Shown in pieces: positions 1-64,000 of a stretch of 64,000 bases of DNA. Each line of letters starts with the position of its first letter. Within the stretch, counting starts at the first letter, position 1. The stretch comes from Vicia villosa (taxonomy: Eukaryota; Streptophyta; Magnoliopsida; Fabales; Fabaceae), in NCBI RefSeq assembly GCF_029867415.1, contig NC_081181.1:74930144-74994143 (forward strand), read 5' to 3'. A program made the position numbers and the translations under genes. The notes beneath the pieces are model-generated. The model did no database searches, was not told the DNA's origin, and saw nothing but the letters and a program-made list of their open reading frames with translations.

Positions 1-3000
1 TGAGATGATCAAGCCTCGTTTGAACCCATTCTGTTTCATCGAGCTTGGCGTCCATCAAGACTCTCAACGAAGGAATTTCCACTTCGACAGGTAGTACGGC
101 CTCCATACCGTAGACAAGAGAGAAGGGGGTTGCCCCAGTTGAAGTACGAACCGAAGTTCTATAGCAATGCAAAGCAAACGGTAACATTTCATGCCAGTCT
201 TTATACGTTCTAACCATCTTCTGGACGATCTTCTTTATATTCTTGTTAGCAGCTTCGACTGCGCCATTCATCTTTGGCCGATAGGGTGATGAATTGTGGT
301 GTTCAATCTTGAACTCTTCACACAACTCTGCCATCATCTTGTTATTAAGATTGGACCCATTATCAGTGATGATCTTGTTTGGAACCCCATATCGGCATAT
401 GATCTCTTTCTTGATGAAGCGAGTAACGACTTGCTTGGTTACGTTCTTGTAAGAAGCAGCTTCAACCCATTTGGTGAAGTAGTCGATAGCAACAAGAATA
501 AATTTATGTCCATTTGAAGCTTGTGGCTCAATTCGTCCAATCATGTCTATACCCCACATAGCAAAGGGCCAAGGCGACGTCAGGACATTCAGAGGAGTTG
601 GAGGAACATGAATTCTGTCGGCATACACTTGGCATTTGTGACATTTCTTCACATACACATAACAATCACTTTCAATCGTCATCCAATAATATCCTGCTCG
701 CAAGAACTTTTTTGCCATAGAGTGTCCACTGGAATGAGTTCCAAAGGATCCTTCATGAATATCCCGCATGATCAATTCTGCTTCGTGTCTATCCACGCAT
801 CTGAGCAAAACTGAATCATAGTTTCTTTTGTACAGGACGTCTCCTGACAAGAAGAATTTGGATGCTAACCTTCGAAGCGTTCGCTTATCACCAATCGTAG
901 CATCTTCGGGATACTCTTGCTTCTCAACATACCTCTTGATGTCGTAATACCATGGCTTTTCATCATACACATCTTCAGTAGTGAGACAGTGGGCAGGGAA
1001 CACATGTGCAGGTTCTTTGTAACGGAGGATCCTTATGTCTGGCACTTCTTTAGGGGAGCTAACTCTGAACATAGCTGCCAAAGTAGCCAAAGCATCTGCC
1101 AATTGGTTCTCCTCTCGTGGGATGTGGTCAAAAGTGATTTCCTCGAAAGCGGGCAACAACTCCAAGATATAGTCCTTATAAGGAACTAAATTGGGGTGTC
1201 GTGTTTCCCAATCACCTCTTACTTGATGTATGACCAAGGCAGAATCCCCGTAAACCTCAAGGATCTTGATCCTCATATCAATGGCTGCTTCGAGGCCCAT
1301 TATGCAAGCTTCGTATTCTGCGACATTGTTTGTGCAATCAAAGCATATTCTAGCTGTGAAAGGGATGTGAGTTTGACGAGGAGAAGTCAAAACTGCCCCA
1401 ATACCATGGCCCATAGCATTTGATGCACCATCGAACGTGAGAGTCCATCGTTCTCCTGGTTCGGGTCCTTCATTATCATCCAGTTTCATGATATCTTCAT
1501 CAGGAAAGTCAAACTTCATTGACTGATACTCTTCTAATGGCTGATGAGCAAGATGATCTGCAAGGACACTTCCTTTGATGGCCTTCTGTGTGACATACTG
1601 GATATCGTATTCTGATAAAAGCATTTGCCACCGGGCTAGTCTTCCTGTAAGGGCCGGTTTTTCAAAGATGTACTTAATCGGGTCCATTTTGGAGATCAAT
1701 AGAGTGGTGTGAGTCAACATATACTGCCTCAGTCGGCGAGCAGCCCATACCAAAGCACAACAAGTTTTCTCGAGTAGTGAGTAACGGGATTCACAATCGG
1801 TAAACTTTTTGCTCAGGTAATAAATGGCGCACTCTTTTCGACCAGACTCGTCATGCTGGCCCAGCACACACCCCATAGATCCTTCAAGCACAGTTAAGTA
1901 CATGAGAAGCGGTCTTCCAGGGACCGGAGGCATGAGGATTGGTGGCTCTTGGAGATACTGTTTGATCTTTTCGAAGGCTTCTTGACAATGATCATCCCAA
2001 CGGATATCTTGATTCTTGCGCAACAACTTAAAGATGGGTTCACAAGTGTCAGTGAGATGAGAAATGAACCTGGCTATATAATTCAATCTCCCAAGGAACC
2101 CTCGAACTTCTTTTTCATTCTTCGGTGTTGGCATATTCTGTATTGCTCTTACTTTATCAGGGTCGACCTCAATCCCTCGTTGACTCACAATGAATCCAAG
2201 TAGCTTTCCCGATCGCACTCCAAAAGTGCACTTGTTTGGATTAAGCCTCAACTTGAATTTTCGCAAACGAGCAAACAATTTCTCAAGATATACCAAATGT
2301 TCCTCCTCAGTTTGGGATTTTGCAATCATATCATCGACGTACACCTCAATCTCTTTATTGATCATGTCATGGAAGAGAGTCACCATTGCTCGTTGATACG
2401 TCGCACCAGCATTCTTAAGACCAAAAGGCATCACTTTATAACAATACGTACCCCACGGAGTAGTAAAGGTAGTCTTGGTCATATCTTCGGGAGCCATCTT
2501 TATTTGATTATAGCCAGAAAAACCATCCATGAAGGAGAACACCGAATACTGAGCAGTGTTGTCGACTAGCACATCAATATGAGGTAGAGGGAAATCATCC
2601 TTTGGACTTGCCCTATTCAAATCTCGGTAGTCAACACACATGCGTACCTTTCCGTCCTTCTTAGGAACAGGTACTATGTTTGCAATCCAAGGAGGATACT
2701 CACACACAGATAAGAAACCAGCCTTCAACTGTTTTTCAACTTCTTCCTTGATTTTCAAAGCCATATCAGGTCGAGTTCTTCGTGGTTTTTGCTTTACAGG
2801 TGGACATTCTGGTTTGAGCGGTAGCCTGTGCATAACTATATCCGTGTCTAGTCCAGGCATGTCTTCATATGACCAGGCGAAGATATCAACATATTCTCGG
2901 AGCAACTCGATCAACCTTCTCTTCACATCACTTTGCAAAGCGGCACCTATCTTGACCTCTCTCTTTGATTCTTCTGTACCGAGGTTGACGATTTCTATGG

Positions 3001-3170
3001 CTTCTTGATGCGGCTGAATGGATTTCTCCTCTTGTCTCAAAAGTCTTGCCAATTCCTCAGGGACTTCACAATCTTCCCCACTATCCTCATCAGCTTGGTC
3101 AATTGGATTCTCAAGGATATCAGGATGTGGAACTGTAACATTATCATTTTTGATGGAATTCGAGCCAGAT
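1..3170 (-). CDS. pol: Ogre pol exon: reverse transcriptase, RNase H, second RNase H, integrase (partial)
   Basis: This polyprotein region copies the element RNA into DNA and integrates it. The frame stays open from the acceptor site at 3,170 to the window edge, over 1,050 codons. Going down the minus strand there is an acidic linker, reverse transcriptase (about 2,800-1,970, catalytic YVDD at 2,341-2,330), the normal RNase H (about 1,900-1,570), then a second RNase H-like domain (about 1,450-1,060, with FDGASNA, NNVAEYEA and ADALATLA signatures) that matches the extra archaeal-type RNase H known in the Tat lineage. The integrase HHCC zinc finger (about 757-630) and the DDE core follow, with the acidic residues in GIDMIG, IITDNGSN and NGAVEAANK. 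The integrase C-terminus is cut by the window. There is no start codon: expression needs splicing to, or readthrough from, gag-pro. Confidence 0.88.
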
Positions 3171-3415
3171 CTGCACGATGAATTATTTATGCCTTAGAAT
3201 GCAACACATAAAAAAGGAAAAAAGGAAAGCTTTGCCATTTTTGAAAAAGTATTTAAAGTAAAAACAAAAATGAAAGAAATGGAACAGTAATTGCATGCGA
3301 AGATATGATTTTCATTCAATATTAAACAAATTGAAACAACATGGGGGCCCTTCTTTATACAAGTGGTCAAAATGCTTAGGGCGAAGCATATGACTTATCG
3401 AAACAAGAAAATTAC
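3171..3415 (-). other. Putative Ogre intron between gag-pro and pol
   Basis: The gag-pro frame ends at a TAA (3,414-3,412) that overlaps a GTAATT donor whose G is at 3,415. The region below is AT-rich with pyrimidine runs on the minus strand and ends in a GTGCAG acceptor, just before the first conserved pol linker codons at 3,170. Removing these 245 bases leaves the gag-pro and pol frames in phase with no stop between them. Ogre elements are known to carry a partially spliced intron at this position. Branch point and splicing efficiency cannot be read from the sequence. Confidence 0.75.
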
Positions 3416-6400
3416 ATCTCCATAAAAGTGACTCTAGGGATGTCCAAGATAGTCCAATTGTTGAGTTCCTGTCCAGGCGCAGCATGGAAAATGAATCTGG
3501 AGAGATCTTCTTCATCATCATCATCCACGGCGAGAACTTGACTTCCAGAACTGGTGCTTGCACTGACGAACACTTGAGAAATGGGGGGAATCACCTTCTT
3601 TCCAGGAATTATGCTGAGTTGAGTAGAAGAAGATGGTTGATACCCAAGGCCATACTTGTCTCGCTTCTCATGGACATCAATCAGCTTGCCCCAGGCACTA
3701 TGGGGAGTACCAGCTTCTAAGAAGGCCTTAGCATCATTTAAAGACGAGAGGGGTGCTCCGAGTTCCTTCTTACTCTCAGTCACGGGGAGTTTATCAACCG
3801 ACACAATCTCTAAGGCTTGAAAAGGTGTCTCTTGTATCTCTCCCTCCACTTCAACATAACAGTATGATGCCAGATTATTGACTATCAAATCCTCCTCACC
3901 AGTGATCACAACAATCTTGTCATTCACAACAAATTTCAAACACCGATGGAGGGTAGATGTCACAGCCCCAGCAGCATGGATCCAAGGACGACCCAAGAGG
4001 CAAGTGTACGAAGGACGTATATCCATAACATAGAAGGCAATATAGAACATGTGAGGGCCAATCAAGACAGGCAAATCAATTTCTCCGTCTACGGACCTTC
4101 TAGAACCATCAAACGCTCTAACACTCATGGTACAAGGCCTCATCATAACCCCATCCATACTCAGCTTGAACAAAGTAGTTTTGGGCATCACATTAAGAGA
4201 AGAACCCGTATCAATCAGCACTCGAGACAACACAACATCCAGACACTTGACAGAGATATGCAACGCTTTGTTGTGTGCTCTACCCTCAGGCGGGAGTTCA
4301 TCATCAGAAAAACCCAAACAATTACCAGCGACAATGTTGGTCACAACCCCTTCAAACTGAGGCACGGTAATGTCTTGAGTCACGTGAGCGGAAGCCAGAA
4401 CTTTCATTAGAGCATCACGGTGAGCTTCTGAATGCACCAAGAGGGACAAGATGGAGATCTTGGCTTGGGTTTGGTCAAGTTGATCAATCACTTTGTAATC
4501 ACTTTTCTTAATGATCCTCAAGAGTTGCTCGGCATCTTGTGCATTACGTGTTACAGGAGGGTCGACAGCAACTTGCTTTCCCTTTGCTTGTACATTAGCG
4601 TCCTTATTGGTCTCTTTAGGAGGCGGAGGAGGGGCAGCAAAGATCTGACCACTACGAGTAATGCCACTAGTGCCAGCAATATTTGTGATGCTCGAATTAC
4701 CCACTGGAGGACAATCATATTTCTTCCCTCGAATGTACACAGCATTATAACTCCAAGGAACAGCCTTAGAATTACTCACAGGAGAGGGGACGAGAGATGA
4801 GGTTGAAGAGGTCAGAGGGGCATCTGGAACCTGAATAACCAACGGAGTTCTCGGAGCCTGAATGACCAAGGGAGTACTCGGAGCACGAATGACCAAAGGG
4901 GTGCTTTGATTCTTTGACACCTCAGCAGGATAGTAAGGTATCTCTAGAGTAGCCACATCTTCGTTAGAAACAACCCTTTCCACTCTAAGAACGCCTTCAT
5001 CCATCAGTTTTTGAACCTCTTCTTTCAACTTAGCGCATTCTTCCGGATTAGAAGAACATTCCAAACAGAAGTCGTGTAATTCACACAAAACCTTTTGTTG
5101 CATGAGATGCTCTCTGATTGTTGCAAGCAGCATCTTAACCTCATTAACATCCGTTACCATGATCTGGTCGTCACATAACTCAACGACATTGGTCGTGCCA
5201 GCATGAGGAGGCATAGGATTATTCTGCACATTAGGACCAGTGGGAGCGAACGAGATAAGCTTGTCATCAAGGAGATCCTGAACTTTGTACTTCAATGCTC
5301 TACACCTTTCAATCGTATGGCCTGGGGCACCTGAATGAAATTCACATCGAGCATTAGCGTCATATCCGGGAGGAAGAGGATTAGGTGGAGGACCCATTTC
5401 GCGGAGTTGCACCAATTGACCAGCAAGCAATTGGGGGAGAAGCTGAGCATACGGCATGGGAACCGGATCTATACGCCTGTCAGGGTATCTTTGCCTCTGT
5501 GGACCTCTCTGACCTTGAGGCCTAGGATTCTGTTGGCGATTCTGAGGAGCAGCAGCTTGTTGTTGTGGCACGAAAGGCTGTTGAGGTGCCACCCAAGGTT
5601 GTGGAAGAGCAGCAGCATATGCCTGAGGGATATACGGACCAGGAACAGCATAAGGCATCGGATAATAAGGAGGTGGAACAGCAGAATATGCGGGAGCTCG
5701 GCCTTGGTCAACAGAAGCGGTGCTAGTCTCACCTTCCTTCTTCTTCACAAACCCAGAATACGGCTTCTTACCATTGCCACCTGAGTTTCCAGGACTAGTA
5801 ACACCTTGAATGGTACCAGCTTTGACACAGTTCTCAACCCTCTCACCAATGATGACCACATCCGAAAAGGAAGGAGTAGTATTACTAACCATGTGCTGAA
5901 GATACGGCCCCTTCAGAGTTCCCATAAACAGATCAATCAACTCACGGTCCAGGAGAGGAGGTTGGACACGAGCAGCAAGCTCACGCCACCTCTGGGCGTA
6001 TTCCTTAAAGGACTCTTCAGATTTCTGTGACATATTTTGCAGCTGTGCACGGCTAGGAGCCATAGCAGTATTGTAGTGGTATTGTTTCAAGAAGGCGTCG
6101 ACAAGTTCTCCCCAAGTACTGACATTAGACCTCTCAAGTTTCATATACCACTCCAACGGGGCTCCAGTGAGACTGTCCTGGAAAAAATGCATAAGCAGAG
6201 GTTCGTTCTCAGCGTGAGCGGCCATCTTACGGCAGTAGGAACGAATGTGAGTCTCTGGGCAGGTGACTCCCTTGTACTTATCAAAGTCTGGCACCTTGAA
6301 CTTCGGGGGAATCACAATCCCAGGTACCAAGCATAGAGCAGCAGTGTTGAAACTCGAAGTTTTAGCAACCTCAACGGCCTTAAGGCGTTCTTCGAGAGCT

Positions 6401-6693
6401 TGGTACATCTTAGCAGTTTCAGTCAACTCAGCAGTAAGATCATGTTCAAGATCGATAACCTCATGGTGGTCATCCACTACTTTTGGTATCCCCTCAACAG
6501 GAATCTCTTTAGTCTTTACTCCCCCATCAGTAGAGTTGGTAGGAGTATCCTTGACCATCCCAGCGACGCTCCTTCTGAGCTCTTCTTGTCCTTGGACAAC
6601 GACATGGAGAGTCTCCATAAGTTGGGTCATTCTTTCCCCCATAAGATCCATATCCCTACGGAGGGCAGCTTGATTCTGTTCAAATTGGTCCAT
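3412..6693 (-). CDS. gag-pro: Ogre gag-protease polyprotein
   Basis: This makes the capsid/nucleocapsid proteins and the aspartic protease of element A, 1,093 codons. I start it at the second Met (6,693, MDQFEQNQ) because the 30 upstream residues look like leader and the related gag of B also begins with a short acidic MEDFEQ-type start; the frame itself opens at 6,783. In order: a helical N-terminus with EERLKAVE, the retrotransposon gag domain (ETHIRSYCRKM, GAPLEWYMKLE, FKEYAQRWRELA), a proline/glutamine-rich linker (about 5,730-5,480), a Cys-His knuckle-like motif CEFHSGAPGHTIERC (about residues 449-464), a second Cys-rich segment, and the protease with DTGSS at residue 828 (4,212). The C-terminal tail runs up to the intron donor. 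Confidence 0.9.
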   Translation of the reverse strand: MDQFEQNQAALRRDMDLMGERMTQLMETLHVVVQGQEELRRSVAGMVKDTPTNSTDGGVKTKEIPVEGIPKVVDDHHEVIDLEHDLTAELTETAKMYQALEERLKAVEVAKTSSFNTAALCLVPGIVIPPKFKVPDFDKYKGVTCPETHIRSYCRKMAAHAENEPLLMHFFQDSLTGAPLEWYMKLERSNVSTWGELVDAFLKQYHYNTAMAPSRAQLQNMSQKSEESFKEYAQRWRELAARVQPPLLDRELIDLFMGTLKGPYLQHMVSNTTPSFSDVVIIGERVENCVKAGTIQGVTSPGNSGGNGKKPYSGFVKKKEGETSTASVDQGRAPAYSAVPPPYYPMPYAVPGPYIPQAYAAALPQPWVAPQQPFVPQQQAAAPQNRQQNPRPQGQRGPQRQRYPDRRIDPVPMPYAQLLPQLLAGQLVQLREMGPPPNPLPPGYDANARCEFHSGAPGHTIERCRALKYKVQDLLDDKLISFAPTGPNVQNNPMPPHAGTTNVVELCDDQIMVTDVNEVKMLLATIREHLMQQKVLCELHDFCLECSSNPEECAKLKEEVQKLMDEGVLRVERVVSNEDVATLEIPYYPAEVSKNQSTPLVIRAPSTPLVIQAPRTPLVIQVPDAPLTSSTSSLVPSPVSNSKAVPWSYNAVYIRGKKYDCPPVGNSSITNIAGTSGITRSGQIFAAPPPPPKETNKDANVQAKGKQVAVDPPVTRNAQDAEQLLRIIKKSDYKVIDQLDQTQAKISILSLLVHSEAHRDALMKVLASAHVTQDITVPQFEGVVTNIVAGNCLGFSDDELPPEGRAHNKALHISVKCLDVVLSRVLIDTGSSLNVMPKTTLFKLSMDGVMMRPCTMSVRAFDGSRRSVDGEIDLPVLIGPHMFYIAFYVMDIRPSYTCLLGRPWIHAAGAVTSTLHRCLKFVVNDKIVVITGEEDLIVNNLASYCYVEVEGEIQETPFQALEIVSVDKLPVTESKKELGAPLSSLNDAKAFLEAGTPHSAWGKLIDVHEKRDKYGLGYQPSSSTQLSIIPGKKVIPPISQVFVSASTSSGSQVLAVDDDDEEDLSRFIFHAAPGQELNNWTILDIPRVTFMEM

Positions 6694-7084
6694 GATTCTC
6701 TTCTCGTTGTTTCTGGTGCGGTAAGGATGTAAGAAAGTCAACTTCGTCGTCGGAAAAGAAATCTGTGTTGGAAGGGACCCCAATTAGAACCTGATAAAGA
6801 CCTGAAAATGCAGTATGATATGAGTGCATGGGTGCATGTGTGCATGTTTTATTATTTTCAAGACTTTTTGGCTTTGCCTCAAACCAACAACACCAGATAA
6901 TGGAAGAAAATAATGAAGTATAACCAAGATAAACACAACCAAGATAAGCAAACATAATTGATTAATTCTGCAACCAAGTTCTTGAAGTACAAAATATTCT
7001 GCTCCCATGAGCCAACAAATACAGAAATAAAATCAGGAATCCCATCCAACAGGTCTGGTGGTGATTCTACAACAAAATCAACAT
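6694..7084 (-). other. Spacer between ORF1 and gag of element A
   Basis: There are 391 bases with no convincing coding potential between the ORF1 stop and the chosen gag start. In it the minus strand has several short runs of T and A and a few upstream ATGs, including the in-frame one at 6,783. How gag is translated downstream of ORF1 is not evident: no overlap or slippery site is visible. Confidence 0.6.
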
Positions 7085-8893
7085 TTAAGCAGGGTCCTCC
7101 ATATCCACATGACGGAGGGGGCTCTCCCCAATGTTCTTATCACTCCAAGTCTTCATTTCTTCAAAGAGCTTCTTGGTCTCAACACGGGTGGGTCTCTTAA
7201 TGATCTCTTGAATCAGCAGGTCTTTTCTGAAGTGCATTGTTTCCATGTGACGATTCTTCACCTCCCAATACCTAGCTTCCTCTTGAACTTGGGCATTACT
7301 CTGGTCCTTTTCTCTTATCTGGCCCTTCAGCTTTCGAATCTCTTCATAACACTTCTCTATGGTATTCTGACGATCCAGCAAGAGTTTGTCTGCTTTCTTG
7401 CGACGAGATTTCTCTGAATTGGCGTTTTCAGTCTGAATCTGGAGCTTTTTAGTCAATTCTGCCAACTGAGCCTCGTAATGTTCCTTTATCTTCTTCTCTT
7501 GGGTTTCAATAGTTTTAGAATTCACAGTCATTCTTGGCCTCTTCTGAGAAGTGCTCCCTCTAGCATATAATTCTTCAAGCTCTATTTCTCTCATTTTCAA
7601 CTTATGAAGAGCAGAAAGCTTCTCTTGTCTAGCAGTGTTCATCTCAACATGCATCGTTTCCACTTGTTCAGTCAATTTCCGATTCTCTTCCACAGTTTGG
7701 TTGTAACGGGGCATGGAAACAATGTTGGGTTGTTTACCAGCAGGAGGGTACAAAGGGTCCTTAGGAGGGAAAGGCATCCCTTGGGTATTGGCCACAGTCT
7801 TGACCCACTCAGTATAGTCTCCATAAGTTGCATTATCTCTCTGTCCAAAATGCTTCTTATCTCTCCAACAAATACTCTTCCAGGCTTGCACAGCTTCTGC
7901 CATTTGTCCGATGTTGGTGGCCGCATGATAGAAAATGTTCTCAGCAATCTCAGTTTGCTCAGGAGGATTGATAAAAGCATATCCATAAGTTCTCCTAGCC
8001 AAGACGGGATTATAATTGATCCCACCTCTGATACCCATGAGAGGTACATTGTTGAACTTTCCACAACTCATAACAACTTCCATGTTATCCAAAGATCTAT
8101 TATACCAGACAATGTCCTTGGCCCTAAGCCCCATAATCCTTTCAGCCCATTTAGATGTGTGCCTACTATCAACGAAAGCTCCACGCTCAGGCAAATGTGA
8201 TCTAAACCAACGGTATAGCAACGGAGCACAACATCTGACCAAACCTCTCTTCTGACTATTCTTGTGATGAATGGAGTGATAAACATCCCCCAGAAGTGTA
8301 GGAACAGGATTCTGCAGAATGAATATGTGAATGGCACTCATATCCACAAAGTCAGGCACGTTTGAAAACATCATGATACCATAGATACACAGGGCCAAGA
8401 TAGCCCTAAAAGTGTCCCATTCTTTTGCTTCAGCAGCATCACACCCTCTTTTAACCAAAAACTCCATGCGGAAACCATGACAACCTCCTTTCTTGGAGAG
8501 ATTTGCATCGACAACCGACTTGCTCAAATAAAGAGCCTTGGAGATTTCAATGGAAGTGGGAGCCTCCATGGTGCCATAGTACGGAACTTCTCCCTTCTTG
8601 ATCGGAATACCGAGGAAAAGAGAATATTCCTCCAATGTGGGAACCAAAAGATAGTCGGGGAACGTGAAGCAACGGAGGGAAGGATTATAGAACTGAAGCA
8701 AGGTATGAACTCCCTCTTGCTCGTACTTGGTGAACGGCATCTTGAGAAGACTCAGAATATACCCATATTTCTCGCGGAACTTGGTTGATTCATCTGGCGT
8801 GATCTTTTTTGCTAAACACTCAAGAGAATCCAGATTCGGATTTGGAAACGTATAGGAAATGTTGCGACTACCAGTCTTCAATGGTGGAGCCAT
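7085..8893 (-). CDS. Ogre ORF1 protein, unknown function
   Basis: This is the extra ORF found upstream of gag in Ogre elements; its role is not established. I start at the Met at 8,893 (MAPPLKTGS), which aligns with the start of ORF1 in element B; the frame is open up to 8,968. It has 602 codons. Residues about 1-330 form a globular region with motifs shared with B: LVQFYDP/LLQFYNP, FPDY-L-PTLEEYS, NPVPTLL-D-YH, and a conserved block ending in PVLARRTYGY. The pattern recalls plant mobile-domain-like transposon proteins, but I cannot confirm that by eye. Residues about 390-580 are strongly charged with heptad-like leucines and probably a long coiled coil, which would suit self-association or RNA-particle binding. 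No catalytic motif is visible. Confidence 0.85.
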   Translation of the reverse strand: MAPPLKTGSRNISYTFPNPNLDSLECLAKKITPDESTKFREKYGYILSLLKMPFTKYEQEGVHTLLQFYNPSLRCFTFPDYLLVPTLEEYSLFLGIPIKKGEVPYYGTMEAPTSIEISKALYLSKSVVDANLSKKGGCHGFRMEFLVKRGCDAAEAKEWDTFRAILALCIYGIMMFSNVPDFVDMSAIHIFILQNPVPTLLGDVYHSIHHKNSQKRGLVRCCAPLLYRWFRSHLPERGAFVDSRHTSKWAERIMGLRAKDIVWYNRSLDNMEVVMSCGKFNNVPLMGIRGGINYNPVLARRTYGYAFINPPEQTEIAENIFYHAATNIGQMAEAVQAWKSICWRDKKHFGQRDNATYGDYTEWVKTVANTQGMPFPPKDPLYPPAGKQPNIVSMPRYNQTVEENRKLTEQVETMHVEMNTARQEKLSALHKLKMREIELEELYARGSTSQKRPRMTVNSKTIETQEKKIKEHYEAQLAELTKKLQIQTENANSEKSRRKKADKLLLDRQNTIEKCYEEIRKLKGQIREKDQSNAQVQEEARYWEVKNRHMETMHFRKDLLIQEIIKRPTRVETKKLFEEMKTWSDKNIGESPLRHVDMEDPA

Positions 8894-9766
8894 GTGTTGG
8901 TCGGAGACAAAGCCAAATTTTCCTGAAAATAAATGAACATGCCTGTCAAATGATATGGTGGAATGCATTTCATTGGGAGAATCCTAAGGTCTTTTCATTA
9001 TTTCTTTTCTTTTTCTTTTCTTTTTCTTTTCTCTTTTCTTTTCTTTTCTTTTTTTTTTGTTGCAAAAAGTGCACATTTTGTCACTATTTTTGGAAATAGA
9101 CTTTAGGATTCTCCACGAATGAAGTGAGGTGGATGCAATAACATGATGTGTCATGTGTGTGATGCAGTGAGAGACTGAATGTCCCTCGCAGCTCTGAATA
9201 ACTGGGTAACACTGAATGTAGCAGGTTCAAAATTCCGGCTTCAGATTGCAAAATGGAAATCAGGGTATGATGAAGGCTAGTATCCTGTCCCACCCCAAAC
9301 TCACAGGTATGAATTCTAGACACGGACAGGTGGTCACTAACGGTCACCAGGGTCTACAGTTCCCATGGGGTACAAAGTGTTTGAGGCAACAAGCGTGCCA
9401 GACACAGTGTTCCATGAAAGAACCTCGCCCAGTTGTGGTACCCCATGTCAATCTCAGCCATAGCAAGCGCTACGGGAGTCAACATGAGCATCCACGCTAA
9501 TCCTATGTGTCACTTGGCCTGGGTAGTGGGCCTTTTACATCATACAAACCCCCCACCTGCAAAACAGAACAGAAGACCCCAGGGAACACAAAATATAATC
9601 CATATGCATGATGTGCAAACAGAAATAAACATGATATGTAGGCAAAGAATAAGCATGCAAACATATATACAAGGTATAGACATAAAAACAAGTAAACACC
9701 CAGTAAATAAACAAACAAACGCAGGCTAGGATCGACTCGCTACGACCCACAATAGGTCTAGCAACA
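8894..9766 (-). other. Leader (5' UTR) of element A
   Basis: Sequence between the PBS and ORF1, read on the minus strand. Part of it (about 9,560-8,975) is clearly related to the opposite-strand segment 14,104-14,765 of element C: both share the gcaggt(t/g)gg block, the aaaaggccca/acccaggcca block and the AAAGTCT...purine tract...TTAGGAT block. The purine tract (minus strand) lies at 9,001-9,056. No long ORF is present; several short upstream ATGs exist. Confidence 0.75.
8976..9114 (-). repeat. Inverted repeat enclosing the purine tract in the leader of A
   Basis: The plus-strand arm GGAGAATCCTAAGGTCT (8,976-8,992) pairs with AGACTTTAGGATTCTCC (9,098-9,114): 17 positions with one mismatch. 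The roughly 105-base loop holds the long pyrimidine run (purine in the transcript). The structure ends about 80 bases before the ORF1 start. The same arrangement is seen in element C at 14,602-14,763. Confidence 0.85.
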
Positions 9767-9784
9767 TCCCCAGCAGAGTCGCCA
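9767..9784 (-). other. Primer binding site of element A (tRNA-Arg type)
   Basis: On the minus strand TGGCGACTCTGCTGGGGA, complementary to the 3' end of a tRNA ending in TCCCCAGCAGAGTCGCCA. Ogre elements are known to use tRNA-Arg. It lies two bases inside the LTR end (TG on the plus strand at 9,787). Confidence 0.9.
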
Positions 9785-9810
9785 GCTGGCGCACGCTCGC
9801 GAAAAATGAA

Positions 9811-9821
9811 CAGAGTCGCCA
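9811..9821 (-). other. Partial PBS copy inside U5 of A
   Basis: The minus strand repeats TGGCGACTCTG, the first 11 bases of the primer binding site, 27 bases upstream of the true PBS and inside the LTR. The C LTR has the same copy at 25,908-25,918. Confidence 0.85.
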
Positions 9822-10243
9822 CCAATATATTTATCCCATAAGGGAAAGGAATATCAGAAAACCTAGCAAAGGAAGGAACAGGGTCTTGCGACCAGAGAAT
9901 CTAGGTACGGGAGTCGGTTACGCAAGGGGAAGGTATTAGCACCCCTCGCGCCCATCGTACTCGATGGTATCCACCTATGTTTGTTTCTATATAAAGGGTG
10001 TATCTATGTCTAAACCTAAATGCGAATGAATGCAAAAAGAAATACGGGGAAAAGAAGGAATTATTTACAAATGTGCTCGTTCAATCCCCGCTACTTGATG
10101 CCTACGTATCCCTTTCAGGAATCAGAGCGCCGTAGTTCGGCTCAAGATTCGTTTGTTTTTGTGTTTTTTAGTTGGGCGGAGTTAACGCTCGCGCTCTTGC
10201 ATAAGGGATCGACCTAGGATGCAATAGAGCGGAGATAACAATG

Positions 10244-10416
10244 CCCTTAAGAAAAGGAGATGAGAGAGAGACTTTGAGTGTTTCGAGGAAATCCCTTAAG
10301 CAAGGGAAACTCGAGTTACTCTTTGGTTGGTGTTTTTTAGAAGTTGGGAACTTACGCCTGAATGGGACCCTTAAGCAAGGGAGATCCAAGCACTCGAACA
10401 TTCCCTTAAGCAAGGG
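10244..10416 (-). repeat. CCCTTAAGCAAGGG hairpin units in U5 of A
   Basis: Three exact copies of CCCTTAAGCAAGGG at 10,293-10,306, 10,368-10,381 and 10,403-10,416, plus a degenerate copy at about 10,244-10,257. Each is a 5-bp stem (CCCTT/AAGGG) with a 4-base loop. Flanking bases are partly shared (aactcgag, cactcgaa, gtttgagc). The array lies in the same place in the LTR as different hairpin arrays in B and C. Confidence 0.85.
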
Positions 10417-12104
10417 ACGTTTGAGCTTCCATTCCCTTTTTAAGAATTTTCACTTTGATTATTAGTGTTTTAAGTATTTTCTTTGTATTTTTTATGGGGA
10501 ATTTATTCAAGTATTTTTATTAGTGTTTTATGTTGAAAAGAAAAAGAATGAAAGAGGGGAGACTAACCTATTTTCTAGCCTAATTGTTATTCTAATCTAA
10601 GTCTAATGGAATGGGGGAAAGTTGTTTAAGCATTTCACAATATATTGAAAATATTCACAAAAAGAAAGAGAAATAAAATCTAAACTATTCACGAAAAATA
10701 TTCACAAGCAAATTGCATTTTTTATTCATGTTAGAAACTATTTTTGAATTAAAACAAAAAATTACTTATTTTTTTATGGTTTACTAACCAATCAAAAATT
10801 ATAGAAGAAAAAAAAAGGCAAACAAATCAATTAAATTCTAAAATAGAACCTATAAAATTCTAAAAAAACCGATTGGTTAGAAACACATTTTATATTGATT
10901 TTGTTTAAGAAAAAATTGAATTAATATGCAAATGGAAATGGAAAGAAAACCTATTTTTATTATTTGTTTTTGTTAGTCAGCAGGGGGTGCAAAAGCATTT
11001 CAGAAAGAACTAAAATTATCTACAAGCAGAAATAGGGCCCAAAATAGGGGGGGTGTGAACAACATAAGCGCTAAAGCCCAGTCCAGAAGTGTGTGGTGCA
11101 TTAGCAACAAGGGGGCGCAATTCTGAAAAGGGCAAGGCCCAACGCACCTACGGCCCAATGTTACAAACTAATTACCAATTCTATTTCAATTTATTTTGTG
11201 TTTCATTTATTCAATAGCATATGGTTTTATTATTGGAACGTGACATGAAAGTATGCAGCATTAACATCAATTGGTCATTTGAAGTTTAAGTTGAATAAGA
11301 CAAAAATGAGTCAAGGACCAATCAGAAGCAAGCAAGTCATCCACTAATCATTAGCAAAAATAAAGCACTATTCGGATAAGAGAAAGTGACTGGTACATGC
11401 AGGCCACGTGCTCACCTGAGATGCAACCTCTAAACCTAAACGCCGGCGCCGGAGGTTACTCCGGTCACCTTCTCCGACTGTTCCGCGGCGGCGTCCTACA
11501 CATTTTTTTCAGAAATCCACAAGGCTAACACTGTTCGCCTCGGTTTTTTGCGTAGATGATGGATCTGGCCTCAATTTCCCTTGATTCTTGCTCAAACCTC
11601 AGAACCGAATACAACTTTAAAACTCTAACATCTAACATACTCATCAAAATTCATACTAATAGTATCAAAACGACTCTTACGCTTTCTTGAACTCAAACAT
11701 GTGAATCAAACACTCGAACATCAACAAAATCATGCAAACCGAATCTAACTCTAGCGTTGTATTAAACTTCACACGAACGTCACGCACAGTAACACACGAA
11801 GGATGCATTCAGATATGATTGAGACTATCATGCTTTTGGTATGTAGAGAAGGAATTGAGAAAGCTTACCTGATGAATCTTTGTAAGGAGCGTATGAAAGA
11901 CGACCTTGCGATCTCACTCCTTGCCTTCGATCTCGATGATATTCTCGGCGAAGCTGATGATGATGAAGCTAGCTCAAGAAACCAGTACACTAATGAAGAT
12001 GATGATGACTCAGGTTGAATGGAGAAGCTGTAGATCGGTGGAAGATGCAGTATAGATTGATGAGTACGATTGGAGACTGATGAGGGAGGTTAGAGGTGAT
12101 TAAA

Positions 12105-12204
12105 GGTGGCCGGAGAGTTCTGTTATGGAGGTTGGAGGGGGTTGTTATGGTGGCCGGAGAGTTCTGTTATGGTGGTTGGAGGGGGTTGTTATGGTGGCCG
12201 GCGA
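12105..12204 (-). repeat. 44-bp tandem repeat in the LTR of A
   Basis: A unit starting ggtggccggagagttctg recurs at 12,105, 12,149 and (partial) 12,193 with one substitution. It falls just downstream of the predicted transcription start of A, in R or early U5. Confidence 0.9.
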
Positions 12205-12350
12205 AGTTAGTTACAGTGGCAGTCGGTGGTGGAAGGAGTGGAGAAAGAAAGAGAGGGAATAGGGAGAATGGGAAGAGAGTATTTGGAGTGAAGGAAAGTG
12301 TGAGTGTGAGAGTTTATGAATCGTGAGAGAGTGTAGAGTGAAGGCTGTAG

Positions 12351-12364
12351 CTATTTTTATATGG
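12351..12364 (-). promoter_or_regulatory. TATA box of the A LTR
   Basis: Minus-strand CCATATAAAAATAG about 1.75 kb into the LTR. The comparable position in C carries ATATAAAT. It predicts a transcript start near 12,330. Confidence 0.6.
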
Positions 12365-14095
12365 CAAGTGATTAGTGAGTGGTGAGAGCTTTTTGAGTGT
12401 GGGACTCTAATGCATAGCTTTGCAACAACTTTTCTCATTTTTTGAATGTGGGACTTGGGATGCAATGCTTAGTGAACAAGTATATGCATGTATAGTAAGT
12501 CTTCGATGAGCTTTTCTGAATGCAGGTTCTGCATGGGCCTTTGTAGCAATGAGTGATAATGACTTGTCAGCAACATCTTCATGCAACACCATCCCAAGAC
12601 ACCATCTTTAATCATGTGAAACTATGGCTATAGCTCACCATCTTTCTTAAACTTGGAGCCAATTTAGAGAGACCATAGCATAATTTAAATTTGAAGTTGA
12701 AGGCTTCTTGAGATGATGCTTGGAAATATAGAACAGTGAACTGGAACATGGTGGGTTGTTGCTGCATGTGGCTTGTGCGCGTGGCTTGGCTTCTGGCTCG
12801 TGGTCCTTGGCAAAATAGCACCTTGAGCAGGGCTCGACTTTGGAGTCCTCTTTCTCATTCCCCTCTTATCCAAAATTAATGATCTTGATCTCATTGGATA
12901 GAGGGCATGACATAGAACATTTAAAGATCAATCTTGCTCAAGGTGGAGACTTGTGGAGGAAGAAATTCGAATGTGAATCTAGCCTACCATGTGCTTGATG
13001 ATATGCATGCGTGCCCAGAATTTTATGCCCAGCCTTATGTTGCATTCCGGCCAGTGTGAGGGCATGACTTTGGGGGCTTGTCATTTATTCAATATTCATC
13101 CAATTCACTCAATTCTTGTTTCAATGGATAGAAGAGATGGCAAGGAAGAGATGCATACCAAGCTTGAACTCATGGCACTTCTGTAGAGCTCTAAAAATGG
13201 ATGGAGATTTGGCATGCCATGCGTTTGTTAAAATGCCAGGTCATGACCTGACTTGTGACCTGGAATATGACTTGGTTCAAATGAGTTTTCAGCAACTTCA
13301 CAACACTTTAGCTCTTCATACAAGCTTCACATGAAAAAGTGTCCAACTACAAAGTTGTTCCCCTCCATGAGAGGAACAACTTTGATGTTGGAAATTTTTC
13401 CAAAAAACGCCATTTGACACGTGTAATCCAGTGCTGAAGTGGACTGCTCAACAAGATTCAAAACACCCACAAATTTTCTAAGTGTTGGAATTTTGCCTTT
13501 TTACTATTTTTTCCCAACTTTTTGCTGAACTCCCGATTTTATCCATCCTTCGACCTTTCTCGACTAATTTTCCTCCAAAAGTCAATATTTGAATAATTCT
13601 TCTGATTTTGACCCCAAAAGTCAACTGTTCTGATTTTTCCGGTTATTGATGAAATTCCCGATTAAATCTCTTCTAGCCAAATCCAGTTAAACAAACACAT
13701 CCACATAGTCAGTATGAGAAGCTTTTCACACATAGAAACCATTCCTGATTAAATGTTGACCAGAAAGTCAACTGGTTGACTTTGGTCAAAGAAACCCTGA
13801 TTTAAAGAACCAGATGATTTGCAAGCTTGCACTCTTCAATCAATGCCCTGATTTGAAGCAGGGAGACACCCCAATCCAGGAGGACTTCAATGAACATAGA
13901 GCCACATGATTATACCTCAGTTTTCTCATTCTCTGATCAAACTTCTTTGCAATGGAGCTTTTTCTTGCTAGCCCTTGAATAACACCTATGATATGAATGC
14001 ATGGGTATGGATTATGACCTAAGTGATGTATGTACATGAATGCAAAGCCTAAGCCAGTTAGAAGTTAAAGGGTAGGACAAATTTGGGGTATGACA

Positions 14096-14897
14096 GGGAC
14101 CACATATTTTCTCTGTTTGCAGGTTGGGTGGGATGTTCTATGAGGTAAAAGGCCCAATACCCAGGCCAGAGTTGACACATAGGATACCTAGGATAGAGTG
14201 GATAGTCATGACGCCAACAGAATGTCAGGTTCTGTTGATTGCGATCATGAGACCTGCGACCAGTTGAGGTTCAAATGAGATACCATTGTTGGCATGTATT
14301 TGCAACAATGATGGTGTTTAAGTCGAACTGTTAACGCTGGAGACCTTTTGACCTACCCTGACTTAGATTCACCTGTGAGTGGGGAGGGATATACATGACA
14401 GGTACCGTTGGTGACTATTCTGTTCTGATGGTGACTATTGTTCTTATGGTTCTGTGGTACCTATGCTGGACTTTTGATCTCGTGACATCTGACCTATATC
14501 AGTTATTCAGAGGATTGTGTAGTGGTTACTCGGATTATATGGACCTTGATCCCATGGTTTCACATTGCATAACATCATTACTTTATCCACTTCATTTGTG
14601 GGGGATTCTAAAGTCTATTTCCAAAAAAAAAAAAAGAGGAAACGGAAAAAAAGTAGAAAAAACAAAAAAGATGGAAAAGAAAAAAAGAGAGAAAAGATAC
14701 TATATGCAAAAAAAAAAGAGAATAAAAGAGAGACAAAAGTTGATGAAAAGACTTTAGGATCCCTTAGAAATGAAACATGCATTCCTACTATCATGCATTT
14801 CATAGTTCTCTCAGAGGCTTATGAGGGCCCTTTCTACTCCAATTCTGACTTCAGCAACAAAGTTGACTTCTCACCGCTATGTGCTTGAAAGTTAACA
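14096..14897 (+). other. Leader of element C
   Basis: Related on the opposite strand to the leader of A, including the block with a short gcagg motif, the aaaggccca/cccaggcca block, and the purine tract (14,621-14,750). The start of the leader and its PBS were separated by the insertion of A. No coding sequence is visible. Confidence 0.75.
14602..14763 (+). repeat. Inverted repeat enclosing the purine tract in the leader of C
   Basis: GGGATTCTAAAGTCT (14,602-14,616) pairs with AGACTTTAGGATCCC (14,749-14,763) over 15 positions, one of them a T-G wobble. The loop is almost pure A/G. It matches the structure in A (8,976-9,114), with stem bases that differ. Confidence 0.85.
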
Positions 14898-15249
14898 ATG
14901 GAACAACTCCGTGAGGTTTTCTGACTAAAATAAGAACGAAAATGGGGGCTGACATGAATCAGTGTATGGAGGTTATTCAAGCCTTTTCTCCTTGACAAGA
15001 AGAGTTGAGACAAGTTCTTCAAAGGCCAAATGCAACGTTAATCTCACCTCAAAAGAAGGTCCTATGAAGCAGAAGGTCTGAAATAATGTTGAGATTCCTA
15101 TTCTTGGTAAGGAGCATTCACATCATTGAAGTCTTCAAGTTTCCGAGTATTGAAATTGACGAAAGGTTCCACCTCTTGGAGGAAAGATTGGAAGCCATAA
15201 AAAGTCGTGACTCTGCTGATTTAGGTGTTGTTGGTTTGTGCCTGATGTA
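14898..15249 (+). pseudogene. gag: Remnant of the gag N-terminus in element C
   Basis: An ATG at 14,898 starts MEQLREVF and then stops; with frame changes, short recognisable gag pieces follow. The clearest is at 15,158-15,246, where DERFHLLEERLEAIK, then a short variable stretch and GLCLM, correspond to EERLKAVE...AALCLVP of the gag of A. The homology ends exactly where the gag domain proper would begin and a run of A follows. It is a non-coding relic with several stops. What is left is the 5' end of gag, the part that often carries RNA packaging signals. Confidence 0.75.
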
Positions 15250-15338
15250 AAAAAAAAAACTGCAAGGGTCATTTACTCTCACTCTGAATGGATATTGAAG
15301 CTAAAGTGGTAGTCATCTCTTGTACATGTGTGGAAGTT

Positions 15339-15840
15339 GCTTGGGGCTCCCGACCGAGGGATAAGCAAGACGTATTCTTATCTTGAGCATTGCGCCATTT
15401 GCATTGCTCGAATCCCTAAAGCGCTACAAATTTTTGTGCAACTTTGTCAGAATCTTTTTCCATGTGACAATCAAGACTGCTCTGCAGAAGCATTTCTCAT
15501 TCTCAAGCTGTTATTTCATATCCTGGGTCATCTCTTCTTGGAATTTTCTTCTCAGTGGCCTTTGCTCGTCAACAGAGAAAGAAAGAATATGAGAAATGAA
15601 CCGATGTAATTTCAAGGCCTTGTGCTTAGTTATATCCCTGATTATTGGTATCTCAGTTGGTGTTTAGGGTCTTCCTCACCACATATAGATCTTGAGTTCG
15701 ATGATAATGCAATATTCTTTCAGTCATGATGGTGATTACTGTTCTAGCATCTATATTTGGGGCTCCCGACCGAGGGATAAGCAAGACATTGTCTATCTCG
15801 AGCATTGCATCATTTGCATTGCTCGAATCCCTAAAGTAAG
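15339..15840 (+). repeat. Duplicated block with long hairpin
   Basis: The block beginning ttggggctcccgaccgaggg and ending ctcgaatccctaaag occurs at about 15,340-15,420 and 15,757-15,836. Each copy holds an inverted repeat: TTGAGCA/TGCTCGA (15,383-15,389 with 15,405-15,411) in the first and TCGAGCA/TGCTCGA (15,798-15,804 with 15,820-15,826) in the second; the difference between copies is a wobble-tolerated change. Confidence 0.85.
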
Positions 15841-16572
15841 GCAAAAATGCACCACTCTTGTACGCCTTTGTTGAAAGATTCTTCTGGGAAGTAACCTAAA
15901 AAGTGTGGAAGGAACATATGATGATGCTAAGTGGCTACCATGCTGGGGCACCTAGCCATTCAACTGAAGGTGGTAGGACATTCAAAGGCAGAATTCAAGT
16001 CCTCGTCGATTTCAGAACAACCACATCCACTCCAAGAGGTCCTATGCACAAATTGAAGTCTCGATGGGGTATCAAAACTGGAGAAAGCATTCAAGAGGAA
16101 TAAGTCCATACGGAGTCAAGTCTCCTCAACAATGGCATTCATTTAAGATCTTTATTGCATTCTCATTCCTAACATTTTGTTATTTGTTTAAGCATTGCTA
16201 GCATGTAAAATTTGTTAATTTCTGAATGAAAACCATAATGCATTGTTTATGTTTGTCTTGAAGTAATCCATTTGTTTTCACTAAAAAAAAGTGTTTTGGC
16301 ATTACGATACCAACTTTACTAATCACTTGCTTAGGCAAAGAGCAGAGGGAGAATGATGAAGAAAAAATAATGCAAAATCCCTAATTGTGTGTTTTTGAAT
16401 AAAACCCTACTGATGATGTACATGCATTGTTTCTAATCCCCAAACACCGGAGATATAAGGGAGATAGACCCTCGTTAACCCCTTTGAGCCTTGAAGTAGA
16501 AGTTTCTTTTCTGATCAGAAAAAACCCTTATTTTTAACCCTGGGGCAAGGTAGTGTTCATTTAACTTGATCA

Positions 16573-16725
16573 AGTGTTCAAAACTCATAAAGGGTACGCA
16601 TCTAAGGATACAACAATGGTTATCCTTCAAAAGGTTGAGGAAAGTCAAAACTGTGATGGTTATCCTTCACCTACCAAGAGGACAAAAGATGATGATACCA
16701 CAATGGTAATCCTTCATCAATCATG
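16573..16725 (+). repeat. Short repeat with core ggttatccttc
   Basis: The motif (a/t)atggt(t/a)atccttca recurs at about 16,615, 16,657 and 16,703 in a degenerate unit of about 45 bp. Function unknown; part of the 3' UTR of C. Confidence 0.6.
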
Positions 16726-16774
16726 GAATGAGGCAGTCGCAATCACTTCCAGCGAATCAAAGAAAATGCGAGGT

Positions 16775-16930
16775 CACACGATTTGTTTAGGAAAAAAAAG
16801 AAAAAATATGGCAAAAAATGAAAAGAAAAAAAATGATGAAAGAAAAGAATATAGCAATAAAAAGAAAAAATGATGATGAAAATAAAGCAAGAACAAAGTC
16901 GTGTGATAATGAATAATAGAATAAAAGGTG
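16775..16930 (+). other. A/G-rich tract in the 3' UTR of C
   Basis: About 130 bases of nearly pure purine (aaaaaagaaaaaat... type) inside the 3' UTR. It resembles the leader purine tract in composition but has no flanking inverted repeat that I can find. Confidence 0.6.
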
Positions 16931-17469
16931 AGCGACTGCCATGTCCAAAAAACCTCATTGATTCCTCAACCATTTCAGAATTCCTTGTGAGGGATGAGCA
17001 CTCATATTGAGTTAATTGAACTTAGGAGTGGAGAACATCACGAAGGGGGTGGGTACCAAATAATTTTGAGCCTAAAAATCCTTTGTTTTAAAAAAAAAAC
17101 CATGAACCAGGCCAAGTTACAACCCTTAAAAGTCCTAATTGAAGTAGGGTTTATTTCGAAGACGCACTCCCATGAGATAGTGTTTACTGACTCCCAATGA
17201 AGCGTAACACATATATGTTGGTATCGTATGCTCGCTTTATCTTTCATTCACAAGAGGTTGCAACCTCATTTCATAAAAAGTTTGCGTAAACTTCAAGACT
17301 AGCATAGGCTTTGAATTAGGATTGTCATTCTTAGAATTAACATTCTTTTGCATACAAAACATTTGCTTAAACATCAAGGAAGTTTCTATGATGAGAATCC
17401 ATGAAGAGCTTGATTGTGTCAAAGTTAGAGGACTTGAGAACTTCGTAGAATAAAGAGAAATCATTTCAG

Positions 17470-17840
17470 AGACTGATATCAAGGGGCATGTTGCCTGAAG
17501 ACTTCATTGAGCATAGGCAGTTAGTACCTTCGTTGTTTGATCATTAAGGGACAAGTGCCTGAACACTCCGTTGAGCCTGATCAGTTTGATATTGTTCTTG
17601 ATTGGTTACCCTTAGGGGAAAGGGTTGAATGCTCCATTGAGAAAATCAGTTGATACCTTCTTTTGATTGACTACCTTGAGGGGAGAAGTCGGAATGATCT
17701 GTTGTGTAGAGGCATTTTGATTAAGTACCCTAAGGGAAAGAGTTTGAAGACTCCATTGAGCGTGATAAAGTTGCTTCCATAGTTTGGTTGACTTCAAGGG
17801 AAGTAAACTTGATGATTCAGATAAGATGTACATAATCAGG
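17470..17840 (+). repeat. Degenerate 70-80 bp tandem units
   Basis: Four to five units sharing gaagactcCATTGAGc(g/a), a ccttagggg-like block and a variable dinucleotide-rich end. The units are diverged, so limits are approximate. They contain short arms such as CCCTTAGGG. Confidence 0.6.
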
Positions 17841-18040
17841 GGCAGTCACGACGAGGAATCTCTCTCGTGAATTCAGCCTATCTGGGGCAAGCAAATTAAG
17901 GTTTGACATCTCAAATTTGACCAATCAGGGTTAATCAAGTTGAGGAATCTCTCTCTTGATTTCAATCAATCTAAAGTAGTGACGTCGAGGAATCTCTCAA
18001 GCTCACTCAATCTGGGGCAATTACGTCGAGATTCGAAAAA
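17840..18040 (+). repeat. Units with core gaggaatctctc and exchanging stems
   Basis: Three units share the core cgaggaatctctc. In the first the core is enclosed by CACGA/TCGTG (17,847-17,851 with 17,865-17,869), in the second by AATCAAG/CTTGATT (17,933-17,939 with 17,955-17,961). The stem sequences differ completely but remain complementary. Confidence 0.75.
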
Positions 18041-18310
18041 TCTCTTCAAGGACCCGCTGATCAAGAAAGACCATTTAGAACACTTGAATATACTGGGGAA
18101 GATTATCTCAAGTGATTGTGGTGTAAGGATCCTTTCGAGGCAAATGTCTTTGTTAAATCAGATCTCTTCGTAAGTCAGGCAGCCTGGGGCATAATCATGT
18201 TGGTTTGTATTGAAGAACCGCCATTCACCTGGTAAAGTGCAGTTGACAATCACAAAGTGGAGAAGTATCACAATGCTTTTCCCCCAGCAAGTTACTCTCT
18301 CCCCAAGCAT

Positions 18311-18411
18311 AGGAGTTTATTTCTCCTGAGAGTTGATTCCATTCCTCAAATATAGGAGTTTATTTCTCCTAGAAATCTATCACTTCTCGAGCATAGGAGT
18401 TTATTTCTTCT
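18311..18411 (+). repeat. Three AGGAG-TTTATTT-CTCCT hairpins
   Basis: Copies at 18,311-18,327, 18,354-18,370 and 18,395-18,411, spaced 43 and 41 bp. The third has CTTCT in the second arm, which still pairs with AGGAG through one G-T wobble. Confidence 0.85.
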
Positions 18412-18959
18412 AGGAGTTGTTCCGCTTCTCCCAACCAAGGTTCCTTATATGGATTTCTAATCCCCGACTTGGTGAAAAGAGGGAATCTCCTCATGTCCAA
18501 AATCCTCCAAGCAATGGCACATGGCGAGAAGTCATAAATTATTCTTCAAGTCAAAGAAGAAGTATATCTTGCAAGATTAAAGTCCAATGTCTATTGGCAC
18601 CCCCACAGAGTTCTTAACACTAAGGGGATTCTCCCTGGTGTTTACCTCTGCCGAGGTCAGAGACGAAGTTCAATCGACAAGTCAGTGGAATATTCTCTAA
18701 AGGACCCTCGTTATCTCTGCATATAGTAATCATTGCATTCACATTGCATCTATAAAAACGCGTAGCATTTCCATGAATATGGAGCATTACGCCATAAAAA
18801 ATCAAACATGCATAAGCCAAGTTTGTTTGTGCTCCAAAGGCACAAAATAATATATCCTCAGAAGAAGTCTCACTTTCTCCCTCTAGTGTGGATTGGATAC
18901 AGAGTCATTCTTCGTCAAGATCATTGTCTCTATGGTTATTTCCCATTTGCTGAGCTCAA

Positions 18960-19450
18960 TCGTTTGGATATCCCATACTTTGTGTGTGGCAATTTGAATG
19001 ATTGTCACTCTTGTAGAATTACACCCCGCCTTTTGGCCTGAGGGAACCATGTAGTTCTTATGTTCCGTGAATAACAATACCTCCTCCAAAGTCCAGTGTT
19101 TACTGGCATCATCTAATAGAGTCTGGTCGTCACCAGTCTTCTCTTTGTACTTACTTTTTGCGAGTCCCCTTACTGCCTTTTGCATAAGGGATATCTCTTG
19201 CTTCTTGCAAGTTTGCCTTGGTTATTTTCCCGTATGCTGCGTGCAGATTAGAGTGCGAATGAGGGTGGGCATTCAACCCATCTCATTTTTCAATCATTTG
19301 GGTAATCATACTTGGTGTGTGGCAACTCGAATGAATGCCACTCTTGAAGAGTACACCCCGCCTTTTGGCCCGAGGGATCCATGTAATTCTTATGCTTCGT
19401 AAGCATCAATGCCTTTTTGAAAGCCCAGTGTTTACTGACATCCCCTGATT
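18960..19450 (+). repeat. Duplicated block with accccgccttttggcc
   Basis: Two diverged copies (about 18,965-19,130 and 19,300-19,450) share gtgtggcaa, tgtcactcttg/gccactcttg, acaccccgccttttggcc and the following cc(a/c)agtgtttactg unit. The second contains ACTCT-TGA-AGAGT and ATGCTT-CGT-AAGCAT hairpins. Confidence 0.7.
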
Positions 19451-20270
19451 GATTCTAGTTGTCACTAGCCTTCCTTTCAGTCAAGTCCAATGGTTATTGG
19501 CATCACCTTCAAATCCAGTGTTCATCAACATCCCCAATAGAATCTAGTCATTGCCAGTCTTCTTCAGTCAAGTCCAATGATTATTGGCATCTCTTTCCTT
19601 AAAGTCCTGTGGTTACAGGCATCCTTCAGTTAGGTCTGATTGTTATTAGTCCTATCCTTCAAAGTCTGGTTGTTACCAGCAAAAGTCCTGTGGTTACAGG
19701 CATCCTTTGGTCAGGTTTAGTGGTTACTAGTCTGTTCCTTTAAAGTCCTGTTGTTACAGGCATCCTTCGGTTAGGTCTGATTGTTATTGGTCCTTTCCTT
19801 CAAAGTCTGGTTGTTACCAGCAAAAGTCCTGTGGTTACAGGCATCCCTTGGTCGAGTCTAGTGGTTACTAGCCTTTTCCTTAAAGTCTTGTGGTTACAGG
19901 CATCCTTCAGTTAGGTCTGATTGTTATTAGTCCTTTCCTTCAAAGTCTGGTTGTTACCAGCAAAAGTCCTGTGGTTACAGGCATCCCTTGGTCGAGTCTA
20001 GTGGTTACTAGCCTTTTCCTTAAAGTCTTGTGGTTACAGGCATACTTCGGTTAGGTCTGATTGTTATTAGTCCTTTCCTTCAAAGTCTGGTTGTTACCAG
20101 CAAAAGTCCTGTGGTTACAGGCATCCCTTGGTCGAGTCTAGTGGTTACTAGCCTTTCCCTTAAAGTCCTGTAGTAACAGACATTCTTTGGTCAGGTCTGA
20201 TTGTTATTGGTCCTTTCCTTTCAAGTTCGATTGTTATCGGCAAAAGTCCAATGATTATTGGCATACCTTT
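19425..20270 (+). repeat. Array of mini-hairpins with covarying stems, partly a 140-bp higher-order repeat
   Basis: About 27 units of roughly 30 bp, each with the form aagtc + 5-base arm + 4-base loop (GGTT, TGTT or GATT) + complementary arm. Stem pairs read directly: CCTGT/ACAGG (19,606), CTGGT/ACCAG (19,666), CTAGT/ACTAG (19,857), CCAAT/ATTGG (19,487), CTGAT/ATTAG (19,636), CGAT/ATCG (20,228). From 19,807 to 20,227 five different units form a block repeated with an exact period of 140 bp (starts 19,807, 19,947, 20,087). Confidence 0.9.
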
Positions 20271-20280
20271 TCGGATCTAG

Positions 20281-20800
20281 AGTCACCCTTCGGATGTGTC
20301 TCTTTTTGAAGTCTAACTGAGGTTAGCAAATTAGGATCGGATTCCCCTTCGGTTGGTTTCATCCTTTATCGAGTCACCCTTCGGCTGTGTCTCTTTTTAA
20401 AGTCTAACTAAGGTTAGCAGTTTGGTAGAGTCATCTACGGATGGTTTCTTCCTTGTGGAGCCACGCTACGGTTGTGTCTCTTTTTCAAAGTCTAACTAAG
20501 GTTAGCAGTTTGGTAGAGTCGTCTACGGATGGTTTCTTCCTTGTGGAGCCACGCTATGGTTGTGTCTCTTTTTCAAAGTCTAACTAAGGTTAGCAATTTG
20601 GTAGAGTCGTCTAAGGATGGTTTCTTCCTTGTCGAGCCACGCTACGGTTGTGTCTCTTTTTCAAAGTCTAACTAAGGTTAGCAATTTAGTAGATTCATCT
20701 ACGGATGGTCTCTTGTTGAGCCCCTTTACAGTTATGTTTCTTTCAAGTCTAACTAAGGTTAGAAATTTGTTTGAGATCCACCTTCGGCTGGTATTCTTTG
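20281..20800 (+). repeat. 88-bp tandem repeat at the 3' end of the C UTR
   Basis: About 5.5 units beginning agtctaactaaggttag, with starts near 20,310, 20,401, 20,489, 20,577 and 20,665, then a shorter one at 20,746. Every unit has CTAAC-TAAG-GTTAG, a GAG-n-CAC...GTG-n-CTC arm pair with a cttcgg or ctacgg loop, and a further pair around ctacgg. The array lies 140 bp before the LTR. Confidence 0.9.
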
Positions 20801-20928
20801 ATAATACTCGATACTTTTTGCTGTACCACGGAATGCAAATTTTGATGGTACTTGCGGGGTATTCCATCCACTCGCACCTCAAATGTCCAAAACCCAGGAT
20901 GTTTATACATTCAGGTCCAAGAAGATTG

Positions 20929-20940
20929 AATAGGGGCAGC
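20929..20940 (+). other. Polypurine-like tract before the C 3' LTR
   Basis: The bases aataggggcagc directly precede the LTR start TGTTGCACCCC. This is where plus-strand DNA synthesis would be primed. It is short and not pure purine. Confidence 0.65.
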
Positions 20941-23086
20941 TGTTGCACCCCAAAATTTGCCCACATATTTATTCCCCAACTGGCTTTCATATCACATTCA
21001 TATGCATACCTCATCTAGGCCACTCATCCATTACATTCATTCATATCATGGTTACTATTCAAAAATTGATAAGAAAAGAGCTTCTGCAGAAGAAATTCCT
21101 AATAAAAAATAAGAGAAGATTTGAAGTCTGATTGTATGACATCATTCCCATTGAAATCCTCCTAAAATCAGGGTTTCATCGTCTCCAAGCCAAAGCTTTG
21201 ATTAAAAGATACAATCCTCAAGTTCCTCAAGCTTTCCAAGTTAGGGTTTTGACCAAAGTCAACCCTGTTGACTTATTGGTCAAAATTTAATCAGAAGATG
21301 ATTTTTGGGTATGAAGTATGGTTTCCTTGAAGAAATATATTCATCGAAGCTTCTTTGGTTGAAAACTGATTGAGAATTGGATCAGAAACTGATTAATCGG
21401 GAAATTCATCTGGAATCGGAAAAATTAAGAAAAGCTGACTTTTTGGTCAAAGTCAAGGTCAACTGTCAAATATTGACTTCTGATGGGAAAATCGCTCAAA
21501 GAAAGTCAAAGAAATAAATAAAATCAGAAAATTATCAAAGTTACCAAAATTGGAAAATTAGTTGAAAATGGGAAATTACCAAAAATAGAAAGTTTGAGGA
21601 CTTAGTGAAAATATGGAGAATTTGAGAATGGATGAGAAGCCCGCTTCACTATCATTTTACACATTCCAAAAGGATTTATTTCAAGAAAATTTTAACATCA
21701 TAGTTGTTGATTTCATGGAGATCCACAACTTTGTAGTTGAAGGTTTCTTCATTAGAAGCAAGGATAAAAAGATACAAAGCTATGAAGTTGGAAGGTTCCA
21801 AGTTATCCAAGACAAGTAGCTGGGCAAAAAATTTGGGCATGACGCGAGCATTTGATCAAACATTTTGTGTGCCATTTTTGAAGTTAATTTCAGAGAAGTA
21901 AAAGCATCACATGGAGTCAATTCCAATTTCATCATACTCTATTCCATGCTCCTTATACAATGAGCCAAAAAACATTGATTTTGGTGGTGTGGTTGAAAAA
22001 ATATAGGGCTCCAAAGTCATTCCCTTGCAACTGTACTTGGCTGGCCCTTTGGGTTAGGGCACGTGCATGCATTTCATCAAACATGTGGCGTGTCACATTC
22101 AAGCCCAACTTTAGAGATCTACGAGCATTCCCTTGACTCAAACTTCACACCAAGCTACTCTATCCTATGGCCTCTATCCAACGGGCTCAATGTCATTAAT
22201 TTTGGTGATATGTTTGTCAAAATATGGAGCCTTAAAGTAGGTTGCTTGAAGGTGTAAAGAAGCTATGGGCATGATGCAATTTTTGGCCACACGAGTCGGT
22301 GATGATCATGTAACTTTAGGGCTCACTTTCATGCATCTAGGAGCCTCGTCACTCAATCTTTCCAATACAAAACATGTTGTATCATGAGTCCTCTTTGCTA
22401 CGAATCCAAGAGCAAAACATTCGTGGTGGAGGTTGGAAAATTAGAGAACCTTAAAGTGGAAAGCTCAGGATTATTGAATTGGCAAGCATTGGTTCGATGG
22501 GGCGGCAGTATGGCATATACCATCATCATTTCAAAATCCCTCGTTACAGTGAAAGTGAGTCAAGTATCGGTCCATGGAAGAAGCTATATGCATGATAAGT
22601 GTGCCTCTTAAACACTGAAGTCATATGACGTACTGAGTTGAAAAGAAAACAAACTATTGCTCGAAGAGATTGATGGCTGCAACATTTCCAATTTGGTCCT
22701 ATCCATCGACTTGCCGTAGCCTCGTATCAATCCATATCATTCCTGAAACTCATCGACATCAATGGCATGCTATCATAACTCTTTTTTATCATAAATCTGA
22801 ATCAAGTAAGGGTCTGTGGAGTTTATTGCATGCACGCGAAGCCAACACTATGAACCTGAGTCATACGATATTGGCACGATGGTTTGGTATCAAAAATGCA
22901 AAGTTGATGGACAGGATGCAACACGATACGCCATGGGCACAACAAATTGCACCGTCATGCGCATAGAAGGAATTGATTACCACAAGTGTATAAGAGAGAG
23001 CATACTCCAAGTGAAAATGGACTGGCATGGTGAATTTAAAACAGAAGCGCTCAGCTACAAACCACACCATAACAATACACTCACCA

Positions 23087-23093
23087 TATAAAT
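23087..23093 (+). promoter_or_regulatory. TATA box of the C LTR
   Basis: ATATAAAT preceded by caccaca-rich sequence and followed by a CT-rich start region, as in plant promoters. About 2.15 kb into the LTR. Confidence 0.6.
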
Positions 23094-25028
23094 GTCAAAA
23101 CCTTCACAATTCACACCACACGCTTTCACTTTCATTTCCTCAATCTTCACATTCTTCTCCATCATTCTCTTCTCTCATTCTCTCATTATTCTCTCCCACT
23201 TCTCTATCCATAAAAACTCCTAACAAACTTCCAACCACCACACCAATCTTCATCTTCTCTTTCAAAGCTTCACCACCTCCATAACCGTTTTTCGCAACCG
23301 TACCTCCATTATCGGTCATCACCTTCACCACCTTCGTTAATCAATATCATCATCAATCATCTTCAATATTCAAATCATAATCATCGTCGCGATACGGTAT
23401 AATCATCACCAACTTCATTCTCTTCATGTAACACACAAATGGTTATGGTTTCTTGAGGAAGAAATTTCGGTTACGTATTTCTTCCAAGTGTTCATCACTT
23501 CCGGTATCCACCTCCAAGATTCAAGAGGAGTTTGAGTTTATTTCTCAGTCTGTTATAGAGGCATCGTACACGTGTCCTGATCCGAACGCGAAGAGTAAAG
23601 GTTTTTCAAAGATCCTCGTTCGATATTCACAACAGGTAAGTTCTCGTAAACCTTTCTCAGCATGATAGAAATATGTATAGGGGATGTGCATTTGTCACGC
23701 TCTTGCTTGATTTTTGGGTTCGGATCTACTTTTGTGCTTTGATTTCATGGTGTTAGCGTTCGTTTCACTTGAAATGGATATCGTATGTGGAATCGGAGAG
23801 AAATTCCGAGGGGAGAGAGGGTCTTGCTTTTTGTTTCCGACGTTGGTGGTTGTTGGCTCCGCCGTGGATGGCAGCCCGATCCGCCGGAGAAGAAGATGCT
23901 TGTTGCGTCACTGTTCACGTGAGAAGCATGCTACGTTCTCATATTTTTGTTTTCAATTATTAATTATGGAATGACACGTGTTGCATCATAATTGGCCCAT
24001 GGATGTATTTTTGTCCTTTTGTAACTTAAGTGTTAGTTGACCTATTGATAATTTTGCTAATTGTTTCAATATGTGTAGGTCACATTTTTACTTATTTTAA
24101 TAATGCATGTGATGAATAAAAATGAGAAATAAAAAAGGTATTGGACTAAGACTGGTAACTGGGCCTGGCGCGTTGCTTCCCACACCCCTAACACTGGGCC
24201 CAAAACGTGTAACACTTAGAGCCAGTGCATTTCCCTTTTACTTTTTCACCCCTTGGTAGACAGATTTTTGTTTTACTTGCAATTTTATTTTCTCTTTAAC
24301 TCTTACTAGTTTTAACTGAGATAAAAATAAATAAAAATATGATTTAGGTAGTTTCATGTGTGTAGATACTTTTTGTATTTTTTATAGATTTTTAGAATTT
24401 AGTTTACTATTTTTAATAAATCTTTTCTTCACATATGTTCATTTCCTTTCTATGTTTGCTATGTTTTACAAAATAATTTGTTTAAGTGCCTTAGGAGTCG
24501 AATCTAATTGCCAATTTTTGTGTGATTTCAGTAGACTAATACATGATAATGTGTACAAAAATGAAGTTCCAATTCCTTGTTTTGGTTAGGTTTTTGCTTA
24601 GGGTTTTAGACCCGATTAGTGTGTGTTTCTAATTGACGTTTGTGTTGATTTGTGCTCATAAGGTGCCATGAACTTTTGTAATTAATTTGGATCCTTTTTG
24701 TACATATAATTAGGGATGTTTAGAGGTCCTAAAACCTGAAGTAGAATTTTAAATCACTTTTCTTCTATTTTTACTTGAATTTTTCTTTTTATATGTACAT
24801 AATTGCTTCGTTTAGTATTTCCTTGTGAATAATTTCATTTTGATTGACATAGGGATAGAACTTCATCCTTGTATATCCCCTTTAGATTTTAGTTTAGATC
24901 TTAAATAGGATTTAGAATAACAATTAGGCTAGAAAATAGGTTAGTCCCCCCTTTTTTCATTCTTTTTCTTTTCAACTTTAAAACACTAATAAATAAAGAG
25001 GCGAATCACATTAAGAAAGTGATAGAGA

Positions 25029-25290
25029 AATGAGTGGGATTAATTCCCTAATCTGTTTCTCAATCACTTAGTGGCATAGAAATGAGTGGGATTCATTCCC
25101 TAATCTGTTTCTCGTTCACTACTTAATGGGAGAGAAATGAGTGGGATTCATTCCCTAATCTGTTTCTTGAACATTAATTAATGGGATAGAAATGAGTGGG
25201 ATTCATTCCCTAATCTCTTTCTTGAACATTATATATGGGATAGAAGTGACTGGGATTTATTCCCTAATCTGCTCCTCGATCATTATACAT
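25029..25290 (+). repeat. GGGATTCATTCCC hairpin units in U5 of C
   Basis: Five copies of tGGGATTnATTCCCTAATCT, near 25,035, 25,087, 25,142, 25,197 and 25,251, with a period of 52-55 bp. Each can form a GGGA/TCCC stem with a 5-base loop. The place in the LTR is the same as that of the unrelated CCCTTAAGCAAGGG units in A. Confidence 0.85.
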
Positions 25291-25907
25291 TTTTATGTGA
25301 TTCAAATAGCAAGGTAAATCCCCTTAAAAAATACCCAACCAAAAACACTTAAAACACTTAATAAAGGCTCGAATTAAAACAAAGTAATGAAGTGGTGCGA
25401 AACCTTGTATTGGGTTTTGCTCATCATGTAGTTACATAAAAAACATAAACCCAATTCATTCTGCTGCTAAGAACAAGTTAAGTCCATTTCAAAATTAGGC
25501 GTATAAGTCTCCAAAGGTCGAGCATCGTGGATTGTGACCTTAACCTCTGTTCAACTAAAAAACACAAAACAAATGGAAACTATGGAGCCGAACTACGGTT
25601 GCTCTGATTCCTGAAAAGGATACGTAGGCATTGGGTCGCAGGGCCTAAGCGAGCACACTTGTAAATAATTCCTTCTTTTCCCCGTATTTCTTTTGCATGC
25701 ATTCGCATTTAGGTTTTAGACATTAGACACCCTTTAGATAGAAACAAACATAGGTGGATACCATCGAGTACGATGGGCGTGAGGGGTGCTAGCACCTTCC
25801 CCTTGCGTAACCGACTCCCGTGCCTAGATTCTCTGGTCGAAAGACCTTGTTCTTATTCTGAGTTAGGTTTCCTGGTATTCCTTTCCCTTATGGGATAAAT
25901 ATATTAG

Positions 25908-25918
25908 TGGCGACTCTG
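25908..25918 (+). other. Partial PBS copy inside U5 of C
   Basis: TGGCGACTCTG, identical to the first 11 bases of the Ogre PBS, 23 bases before the LTR end. Same arrangement as in A. Confidence 0.85.
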
Positions 25919-25941
25919 ATCTATTTTTCGCGGTAGCGACA

Positions 25942-26130
25942 GCCATATATCCATAACTTTTGCGTAAACTACCCCTTTCGGGTTTTAAGCCTACCGGGAT
26001 TGATTATATATTTTTATGTCTCTAATTTTTTCCTGAATCGCCCTTTAGGTTTTCGATCCACCGAGACGCTCTTTTTTTCCTAAGCTGCTCTTTGCGAGTT
26101 TTCAACTTAGCGAGCTGTTCTTTTTTTTAT
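25942..26130 (-). other. Start of the 3' UTR of element B, with GNRA-like mini-hairpins
   Basis: After the pol stop the minus strand holds three degenerate units of about 60 bp. Each contains a short hairpin: CTC-gcaaa-GAG (26,098-26,088), CC-taaa-GG (26,049-26,042) and CCC-gaaa-GGG (25,982-25,973). The loops resemble GNRA-type loops. C interrupts the region at 25,942. Confidence 0.65.
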
Positions 26131-29100
26131 TTAGGCGAAGTATTTCTTGACTGCGTCGACGTTCACAGGACGGGTGAATTCCTCTCCATCCATAGTCGTG
26201 AGTATTAAGGCACCTCCCGAGAAAGCTCTCTTGACCACGTATGGGCCGTCATAATTGGGAGTCCATTTCCCTCTCGAATTTGTGAGAAAAGATTGAATCT
26301 TTTTGAGTACAAGGTCGCCTTCTTTGATTGTGCGAGGTCAGACCTCTTTGTCGAAAGCTCTCTTCATTCTTTGTTGAGATAGCTGTCCGTGGCATAAAGC
26401 TGTCATGCGCTTTTCTTCGATTAAGTTCAATTCATCGAATCTGCTTTGACACCACTCGGCTTCTATTAATTTTGCTTCCATCAAGACTCTCATTGATGGG
26501 ATCTCAACCTCTATGGGTAGGACTGCCTCCATGCCATATACGAGGGAGAAAGGAGTTGCTCCAGTTGAAGTTAGTACAGATGTACGGTAACCATGAAGAG
26601 CAAACGAGAGCATTTCATGCCAATCTTTGTAAGTGATGACCATTTTCTGAATGATTTTCTTGATGTTTTTGTTAGCTGCTTCTACAGCTCCATTCATCTT
26701 TGGTCTGTAAGGAGATGAGTTGTGATGTTCAATCTTGAATTCTTCACAAAGTTCCTTCATCATTTTTTTATTGAAATTTGACCCATTGTCAGTGATTATC
26801 CTGCTAGGAATGCCGTAGCGACATATGATGTGATTCTTGATAAACCTGACGACAACTTGCCTTGTGACGTTTGCATACGAAGCTGCTTCGACCCACTTGG
26901 TGAAATAGTCTATGGCTACCAAGATGAAGCGATGTCTGTTGGACGCTTTTGGCTCGATCATTCCAATCATGTCGATTCCCCACATGGAGAAAGGCCAAGG
27001 GGAAGAGTTTATATTGAGAAGAGATGGTGGCACATGAATTCTATCGGCGTAGATCTGGCATTTGTGACACCTTTTTGCATACTGGTAGCAATCTGACTCC
27101 ATTGTCAGCCAATAATATCCTGCTCTCAGTATTTTCCTTGTCATGGTGTGTCCATTGGTGTGAGTACCAAATGAACCTTCATGTATTTCCCTCATGAGTG
27201 TTTCTGCTTCTTTCTTGTCAACGCATCTGAGCAGAACCATGTCGAAATTTCTCTTGTACAAAACATCTTCATTTAGGAAGAATCTGCCAGCTAACTTTCT
27301 CAAAGTTTTTCTATCTTTCTTTGATGCCCCAAGAGGGTACTCTTGTCTTTGAAGAAAGTTTTTGATGTCGTGATACCACGGTTTGTCGTCGATGATTGCT
27401 TCTACTGTGAACACATGAGCGGGTCTATCTAGGCACATAACATCGATCTGAGGAATGTCGTTGCAATGATTTATCCTAATCATGGAAGAGAGTGTGGCTA
27501 ATGCATCAGCCAAGTTACTTTCTTCACGAGGAATGTGATGAAAATCTACCCTATCGATGAATGGCAACAATCTTCTCGCGTAGTCTTTGTAAGGGATTAG
27601 CCCAGGTTGGCGTGTTTCCCATTCTCCTTTGATTTGATTGATGACCAAAGCAGAATCTCCGTATACATCCAAGTGTTTGATTTTTAGATCCACGGCTTCT
27701 TCGAGACCCATGATGCAAGCTTCATACTCGGCCTCATTGTTTGTGCATTTGAAAGTTAATCTGGCAGTAAATGGAATATGGGTACCTCGAGGGGTAACAA
27801 TGATTGCCCCAATTCCTCGTCCAAAAGCATTGACAACTCCGTCAAAGATTAAGCCCCATTGGGATCCTATCTCAGGCCCTTCGTCTGGTAGCGGCTCGTC
27901 GTAATCTTTCATCTTGAGGTACATAACGTCCTCGTCTGGAAATTCAAAACTGATTGATTCATGACTATTGAGTGGGTGGTGAGCCAGGTGCTCAGCTAGG
28001 ATACTTCCCTTCACGGCTTTCTGTGCGTGATACTCCATGTCATATTCTGATAACAGCATCTGCCAACGGGAAATTCTCCCGGTTAAAGCAGGCTTCTCAA
28101 AGATGTACTTGATTGGATCCATATGGGAGATCAAACAAGTAGTATGTCGAATCATGTACTGGCGGAGACGCTTGGCAGCTCAGGCCAAAGCACAACAGGT
28201 TTTCTCGAGCACGGAGTAGCGGGATTCACAGTCAGTGAATTTCTTGCTCAGGTAGTAGATGGCATGCTCTTTTCTCTTTGTCTCGTCTTGCTGTCCAAGG
28301 ACACAACCCATGAAATCTTCTAAGACGGTTAAGTACATTATCAAAGGTCTTCCTTCCACTGGAGGAGACAAAATGGGTGGTTCGAGCAGATATTCTTTAA
28401 TGTTGTCGAACGCTTTCTGACAATCGTCTGTACAGACGCAACTTTGATTTTTCTGTAGAAGTTTGAAAATGGGAGCACAAGTTGCAGTCATGAGATATAT
28501 GAATCTCGAGATGTAATTCAGACGTCCAAGAAATCCTCTAACTTGTTTCTCGGTTCTGGGTGAAGGCATTTCTTGAATTGCCTTGACTTTGTTTGGATCC
28601 ACTTGAATTCCTCGTTTGCTGACGATGAAACCAAGGAGTTTTCTTGAGTAGACACCAAAGATACACTTGTTGGGGTTCAGACGAAGCTGAAACTTCCGTA
28701 AGCATTGAAATAATTTTGTCAGATTCTGTATGTGATCTTCCTCATTTTCTGACTTGGCAATCATGTCATCCACATAGACTTCCACTTCCTTCTGCATCAT
28801 GTCGTATAAAAGTGTAGTCATGGCTCTTTGATAAGTTTCCCCTGCGTTCTTTAGTCCAAAAGGCATAACGCGATAGCAGAACGTGCCCTAGGGGGTGATG
28901 AAAGTTGTTTTCTCCATGTCTTCAGGTGCCATTTTGATTTGGTTGTATCCCAAAAATCCGTCCATGAATGAGAAAACTTTGGATTTTGTTGTACTGTCAA
29001 CCAACATGTCAATATGTGGTAAATGGAAATCATCCTTAGGGATAGCTTTGTTCAAATCTCTGTAGTCGACGCACATGCGGACTTTTCCGTCTTTCTTAGG

Positions 29101-29574
29101 AACGGGAACAATGTTAGCTAACCACTGAGGGTATTCTGAAGTGACGAGGAAACCAGCATTGATTTACTTTTGAACTTCCTCTTTGATTTTCATAGCCATC
29201 TCCGGATGAGTTCTTCTCAATTTCTGCTTGACCGGAGGGCACTCTGCTTTTAATGGTAAGTGATGCTCCACTATACTGGTATCCAACCCTGGCATATCCT
29301 GATAAGACCAAGCGAAGACATCTGAGAATTCTCTGAGCAGCTGTATCAAACTCTTTCTGATCTATGAACTGATTTTCTTTTTCCATCGGAACCAAGGTTA
29401 ATGATCTCTAGAGGCTCATTGTATGGCTGAATGGCCTCTTCCTTTTGTTGAAGTAACCGAGAAATTTCCTTTGATATTTCTTCGTCTTCTTCTTCCTCTG
29501 CCTCGAATACAGGAAACCCAAAGCTTGGAGAAGTCATGCGGTCGTATGTTTCAACAGGGTGTTTTATGATTAAT
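26131..29574 (-). pseudogene. pol: Pol of element B: RT, two RNase H domains, integrase, with stops
   Basis: Starts after a gcag acceptor-like site (29,575). Reverse transcriptase with intact YVDD (about 28,775), RNase H, the second archaeal-type RNase H (WGLIFDGVV...NNEAEYEACIMG), the integrase HHCC finger and an intact-looking DDE core (GIDMIGMI, ITDNGSN, MNGAVEAANKN) are all recognisable, followed by a tail ending in a TAA at 26,131. In-frame stops lie at 29,164, 28,888, 28,180 and 26,338, and the frame changes at about 29,350-29,390. All four stops are at places where a C-to-T or G-to-A change would make them. The protein cannot be made in one piece. Confidence 0.85.
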
Positions 29575-29888
29575 CTGCATATGTGTGATAAATTTTATTT
29601 AGACAACGAGGGAAGACTCGGTGTATGCAGTTAATGGAATTTTTTTTTAGGGTGTTTTTTAGGATTACCAATTTCCGAAAAACGAAAAGGAAAAACTAAC
29701 GAAGGAACAAAATGACATTTTATTTATTGACAGCCATTTCTTGAAACAAAGACCCTATAAAACAAAACTCTATTGCTTTGGGCGAAGCAAAGAGGGACAT
29801 TTTCCTAAGAAATAGTAAAATGCAAAGCCCTATGAAACATCTCTTCACCCTGGGCTATGGTGAGAGGACAAAATAACGGTGAAAGTTC
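29575..29888 (-). other. Probable intron region of B between gag-pro and pol
   Basis: About 310 AT-rich bases between the last gag-pro frame (stop at 29,889) and the acceptor-like gcag next to 29,574, in the same position as the intron of A. The donor is not certain. Confidence 0.55.
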
Positions 29889-32800
29889 CTACTTAGGTGT
29901 GCGAACAACAGTTGAAACTTCAACAGTTGTCCAATAGTGGCGAACCCCATTGTGCACTAGGTAATCTGGAACCTTAGGCTTAAGTTGGCCTGTGGTAGGT
30001 CTTGATGTACCAACCACTGTTTTTGCAACACTCAGACGATCTTCTTCTACTTCAGCAAACTGAGTAGTGTGAGCATACCCATTTCCAAGTGGAGTATGTT
30101 GGTTATTCTTTTGAGGAAGCTTCCAATCTTTTGAATGGAGAGACTCGTTGTCAGAGACACTTTCGAGATCATCCTCTTCTGTATTTTGATCTTGCTCTTC
30201 TCCCAAGATGGCATTGACAAGGTATGTGAACTCTAAATCAGTAGCCTCGGAAGGTGACTTGGGGATATAATCCTCAATGATGACTTCGCCAGATGCTGAT
30301 GATGAATAGCAAGGGTTATATATCTCTTTTGGCTGAGTAAGTTACTCGTAATCAATGTTCCATCCAGTTGGAACAATGTCTTCAAGAGATATTTTCGAAC
30401 TTTCAGGAGCGGAGTATTTCACCATGTAGTCGAATTTCCCGCTTGGTTCTCCCAATGTGTCCCAGGTTTCTTCGGGGATAGGAGGAACTTCTTCTGATGA
30501 ACCATGACTTCTGGTGGTGAAGCTGTTAGTAGCTTCATCACTGCTTGGTTGAGTCTTACGTTCAGATCCTTTAGTTGGATAACAACAAGGTGAATCAGAC
30601 TCTGGTTGGGAGATGTATCCTGCTTCGAGAAGATAGGACATACATTCCACTTCAAAATTCTCATCGGGATCTTCCGTACCGATGGTATTGACTGTTTGTT
30701 GAACAGGTTGAAGAAAACCTCCACTGCGGAAAATTTCTTGATTTGGGAGAACTACCTCAATCCCTAGAATAGCCTTTGATGATGTTGGAAAGAATCCAAC
30801 TCCCGTTCTGTTCTTGTTGTTGGTAGGAATATCAATGTGCCCCAACCACTGGTAGTGCCATCCTTTACGACTTGGATTGCATCTTTGTATGAAGAGATAG
30901 ACGTTGTTTTCTCCTTTCCTTTTTCCTTATCCAAGGAAAGTGCTTGGAATTTAGTCCCAGTGACTTCTTTTGGTTCTATGTCGGAGAATGATGACAAGTT
31001 GCTGACGATCAAAGCTCGTTCTCCCCATACGGTTACCAATTTGTCATTTCTTATGAACTTCAGTTTCTGATGAAGTGTTGAAGTAATTGCCCCAGCCTCA
31101 TGAATCCATGGGCGACCTAGGAAACAACTGTATTATGGAGGGATATCCATAACTTGGAAAGTGATTTTGAACGTCTGAGGTCCAATAGTTATGGGAAGAT
31201 CCACTTCTCCGAAAACTGACTTTCTTGATCCATCAAGTGCTTTGACGATGACGTGAATGTCCCTTAATGGGTAATCTTTGAAGGATAATCTTGACAATGT
31301 TTATTTTGGCATGACGTTGAGAAAGGATCCATTGTTTATTAGGACTCTTGTGAGAACATCATCCATGCAGCCAACTGAGATGTGAAGTGGAAGGTTATGG
31401 TCCACTCCTTCTTCAGGAAGATCTTCATCACAAAAACTCAAATTAGTTCCTGCGGAAATGTTGGCAATGATACTGTTGAATTGTCCTACAGTAACACTTG
31501 GTTCTACGAAAGCTTGTTCCAAAACTTTCTGTAGGGCTTCCCTATGAGCTTCAGAACTCAATAGTAGGGAGAGAACAGATATCCTAGACGGTGTATGTAG
31601 CAATTGGTCTACAATGTTGAATTCACTCCTCCGGATTAATTTCAAGATCTCATCATTTTCTTTCGCTTGAATGACATTGGCCGGATGATTGTCTTGCTTA
31701 TGTGGTGTTTCTTCAGAAGGCTTTTCCATATTTTCTGTCGTTCTGTTGAAGACTCGTCCACTTCTGGTGACTCGACTAACATTAGCAATGTTAACAACAG
31801 ATGGTAATGGTATCTCCTTACCATTTTCAATGAATGTAGCGTTGTACTTATATGGTATAGCCTTGTCAGACTCATACGGTACAGGTCCTGGTAAGTAGAT
31901 GACTAATGGAGCAATTGTTGTCTTCCGGCTGTCATACTTGACTTGCATTGGTTCAACTTGATTAATTTGAGGAGACACGGTAAAGACTTCGTCATCTTCT
32001 CTGTTGGCAAGAACTGTAATGGTATTTTCATCCATTAATTTCTGAATGTCAATGCGAACGTGCAAACATCCTCGTGAATTTCTTCGACAGATTCTGCATC
32101 TACTATAAGGATGGAAATCCGTTCCAAAGTAGGCAAGTCCATTTAAAGTCTTATGGAACCTGACTACCGATCCTTCGAGATCTTCAACTTTGTAGATTTT
32201 GTATTCTCCTAGACATCCTTGAACCATGTTGACGTCGTGCTCAGTTTTGACTCGAATGTGTTGAATCCATCCTAAGTCCATTTGTTCTTGTAATGCAGCT
32301 TGAACTACAGCACATCCTTGATTATTCTTTGGACAAATTTCACATGTGAAGTAGTTGTGAGGTGGTACATGACCGTATCCAGCTTGTCTAGCGTGCATTT
32401 TGACGAGATTTTCCCCTATCTGACGAATGTCGTAGATTTGAATGACATTGGGGTGTTGATCTATCAGATTCACTGAAGCTTCTTTGTGTTGCAGTAAAGG
32501 ATTTGCTTGGACATTGGGATTAGTATCTTTGAAGGATAGCATTCCGCTCTTCACTAATCTTTGAACGTCGGCCTTGAAACTGAAACTGTTCTCAAAGTTG
32601 TGACCTGGTGCCCCTTTATGATAAGGACAAGATTGGTCAGTCTTGAACCAATGTGATGATTCATGTGCAGGATTTGGAGGATTCTTTGTCTGAATGAGTC
32701 CTTTCGCCAGTAGTGTTGGAAACAAATCCGCATAAGGCATTGGCACGAGGTCAAAAGGAGGATACCTTGGAACCCGATTGTTGTTGTAATTTGGAGGTCG

Positions 32801-34110
32801 AACCTGCTGCTGAGGTTGTTGTGACCTTTGTTGAAATGGTTGTTGAGAAACCTGAGGTTGATAAGCTGGCGCTGAGTTAACAACCATAGTTATCGTAGCA
32901 ACTTGAGGTGAAAACTTCTTCTTAGCTTTGTGCAAGACATTGCTGACATCTTGATCCTTTTTCTCCTGGAAAGAACTTCCATACTTCCTTGGACCAATAG
33001 AATATTCTGGTTCTTTGTTCAAGCGTCCTTCTCGAACTACTTCTTCTAAACGTACACCCATGTTTACCATCTCTGTAAAATCACTTGGTGCACTTGCAAC
33101 CATTCGTCCGTAGTAAAATGGACTCAAAGTCTTGAGATAGATTTTTTTCATTTCTTTCTCTTCAAGTGGTGGACAGATTTGAGCAGCAACTTCACGCCAT
33201 CTTTGAGCGTATTCCTTGAAGCTTTCTCTATTCTTTTGAGTCATGGCCCGGAGTTGATCTCTGTCGGGAGCCATATCCAGATTGTACTTATAGTGTTTGA
33301 CGAAGGCCTCTCCGAGGTCTCGAAAAGTACGAATCTCTGAACTATCCAAGTTCATGTACCATTTGAGTGCAGCACCAGTCAGGCTGTCTTGAAAATAATG
33401 AATGAGCAATTGTTGATTATCAGTCTGAGTTGACATTCTTCGAGCGTACATCACGATGTAACTTTGTGGGCATGAATTCCCTTTGTACTTCTCGAACTCT
33501 GGTACTTTGAATTTATGAGGAACCTTAACATTTGGAACCAGACGAGGTCTGTAGCATTCTTTCCAAATAGATCTTGTCCTTGGAGATTCTTGAGTTCCTT
33601 CTGCATTTGCAGAAACTGTTACTGGAACTCGTCCAATATTTCATACACGCCAGCGTCCTCACTGGGAGCGTGATGATATACTTGTCCTCCTGGTGGAGGA
33701 AAAGTATGCATAATCGGTCATGGAGAAGCCATGACTGCAGATCTTGGAATCTCAACATTCTCTTACGCAAAACCCATTGTCGTTGCTCTTGGAACTTCAA
33801 TTTCCAGAGGTTTGTAACCCTCCGGTGGATGCATATCCATCGTGACTCTTGGAACTTCAGAAGCTGGAGGTATGTACCCTTCTGGAGTAAAGTTATACGG
33901 CATGCCCCAAGGTCGATTGGGAGGCATGGTATACTGAGGAATAGGAGTAGAAACAATCTCGGAAACCACCGTCCTTTGTGGTTCTTCTGGCGTCGGTTGA
34001 TTCTACGCAACTACCAGGGCTTCTACCATACTATTGAGCCTTTCAACAGTATCTTTGAGAGTATTAATCTCTTCTATGAGTTCTCAATTATCTTGCTCAA
34101 AGTCTTCCAT
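29889..34110 (-). pseudogene. gag-pro: Gag-protease of element B, with stops and frameshifts
   Basis: The likely start is the ATG at 34,110 (MEDFEQDN). Stops follow at 34,086, 34,005 and 33,765. The gag domain is in another frame, open from 33,454 to 31,301 (717 codons): LIHYFQDSLTGAALKWYMN, FKEYAQRWREVA, a glutamine/proline linker, the CPYHKGAPGHNFENS knuckle-like motif (last Cys missing) and more Cys-rich segments. At the protease site the sequence reads NNGS where A has DTGS, so the catalytic Asp is absent, and a TAA follows within 20 bases. The rest of the protease continues in the same frame (31,300-30,764, with a TAA near 31,135), then the frame changes near 30,845; an acidic tail runs to 29,889. 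Confidence 0.85.
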
Positions 34111-34401
34111 TCTTTTCTTGCGACTTGAACGAGTGTTGTATGGATGAGACAGCTTGAATGCCTTTGTTCACCTCCTTATCCTCCTCTCTTTCTGGAGAAA
34201 GGAAAGTGACTATTAGATCCGCGACAATTCTCGTGTCAGTGCGTACGACTAAAGCGATGCATGATATGTAATTAGTTTAATATTTTTCAAGGAAACACCA
34301 TAATTACGTTATGAAACATCAAACTTTTATTAATTAAGCGAAAAACGTCGTTCTTTACACACTTTGAAAAGGGAAATACAGAGAAACTGAGAGAAAGGAC
34401 T

Positions 34402-35838
34402 CTAAAACTTTGACGAAGAACCGACTTCATGTTTTAACATTTTCTTTTGTTTCTTGAGCTGACCGTTCTCTGACGTGAGCTGATCAATGATCCAGGAAGC
34501 AGGAGGGATATGATGAGAAAGTGATGATTGTGTCACCTGTCGATCGAGTACTTCAAGTAAATCATCCTTCCTTCTTAGGATGTTTTGAATCTCAACATTT
34601 TCCGTGTTGACGATTCGGTACTTGTTTTTCCAAGCATTCCTTTCTTGGCATACTTTGTTCAATGCCGCTTGAAGTTTTTCAACATCGGTGGAGAAAAGGA
34701 AAATTGGTTCCCTTAGGGGAATAGGTTCTTGATGTTGATAGGGCATCCTGAGCTTGAATGCTATGACGCGTACCCATTGTAGGTAAGGATCCAGGGAGAT
34801 GCAAAGATGTTTTCCTAACAATCTTCTCCCTTTTGTGTGAACAAGACGCCAGGCTTGGACAATTTCCTTCTTCAGCATGTTACCATGATCGCCAATGTTC
34901 TTGAAGAACAGACCCTCTAATTGAATACTACTTGGAATATTTTTCATAGGATAGCCGTATTAACGACGGGCTAAAGTTGGATTGTAACTGATTCCTCCCT
35001 TAGTTCCAATAAGGGGTACGTTGGGATAACTTCCACAACTGAAGATGATCTTGGTTTCGTCGTTGTCAGGACTACACCAATCAATGTCCGTATGAGTGAG
35101 AGAAATGATTTTCTGTGACCAGTAAAGGCCATCCCTCATGTTCCAGAAAGTGCTAGACTTTGGCTGGTGCGAGACAAACCATTCGTATAACAACGGTACA
35201 CAGCATGTGATTAATCCTCCTCGCTGCAGGTTTCTTGAATGCACAAAGTGATAAGCATCCGCAAGCAAGGTTGGAACTGGATTTCCAATCAAGAATATCT
35301 TAATTGCGTTGATGTCGACAAAATCGTTAATGTTGGGAAACAAAAACAATCTGTAGATAAGCAAAGCCAGGATTTCCTCAAAAGCGCTCATATCTTGGAT
35401 GCTGACGAAGTACCGAGCTTGATCTAACAAGAATTTGGAGGGAAATCCTTGAATTCCTCCTCTACTCACCATATGAGTTCTGATGTCGACCACGTTCAAA
35501 GGAGTAGTTGCAGCAATGATAATGTCGTCAGGATTCTTTTCCAAACCGGAGTACGGATCTTGCGCGTACACGGGTATTCCAATCAGACGAGAGTACTCCT
35601 CCAACGTAGGAATGAGTTGATAATCTGGAAAGGTAAAGCAGTGATATGTTGGATCGTAAAACTGTACCAAAGTGGGAAGAATCCCATCCACAATGTTAGT
35701 GCTGAGAAGAGGCAGAAGTTTTCCATACTTCTCCTTGAAAGCCTGGGGGTTGACCACCAGTTTTCCGAGCTTTTCCAATTCCTCGACCTTAGGAATTTTG
35801 AAGGTGTATTTCCTAGCTCTCTTTCTTCCATAATCCAT
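34402..35838 (-). pseudogene. Ogre ORF1 of element B, with an internal stop
   Basis: Starts MDYGRKRARKYTF at 35,838 and is related over its length to ORF1 of A: FPDYQLIPTLEEYSRLIGIPV, NPVPTLLADAYHF, and the SYNPTLARR block. A TAA at 34,962-34,960 falls right after LARR. The frame continues after it for 190 codons through a region ending in a probable coiled coil (LDRQVTQSS...SENGQLKKQKKML). The C-terminal coiled coil is shorter than in A. Confidence 0.85.
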
Positions 35839-36629
35839 GGTATAGATCCTTAAGTCCTTTCTCCGTTTCTCTCTTTCTATGAAGTTCGAAACGTTCGTTA
35901 TTTAGTTTCCTTGAAAAACGACTCGAAAAAGACTCTTTTTGGTTTTAGTTATTATGATGAATGCATGAATGCATGAATGCACACACAAGAGTTTTTAAAC
36001 AAACATGGCGTAGAAGGGTATAGTTGTCATGGAGTCACAATGCAAACCTCTCCCCAATGGTAAACTAAGGATAAGGATTTTTGTACCTGTAGAACGGGTT
36101 CTAGGGGATCTCAGAGTTTTTGCTCAACATTAAAGATACGTTGATTGGTATCTATAAGAGAGTTTTCTCTGAGTGTAGTATCTGCGTGACAATTACTTTC
36201 GTAATCACCGCTCTACGTCCTAAGAAAGGCCTTAAGTGGGGCTAATGTGTTTCTAGGTCCTCCTGGTACAAATCAGTCTCGGAATGCATTGGCGCAGTTA
36301 ATCACAACCAGCCAGGCAAATCCCAAGAGTTGATTTGGGAACCAAGATTAGAGGGTCTTCACCGAGAAGACATCCTCCATCCTATCTTATGTTGCACTCA
36401 AATCCGGGTATAGGATTTCTCACCTCAAGGGGGAATCAAGCCCTTTCCCGATATAGAATAAACAAAATAAACAAATATAAATGCAGCAAGCACATGATAT
36501 GACACAGAGGTTAGGCAGGACCTCTCTTATTTGAGGGGGAATTTGGCATCCCTAATTTCTCATTGGGGCTGGACCAGCAACAGGTCAACCATTGGTTTGG
36601 ATGAAAAACCAAGGTTTTTAACACTTATA
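35839..36629 (-). other. Leader of element B
   Basis: Sequence between PBS and ORF1. It holds no supported ORF. I could not find the purine-tract hairpin seen in the leaders of A and C. Confidence 0.6.
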
Positions 36630-36647
36630 TCCCCAGCAGAGTCGCCA
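36630..36647 (-). other. Primer binding site of element B (tRNA-Arg type)
   Basis: Minus strand TGGCGACTCTGCTGGGGA, identical to the PBS of A. Unlike A and C, no second partial copy is seen in the LTR end. Confidence 0.9.
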
Positions 36648-37189
36648 TTTTTCGGTGGTGTCGTTTTCTTTACCTCCCCGTTTCACTTGGGAGGACGGCA
36701 CGCTAAACCCTTCACGCGAAATTTGGAAGGAGAATGCGCCCATGGCGGGATGAATTTTGTTTCAGCTCTTCCTACGATATCACACGAACTTTTTAATTAT
36801 CCTAACGAGTAGGAAAGGGGAAAAAGATCTCAAATAAACCCTAGGAGTTTTCTAAGTGTGGGGATTTCACCTAGACTAGAAATTCTGGAGTTCGGGGGGT
36901 CGGTTATACATAGGGAAGAGTTTAAGCACCCTACATATCTGTAGTACTCTACGGGAACCTTCTATGTGTCATTGTGATTGTGTTTACTGCTATTTGATTG
37001 GGAAAGTTTCTCCTTTGTGTTAGGAGAAGGAATTGAATTGATTTGAAAAAGACAGACAGATAAACTGACTATTTTTGGTATTTTATAAGCTCGCTGAGAT
37101 TCGTTATGAACCTCATGCCTACATATCCCTAATGGAAGTCAGAGCTTAATGTAGTTCGGGGAACTAATTAGGGAAATTAATTATTTTTG

Positions 37190-38720
37190 GTGCCTTGCTT
37201 GAAGCTCAAGGTTGAAGCTTGAATTAAATCTCTGTTTACAGTAAAGAGACATGACGTCATCTTTATAGAGAGGTATTTATACTATTTCACCACAAACATT
37301 TTTAAAAGTGATAGAAAAGATGAATTCATTTCATTAAGATAGGGACCTTACTTGTATGTTTGCAAGTATGTCAGTCGCGTTCTCTTAAATGAAAGAAGGA
37401 TTCTCATCCAAATTAGGGAAAGTGTACAAGTCTGGGTTTGTTTGCCTCAGAGCATGCCTTTCGGAGTCCTAAATGGGAGAATGTTTGAAACTGAAATTGA
37501 AATTGAAATGTTGAAATGTTTGTTTGAAGGTGGTGAGATAGGAGAAAGATCTCTTTATAGAGATAAGCTATGTCTATCTATTGTTTGAAAGATTTGACAT
37601 TTTAGCTGGCTTGCACGAGGCCCAAGCTTGAGGCTTTTTGACTGTTTTTATTGACTCTGGGAAATAACTCTACTGGGGGTTAATTACAGGGAATTTGTGT
37701 TCTGTACAAAGCCCAGAATTGAGGCTGACTCTAATTAGGGAGACTCTATTTTGTGCCTTGTATGAAGCCCAAGGTTGTGGCTAACTGCTGAGGAGACTGA
37801 ATTTTTTAAAGACTATGGATGACCCTATTTTGTGCCTTGTACAAAGCCCATGGTTGTGGCTAACTCTTAACTGGGGAAGTTATTAATTTATGCCTTGTAT
37901 AAAGCCAAAGTTGTGGCTATTTTGGCTAGGGAAAACATTATTTTCTGCCTTGTACAAAGCCCAAGGTTGTGGCGGACTCTTAAAGTAACTGAGTATGGAA
38001 GACTCTATGAGGGGAAAGATCCTAGAGATTAGGAATCTTTGACACAGGAAATATGGTTTATCTGCCTTGTACAAAGCCCAAGGTTGTGGCTACTTAATGA
38101 TGAAGGACTCACTGGGGAGTTTTACTCTACTAGAGGATTTATCTATTAAAGGACTGGTTTTTGGAGGTTAACCCTTTCTAGGGATTTTTGACTCAACTGA
38201 AGAAATTATCTTTTGAAAGAATGAATTTTGGAGGCTGACCCTTTCCAGGGGTTTTTTTGTTAAAAATGAAGGAATGTGTAGAGGCTAACCCTTTCCAGGG
38301 ATTTTGGGTTATGGCAGAAAGATTATCTAATTGAGACTTCTTGTTTAAAGCCCAAGATTAAGGCTGACTCTTGATGAGTAAGCAAATATGGATCCTAGAC
38401 TATACTAAGGGATATTGATGAAGATAAGGGTGACAGAGACTGTCCATGTCTCTCATTCCAAAAAGTGTACTCAATATGAGATTGAGACAATCTTAGCTTG
38501 TTTTAAGTCTGGTTTAAAGAATGGAAGAAACTCACCAGGATAGGCTAAAAGGTAACTAAAGACCTGTTCCTATGTTTATAAGAAACCTGATGGGACCTTG
38601 TATACAAGCTCAAGAGGAAGCTGGGAATGCTTTTAAGAAGCCTGTGGTTCCTTGTACAAAGCCCAAGAGGAGGCTAGCCGAGGGTCATCGAGGGTCCTTG
38701 TTGTAGCACAAGAGGAAGCT
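37190..38720 (-). repeat. Repeat units in U5 of B with CCTTG...CAAGG and CCCT...AGGG arms
   Basis: About ten degenerate copies of GCCTTGTACAAAGCCCAAGG followed by (t)tgtggc, the best at about 37,950 and 38,061. CCTTG and CAAGG form a 5-bp stem. Between them sit three copies of aACCCTTTCCAGGGat (near 38,168, 38,238 and 38,286) with a CCCT/AGGG stem. Further on (38,780-39,220) the unit caCCGGGAATAATtcc repeats three times. Unit edges are approximate. Confidence 0.75.
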
Positions 38721-39824
38721 ATGTGGTTTTGAACTTATTTTGGCTTTAAGCAAATGGGTAAGAGGTTTCACCGGGAATAATTCCTCTTTGGGTGGATGTG
38801 TCCTAGTTTGGGTTCTAAGGCTTTTTCAAGATGTTTCACTGGGAATAATTCATCTTGAGGGTTTGAACTAAAGATCTCTAATTAGGAAAGAGCCTTTACT
38901 GGGAAGACATTCTCAATCCTAGGCCATATTTCTATAATATATATATAGTTTAACTGTCCTAGGGTTTACACTCAAACGTAGTTCTAATATATAAACAGTT
39001 CTATATTTGACAGTAATTTAAATGAAGACTGTAAATTGAAAGCTATAAAGCCTAACCTGGATGGAGTGGAGGCCTTTGAAGAAGTATGTACAAAGCCTCA
39101 ACAGTAATTTTTGTTGTTTTATTGATAACAGTTGAATATTTTTGATAAACAGTTAAAGGTTTTTGAAAACAGGAGAAGTGAAGATGGACAAAGGTCACAT
39201 AGGTATCTGAAGAGTTTCACCGGGAATAATGCCCTTCAAATACCAGAAGAATGTTTTGAAAACAGAAAGAAGATTTTGTAAATACAGTTTTTGAAAACAA
39301 ACTAAGAAAAGAAAAATGTGTTGGGACTTACACTCTATTAGAGGCCCATTGAAATTGATTTACTATTTATGAAAAAAAACAGTTGAAAATGAAATGAAAT
39401 GATACAAGGTTTTGTCGTCTGAAAACCTTGATCGTCTGTTTAATCGGAGATTTGAAAAACAGTTTTGAAAATTGACAAAAGTCAACCTAATTAAGGTAAA
39501 GACAAAATCTATACCTAATTAAGACCTAAATGATTAGGGTTTTATCATAAAATTGTTCACAAAAATGATTAGGTTTAAAATCAAATGAAAATGTATTTAA
39601 AAGTATTTAGAAATATTTAAGAATATACCATTTTAAACCTAATAAAAATACATGAAATAAATAATATTTTTGTGAATTTTTTGATTATTCATAAAATAGA
39701 TATATTAAATGATAAGTGTGTGAAAAATGAAGTGAAAATGATTTAATTTGATAGGTGAAATAATTGTGTGAAGTTGTGAAGAAAATAAGTGAGAAAGGTG
39801 ATAAAAAATAAGGATTTGTCTCCA

Positions 39825-39895
39825 CCAAGGCTTGAACTCACGCTCTCATAGTTACCACACAAAACAAAGCCAACTGAGCTACACGCTCAGTGTGA
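39825..39895 (-). other. tRNA-like module 1 in the B LTR
   Basis: The minus strand has an A-box match TAGCTCAGTTGGC and, 44 bases on, a B-box match GAGTTCAAGCC. The acceptor arm does not pair as in a real tRNA, so this is a tRNA-derived sequence and not a functional tRNA gene. Confidence 0.6.
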
Positions 39896-39944
39896 CTAAA
39901 GAGGGATTCCATTTGATTATATGTGAAACACGCGCGTTAAAATG

Positions 39945-40035
39945 AAAAAAAAAAAAAAAAGGTCTGAGGGGGGGATCGAACCCCAGACCTTGTGGCAAGA
40001 GAAGCAAGAAGCGCATGTGACCAAGTGAGCTAGAC
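39945..40035 (-). other. tRNA-like module 2 in the B LTR with a T-run
   Basis: Minus strand TAGCTCACTTGGT (A box), then GGTTCGATCCC (B box) within GGGGTTCGATCCCC, followed by a run of 15 or so T. That combination is what Pol III would need for start and stop. It could be the relic of a SINE head or of a tRNA pseudogene. Confidence 0.6.
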
Positions 40036-40837
40036 GATGTATTCGTTTAGAATACACCTTGCAATAAATATATTTTTAACTCATCCCTGAGAATTTGAAA
40101 ATGGCGCGCTTCACCATCTTCATCTTCAACCTCAAGCTTTTGAATTTCTGGAAATCGTATCTCTCTCAATTCTCAACCAAATCCAAAGATGTAAAGATGG
40201 ATTTTGCTCGTTTTTGGACGAGGATCATGATAGTATCCTTTAATTTCATTTATTCTGAGTGTAACTTAAAATTCGCAAGCATCAACACTAAGAACCCTAA
40301 AACTGAAATTAAACATGAAATACTCTATATGCATGATTTAATGCAATTGATTGAGGGTTAATGATCTATGAAGGTGCAGAAACCAACTGGTAACTTCATT
40401 TTAGATTTATCATGCGTGAATCATAGAGTTTGAAGCTTTTGAAACTTACCTTAAAAATGAAGATCTGGCTCTGATCAAAGAGTGTTGCAGAGTTGTTGCA
40501 ACGATCCAGATAGCTTCAGTGATCCTCCTGGAAGGTGTTGAGATGCTTAACTTGGATTGAAAGTGCCCAGAACCTCTTGCTCGACCCCAACTGCAACAGC
40601 TCCAAATTAGAGGTGAAGATGATGATTCTCCACGTACAAAAATGTTTCAGACGTTTGGATCACCTCTAAATGCCTCCCCTAAGGTGTTTGAATACTTAAT
40701 TCCAAAGGAAGGGCTTTGGTTTGAAGAATCCGAGTCTTCTTGCCAAAGAACCTTTGAAAAACTTAAGTATGAAGAAAGAAGAGAGAAAGCAAGAATTCTG
40801 TTGCTTTGGTGTGTTTAATTACTGAGGTATGCTCTCT

Positions 40838-40845
40838 TATTTATA
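40838..40845 (-). promoter_or_regulatory. TATA box of the B LTR
   Basis: Minus strand TATAAATA in gCCTATAAATAAGAGAG. It lies about 1.5 kb from the LTR start when D is ignored. Confidence 0.6.
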
Positions 40846-41849
40846 GGCAAATGATGCAGAGAAATTGGAGATAGTAAGCTTGCTTAGTGAAGTGAGTTTG
40901 GTTTCCTTGGCCATGAAGAAATGTGAGTAAGATCCATATGCAATGATGAGTTCTATGATACCACTCCCTAACCATCGGTTTTGCTTGATCTTAGGGGACA
41001 AATTTGCTGCAGAAATGAGCTTCAATTGGTTGGGAGAAGATTCCTTTGATGAATCACCACTTGGCCATAAATTCTCAAAATGCAATCATTACATAATCAC
41101 ATGTTTTGGTTTTGGAATATTCCTTTCAAAAATTTGTGCAATGATGCAAATGATTCTCTCCTATCCTTGCAATGTTTCTGAAGTTTAGAGGCATCATTTA
41201 GTGTAAGCATTTGTACAAAATTGCAAATTTCACACTTAGACATGACCTATAATTTCACTTCAAATGCCTAACTTTGATCAATCATGTCTCTTAGCTCAAA
41301 ATGAATTTGGAGAAGGTTGAGCACAATTTGGAAAGCCCTTAACATGTACTTCAATCCATTAGTTTGGTCTTTGCTCAAAATCTTTAGGGGAATTAGTGAA
41401 AAAGTCCCATAAAGTTTGAAGAAAACTAGGGTTTTCTTGCAAGTTTTGTGAAGGCAGTCACTTTGAAGCTCCATATCTCTTCAATGGTTGATTTTTAGCC
41501 AAAACATTATATGTGACAAAGTTGTTCATTGAATCAAAATCTACAATTTTCATGTTGGAAGTTTTTTTCAGCTTGTAGCTGAAATTTTGAGATATTCCCC
41601 TCCAAAGTTTGGTAAAAACCACTTGAAAACACTTAGAAAAATTTCTAAGTGTGAAAAGTCAAACTTTGACTTTTTGATTCTTGATTGATTTTCTTGATTT
41701 TTCTTGATCAAATGACTTCAAATATCATATATTGATAATTTGAAACTTCAAAAGTCATGGTTGACCAAAATTTCCAAAAAGTCAAAGGTGATCTTGTACA
41801 GTTGACTTTTTTCAAGTGAATCGCGTTTCAGGAGATTTCAAGTGAATTA

Positions 41850-43703
41850 TGTAACACCCGTATAATTTTAATATTAATTTAATTGGAATATTGAATTAAT
41901 AATTAGAATCATAAAGATTTTGTGGAAATAATAGAAAATAATGGTTTATGGCATTTGGGCCATGTGAGGAAATAGTAAAAGAAGGGGGGTGATTTAATAA
42001 ACCTTTTACTAATTTATTATTATTTTCATAAAACAATTGGATTTGGAAAATAAAGAAAGAACGTGAAAGAACAGAAGTTGGGAACGAGGAACGTGAAGGA
42101 GAACTGTAGAGGGAGAGACAAAGAACCAAGAACTCTATTCTGAGGTAAGGGGAGACTCTCCATTTAATCTTTATTATCGTATTATGGATGATAGTATGGA
42201 TTAGGAGTATTGTGTGATTCATTGATTCTATATTCTGGTTTTGCTGTGTTGTGTTCATCATTTAGATTGGATCTAAGGCTGTTAAATCACTAATAACTGA
42301 GTAGATTTAGAGTATGATGAATGAAATTGATTATAGAATTATATACTGTGACTGTTGGATGAATTCGTATGCTGTTAGTATGTGAAATTTCTGGTTTTGA
42401 GACCCAAATCGCAGGCTGTGACGGGTGAATCGCGAGGAAGACGAATGGGTAAGTTGCAGGTTTTGGGAACTTCTGCCCATTCACGTATGGTACGCGTATG
42501 ATACGCGTATGGTGGGGGGTGGTACACGTATGGTACGCTCCCCTAATGTGCATCAGAATGCACTTCCTGCTCGTACGCGTATGGTACGCGTATGGGGCTT
42601 AGCTGGTACGCGTATGCTCGGCTGATACGCGTATGTGTCTGTTTGTGTGGTCTTTTGATTCTGCTTGTACGCGTATGATACGCGTATGGCTTGTGCTTTG
42701 TGGAAAAATTGGCTCTGTTGGTACGCGTATGGTACGCGTATGGCCAGCGTGACCTGCAGATTTTGCTGTTTTGTGATATTTGAAAGTCTGACGATGTGTG
42801 ACTTTAAACTGATGATTCTGTATGAAATATTGTTGTTTGATTTATGGAATGATGCAATTATATATGTATTGAACATACTTGTTAAATGATGATGAATGAT
42901 GATGAATGAGTATAAGTTGATGCTACTCATAGTGTGATGATGAAGATAGTATGTTGTATATATGTTGCATGCATGCATAATCATTGTTGTGGGCTGTATC
43001 CTAAGGATGGGAGGATTCAGTGAAGGGCAAGATTCCCATTGTGTGGAATCTATGCTGGCAGGGCCGTATCTGGATGATGATAGATCGGTCGGTGGGTTTT
43101 CCCATTGATGATGTTGGTGCCACATGCATAGTGTCAGTTTCATACATGTGCATGATTTGTTCTATAACATGATTATATATGTTATGTGATGACTTTTCTG
43201 TTTATCTGCAGATGTGTGATGATGACTTGTCTGAATATGAAACAATTGGGTGAATGATATAACTATGATATGTTGTTATTTATGATGCAATAACATTGGT
43301 TAACTGTGATGAGACTCACCCTTAATTGTTGTCATTTTCAGATTGAGGATAGCGGCGCGACTTGGTGAGGATTAGCTCATAAGTCGGTTTTTAGTTATTG
43401 TGTCGGTGTCATGCTCTGGTAGATGTAACACTGGGAACGCGTTGTTTTGGAGTTTTGGATTATAACTCTATTTTGTTTTATTATTTGAAGTCTTATACAT
43501 TAAAAGATGAATGTTGACTTAATAATTAAATTCCGCTGTGTAAACATGAATTTGTTTATGAGTTATAATTCCAGATGTTTTCAGTGAATGCATGACATGT
43601 ACCGACTCGTGTTTTCTTTATTTTTATGAATTGTGACACCTCTTGCATGTTTACTCTGTTTAATATTTGTTTAAATGCCGCGGGTTATTAGAGGGGTGTT
43701 ACA
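41850..43703 (+). repeat. 5' LTR of element D
   Basis: 1,854 bases, from TGTAACACCCGTATAATTTT to GAGGGGTGTTACA. Its second half (from about 42,893) is nearly identical to 46,670-47,499: I count about 13 substitutions and two small indels in 800 bp, so the insertion is fairly recent. The first half carries the decamer array at 42,491-42,742. Confidence 0.92.
42482..42742 (+). promoter_or_regulatory. Array of ten TACGCGTATG decamers in the D LTR
   Basis: Exact copies start at 42,491, 42,502, 42,574, 42,585, 42,607, 42,626, 42,668, 42,679, 42,722 and 42,733, with two decayed copies (42,482 and about 42,522). They come as five pairs; four pairs have a spacing of 11 bp, one of 19 bp. The core ACGCGT matches the vCGCGb sequence bound by plant CAMTA factors. 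A regulatory role is inference. Confidence 0.8.
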
Positions 43704-43707
43704 ATAG

Positions 43708-43719
43708 TGGTATCAGAGC
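43708..43719 (+). other. Primer binding site of element D (tRNA-iMet type)
   Basis: TGGTATCAGAGC, complementary to the 3' end of initiator tRNA-Met, four bases after the LTR end at 43,703. Confidence 0.95.
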
Positions 43720-43834
43720 ATAGCCGGTCGTTGTGACCAGAGTCTTTGTGTCAGTCCTTCTTGTGTATGCGACTAATACGAGTTATTTGTCGATAATTTT
43801 GTTCTGACTGGATTGTTTGTGACTAAGCAGAACA

Positions 43835-46663
43835 ATGGCTGGAAGAGGAGGAAGAAATGATGATGCTCTCGCTGAGGCTCTGGGCATGATTGCTGGTGTG
43901 CTTGGAGGGGATGTTGTAGGGACAAGGATTAGTGCTGAAAGGCAATTGGGAAATTTTCAGAGGAACAATCCTCCATTGTTCAAAGGCACGCATGATCCTG
44001 AAGGCGCTCAGAAATGGCTTAAGGAGATCAAGAGGATTTTCCGAGTCATTGACTGTGCTGAGAATCTCAAGGTGAGGTTTGGCACTCACATGTTATCTGA
44101 GGAGGCTGATGACTAGTGGTTGGCAACCAGAGCTGAGCTGGATGCTGGTGGTATAGCAATTACTTGGGCTATATTTAAAAGGGAATTTCTGAAGAGGTAT
44201 TTTCCTGAAGATGTCAGGGGCATAAAGGAAGTTGAGTTTCTAGAGCTGGTGCAAGGTAACATGACAATACCAGAGTATGCTGCCAAGTTTGTGGAACTGG
44301 CAAGGTACTATGTGCACTACAACAATGATGAAGCCAATGAGTTCTCAAAATGTGTCAAGTTTGAGAATGGCCTTCGTGATGAGATCAAGCAGGGTATTAG
44401 GTACCAGAGGATTCGGAGGTTTGTTGACTTAGTGGATTGTAGCAGGATTTTTGAGGAAGATAGCATCAAGCTGAGGTCATCTCACTCTCGCGAGTTGGTT
44501 GACAGAAAGGGTAACAAGCCTATGGATAGAGGTAAGCCATATGGTAGAGGCAAACCTGCTGATTGGAAGAAACCCAGTGGGGGAGATTACAGTGCTCGTA
44601 TCAGATGTTACAATTGTGGTGAGATGGGACATCGGAGGAATGAGTGCAAGCTTAATCAGAAGAAGTGTTACAAGTGTGGCCAAGTGGGTCATATTGCTGC
44701 TGACTGCAAGAAGAGGGTTGTGACTTGTTACAACTGTGGTGAAGAGGGTCACATCAGTCCTAATTGTCCTAAGCCAAAGAAGAACCAATCAGGAGGAAAG
44801 GTTTTTGCTTTGACCGGGTCAGAGACTACTCCAGAAGACAGGTTGATTAAAGGTACGTGTTTCATTCATGGCACACCTTTAGTTGCGATTATTGATACTG
44901 GAGCAACTCACTCTTCTATTTATTTGGATTGTGCTATGAGGTTGAATCTTGAGATATCTGACATAAATGGGAGTATGGTTATTGACACTCCTGCGTCGGG
45001 TTCAGTAACTACTTCGTCTGCATGCTTGAATTGTCCGGTTGACATTTTTGATAGAGGATTCGGGATGGACTTAGTGTGCCTTCCATTGAAACAACTCGAT
45101 GTAATCCTGGGAATGAACTGGTCGGAATTCAACCGTGTTCATATCAATTGTTTTGCGAAGACGGTGATTTTTCTCGAAGAGGTTAGCTCTGATAATCTAG
45201 AAATGACAGCTAGACAGGTGAATGAGGCTATCGGAAATGGTGCAACAGTGTTTATGTTGTTCGCATTGATGAATGTGAAAGAAAAGGTGGCAAGTAGCGA
45301 ATTACCTGTGGTATGTGAGTTTCCAGAAGTTTTTCCAGAAGATGTGAATGAATTACCACCGGAAAGAGAAGTGGAGTTTTCTATTGATTTGGTTCCGGGA
45401 ACTAGTCCAGTGTCAATGGCACCGTATCGTATGTCGCCGTCTGAATTGGCTGAACTGAAGAAGCAGTTAGAGGAATTGCTTGAGAAGAAATTTATTCGTC
45501 CTAGTGTTTCGCCGTGGGGTGCGCCTGTGTTGTTGGCAAAGAAGAAAGAGGGTTCAATGAGGCTGTGTGTAGATTACAGGCAATTGAACAAGGTTACTAT
45601 CAAGAATCGGTATCCATTGCCGAGGATTGATGACTTGATGGATCAGCTGGTTGGAGCGCGTGTGTTTAGTAAGATTGATCTGAGGTCTAGGTATCATCAG
45701 ATTCGCGTGAAAGATGACGATATTCAGAAGACTGCTTTTAGAACAAGGTATGGACATTACGGGTATTCTGTAATGCCGTTTGGGGTTACTAATGCAGCTG
45801 GTGTCTTTATGGAGTATATGAACAGGATCTTTCATCCTTATCTCGACAAGTTTGTGGTAGTATTTATAGATGATATCCTGATATATTCGAAGAATGAGGA
45901 AGAACATGCGGAACATCTCAGAACTGTGTTAGAGTTGTTGAAAGAGAAGTAACTTTTTGCGAAGCTGTCGAAGTGTGAATTCAGGTTAGAAGAAGTCAGT
46001 TTTCTTGGACATGTGATTTCTAAGAATGGTATTGCTGTTGATCCTACAAAGATAGAAGTTGTGTCTCAGTGGGAAGCTCCAAAGTCAGTGTCAGAGATTC
46101 GTAGTTTTCTTGGTCTTGCAGGTTACTACAGAAAGTTCATTGAAGGATTTTCAAAGTTAGCATTGCCGTTAACTAAACTAACCAGGAAGGGACAAGCTTT
46201 TATTTGGGATGCCAAGTGTGAAGAAGGATTCCAAGAGCTGAAGAGGAGATTGACTAGTGCTCCTATCTTGATTTTTCCGAATCCGACATAATCATTTGTG
46301 GTTTATTGTGATGCGTCACTAATGGGTTTAGGTGGTGTATTGATGTAGAATCAACAAGTGGTCGCTTATGCGTCGAGACAATTCAAAGTGCATGAGAGGA
46401 ATTATCCGACTCATGATTTGGAGTTGGCAGCTGTGGTTTTTGTTTTGAAGTTGTGGCGACACTATTTGTATGGTTCGAGATTTGAAGTATTCAGTGATCA
46501 TAAGAGCCTGAAGTATCTCTTTGATCAGAAAGAGCTGAATATGAGGCAGAGAAGGTGGTTAGAATTTCTGAAAGATTATGATTTTGGTTTGAATTACCAT
46601 CCGGGTAAGGCAAACGTTGTTGCTGATGCATTGAGTAGGAAGACCTTGCATATGTCTATGCTA
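43835..46663 (+). pseudogene. gag-pol: Gag-protease-RT-RNase H polyprotein of D, with four nonsense codons
   Basis: One frame from MAGRGGRNDDAL at 43,835. Gag domain, then three CCHC knuckles ([42 protein letters not shown], about 44,606-44,768), the protease with DTGATHS (about 44,893), reverse transcriptase with FIDDILIYS (about 45,867) and RNase H with YCDAS to ADALSRK. Stops: TAG at 44,117, TAA at 45,950, TAA at 46,289 and TAG at 46,346. No frameshift is present. The first stop falls in the conserved aromatic end of the gag homology region. The frame is cut at about 46,663 by the deletion that removes integrase. Confidence 0.9.
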
Positions 46664-47499
46664 TGATGATGAATGATGATGAATGATGATGAATGATGAT
46701 GAATGAGTATAAGATGATGCTACTCATAGTGTGATGATGAAGATAGTATGTTGTATATATGTTGCATGCATTCATAATCATTGTTGTGGGCTGTATCCTA
46801 AGGATGAGAGGATTCAGTGAAGGGCAAGATTCCCATTGTGTGGAATCTGTGCTGGCAGGGCCGTATCTGGATGGTGATAGATCGATCGGTGGGTTTTCCC
46901 ATTGATGATGTTGGTACCACATGCATAGTGTCAGTTTCATACATGTGCATGATTTGTTCTATAACATGATTATATATGTTATGTGATGACTTGTCTGTTT
47001 ATCTGCGGATGTGTGATGATGACTTGTCTGAATATGAAACAATTGGGTGAATGATATAACTATGATATGTTGTTATTTATGATGCAATAACATTGGTTAA
47101 CTGTGATGAGACTCACCCTTACTTGTTGTCATTTTCAGATTGAGGATAGCGGCGCGACTTGGTGAGGATTAGCTCATAAGTCGGTTTTTAGTTATTGTGT
47201 CGGTGTCATGCTCTGGTAGATGTAACACTGGGAACGCGTTGTTTTGGAGTTTTGGATTATAACTCTATTTTGTTTTGTTATTTGAAGTCTTATACATTAA
47301 AAGATGAATGTTGACTTAATAATTAAATTCCGCTGTGTAAACATGACTTTGTTTAATGAGTTATAATTCCAGATGTTTTCAGTGAATGCATGACATACCG
47401 ACTCGTGTTTTCTTTATTTTTATGAATTGTGACACCTCTTGCATGTTTACTCTGATTAATATTTGTTTAAATGCCGCGGGTTATTAGAGGGGTGTTACA
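46664..47499 (+). repeat. Truncated 3' LTR of element D
   Basis: Begins in the middle of the LTR with four copies of GATGATGAAT, where the 5' LTR has two at the matching place (42,890). The rest is collinear with 42,910-43,703. The junction with pol lies inside a tgatgatgaatg-like sequence, so the deletion used a short homology or slipped on the repeat. Confidence 0.9.
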
Positions 47500-48290
47500 A
47501 ATTAAGCTATCCTCATCAAATGAATGATATGAATGGATCATATTGAATTTTGGGAGGATATTGAGCTATGCTTTGAGTTGTGGTACTATGTCCTGATTAA
47601 AAGTCAACTATCTTGGTGAATTAGGTCAAAAACCCTAATTGTCGACCAGATGAAATTGATGTCTGTAGATCTTGAATTGAAGTGTAATGTCTTATGGATA
47701 TTGTCATATGAGCTATTTGAAGATGATTGATGCCTTTGAGTGATGCCCTGGAGCTTTCTAGGGTTTCCCAAATGTGATCCCTGATTTCAGTCCTTGATGG
47801 GGCTCAAAACCCTAGACTTTTATTAACTGATCCTTTGCCTGAGCTCTTTGTTCTTGAACACCCTTGATTAAACATCAAATGAACAAGTAACTGTTCTTGA
47901 GCAATTTCTTTGATTCTGATGAAAAGCCTGAAAGTATAACATCTCAGGGGGGTCAAAAATTAGGGTATGACAGTAGGGACCGATTTTGGTTTTAGTTTTC
48001 GGAAGTGAATTTGTGAGTTTGAACAACTTTGTTATGAGTTTGTATGGTTTTGGATTTGAGATTTATGGTGGTAATAAAAACTTGAAGGTTTGATGTAACG
48101 TTGTTTGAAAAAAAATGGTAGAGATTTTGACTAAAAAGGGGATTCGCACTGTACGGCGGGAGAAAGTGTATGAAAATTTAGATTTGTGGTTAGTCTGTAC
48201 GTGTGAGGGTGATCGGAGAGAATAGGGTTTTTGTTTGTTGATGCAAAGATGCCGTGTAAGGCTGTCTCTATAAGGGTTAGAATTGTGCCA

Positions 48291-48298
48291 TATTTATA
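48291..48298 (-). promoter_or_regulatory. TATA-like box in the F LTR
   Basis: Minus strand TATAAATA in caaTATAAATAtgg, followed by aacaaaaaccctattctctcc, a plant 5' UTR-like sequence. Confidence 0.45.
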
Positions 48299-48659
48299 TT
48301 GAGAAAATTAGGTTTGTAAAAAAAACATAAATCAAAAATTAATTCACACAATCAAGATTCTAAATCAAATTTTAATTTGATTTTGATTCTTGACATATTC
48401 ATTCAAATATATTGATTTTGTTCTAAAAATATAAAATACTTTCCTAAGATGAAAATGTAACCAAATCTTTTTGAATATTTTTTATTTTATGAATTTTTTG
48501 ATATTTTTGTAAATAAAAATGAAAAAAGTGAAAAAAAAGATATTTTAAAAATACATAATTAATAAAATACAAAAATTAATTAAAAAAAAGTATAAAAAAA
48601 TACAATTTGGTGATTTTTTGAAAATAATTTAAGACACAAATAAAGGAAAAATGTCAAAC

Positions 48660-48722
48660 GTGAGATTTGAACTTGGGATCTTGCACTTGCAAACCTTACT
48701 TCCTTAACGACCGAGCTATGTC
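48660..48722 (-). other. tRNA-like module in the F LTR
   Basis: Minus strand ATAGCTCGGTCGTTAAG (A box) and AGTTCAAATCT (B box), about 33 bases apart. Similar in kind to the two modules in the LTR of B. Confidence 0.55.
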
Positions 48723-48894
48723 AATCTATCATATAAGAAAATTTAATGTTCTTGAAATTCCTATTTTGCCCTTCTGCTCTATTACACTGCCACGTGGATG
48801 GCTTCATAGACTTCCAACTATTTTTTGCTTTTTAACCACTTGCTCATATTGTTTACTATTTCTTCTACTTAATAAACAAAATAAAAATATTCTT

Positions 48895-49070
48895 AATATC
48901 TTTTTTCTTTTCTTTTTCTCTTTCCCTTTTCACTTTCTCATTTCTTTCTCTTTCTACTTTCTCTTCTCTCTTCTGGTTTCACATCAATGACTATTTTCTC
49001 TTTCTCTTTCTACTTTCTCTGCTCTCTTCTGGTTTCACATCAATAACTATTTTCTCTTTCTCTTTGGATT
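48895..49070 (+). repeat. CT-rich tandem duplication
   Basis: A 66-bp unit with tttctctttctctttct...cttctggtttcacatcaat(g/a)actatt occurs twice next to each other (about 48,935-49,065) in a pyrimidine-rich stretch. Confidence 0.75.
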
Positions 49071-49105
49071 TTTGGTTTATGAACTATTATCATGTGTTTG
49101 TTTCA

Positions 49106-49243
49106 GATCTTGCAGAAGCACTGCTTGAATGCAAAGAAAATGTTCAAGATCTCTTATGGTATGTGCAATAAAAGGTGCAGATGAACAAAGAAAATGTTCA
49201 AGATCTCTTATGGTATGTGCAATAAAAGGTGCAGATGAACAAC
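49106..49243 (+). other. Possible captured exon with a 54-bp tandem duplication
   Basis: A gtttcag acceptor is followed by an open stretch with translation DLAEALLECKENVQDLLW and a gtatgtgc donor, then the 54-bp segment from gaaaatgttcaag onward is repeated once (49,136-49,189 and 49,190-49,243). Helitrons often capture exons with their splice sites. I do not recognise the parent gene, and the piece is very short. Confidence 0.4.
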
Positions 49244-49394
49244 GGTATCTTTAAATTAAAAGTTATTCATAAATCTTTTTTCAGATTCGAGTATTTTGGG
49301 GCATGCGTTGCTTAGATAGATTTTTTCTTGCAGACCCTTCCACTTTTTCTATTTTATGTTGTGTCAAATTACTCTAAAGGTTGAAGGATGCAAA

Positions 49395-49565
49395 TGTTAG
49401 AGCTCGGATCTGTCACACATATTTCAGATCTACAAGGTTAGAGTTTGAATCTTCCGTGCATGTTTCAGATCTACAAGGTTAGAGTTTCAATCCAATGTGC
49501 GTGTTTTAGCTCTGAGGGTTTAGATCTCGAATCTGCCGTGCATGTTACAGATCTATAAGATTATA
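49395..49565 (+). repeat. Degenerate 48-bp repeats with cagatctacaaggttagagtt
   Basis: Four diverged units of about 45-50 bp, each ending in (a/t)cagatcta(c/t)aaggtta or similar. Inside the Helitron. Confidence 0.7.
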
Positions 49566-50440
49566 TTTTAATTAACTTTTTTTATTCAAGATTTTATTCA
49601 TTTTTCTTATTATTTCTTTCAGGTTCTCTAATCTTTCACATCTTCATGCTCTAAATGGAATATTTATATTTTGTTTTTATTTTTATTTGTCTTCTTCCTT
49701 CTTATTTTTTTGTTTCCTAACATTTAATCTTATATTTTTTTTCTTTTTGATTTTATATTCCAGTTGTTGCATTATAGATTAGTTATGTTTAAGAGGATTG
49801 AAGCAGATATATTTGCTAAGTTTGTTTGTTAATATTTGATTTTGAATAATTTTATTTAGCTTAAAGCAAATTTCAAATATAATTAGAATCAAATTAATAT
49901 TATTCTAATGTGTAATTAATATGTCTCATTTAACTCTCTTTAATTTATATTTGTTTCATGATTTACTCTAATTTTTATTTATTTATAATTTTCAGATTGA
50001 AAAATTATTGAAGACAGACCATTATTACTTAAATTTATTCTAATTAGTATTTAATTTTTCTGAAAGTGAAATAAGTTAAAAAAATGAATATAAATCTTTC
50101 TAAGTGTAAGCTACAAATGTATGTAAAAATTTTAATGATAGATATATTTATATATAATTTTGTTGAAAATAAAAAAAATGTTATAAAAAGATCTAATTAA
50201 AGAGAGACCATTATTACTTAAATTTATTCTAATCAGTATTTACTTTTTTTGAAAGTGAAATAAGTTAGAAAAAATGGATATCTTGGTTGTATCAAAGAAA
50301 ATTTATAGAATAGACTATATAATAGGTCTTAGTATAGTGTGTTGTTTATTGCAAGGTAAAGTCACATCAACTACATCTATCTGTATGTCTTTACCTTTTC
50401 ATCATCACATAGGTCTTTTAATGTTATAAAAGACTGTCAA
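49566..50440. other. AT-rich interior of the Helitron
   Basis: No gene seen. One local duplication: the segment agaccattattacttaaatttattctaat occurs at about 50,016 and 50,204 with its tgaaagtgaaataagtta continuation. Confidence 0.6.
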
Positions 50441-50760
50441 AATAAATAATAATTACAATAGGTGTTTTATTTGATGTTACATATTCAAAATAAATAATAA
50501 TTACAATAATAACTAATAATAGATCTTTTATTTGATGTTATATTCAAAATAAATAATAATTACAATAATAATTAATAATATTCACAATATCATAATAAAT
50601 AATAATTACAATAGGTGTTTTATTTGATGTTACATATTCAAAATAAATAATAATTACAATAATAATTAATAATAGATCTTTTATTTGATGTTATATTCAA
50701 AATAAATAATAATTACAATAATAATTAATAATATTCACAATATCATAATAAATCACTACA
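50441..50760 (+). repeat. Tandem duplication of about 153 bp, itself repetitive
   Basis: The segment starting aataaataataattacaata and ggtgttttatttgatg (50,441) recurs at 50,594, followed in both copies by inner repeats of about 60 bp. Composition is almost pure A/T. Confidence 0.85.
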
Positions 50761-51520
50761 ATGTTTGACACTAAAACATATCTACATTCAACATTATCAT
50801 TTTTATATTGTTTTTTTAAAATAAAATTAAATGGAGGGAGTAATATATTGATTGATTTAGCATGAAATCAAATAAAAGTCATAAAAGTATTATAATAGAA
50901 CATTTATAGCAAATTTTACCAAAGTTAATACAATATACACATATCACATTTTTAAGTAATTTATATCTTAAAAATTGAGATTCATTTTTGAATAAATTTT
51001 CCAAAAAGAGATAATTATTGCCTTGGTTCAATCAAATAAAAGCTATAGAATAGACTATAGGATAGGTTTTAGTGTATTGTGATATGGCAAGCCAAAGTCA
51101 TGTCTATTACATATCTATCTCTATGTCTTTTCATGTTATTAGAGACCACTACTATTAAGTAAGTACATATATTTTTTATTTGTAAAAATAATCAGAACAA
51201 AGTTTCAAATATGCTCTTTTATCCCTAACAAATTTCTACATAATCAAAGCATATCAGTCCAAAATAAATGTTCAACTCCATATTCCAATATAAATAAAAG
51301 AACATAATTATAATTAAATATAAGAGCAAAAATGCTATTATACAAATAAATTTGTTATTAAGGCTATTCATTTCAACATAATGATAAAACTCAGAATATT
51401 TATATTAAAACAATTTGATATTTGTATCACCATTTAATTTTTATTTAAGATAATTATTAATTTTGAATTTTTTTAAACTATACCTATCATCAGTTATTAT
51501 ATAGATCAATAGAAAATATA
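50761..51520. other. AT-rich interior of the Helitron
   Basis: No gene seen. Segment 51,018-51,150 is a diverged copy of 50,285-50,435 (shared tatagaatagactat, ataggt(c/t)ttagt and catctatct(g/c) blocks). Confidence 0.55.
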
Positions 51521-51638
51521 GGAGGACCACGGTTCGATCCCCCGCAACTGCGATCGGGAGGGGGCTGGAACCACTTGATGCCAGAACTGACCCCCGAACC
51601 GGACTAAACCGGTGGTTATAAACCAAAAAAAAAAAAAA
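51521..51638 (+). mobile_element. 5'-truncated tRNA-derived SINE
   Basis: Contains the B box GGTTCGATCC (51,531-51,540), a GC-rich body with ggaccacggttcgat, gggagggggctgg and accggactaaaccggtgg, and ends with a 14-base A run (51,625-51,638). The base composition contrasts sharply with the AT-rich surroundings. No A box is found upstream, so the head is missing. Clear target duplications are not evident. Confidence 0.75.
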
Positions 51639-54600
51639 TTATTATTTAGATCCAATGTTAATGTTTTTTTAGAGAGAAACCATTATAATGTTTAAAGATG
51701 AAAATTTTACTCTATTTTTGTACTATTTGAAGCTGAAATAAAAAATATCTTTGTTTTATTTCTTATTATAGATGTGTTTTATTTATTTTTAGATTTGAAA
51801 AATTATTTCTTTATATTTAAGATTTTTAATTATAAATTTTTGCATAACTGCATAAAAACAAGATGAAAAAGTTAGTTTCTCTATAACTACATAAAAACAA
51901 GATGAAAAAAATGGAAACATTAATAAATTGAATGGTCTTTATGATAATGCTTTATATAATTCAATGGTTTATTTATTCATCAATTTTATTTAAATTGCAA
52001 TAGTTAAAACTTATTGTAAAATGCAACTTTAGTCCTCTAATTTTATGAATTTATTTTTTTAACTTCCTGTTAAAAAGAAAATTAGTAGGGGTAATACTAT
52101 TTCTTTTTAAATTTTAAACAATATCAGTCAATTTTAATTAAAGTTCATTCACAAGAATAAAATAGATTAAAAATATAATCATTTAAAAATTTTCCTTTTT
52201 TACCATGTGGATAAATATTTATAAATGACGTACAAAATTTCGCTTTAATTCTTTTCGTTAATAATTATTCATAATGGAATTTCTATAAATAAATTAACAA
52301 AACTAAAATAAAATCTTTAATATTTTATTACCATTGTCACTTTATAATATTAGTATTGTATAAATCTTATGTTGGACGATATTTACCGAATTAAATGTAG
52401 TTTTTAATTATTAGAATGCTACATTTTTTTCAATATAAAAAGACTATAAGAAAAATATTATACCAATATAAGAAAAACTATGATTATTCATATACTCCTG
52501 CAACACGGTTACCAAAACATAATTATGTAATGTCTATTCTTTTACCAACTTATCAAAGCTATCACTAAATTATATTCTAAAACAATATAAAATTAATCTG
52601 CAATAGCATATATTACATAGATGTCAAAATATAATATATTATTGATAATCCATTATAACATGTTTGTTCATTAAAATAAAATACAACATCACCTCACCTT
52701 TTTTGTGTTTCCATACTTTTTTAATTTATGTAATATTTATTCTTTTACTAATATTATTATTAAAGAAATTATTTGTTTCCTAATATAACTTTTTCATTTT
52801 ATATATTATTGTGTATTAATTCAGTATTAAATTATTTTATTATTATATTTTATAACTACTTCACACATTTCTAATTTTTTTCTGTATTACATTACTAATA
52901 AATTTATTTATTTATCTTTATTTCATCATAATGAAGCACTTAAGTACTGCACTTTGTCGGTATTAAAATATTAAAAGCACTTGAGTACTGCAGAGTAGGT
53001 ACATTTTGTAGAGTAAGTACACTTTGTGGGTCTCAAAATATTAAAGAAATATGATGTGTTCAAAAAAATCTGTCCACCCCTATTTTTATGGGTTTAATTT
53101 ATTTAAAAGTGCAAGTCATGTACCAAGAACAAATGAGTTTAATTGATTTAATCTTGCAAGTCTTATAACAATACAATGAATGGACAAGTCATAGCATTTT
53201 TACTATAAAAAATAATAGCTATGCTATATTAAGTTCTTGAAAAAAGCACCACACTTTAAGAAAAGCATCACACTTTAGTAGATACATAATATTATATATT
53301 TATTATATAAGAAATTAAAAAATAGGCGGTTTCTTATATGACTTTTTTTAATACATATTATATTTGACTTTTTCTACCACTTAACATATTTTCATTATAT
53401 TATTTAAAATAATTTTTTATAAATTATTTATATGAAATTCATAGTTGAGAGAAAAGACAACTATATAAAAAATAAAATATTATTATAAAAAATTAGCACA
53501 AATAAATTTTAGTATTTGCAAATCTTTATAAAAATTAATTATTTTTTCCAAATTTTAAGATAAAAAAACATCTATATATAAAAAAATAAAGACAGAGATG
53601 CATATTTTATGTGTTTCTTCTTTATTTATTTTTTTTGGACATACACTAATCTCATATTCTTTCTTTATATTGTATCAGTTAGAATTAACAAAATAACAAT
53701 TTTATTATGATTGTTAGTCAAAGTATTAATGAAATTTTATTTTTAAATTAATAAGTGATATTTTTTTTAAAGGAATAAAATCAATTGACGCCAAAGTGTC
53801 ATGACACCAAATACTATTTATTTATTATTATTATTAATCTAAATAGATAATTATTTTGAGATAGAGGGATTATATTATTAATAGCGAGTGTTTTTTTTAA
53901 ATAAATGACTAAATTTTAATTTTTTTTAATAAATGGGAACCAGTTTATTTTTAATCCATATATAAATTAAAATATGCTTTTTCAATAAACTCTTTCGGTT
54001 AAATAATTTTGTTTTTTTTTTATATATATTCGTATTACATTGATTATTAACGGGACATGAAGTTATTGATCTAAATATTGATTAATAACGGGACATGAAT
54101 TTATTGATCCAAATATTTTTTAATTTAATATTAATAGATTTGATATTTATAATTATTATAAGTATATAGATCTTTATTAAAAAGAAAAGACAACGAAATT
54201 TTATTAACACAAATGTTTATTAATTAGTGTAAATAAATGAAATGGTGTAAGAATAAAAGAAATAATATATGTTTTTTATAATATTAAAACAATATTATAA
54301 ATACTAAGCTTTAAAGAAAAAAGATAATATATAGAAAGATTGTACAAATATTAAGTGTGATTGGACAATTCTATATGAGACAAAAAGAAAATATAATATT
54401 TCATAATAATGATGACTAAAGAAAAATGACAGAACTGTAAGCAAGAGTAATCATAGACTCATGGATACAAAGTAGCATTTTTTTTTTTTTAACAATGGGG
54501 CATGCAAGGATATTAAACTATATTCAAATATCTTGACTAAAGTAGCGAATTTTATATGTTGTAACCAACACTTATTTATTAAAATAATAATTATAATTTC

Positions 54601-54990
54601 AAACATTTTTTGACAAAGAAATTAAATTTTATTTAAATATTTTAATTAATTAAATTCAAATATTTTTATTACTTTACCTTCTACAATTTATGAGTTGAAT
54701 AATTAAAAGATTTATTTTAATACTTAAAACGGTTTGCATTTATAACGTATTGGCAAATATTTTATCTCAATTTTCTCTTTCTTCATAAATATTTTATCTC
54801 AATTTTCTCTTTCTTCATAAATTTTATTCTTATTTTCAAATATTATTTTCTTTTTTATATTCATAAGATTTCTCTTTAATTTTTCTCATATTTTTTTTCA
54901 TTCATAATTTTTTTAGCTTCTATTTTTTTATTAATTTTTTTATCTTCTATTATTCACATATTTTATAACAAAATTATATTTTGTATTAAA
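51639..54990. other. AT-rich non-coding stretch inside the Helitron
   Basis: No gene seen in 3.3 kb. Small direct repeats: agcact(t/g)agtactgca twice (about 52,940 and 52,980), a 37-bp repeat with aacgggacatga (54,049 and 54,086), and a 33-bp repeat atattttatctcaattttct (about 54,757 and 54,789). Confidence 0.6.
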
Positions 54991-55007
54991 AAAATTTATT
55001 GATCTAA

Positions 55008-55205
55008 ATGTTTTTACGGGTACCAGACATTTTTTATTACATTCAATTAATTTTTTTACGGGTACCAGACTTTTTCCTATACATTCAATTATTATTTTTT
55101 CACGGGTACCAGACACTTTTCTATACATTCAATTATTATTTTTTCACGGGTACCAGACACTTTTCTATACATTCAATTATTATTTTTTAACGGGTACCAG
55201 CCATT
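55008..55205 (+). repeat. Subterminal 45-bp tandem repeats with acgggtaccagac
   Basis: Five units start with (t/c/a)acgggtaccag at about 55,015, 55,058, 55,102, 55,146 and 55,188, followed by tttttctatacattcaattattattttt. The same cccgtacc word recurs at 55,244 right before the terminal hairpin. Confidence 0.9.
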
Positions 55206-55255
55206 TTTCTATTAAAAAATATACATCTAAAACAAATGCGCGTCCCGTACCAGAA

Positions 55256-55284
55256 CCCGTGCAAACGCACGGGTTTGTTACTAG
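55256..55284 (+). other. Helitron 3' terminal hairpin and CTAG end
   Basis: Stem CCCGTGC/GCACGGG with loop AAAC, then tttgtta and CTAG. This is the replication terminator structure expected of Helitrons. Confidence 0.85.
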
Positions 55285-55340
55285 TTATTAGAAAATAAAA
55301 TGACATGAAAATATATGCGGGAAAATTTTGGGGTGCAACA
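55285..55340 (-). mobile_element. Element F: first 56 bases of an Ogre-like LTR
   Basis: Minus strand TGTTGCACCCCAAAATTTTCCCGC from 55,340, matching the start of the C LTR over its first 18 bases. It ends where the Helitron begins. Flank 55,341-55,345 (acatg) is the predicted target duplication of F. Confidence 0.65.
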
Positions 55341-56363
55341 ACATGTATGAATTTTGTATAAGACAATGTGGTACTCTAATCCTTTGCATTTTCCATTTCA
55401 GGAAATATATAAAGAGTATGCACAAAGTAGCGCTCAGAAGCACTGCCTCAGAAGGTTCTGAATGGCTTCATCATAACATGCTCTGGCAAGACATCAGAAG
55501 ATGGTCATGCCGAATCAGAACATGAAGTGTAAAGCATCAGAAGAATGAAGTCAGAAGTAGGAGCTCTGAAGCTCTGATGGTATCACGCTCAAAGCTCTTC
55601 AAAGTCAAAAGACAGAAGATGCTCTGCACCAAAGCTGTTTGACTCTGATATTCAAACGTTGTTTAACTACAAATCTGAGTCTAAAAGAAAGTACAAAGAT
55701 GAAAGGCTAAACGTCAAATCTCTGACTGACAAAAGGAATGTTAGAAGCTACAAAAGACAAAGTCAGTAAAAGCAGCAAAATCAAGGCTCGAGGTAGTTGA
55801 CAAAAGTGTGAAATATTAAATGCAGCGTTGTACTTTACACGCATAACATTAAATGCACCCCAACGGTCATTTCCTCTCAGCGCTTATAAATAGAAGTTCT
55901 GATCAGAAGCAAAGCGGACACTTGCGCAAACATACAGAAACGCTGTCAAATTCAAAGCTTACGAACTTCATCTTCAACCTCACAAACTCTTGTAATATTT
56001 AGTGAGTGTTAAGTTTAGAACTTAAGAGAAATATCACAGTTGTGATTACAGCTTTATTAGAAGAAAATCTATACTCTTGTAAACGTTATTTTTACATTGA
56101 TTGTAAAAGGATTCCTAGAGTGATCAAGTTGTGATCTGTAGACTCTAGAAGACATAGAGGTTATCTAAGTGGAAAACCATTGTAATCAATTGGATTAGTG
56201 GATTAAATCCTCAGTTGAGGTAAATCACTCTAAGGGGGTGGACTGGAGTAGTTTCGTTAACAATGAACCAGGATAAAAATAATTGTGTTCATTGTTTTTA
56301 TCATTCAAGTTTTTGAGATACACTTATTCAATCCCCCCCTTTCTAAGTGTTTTCACTCCTTCA
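55341..56363 (+). repeat. 5' LTR of E, right-hand part
   Basis: The LTR ends ...tcactccttca at 56,363, next to the PBS. It contains a TATA box, many copies of tcagaag, and a stretch typical of the Sirevirus LTR. The left end is not seen: the sequence up to 55,341 is that of F, so F probably inserted in this LTR. The start should be found left of the window. Confidence 0.7.
55885..55892 (+). promoter_or_regulatory. TATA box of the E LTR
   Basis: TATAAATA in gcgcttataaatagaag, about 480 bp before the LTR end. Confidence 0.65.
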
Positions 56364-56365
56364 AT

Positions 56366-56377
56366 TGGTATCGGAGC
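56366..56377 (+). other. Primer binding site of E (tRNA-iMet type, one change)
   Basis: TGGTATCGGAGC, differing at one base from the usual iMet-complementary sequence seen in element D. Confidence 0.85.
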
Positions 56378-56445
56378 GCCGGTTGTAGGTGCAAGCACTT
56401 AACCGTGTTAGACAAAAGATTCAGGGAGAAAAACACAAAGTCAAA

Positions 56446-57905
56446 ATGGTTGAAACAACAACTACTTCTGTTCCTACTGAGCAAAACAACAATGGAAATG
56501 GAAGCAATAGTTTCAATGGCTATAATAGACCACCAATTTTTGATGGTGAAAACTTTGAATACTGGAAAGATAGATTGGAAAGTTACTTTCGTTGTCAAGA
56601 TGGTAACTTATGGGATCTAGTGTTGGATGGTTACACACATCCTGTAAATGCTCAAGGTGTCAAGGTTTCTAGGCAAGCCATGAGTGATGCTCAGGAGAAA
56701 GACTTCCAGAATCATCCCAAGTCTAGAACCATTTTGCTAAATGGTATCTCTCATGCTGAGTATGAGAAAATAACAAACAGAGAGACTGCTCATGATATCT
56801 TTGAATCCTTGAAGATGACTCATGAAGGTAATGCCCAAGTCAGGGAGACAAAGGCTCTTGCGTTAATCCAAAAGTATGAAGCTTTCAAGATGGAGGAAGA
56901 TGAAAACATTAAAGCAATGTTTTCAAGATTCCAGACTTTGACTGCTGGATTAAGAGTGCTTGACAAGGGATATACAAAGGCTGATCATGTCAAGAAGATC
57001 ATCAGAAGCTTGCCCAAAAGATGGGGCCCAATGGTGACTACATTCAAGATTGCTAAGAATCTGAATGAAGTTTCTCTTGAGGAGTTGATCAGTGCCTTAA
57101 GAAGCCATGAGATTGAGCTGGATGCAAACGAGCCTCAAAAGAAAGGTAAGTCTATTGCATTAAAATCTAATAATAAAAAATGCACTAACGCTTTTGAGGC
57201 TAAAGAAGAAGATTCTTAAGAGTCAGAATCAGAAGAAGAAGAAGATGAACTTTCCATGATCTCCAGAAGAGTAAATAAACTTTGGAAGAGTAAGCAAAGA
57301 AAGTTCAAGAACTTCAAGCACTTTAAAAGGCCTGAGAAAGGAGAATCTTCTGGACACAGAAGATCTGACAAGAAGAAGGTGACATGCTATGAATGTAAAG
57401 AGCATGGACATTACAAGAATGAGTGTCCAAAGCTTCAGAGGGAAAAACCCTAGAAAAGATTTAAAAAGAAGAAAAGCCTGATGGCTACTTGGGATGACTC
57501 AGATTCTTCTGATCAAGAATCAGACTTTGAAGATGTGCAGGCAAACATAGCATTGATGGCCACTGTTGATGAAGAGTCAGAATCTACATCAGACTCAGAT
57601 TCTGAAGAGGTATTTTCTGAACTTTCTAGAGAAGAAATAGTTTCCAATTTAACTGAACTTCTGGAAATCAAGGATCAACTTAGTATCAAATACAAAAAGC
57701 TGAAAAAGCTCTTTGCATCTGAAACTAAGAAGCTTGAAATAGAAAATGCTGAACTTAAAGAAATTTTTTTAAAACTATCTAAAGATGCTGAATCATCTTC
57801 TAGTTCAGAAAAGTCTATTCCAAGGGTGAACAATATTCTGAAGGAATATGACTTGAGTTTCACAAAATTTCTATCTAGAGGTATTGGCAGAAGTCAGCTA
57901 GCCTT
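56446..57905 (+). pseudogene. gag: Gag of element E, with two stops
   Basis: Starts MVETTTTSVPTEQN at 56,446. Residues about 30-250 form the copia-type gag domain (FDGENFEYWKDRLESYF, YEAFKMEEDENIKAMFSRFQ, IIRSLPKRW). A TAA at 57,217 cuts the acidic region, and a TAG at 57,451 follows the CCHC knuckle CYECKEHGHYKNEC. The third open piece, 57,481-57,909, is acidic (DSDSSDQESDFED) and then a likely coiled coil (SIKYKKLKKLFASETKKLEIENAELKEIF). All three pieces are in one frame; the frame changes near 57,900. Confidence 0.88.
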
Positions 57906-60900
57906 ATGATATATGCATTTAGTGGAAACAAGAGAGTTGGCATAGGCTATGAGGGTGAAACCCCATATAAACTTGAACCCGTTGATGATATGAAAATTAC
58001 ATACAAACCTCTGTATGATCAGTTTAAGTATGGCCACAATCATGATATTAGGAACACATCACATGCTAAAAGTTTCCACATAACACACACAAGAAAACAT
58101 GCCATAACACATTCTGAAAAATATTATGTGAAGCCTTATGTTAAATCTCAGTTCAATCAGAACTTGAGAAGGACTAACCCAAAAGGACCCAAAAGAATGT
58201 GGGTACCTAAGGAAAAGATAATTCTTGTTGCAGATCTCCTTCAAGGCTGAAAAGACAAAGGAAAACATGTCATGGTACCTGGACTCTGGGTGCTCGCGAC
58301 ACATGACAGGAAAAAGGTCTATGTTCCAAGACCCGGTGCTTAAGTCTGCTGGAGAAGTTAAGTTTGGAGGGAACCAGAAGGGCAAGATCATTGGCTCTAG
58401 AACCATATGCATTGGTAACTCTCCCTCTACAACTAATGTTCTTTTAGTAGATGTATTAGCTCATAACTTACTGTCTATAAGTAAATTAAGTGACAATGGT
58501 TATGACATAATCTTTAATCAAAAGTCTTGTAAAGCTATTAGTCAGAAGGATGGCTCAATCTTATTTACAGAAGATTAGGTCATGCTAGTTTGAGAAAGAT
58601 TTCTTAGATTAACAAACTTAATCTGGTCAGAGGACTCCCTAATCTGAAATACAAATCATATGCTCTTTTCGAAGCATGTCATAAAGGGAAGTTTCCAAAA
58701 CCTGCATTCAACTCTAAAAATGTTGTCTCTTCCTCTAGGCCGCTAGAACTTCTGCACATTGATCTTTTTGGCCCAGTCAAAACAGCATCAATCAGAGGAA
58801 AGAAATATGGATTAGTCACTGTAGACGACTATCGCAAATGGACATGGGTAAAGTTCTTGAAACACAAGGATGAGTCACATACCGTGTTCTTTGACTTTTG
58901 CACTCAAATTCAATCTGAGAAGGAATGTAAAATCAAAAAGGTCAGAAGTGATCATGGTGGTGAATTTGAGAACAGATTCTTTGAAATTTATTTCAAAGAA
59001 AATGGTATTGCCCATGATTTCTCTTGTCCTAGAACTCCACAGCAAAATGGAGTTATAAAACGAACGAATATGACTCTACAAGAAATGGCCAGAACCATGA
59101 TCAATGAAACCAATATGGCTAAACATTTCTGGGCAGAAGAAGTTAACACTGCATGTTATATTCAGAATAGAACCTCCATAAGACCTATTCTTAATAAGAC
59201 TCCTTATGAATTGTGGAAGAATAGAAAGCCCAACATTTCTTATTTCCATCCTTTTGGATGTGTATGTTATATTCTGAACACTAAAAATCATCTGTATAAG
59301 TTTGATTCTAGGGCACATAAGTGTTTCCTTCTTGGATATTTTGAACGCTCTAAAGGCTACAGAGTTTACAATACTGAAACATTGGTTGTTGAAGAATCAA
59401 TCAATATCAGATTTGATGATAAGTTTTGTCTTGAAAAGCCAAAGCAGTTTGAGAATTTTGCAGATATAGAAATCTCTAACTCAGATCATGAAGAACCTAG
59501 AAGCAAAGTTTCAGAAGATCAAGTTGCAGCTTCTTTAGAGAATCTCATAATATCTGAAGAACCAACTCCCAAAAGATCTTCTAGACTCAACTCTTCTCAT
59601 TCTGAAGATGTTATCATTGGAATGAAATATGATCCCATAAGAACAAGAGCATTCCTTAAGAACAATGCAGAATGTTAATTTGGTCTAGTATCTCTGATCG
59701 AGCCAACTTCTATTGATCAAGCTCTGGAAGATGCTGACTGGATAATTGCCATGCAAGAAGAATTAAACCAATTTACAAGGAACGATGTTTGGGATCAGGT
59801 TCCAAGACCAAAAGGATTTAACATCATTGGAACTAAGTGGGTCTTCAGAAACAAGCTAAGCGAAAAAGAAGAAGTTGTAAGAAACAAAGCTAGACTGGTT
59901 GCTCAGGGCTATAGTCAGCAAGAAGGCATTGACTATACAAAAACCTTTGCACCAGTGGCCAGGTTAGAATCTATTCGCTTATTAATTTCATTTGCCACAC
60001 AAAATAACATCACTCTGTATTAGATGGATGTTAAGAGTGTCTTTTTAAATGGTTATATAGATGAAGAAGTCTATGTCCATCAACCTCCTGGTTTTGAAGA
60101 CTCTAATTCTCCAGAACATGTTTTTAAACTAAAGAATTCATTATAAGGACTGAAGCAAGCCCCTAGAGCTTGGTATGAAAGATTAAGTTCTTTCCTTCTG
60201 GATAATGGTTTCACTAGAGGACAAGTGGATACAACTCTCTTCTGTAAAACCTTTAAAAATGATATTTTAATTTTTCAAATATATGTTGATGATATTATAT
60301 TTGGAACATCTAATGCTACACTTGGAAAGGAGTTTGCTAAGTTTATGCAGGCAGAGTTTGAAATGAGCATGATGGGAGAACTCAAGTATTTTCTTGGGAT
60401 CCAGATCAATCAAACTTATGAAGGAACTTATGTTCATCAGACCAAGTATGTGAAAGAACTTCTGAAGAAGTTTAATCTTTCAGAAAGCAAAGAAGAAAAG
60501 ACTCCTATGCATCCAACGTGTGTATTAGGTAAGGATGAGGTAAGTAAGAAGGTAGATCAGAAGCTCTACAGAGGTATGATTGGATCTCTTCTATATCTTA
60601 CTGCTTCTAGACCTGATATTTTATTCAATGTATGTCTGTGTGCACGATTCCAAACAGATCCTAGAGAATCTCACTTCACTGCTGTTAAGATAATTCTGAG
60701 GTATCTGAAAGGTACTACTAATGTTGGTTTAGTCTACAGAAGATCTGAAGAATACAACTTAGTAGGATATTGTGATGCTGATTATGCTGGAGATAGAGTT
60801 GAAAGGAAAAGTATTTCTGGAAGCTGTCAGTTTCTAGGAAGTCATCTGATCTCTTGGTACAGCAAGAAGCAAGCTACAATTGCCCTCTCTATAACAGAAG

Positions 60901-61229
60901 CAGAATATGTTATTGCTGCTGGATGTAGTACACACATGCTCTAGATGAAGAGTTAGCTAGGAGATTATCAGATATATGAGAGTAACATTCCTATATTATG
61001 CGATAATACATCTACTATTTTTTTATCTAAGAATCATATTCTTCATTCTAAAGCTAAACATATTAAGATTAAACATCTTTTTATTAGGGACTATGTTCAG
61101 AAGGGTGTTCTATCTTTAAAATTTGTTGATACAGACCATCAATGGGCTGATATCTTTACAAAACCCCTTGCTCAAGATAGGTTTAAGTTCATTATGAAGA
61201 ATATCAATATGGATTTATGCCCAGAATGA
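57906..61229 (+). pseudogene. pol: Pol of element E: protease, integrase, RT, RNase H, with frame breaks and stops
   Basis: 57,906-58,250 is open in a shifted frame (MIYAFSGNKRVGIGYEGE), then the gag frame resumes with the protease motif WYLDSGCSRHMTG (58,273). It stops at 58,576, and homology jumps to RLGHASLRKIS (58,572 on) in another frame, so a piece of the pre-integrase region is missing. The integrase has LLHIDLFGP and VRSDHGGEF, but the residue expected to be the third catalytic acid, after PQQNGVI, is Lys. RT has YVDDIIFG (about 60,282), and RNase H has YCDADYAGD and SITEAEY. Stops: 58,605, 59,676, 60,021, 60,144, 60,942, 60,954. The end is at 61,227. Confidence 0.88.
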
Positions 61230-61702
61230 AAGGATGAGAAGATCTTATATATGGATTAGATTTGAAATGCTTATTTATTTTCTTATCTGATTCTGTTCTT
61301 GCTAACGTTTCATATGTCTAAGTTGATTCAGAATTTCTTTTAAAGCAAAACAGCTGTCACCAGCTATTCCAGATGATGAACACATGTTCATTCTGAAGGG
61401 ACAAGCATGCGTGCAGTTGATGAGACGACGCCCTAGGTAACTATGCAAATCATTTCAAATTTCACGTTATCTCTCCTAACGTCATTCAACATTAAATGTG
61501 ATTGATTCAAATTATGTAATCTCTCTCATTCAGCATCTCATTGCATAATATTTCAAATATGTGCCTATTTAAACGCATCTCTCTATCATTTCATCCTTTT
61601 CCATTCATCTTTATTGTTCATTGTTTACGCATTTTTGCCTTTTTTTTCTCTCTTTTCAAAAACCCTAAAGTTACAAAACCTAGAAATCTCAGTAGTGATT
61701 CA
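61230..61702 (+). other. Spacer between pol and env-like ORF in E
   Basis: No supported ORF; ends with a CT-rich stretch (atctctctcatt...tttctctctttt) before the env-like start, reminiscent of a plant 5' UTR or a splice acceptor region. It may serve expression of the env-like ORF. Confidence 0.55.
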
Positions 61703-64000
61703 ATGGCTTCTTCATCCAACGTTCAACGCAAGGTTTCGTCTTCAAGACAAGAACAACAAAAGAAATCTGTAACTGCTCCATTAAAGACGTGTTTGATTCC
61801 TCATGATGAGCTGGAAGTTCTCTGTGAATCTATGGTTGATTTTGAAAATCTGCAAGCACATGATTTCAAAATCAAAAAGACATGTTGGTTCAAGGATGGG
61901 CAAACTACTTTGATCGTCTAATTGGACCGGTTTACCCTGCTTTGGTTAAGGAATTTTGGATTCATGCCACTATTACTCCAACTGCTATCATTTTCTTCGT
62001 GCTAGGTCATGAAGTGGTTGTCTTTGAGAATTTGATAAGGAAGCTATATAATCTTGAAGGTACAAGTGGAATAACTGGTGCCCTCCCTGGAAGATCTAAC
62101 TAGGAAAAGATTAATCCAAAATTGTTTACTTCTAGTAAAAACTCTACTCCCACCACATATCTGAAGCCTACCTACAGGTTTTGGGCTAAGATTATTATGG
62201 GATCTCTTTATCATAGAAGATAAACAAACTCTGCAACCTACATCAGTCAAGATCAGCAGGTCATCCTGTACTGCATTGGAAAAGGTATGAGAGTCAATCT
62301 TCCTCATATTCTGTTTCAACATCTGAAGACTAATGTTGAAGAGTCAAGAGAAAGAGAACGTCTGAAGAATCCCAAGATGAAGAAGAAAACAATTCCTTTG
62401 GGAAGATTGATATCAGACATTTTGACTGAGAGTGGTTTGATTGAGAGTCTGAGAGAAGCTAGCTCTAAACATCTAAGTGCAGTTTGTGGAAGCATTTTGA
62501 ATGCTCACACTCTGAGGAGAATGCAACTAATTGAGAAAGTAACCACAACTCCTCAAGCACCTTCTGATGTTCTGACAAGAAGAATCCTGTTGTTGATTTC
62601 TTACTTTTGTACAAAGAAGAATTATCAGAATCTGTTAAGATATATCTGGAATTCTGCATTAAAGAAAACTCTGGTGTTGGTCTTGCATGGATTCATGGAA
62701 GAACCCTTCCATCCTTGGAGGAATTACAGAAAAAGGATAAGAAGAAGAAACAGAAGAAGCTGAAGAGAAAGGTCTTAGAAGAAGGTCCTGATGCTAAGAA
62801 AGCCAAGAAGAAGAAATCTTCAAGTATTGTTATCTTTGACTCTGTACCTATTACTAATTCTGAACAAGTATCAACAGAGTCCCTCAAAGTTCCTAGAACT
62901 TCTGAACAGCTTCAAAAGCTAATAGAGGAAATTGATAATGTAGGCACCTCTAGTTTACATCCTACCTCTGACCTTCCACCTCAGAAAATACCACCTCCTT
63001 ATGATCTTCCATCCTCTTCCACCACCTCTAAAAGACACCGTCCTCTTCATTCTGAACCAACTCTTGACCCTCAACCTCTAAATGTCGTCTTTCCAAAAAT
63101 TCCTTCTTAAAATATCTTTATAACCACCTTCAATCCTTCTGCAATCTCACCATTAAATGATCCCTCAACCACCTTCACATCAGATTCTTCATCCTCTCTA
63201 TCCTCTTCTTCCACCTCTGCGTTATTCTCTAGAGAACCTGAACCCTATTTTATTCTTAACCCGGACTCCCCTATCACCCGTCTCAGAATCAACCCTCCTG
63301 AACCCTCTGTTGATATTCGTTTTGAATTATTAAAGTATAAGGTACGGACAGGGTTAGATGCTCTGAAGGTTTCTCATGACTCCAAGATGGATCATGTAGC
63401 TGCTGGGAAGCTCAGGAGAGCTTTGAGAAGAGAGATTCAAGATGACTTTCTGAATCTTCAAAAAGATTGTCTAGCTGCTGCTCCTGGACCTTTTGGATTC
63501 CTTCTGGAGTATGATGATGGAAGATACTACCATCCCATCACCAACTAGAAGCCTCTTGAAGAGAATGAGTTTGTTGATGAGCTTGAAGAAGTACAGCCTC
63601 TGGCAATCGTAGTGTGGAAGCCACATCCATACAAGTTTTTGATTGGAGATTTTTCAGTTTTTATTCAACTGGCTTAGGGAGAATCCCTATGATAAGGCAC
63701 CAAATATGGTATATCTAGAAGTTGAATACCCTCTAGAACCTGTTTCTCCAACTCCTCTAGCAAATCTAGCTGAAATTCTCCTAGCCCTAGAACATCCAGA
63801 TGCAGATATTCCTGTTGAGGAAAATCATGAAGATGTTCTTATGGTTGAAGCTGGTGCAAATCCTCCTGCTATGGTCAATAGCTCTGCTACTGCTTCTGCT
63901 AGACCTTCTGCCTCTGTTCTGATGAACACTATGTAGAAGCTTCAACAGAATCAAGAAAGTTTGGCTACTCGTCTAGACAAGCACGAGGACACTCATGCTG
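61703..64000 (+). pseudogene. Env-like ORF of element E, broken and partial
   Basis: Sireviruses carry an ORF of unknown function downstream of pol called env-like. It starts MASSSNVQRKVSSSRQ at 61,703; the frame changes near 61,885 (next piece VQGWANYFDRLIGPVYPALVKEFWIHATI), stops at 62,101 and 62,221, changes frame near 62,580, stops at 63,108 and 63,546, changes frame near 63,650 and stops at 63,934. A basic Lys-rich patch (62,720-62,820) is followed by a Ser/Pro-rich region (62,930-63,290). No signal peptide or transmembrane segment stands out in the visible part. The right end is cut by the window. Confidence 0.8.

Follow-up and report, generated by a model that had tools for sequence, protein, structure and literature searches.

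A covarying mini-hairpin array in the 3' UTR of a non-coding Ogre derivative of Vicia villosa: a candidate for selection on RNA pairing

The 3' untranslated region (UTR) of an Ogre-type retroelement of Vicia villosa contains an array of short hairpins whose two stem arms covary across many genomic copies. Structured RNA under selection should show more coupling between paired columns than shuffled, slid and tree-based null models produce, and the array does. Our preferred reading, to which we assign a probability of about 0.58, is that the array is selected for pairing in the sense RNA of the element. It was analysed in a stretch of 64,000 nucleotides (NC_081181.1, positions 74,930,144 to 74,994,143), hereafter called the window, to which all coordinates refer (Table 1).

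Nested Ogre-type (Ty3/gypsy) elements occupy the left half of the window. Ogre 2 was apparently interrupted by Ogre 3, and Ogre 1 probably inserted into the 5' UTR of Ogre 3. Ogre elements are marked by an extra open reading frame (ORF) upstream of gag, very long LTRs and tandem repeats downstream of pol. Ogre 1 shows all of these, with a DUF7745 ORF before gag, a 5' LTR of about 4.3 kb and a 47-bp tandem array after pol; its Pfam matches comprise gag and DUF7745, the latter in the ORF upstream of gag (7,088-8,983). Ogre 2 has Pfam matches to reverse transcriptase (RT), RNase H, a second RNase H before the integrase, and the integrase: RVT_3 (residues 122-229) lies between RT_RNaseH (1-46; at 23.7 bits just under the cut-off) and Integrase_H2C2 (320-377). 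A second RNase H (aRH) between RH and integrase is given as a feature of Ogre and Retand in excerpts of PMC6317226, and Ogre 2 thus possesses this character of the Ogre (Ty3/gypsy, Tat) lineage. A further character of the lineage is an intron that separates gag-prot from pol; in the neighbouring coding Ogre elements, gag and pol are separate ORFs. The hairpin array lies upstream of a short tract that we take to be polypurine-tract-like and of the 3' LTR starting at 20,941, so that the + strand is the sense strand of Ogre 3; the initial annotation, which had placed the array in an Ogre 3' UTR, was right in this respect. Elsewhere in the window, two direct repeats of 820 bp (98% identical) enclose a stretch of about 3 kb containing a frame of zinc-knuckle and RT-like character (42,885-47,500), an arrangement that suggests a young and shortened Ty3/gypsy element in + orientation, and frames at 56,389-60,944 (+) resemble a broken Ty1/copia element when their translations are judged by eye.

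Table 1. Coordinates of the hairpin arrays and of the surrounding Ogre elements in the window.
Feature	Position	Strand	Remarks
Ogre 1 (coding)	45..14095	-	pol, gag, ORF1, 5' LTR; runs past left edge
Ogre 1 5' LTR	about 9,790-14,095	-	about 4.3 kb; followed by ORF1, gag and pol toward left edge
Ogre 3 interior, right of Ogre 1 insertion	14096..20940	+	host of hairpin array
Isolated unit in the frame of the array	18584..18597	+	CCAAT-gtct-ATTGG
3' UTR pieces common to Ogre 3 and coding Ogre 1	18715..19472	+	77-88% identity
Main mini-hairpin array	19089..20265	+	arm5-loop4-arm5; loops mostly TGTT, GGTT, GATT
140-bp higher-order repeat	19594..20249	+	five hairpins; 4.7 copies; 93% matches
88-bp tandem repeat	20280..20769	+	5.6 copies; six CTAAC-TRAG-GTTAG hairpins at 20,313-20,762
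Polypurine-tract-like sequence (presumed)	20929..20940	+	AATAGGGGCAGC; read from sequence
Ogre 3 3' LTR	20941..25941 (end approximate)	+	about 5.0 kb; TGTTGCACCCC ... GCGACA
Ogre 2 (coding)	26338..35901	-	reads 35,901 to 26,338

Ogre 3 itself does not encode Ogre gag and pol. No Ogre protein match was found in its interior (Table 1) except one gag-like match of 36 aa (E 4.5e-4). When the 10 kb upstream of the array were examined for coding content in 10 other copies, the same interior was recovered in every one of them, with 84-89% identity in pieces longer than 1 kb. Protein matches upstream of the array were confined to one pol piece, which lies at the outer margin of copy L101 and represents the far edge of another element. 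Among the matches listed, the 3' end of an LTR was seen upstream of this interior in at least eight of the 10 copies, with none listed for L095. A probe from the region upstream of the array found 2088 first-look candidates in the assembly, 40 of which were scored. Ogre 3 and Ogre 1 have LTR ends, 5' UTR pieces and 3' UTR pieces in common. By the similarity of these LTR ends and of the 5' and 3' UTRs, Ogre 3 may be filed as a putative non-coding Ogre derivative; it is presumably an abundant one that was moved in trans. Its non-coding interior also contains a block of about 80 bp (ggggctcccgaccgagggataagcaagac...) twice, at 15,340-15,840.

Mini-hairpins with covarying stems had been annotated initially from the letters of the window, and they were confirmed at that place and strand in a frame of two five-nucleotide arms around a four-nucleotide loop. 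The frame stands, whereas the initial count of about 27 units does not: selection by flank and loop from a mechanical list gave 32 units between 18,584 and 20,261, each with four or more standard pairs. The interval 18,584-20,270 had been described as one array, which is correct in location and too early in its start, as the first unit stands alone and the array itself starts at about 19,089; past the end of that interval, the 88-bp array holds the six CTAAC-TRAG-GTTAG units. Both examples of wobble-tolerated changes that had been pointed out, at 19,887 and 19,717, are correct. Among 37 of the 38 units thus obtained (32 plus the six CTAAC/GTTAG units), 26 are perfect, nine depart by G.U only and two contain one A.C, with 13 distinct arm pairs in total; the unit at 19,544, with three Watson-Crick pairs, one G.U and one A.C, was left out of this tally. 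A decayed further unit lies near 19,516. In a separate, window-wide mechanical count anchored at [AG][AG]GT sites, 37 of 62 sites qualified in 18,500-20,800, compared to 59 of 1000 in the remaining window and none of 21 on the antisense strand of the array. A covariance model of the family found 25 units at E<=0.01 in the 64-kb window, all of them on the + strand and within 19,089-20,265.

Searches of Rfam with 14,100-21,000 gave no match above threshold, and the one below it was antisense (22.1 of 35.7 bits, E 0.67). A coding function of the arrays was set aside, as periods of 140 and 88 bp are not multiples of three, and a DNA dyad for protein binding was set aside by the argument that such a site should hold its letters. 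The array pattern was also searched for in viral contigs (13 loci) and genome contigs (33 loci), where it matched once per locus, which was taken as chance. Immediate surroundings of the array contain other inverted repeats: upstream of it, at 18,300-18,420, there are three near-copies with repeats of the type AGGAG-tttattt-CTCCT.

Since the 140-bp higher-order repeat leaves few independent units in the window, the case for covariation needs other copies. Together with 39 further copies of the array, the window provided 40 loci, in which units were defined by the flank [AG][AG]GT and the loop [GT][GA]TT with free arms. This yielded 1076 units with 111 distinct arm pairs, including 26 types (35 units) that are not hairpin-like and were retained in the permutation tests; the observed pairing over distinct arm pairs was reached by none of 2000 shuffles. 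For the covariation score, 51 arm pairs that each occur in at least two loci were used. In this set 86.7% of cells pair, compared to 70.3% after shuffling, and the score of 0.567 was reached by none of 500 shuffles (mean 0.269, sd 0.030) and lay above every slid register, none of which exceeded 0.151. Two of the five measures are weak, as the number of pairs changed on both sides (five) was reached by 13 of 500 shuffles and the number of further pair types (13) by 89 of 500. The coupling is carried by stem positions 2-4, and position 3 shows UA, CG, GC, AU and GU, including purine-pyrimidine flips for which G.U intermediates cannot account. Because the units of this alignment (A1) were chosen by their loop, loop conservation was taken solely from a tally with free loops, in which, of 1175 fully paired anchored hairpins bearing any of the 25 commonest loops, 944 had TGTT, GGTT or GATT. 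Accordingly, about four fifths of the fully paired units use one of a small set of related tetranucleotides as their loop, and the letters of the stem vary. Regular-expression tables for other loops and for the 88-bp array were uninformative, owing to poor anchoring and the counting of overlapping matches.

Shared descent by itself could produce an appearance of covariation if a few chance hairpins had been multiplied by tandem duplication and transposition. Duplication has indeed been heavy, as evident from the 140-bp higher-order repeat, and about a dozen stems account for most of the 1076 units. However, when arm columns were simulated independently along a FastTree tree of the units, the score had a mean of 0.222 and a maximum of 0.491, and none of 1000 simulations reached the observed value; this tree was built on 22 columns, and units may recombine. 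Moreover, the founders would have frame and loop in common but unlike stems, and coding Ogre copies (see below) have the same design with other letters. We consider such a founder effect very improbable. The initial claim that the arms change together beyond chance was thus borne out against shuffled, slid and tree nulls alike, and a loss of stems in other copies of the family was looked for across the 40 loci, where the stems are kept.

Fold energies gave mixed results and did not single out the sense strand. In the window, the 801-nt core of the array has a z of -5.54 in sense and -1.52 in antisense orientation, but 300-nt windows from 40 copies contradict this result, with a mean z of -3.23 in sense and -3.88 in antisense and the sense strand lower in 14 of the 40. 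A higher stability of the sense strand was therefore not found over these copies, and the fold-energy z was dropped as support in its role as a strand test. LTR controls gave z near 0, and the 88-bp arrays had z of -0.66 (window) and 0.41 (copy L110) with no sense bias.

This lack of sense specificity counts in favour of a second explanation, in which template switching, at DNA replication or at reverse transcription, perfects short quasi-palindromes by copying one arm onto the other, without any selection. Excerpts of PMC8794818 describe this process as able to create and maintain hairpins, and the multi-base compensatory changes in short stems reported there resemble those of the array. Such templated correction would account both for the perfect stems and for the position-3 flips between purine and pyrimidine. 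Against it stand three features for which the published process, as far as these excerpts go, provides no reason (PMC8794818): G.U stems that persist, loops that are rarely inverted, and private variants that stay uncorrected. Widespread G.U stems are CTGAT/ATTGG (34 loci), CTGAT/ATTAG (27 loci) and CCGGT/ATCGG (29 loci). The perfect complement of the 5' arm occurs in 0 loci for each of them, and the perfect partner of the 3' arm in 28 loci (CCAAT for ATTGG), three (for ATTAG) and none (for ATCGG). One copy, L107, holds a full path via G.U, from CCCAT/ATGGG through CCCGT/ATGGG to CCCGT/ACGGG. Inverted loops are almost absent, with no AACC, AACA or AATC and two AATA as opposed to 944 TGTT, GGTT or GATT.

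The fate of variants bears on the same question. One-step variants of well-paired parents from 48 loci keep pairing in 9 of 13 cases if they occur in at least five loci, in 7 of 23 if they occur in 2-4 loci, and in 11 of 35 if they are private to one locus, whereas 0.34-0.41 is expected under neutrality from the mutation spectrum of 11 interior copies. This spectrum is near strand-symmetric (204:182 for singletons, 106:91 for shared variants); an alignment of 33 LTR copies had an odd spectrum, was probably misaligned, and was not used as a source. Among the mismatch cells of the 40 loci, the ratio of G.U to A.C is 13:3 (p 0.025) for arm-pair types present in five or more loci, 9:8 for those present in two to four, and 22:10 for those confined to a single locus; a ratio of about 2:1 already results from arm composition by itself. 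For the common class the propagation test gives a binomial p of 0.040, and a Fisher p of 0.024 against the rest; the p-values of the propagation and mismatch tests are modest, and these tests overlap. As private variants behave as if neutral and variants in many copies keep pairing, selection on the sense RNA is favoured modestly over templated correction, which we regard as unlikely, although a form of it confined to reverse transcription may still act. Both readings had been named as competitors in the initial annotation, and propagation, G.U stems and loops that are not inverted lend weight to the former, within the modest reach of these tests. A combination, in which template switching makes new perfect stems and RNA selection decides which stems and wobbles spread, would reconcile the position-3 flips with the excess of pair-keeping among common variants. 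However, no single template-switching event was identified in the copies analysed, and we deem this combination decidedly unlikely.

Hairpin arrays are not restricted to a single type. Among eight copies found by the upstream probe, L107 carries an array of the main kind, L112 a short array, and the other six (L108-L111, L113 and L114) arrays of CTAAC/GTTAG. In the coding Ogre 1, the 3' UTR just left of the window contains a 47-bp repeat (14.9 copies). In its fold (z -7.78 sense, -1.48 antisense), GATAC-tcgtct-GTATC alternates with GATGC-tcgtat-GTGTC, which has two G.U pairs. The last 96 residues of Ogre 1 pol were used to find related coding copies; 150 of 23,931 candidates were scored, and all matches listed had 100% identity. 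In three such pol-identical copies besides Ogre 1, pieces of the 3' UTR were examined. The array of L116 is of the Ogre 1 type. The copy represented by L115 and L118 has an array of another type, ATAAGATC-gccacga-GATCTTAT with GGAAAATC-gcacga-GATTTTCT; its unit type AGTTGATC/GATCTTCT in L118 retains two mismatches in five copies, and fold energies (z 0.43 and 0.33 for L115; -1.95 sense and -2.50 antisense for L118) have no sense bias. L117 contains one unit, from the downstream end of an array of this L115/L118 type. Coding Ogre copies with identical pol ends, few in number, thus bear two other hairpin arrays with unrelated loops. This argues against the recognition of one loop sequence, and the shape rather than any particular loop would be what counts.

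Two further kinds of motif were observed in these regions. Just after pol, Ogre 1 (L106 4480-4700, -) and Ogre 2 (window 26,033-26,110, -) have longer hairpins in a common frame with different stems, namely CTAGGT/ACCTAG, CTAAGTCG/CGACTTAG and CTGGATTG/CGATCCAG in Ogre 1 and CTAAGTTG/CAGCTTAG and GTGGATCG/CGATTCAG in Ogre 2. Departures from pairing are G.U save for one end mismatch, the z are -2.01 and -0.92, and these hairpins might form a second covarying set. The 88-91-bp arrays (window 20,280-20,800, L108-L114) repeat C(TTCG)G and C(TACG)G, which we take to be UNCG-type tetraloop motifs. In seven such regions C(TNCG)G occurs 81 times in sense and once in antisense orientation, compared to 4.6 expected, and the flanking stems mostly pair poorly; this enrichment was not used as evidence, because tandem duplication alone inflates the count.

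If selection acts on the sense RNA as we propose, pairing would be selected while the element still moves, stems would drift partly via G.U intermediates, and copies would decay neutrally after insertion. A non-coding element is selectable only for functions in cis, and we therefore propose that the array could be a multivalent structural cis-element of the genomic RNA, with many short stems between single-stranded linkers. Gag capture or condensation appears to be its most likely role, a suggestion we make with considerable doubt, and export or stability would be less likely. A broader and tentative proposal, to which we give somewhat less than even odds, is that the hypervariable Ogre 3' UTR works as a structural cassette whose contents can be exchanged: selection at the level of genomic RNA would maintain a rod of short hairpins while letters, loops and repeat lengths turn over, which might leave unrelated arrays in pol-identical copies and shed new satellite DNA.

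Retroviruses have cis-elements for export or packaging at the 3' end, such as the Mason-Pfizer CTE and the Rous direct repeats, which comprise one or two defined sites. The array of Ogre 3 resembles them as an RNA element near the 3' end of the genomic RNA and upstream of the 3' LTR, but it consists of dozens of short stems with changing letters, and its function is a candidate one. Macas and colleagues reportedly described, in 2009, tandem repeats within the hypervariable Ogre 3' UTR. Excerpts on Ogre/Tat elements likewise place tandem repeats in a hypervariable 3' UTR (PMC7004042; PMC3305785 for soybean Gmr9/GmOgre; PMC11963269 for Retand), and two of them regard these repeats as variable sequence that gives rise to satellite DNA and whose role is unknown (PMC7004042; PMC3305785). 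The array described here agrees with these repeats in its location between pol and 3' LTR, in the group of elements and in the variability of arrays among copies. It differs in that the pairing is constant and the letters change; hairpins or paired arms are not mentioned in those excerpts. Covarying hairpin arrays in Ogre 3' UTRs were not described among the literature matches listed, from which they appear to be new, whereas tandem repeats at the 3' end of Ogre are already known.

These results suggest that what Ogre preserves in its highly variable 3' region is the folded shape and not the letters. If pairing is indeed kept, the question why this region is always rebuilt and yet so variable could be put to the test, and a single legume genome would, with its many copies, offer a natural mutagenesis of a retroelement RNA structure.
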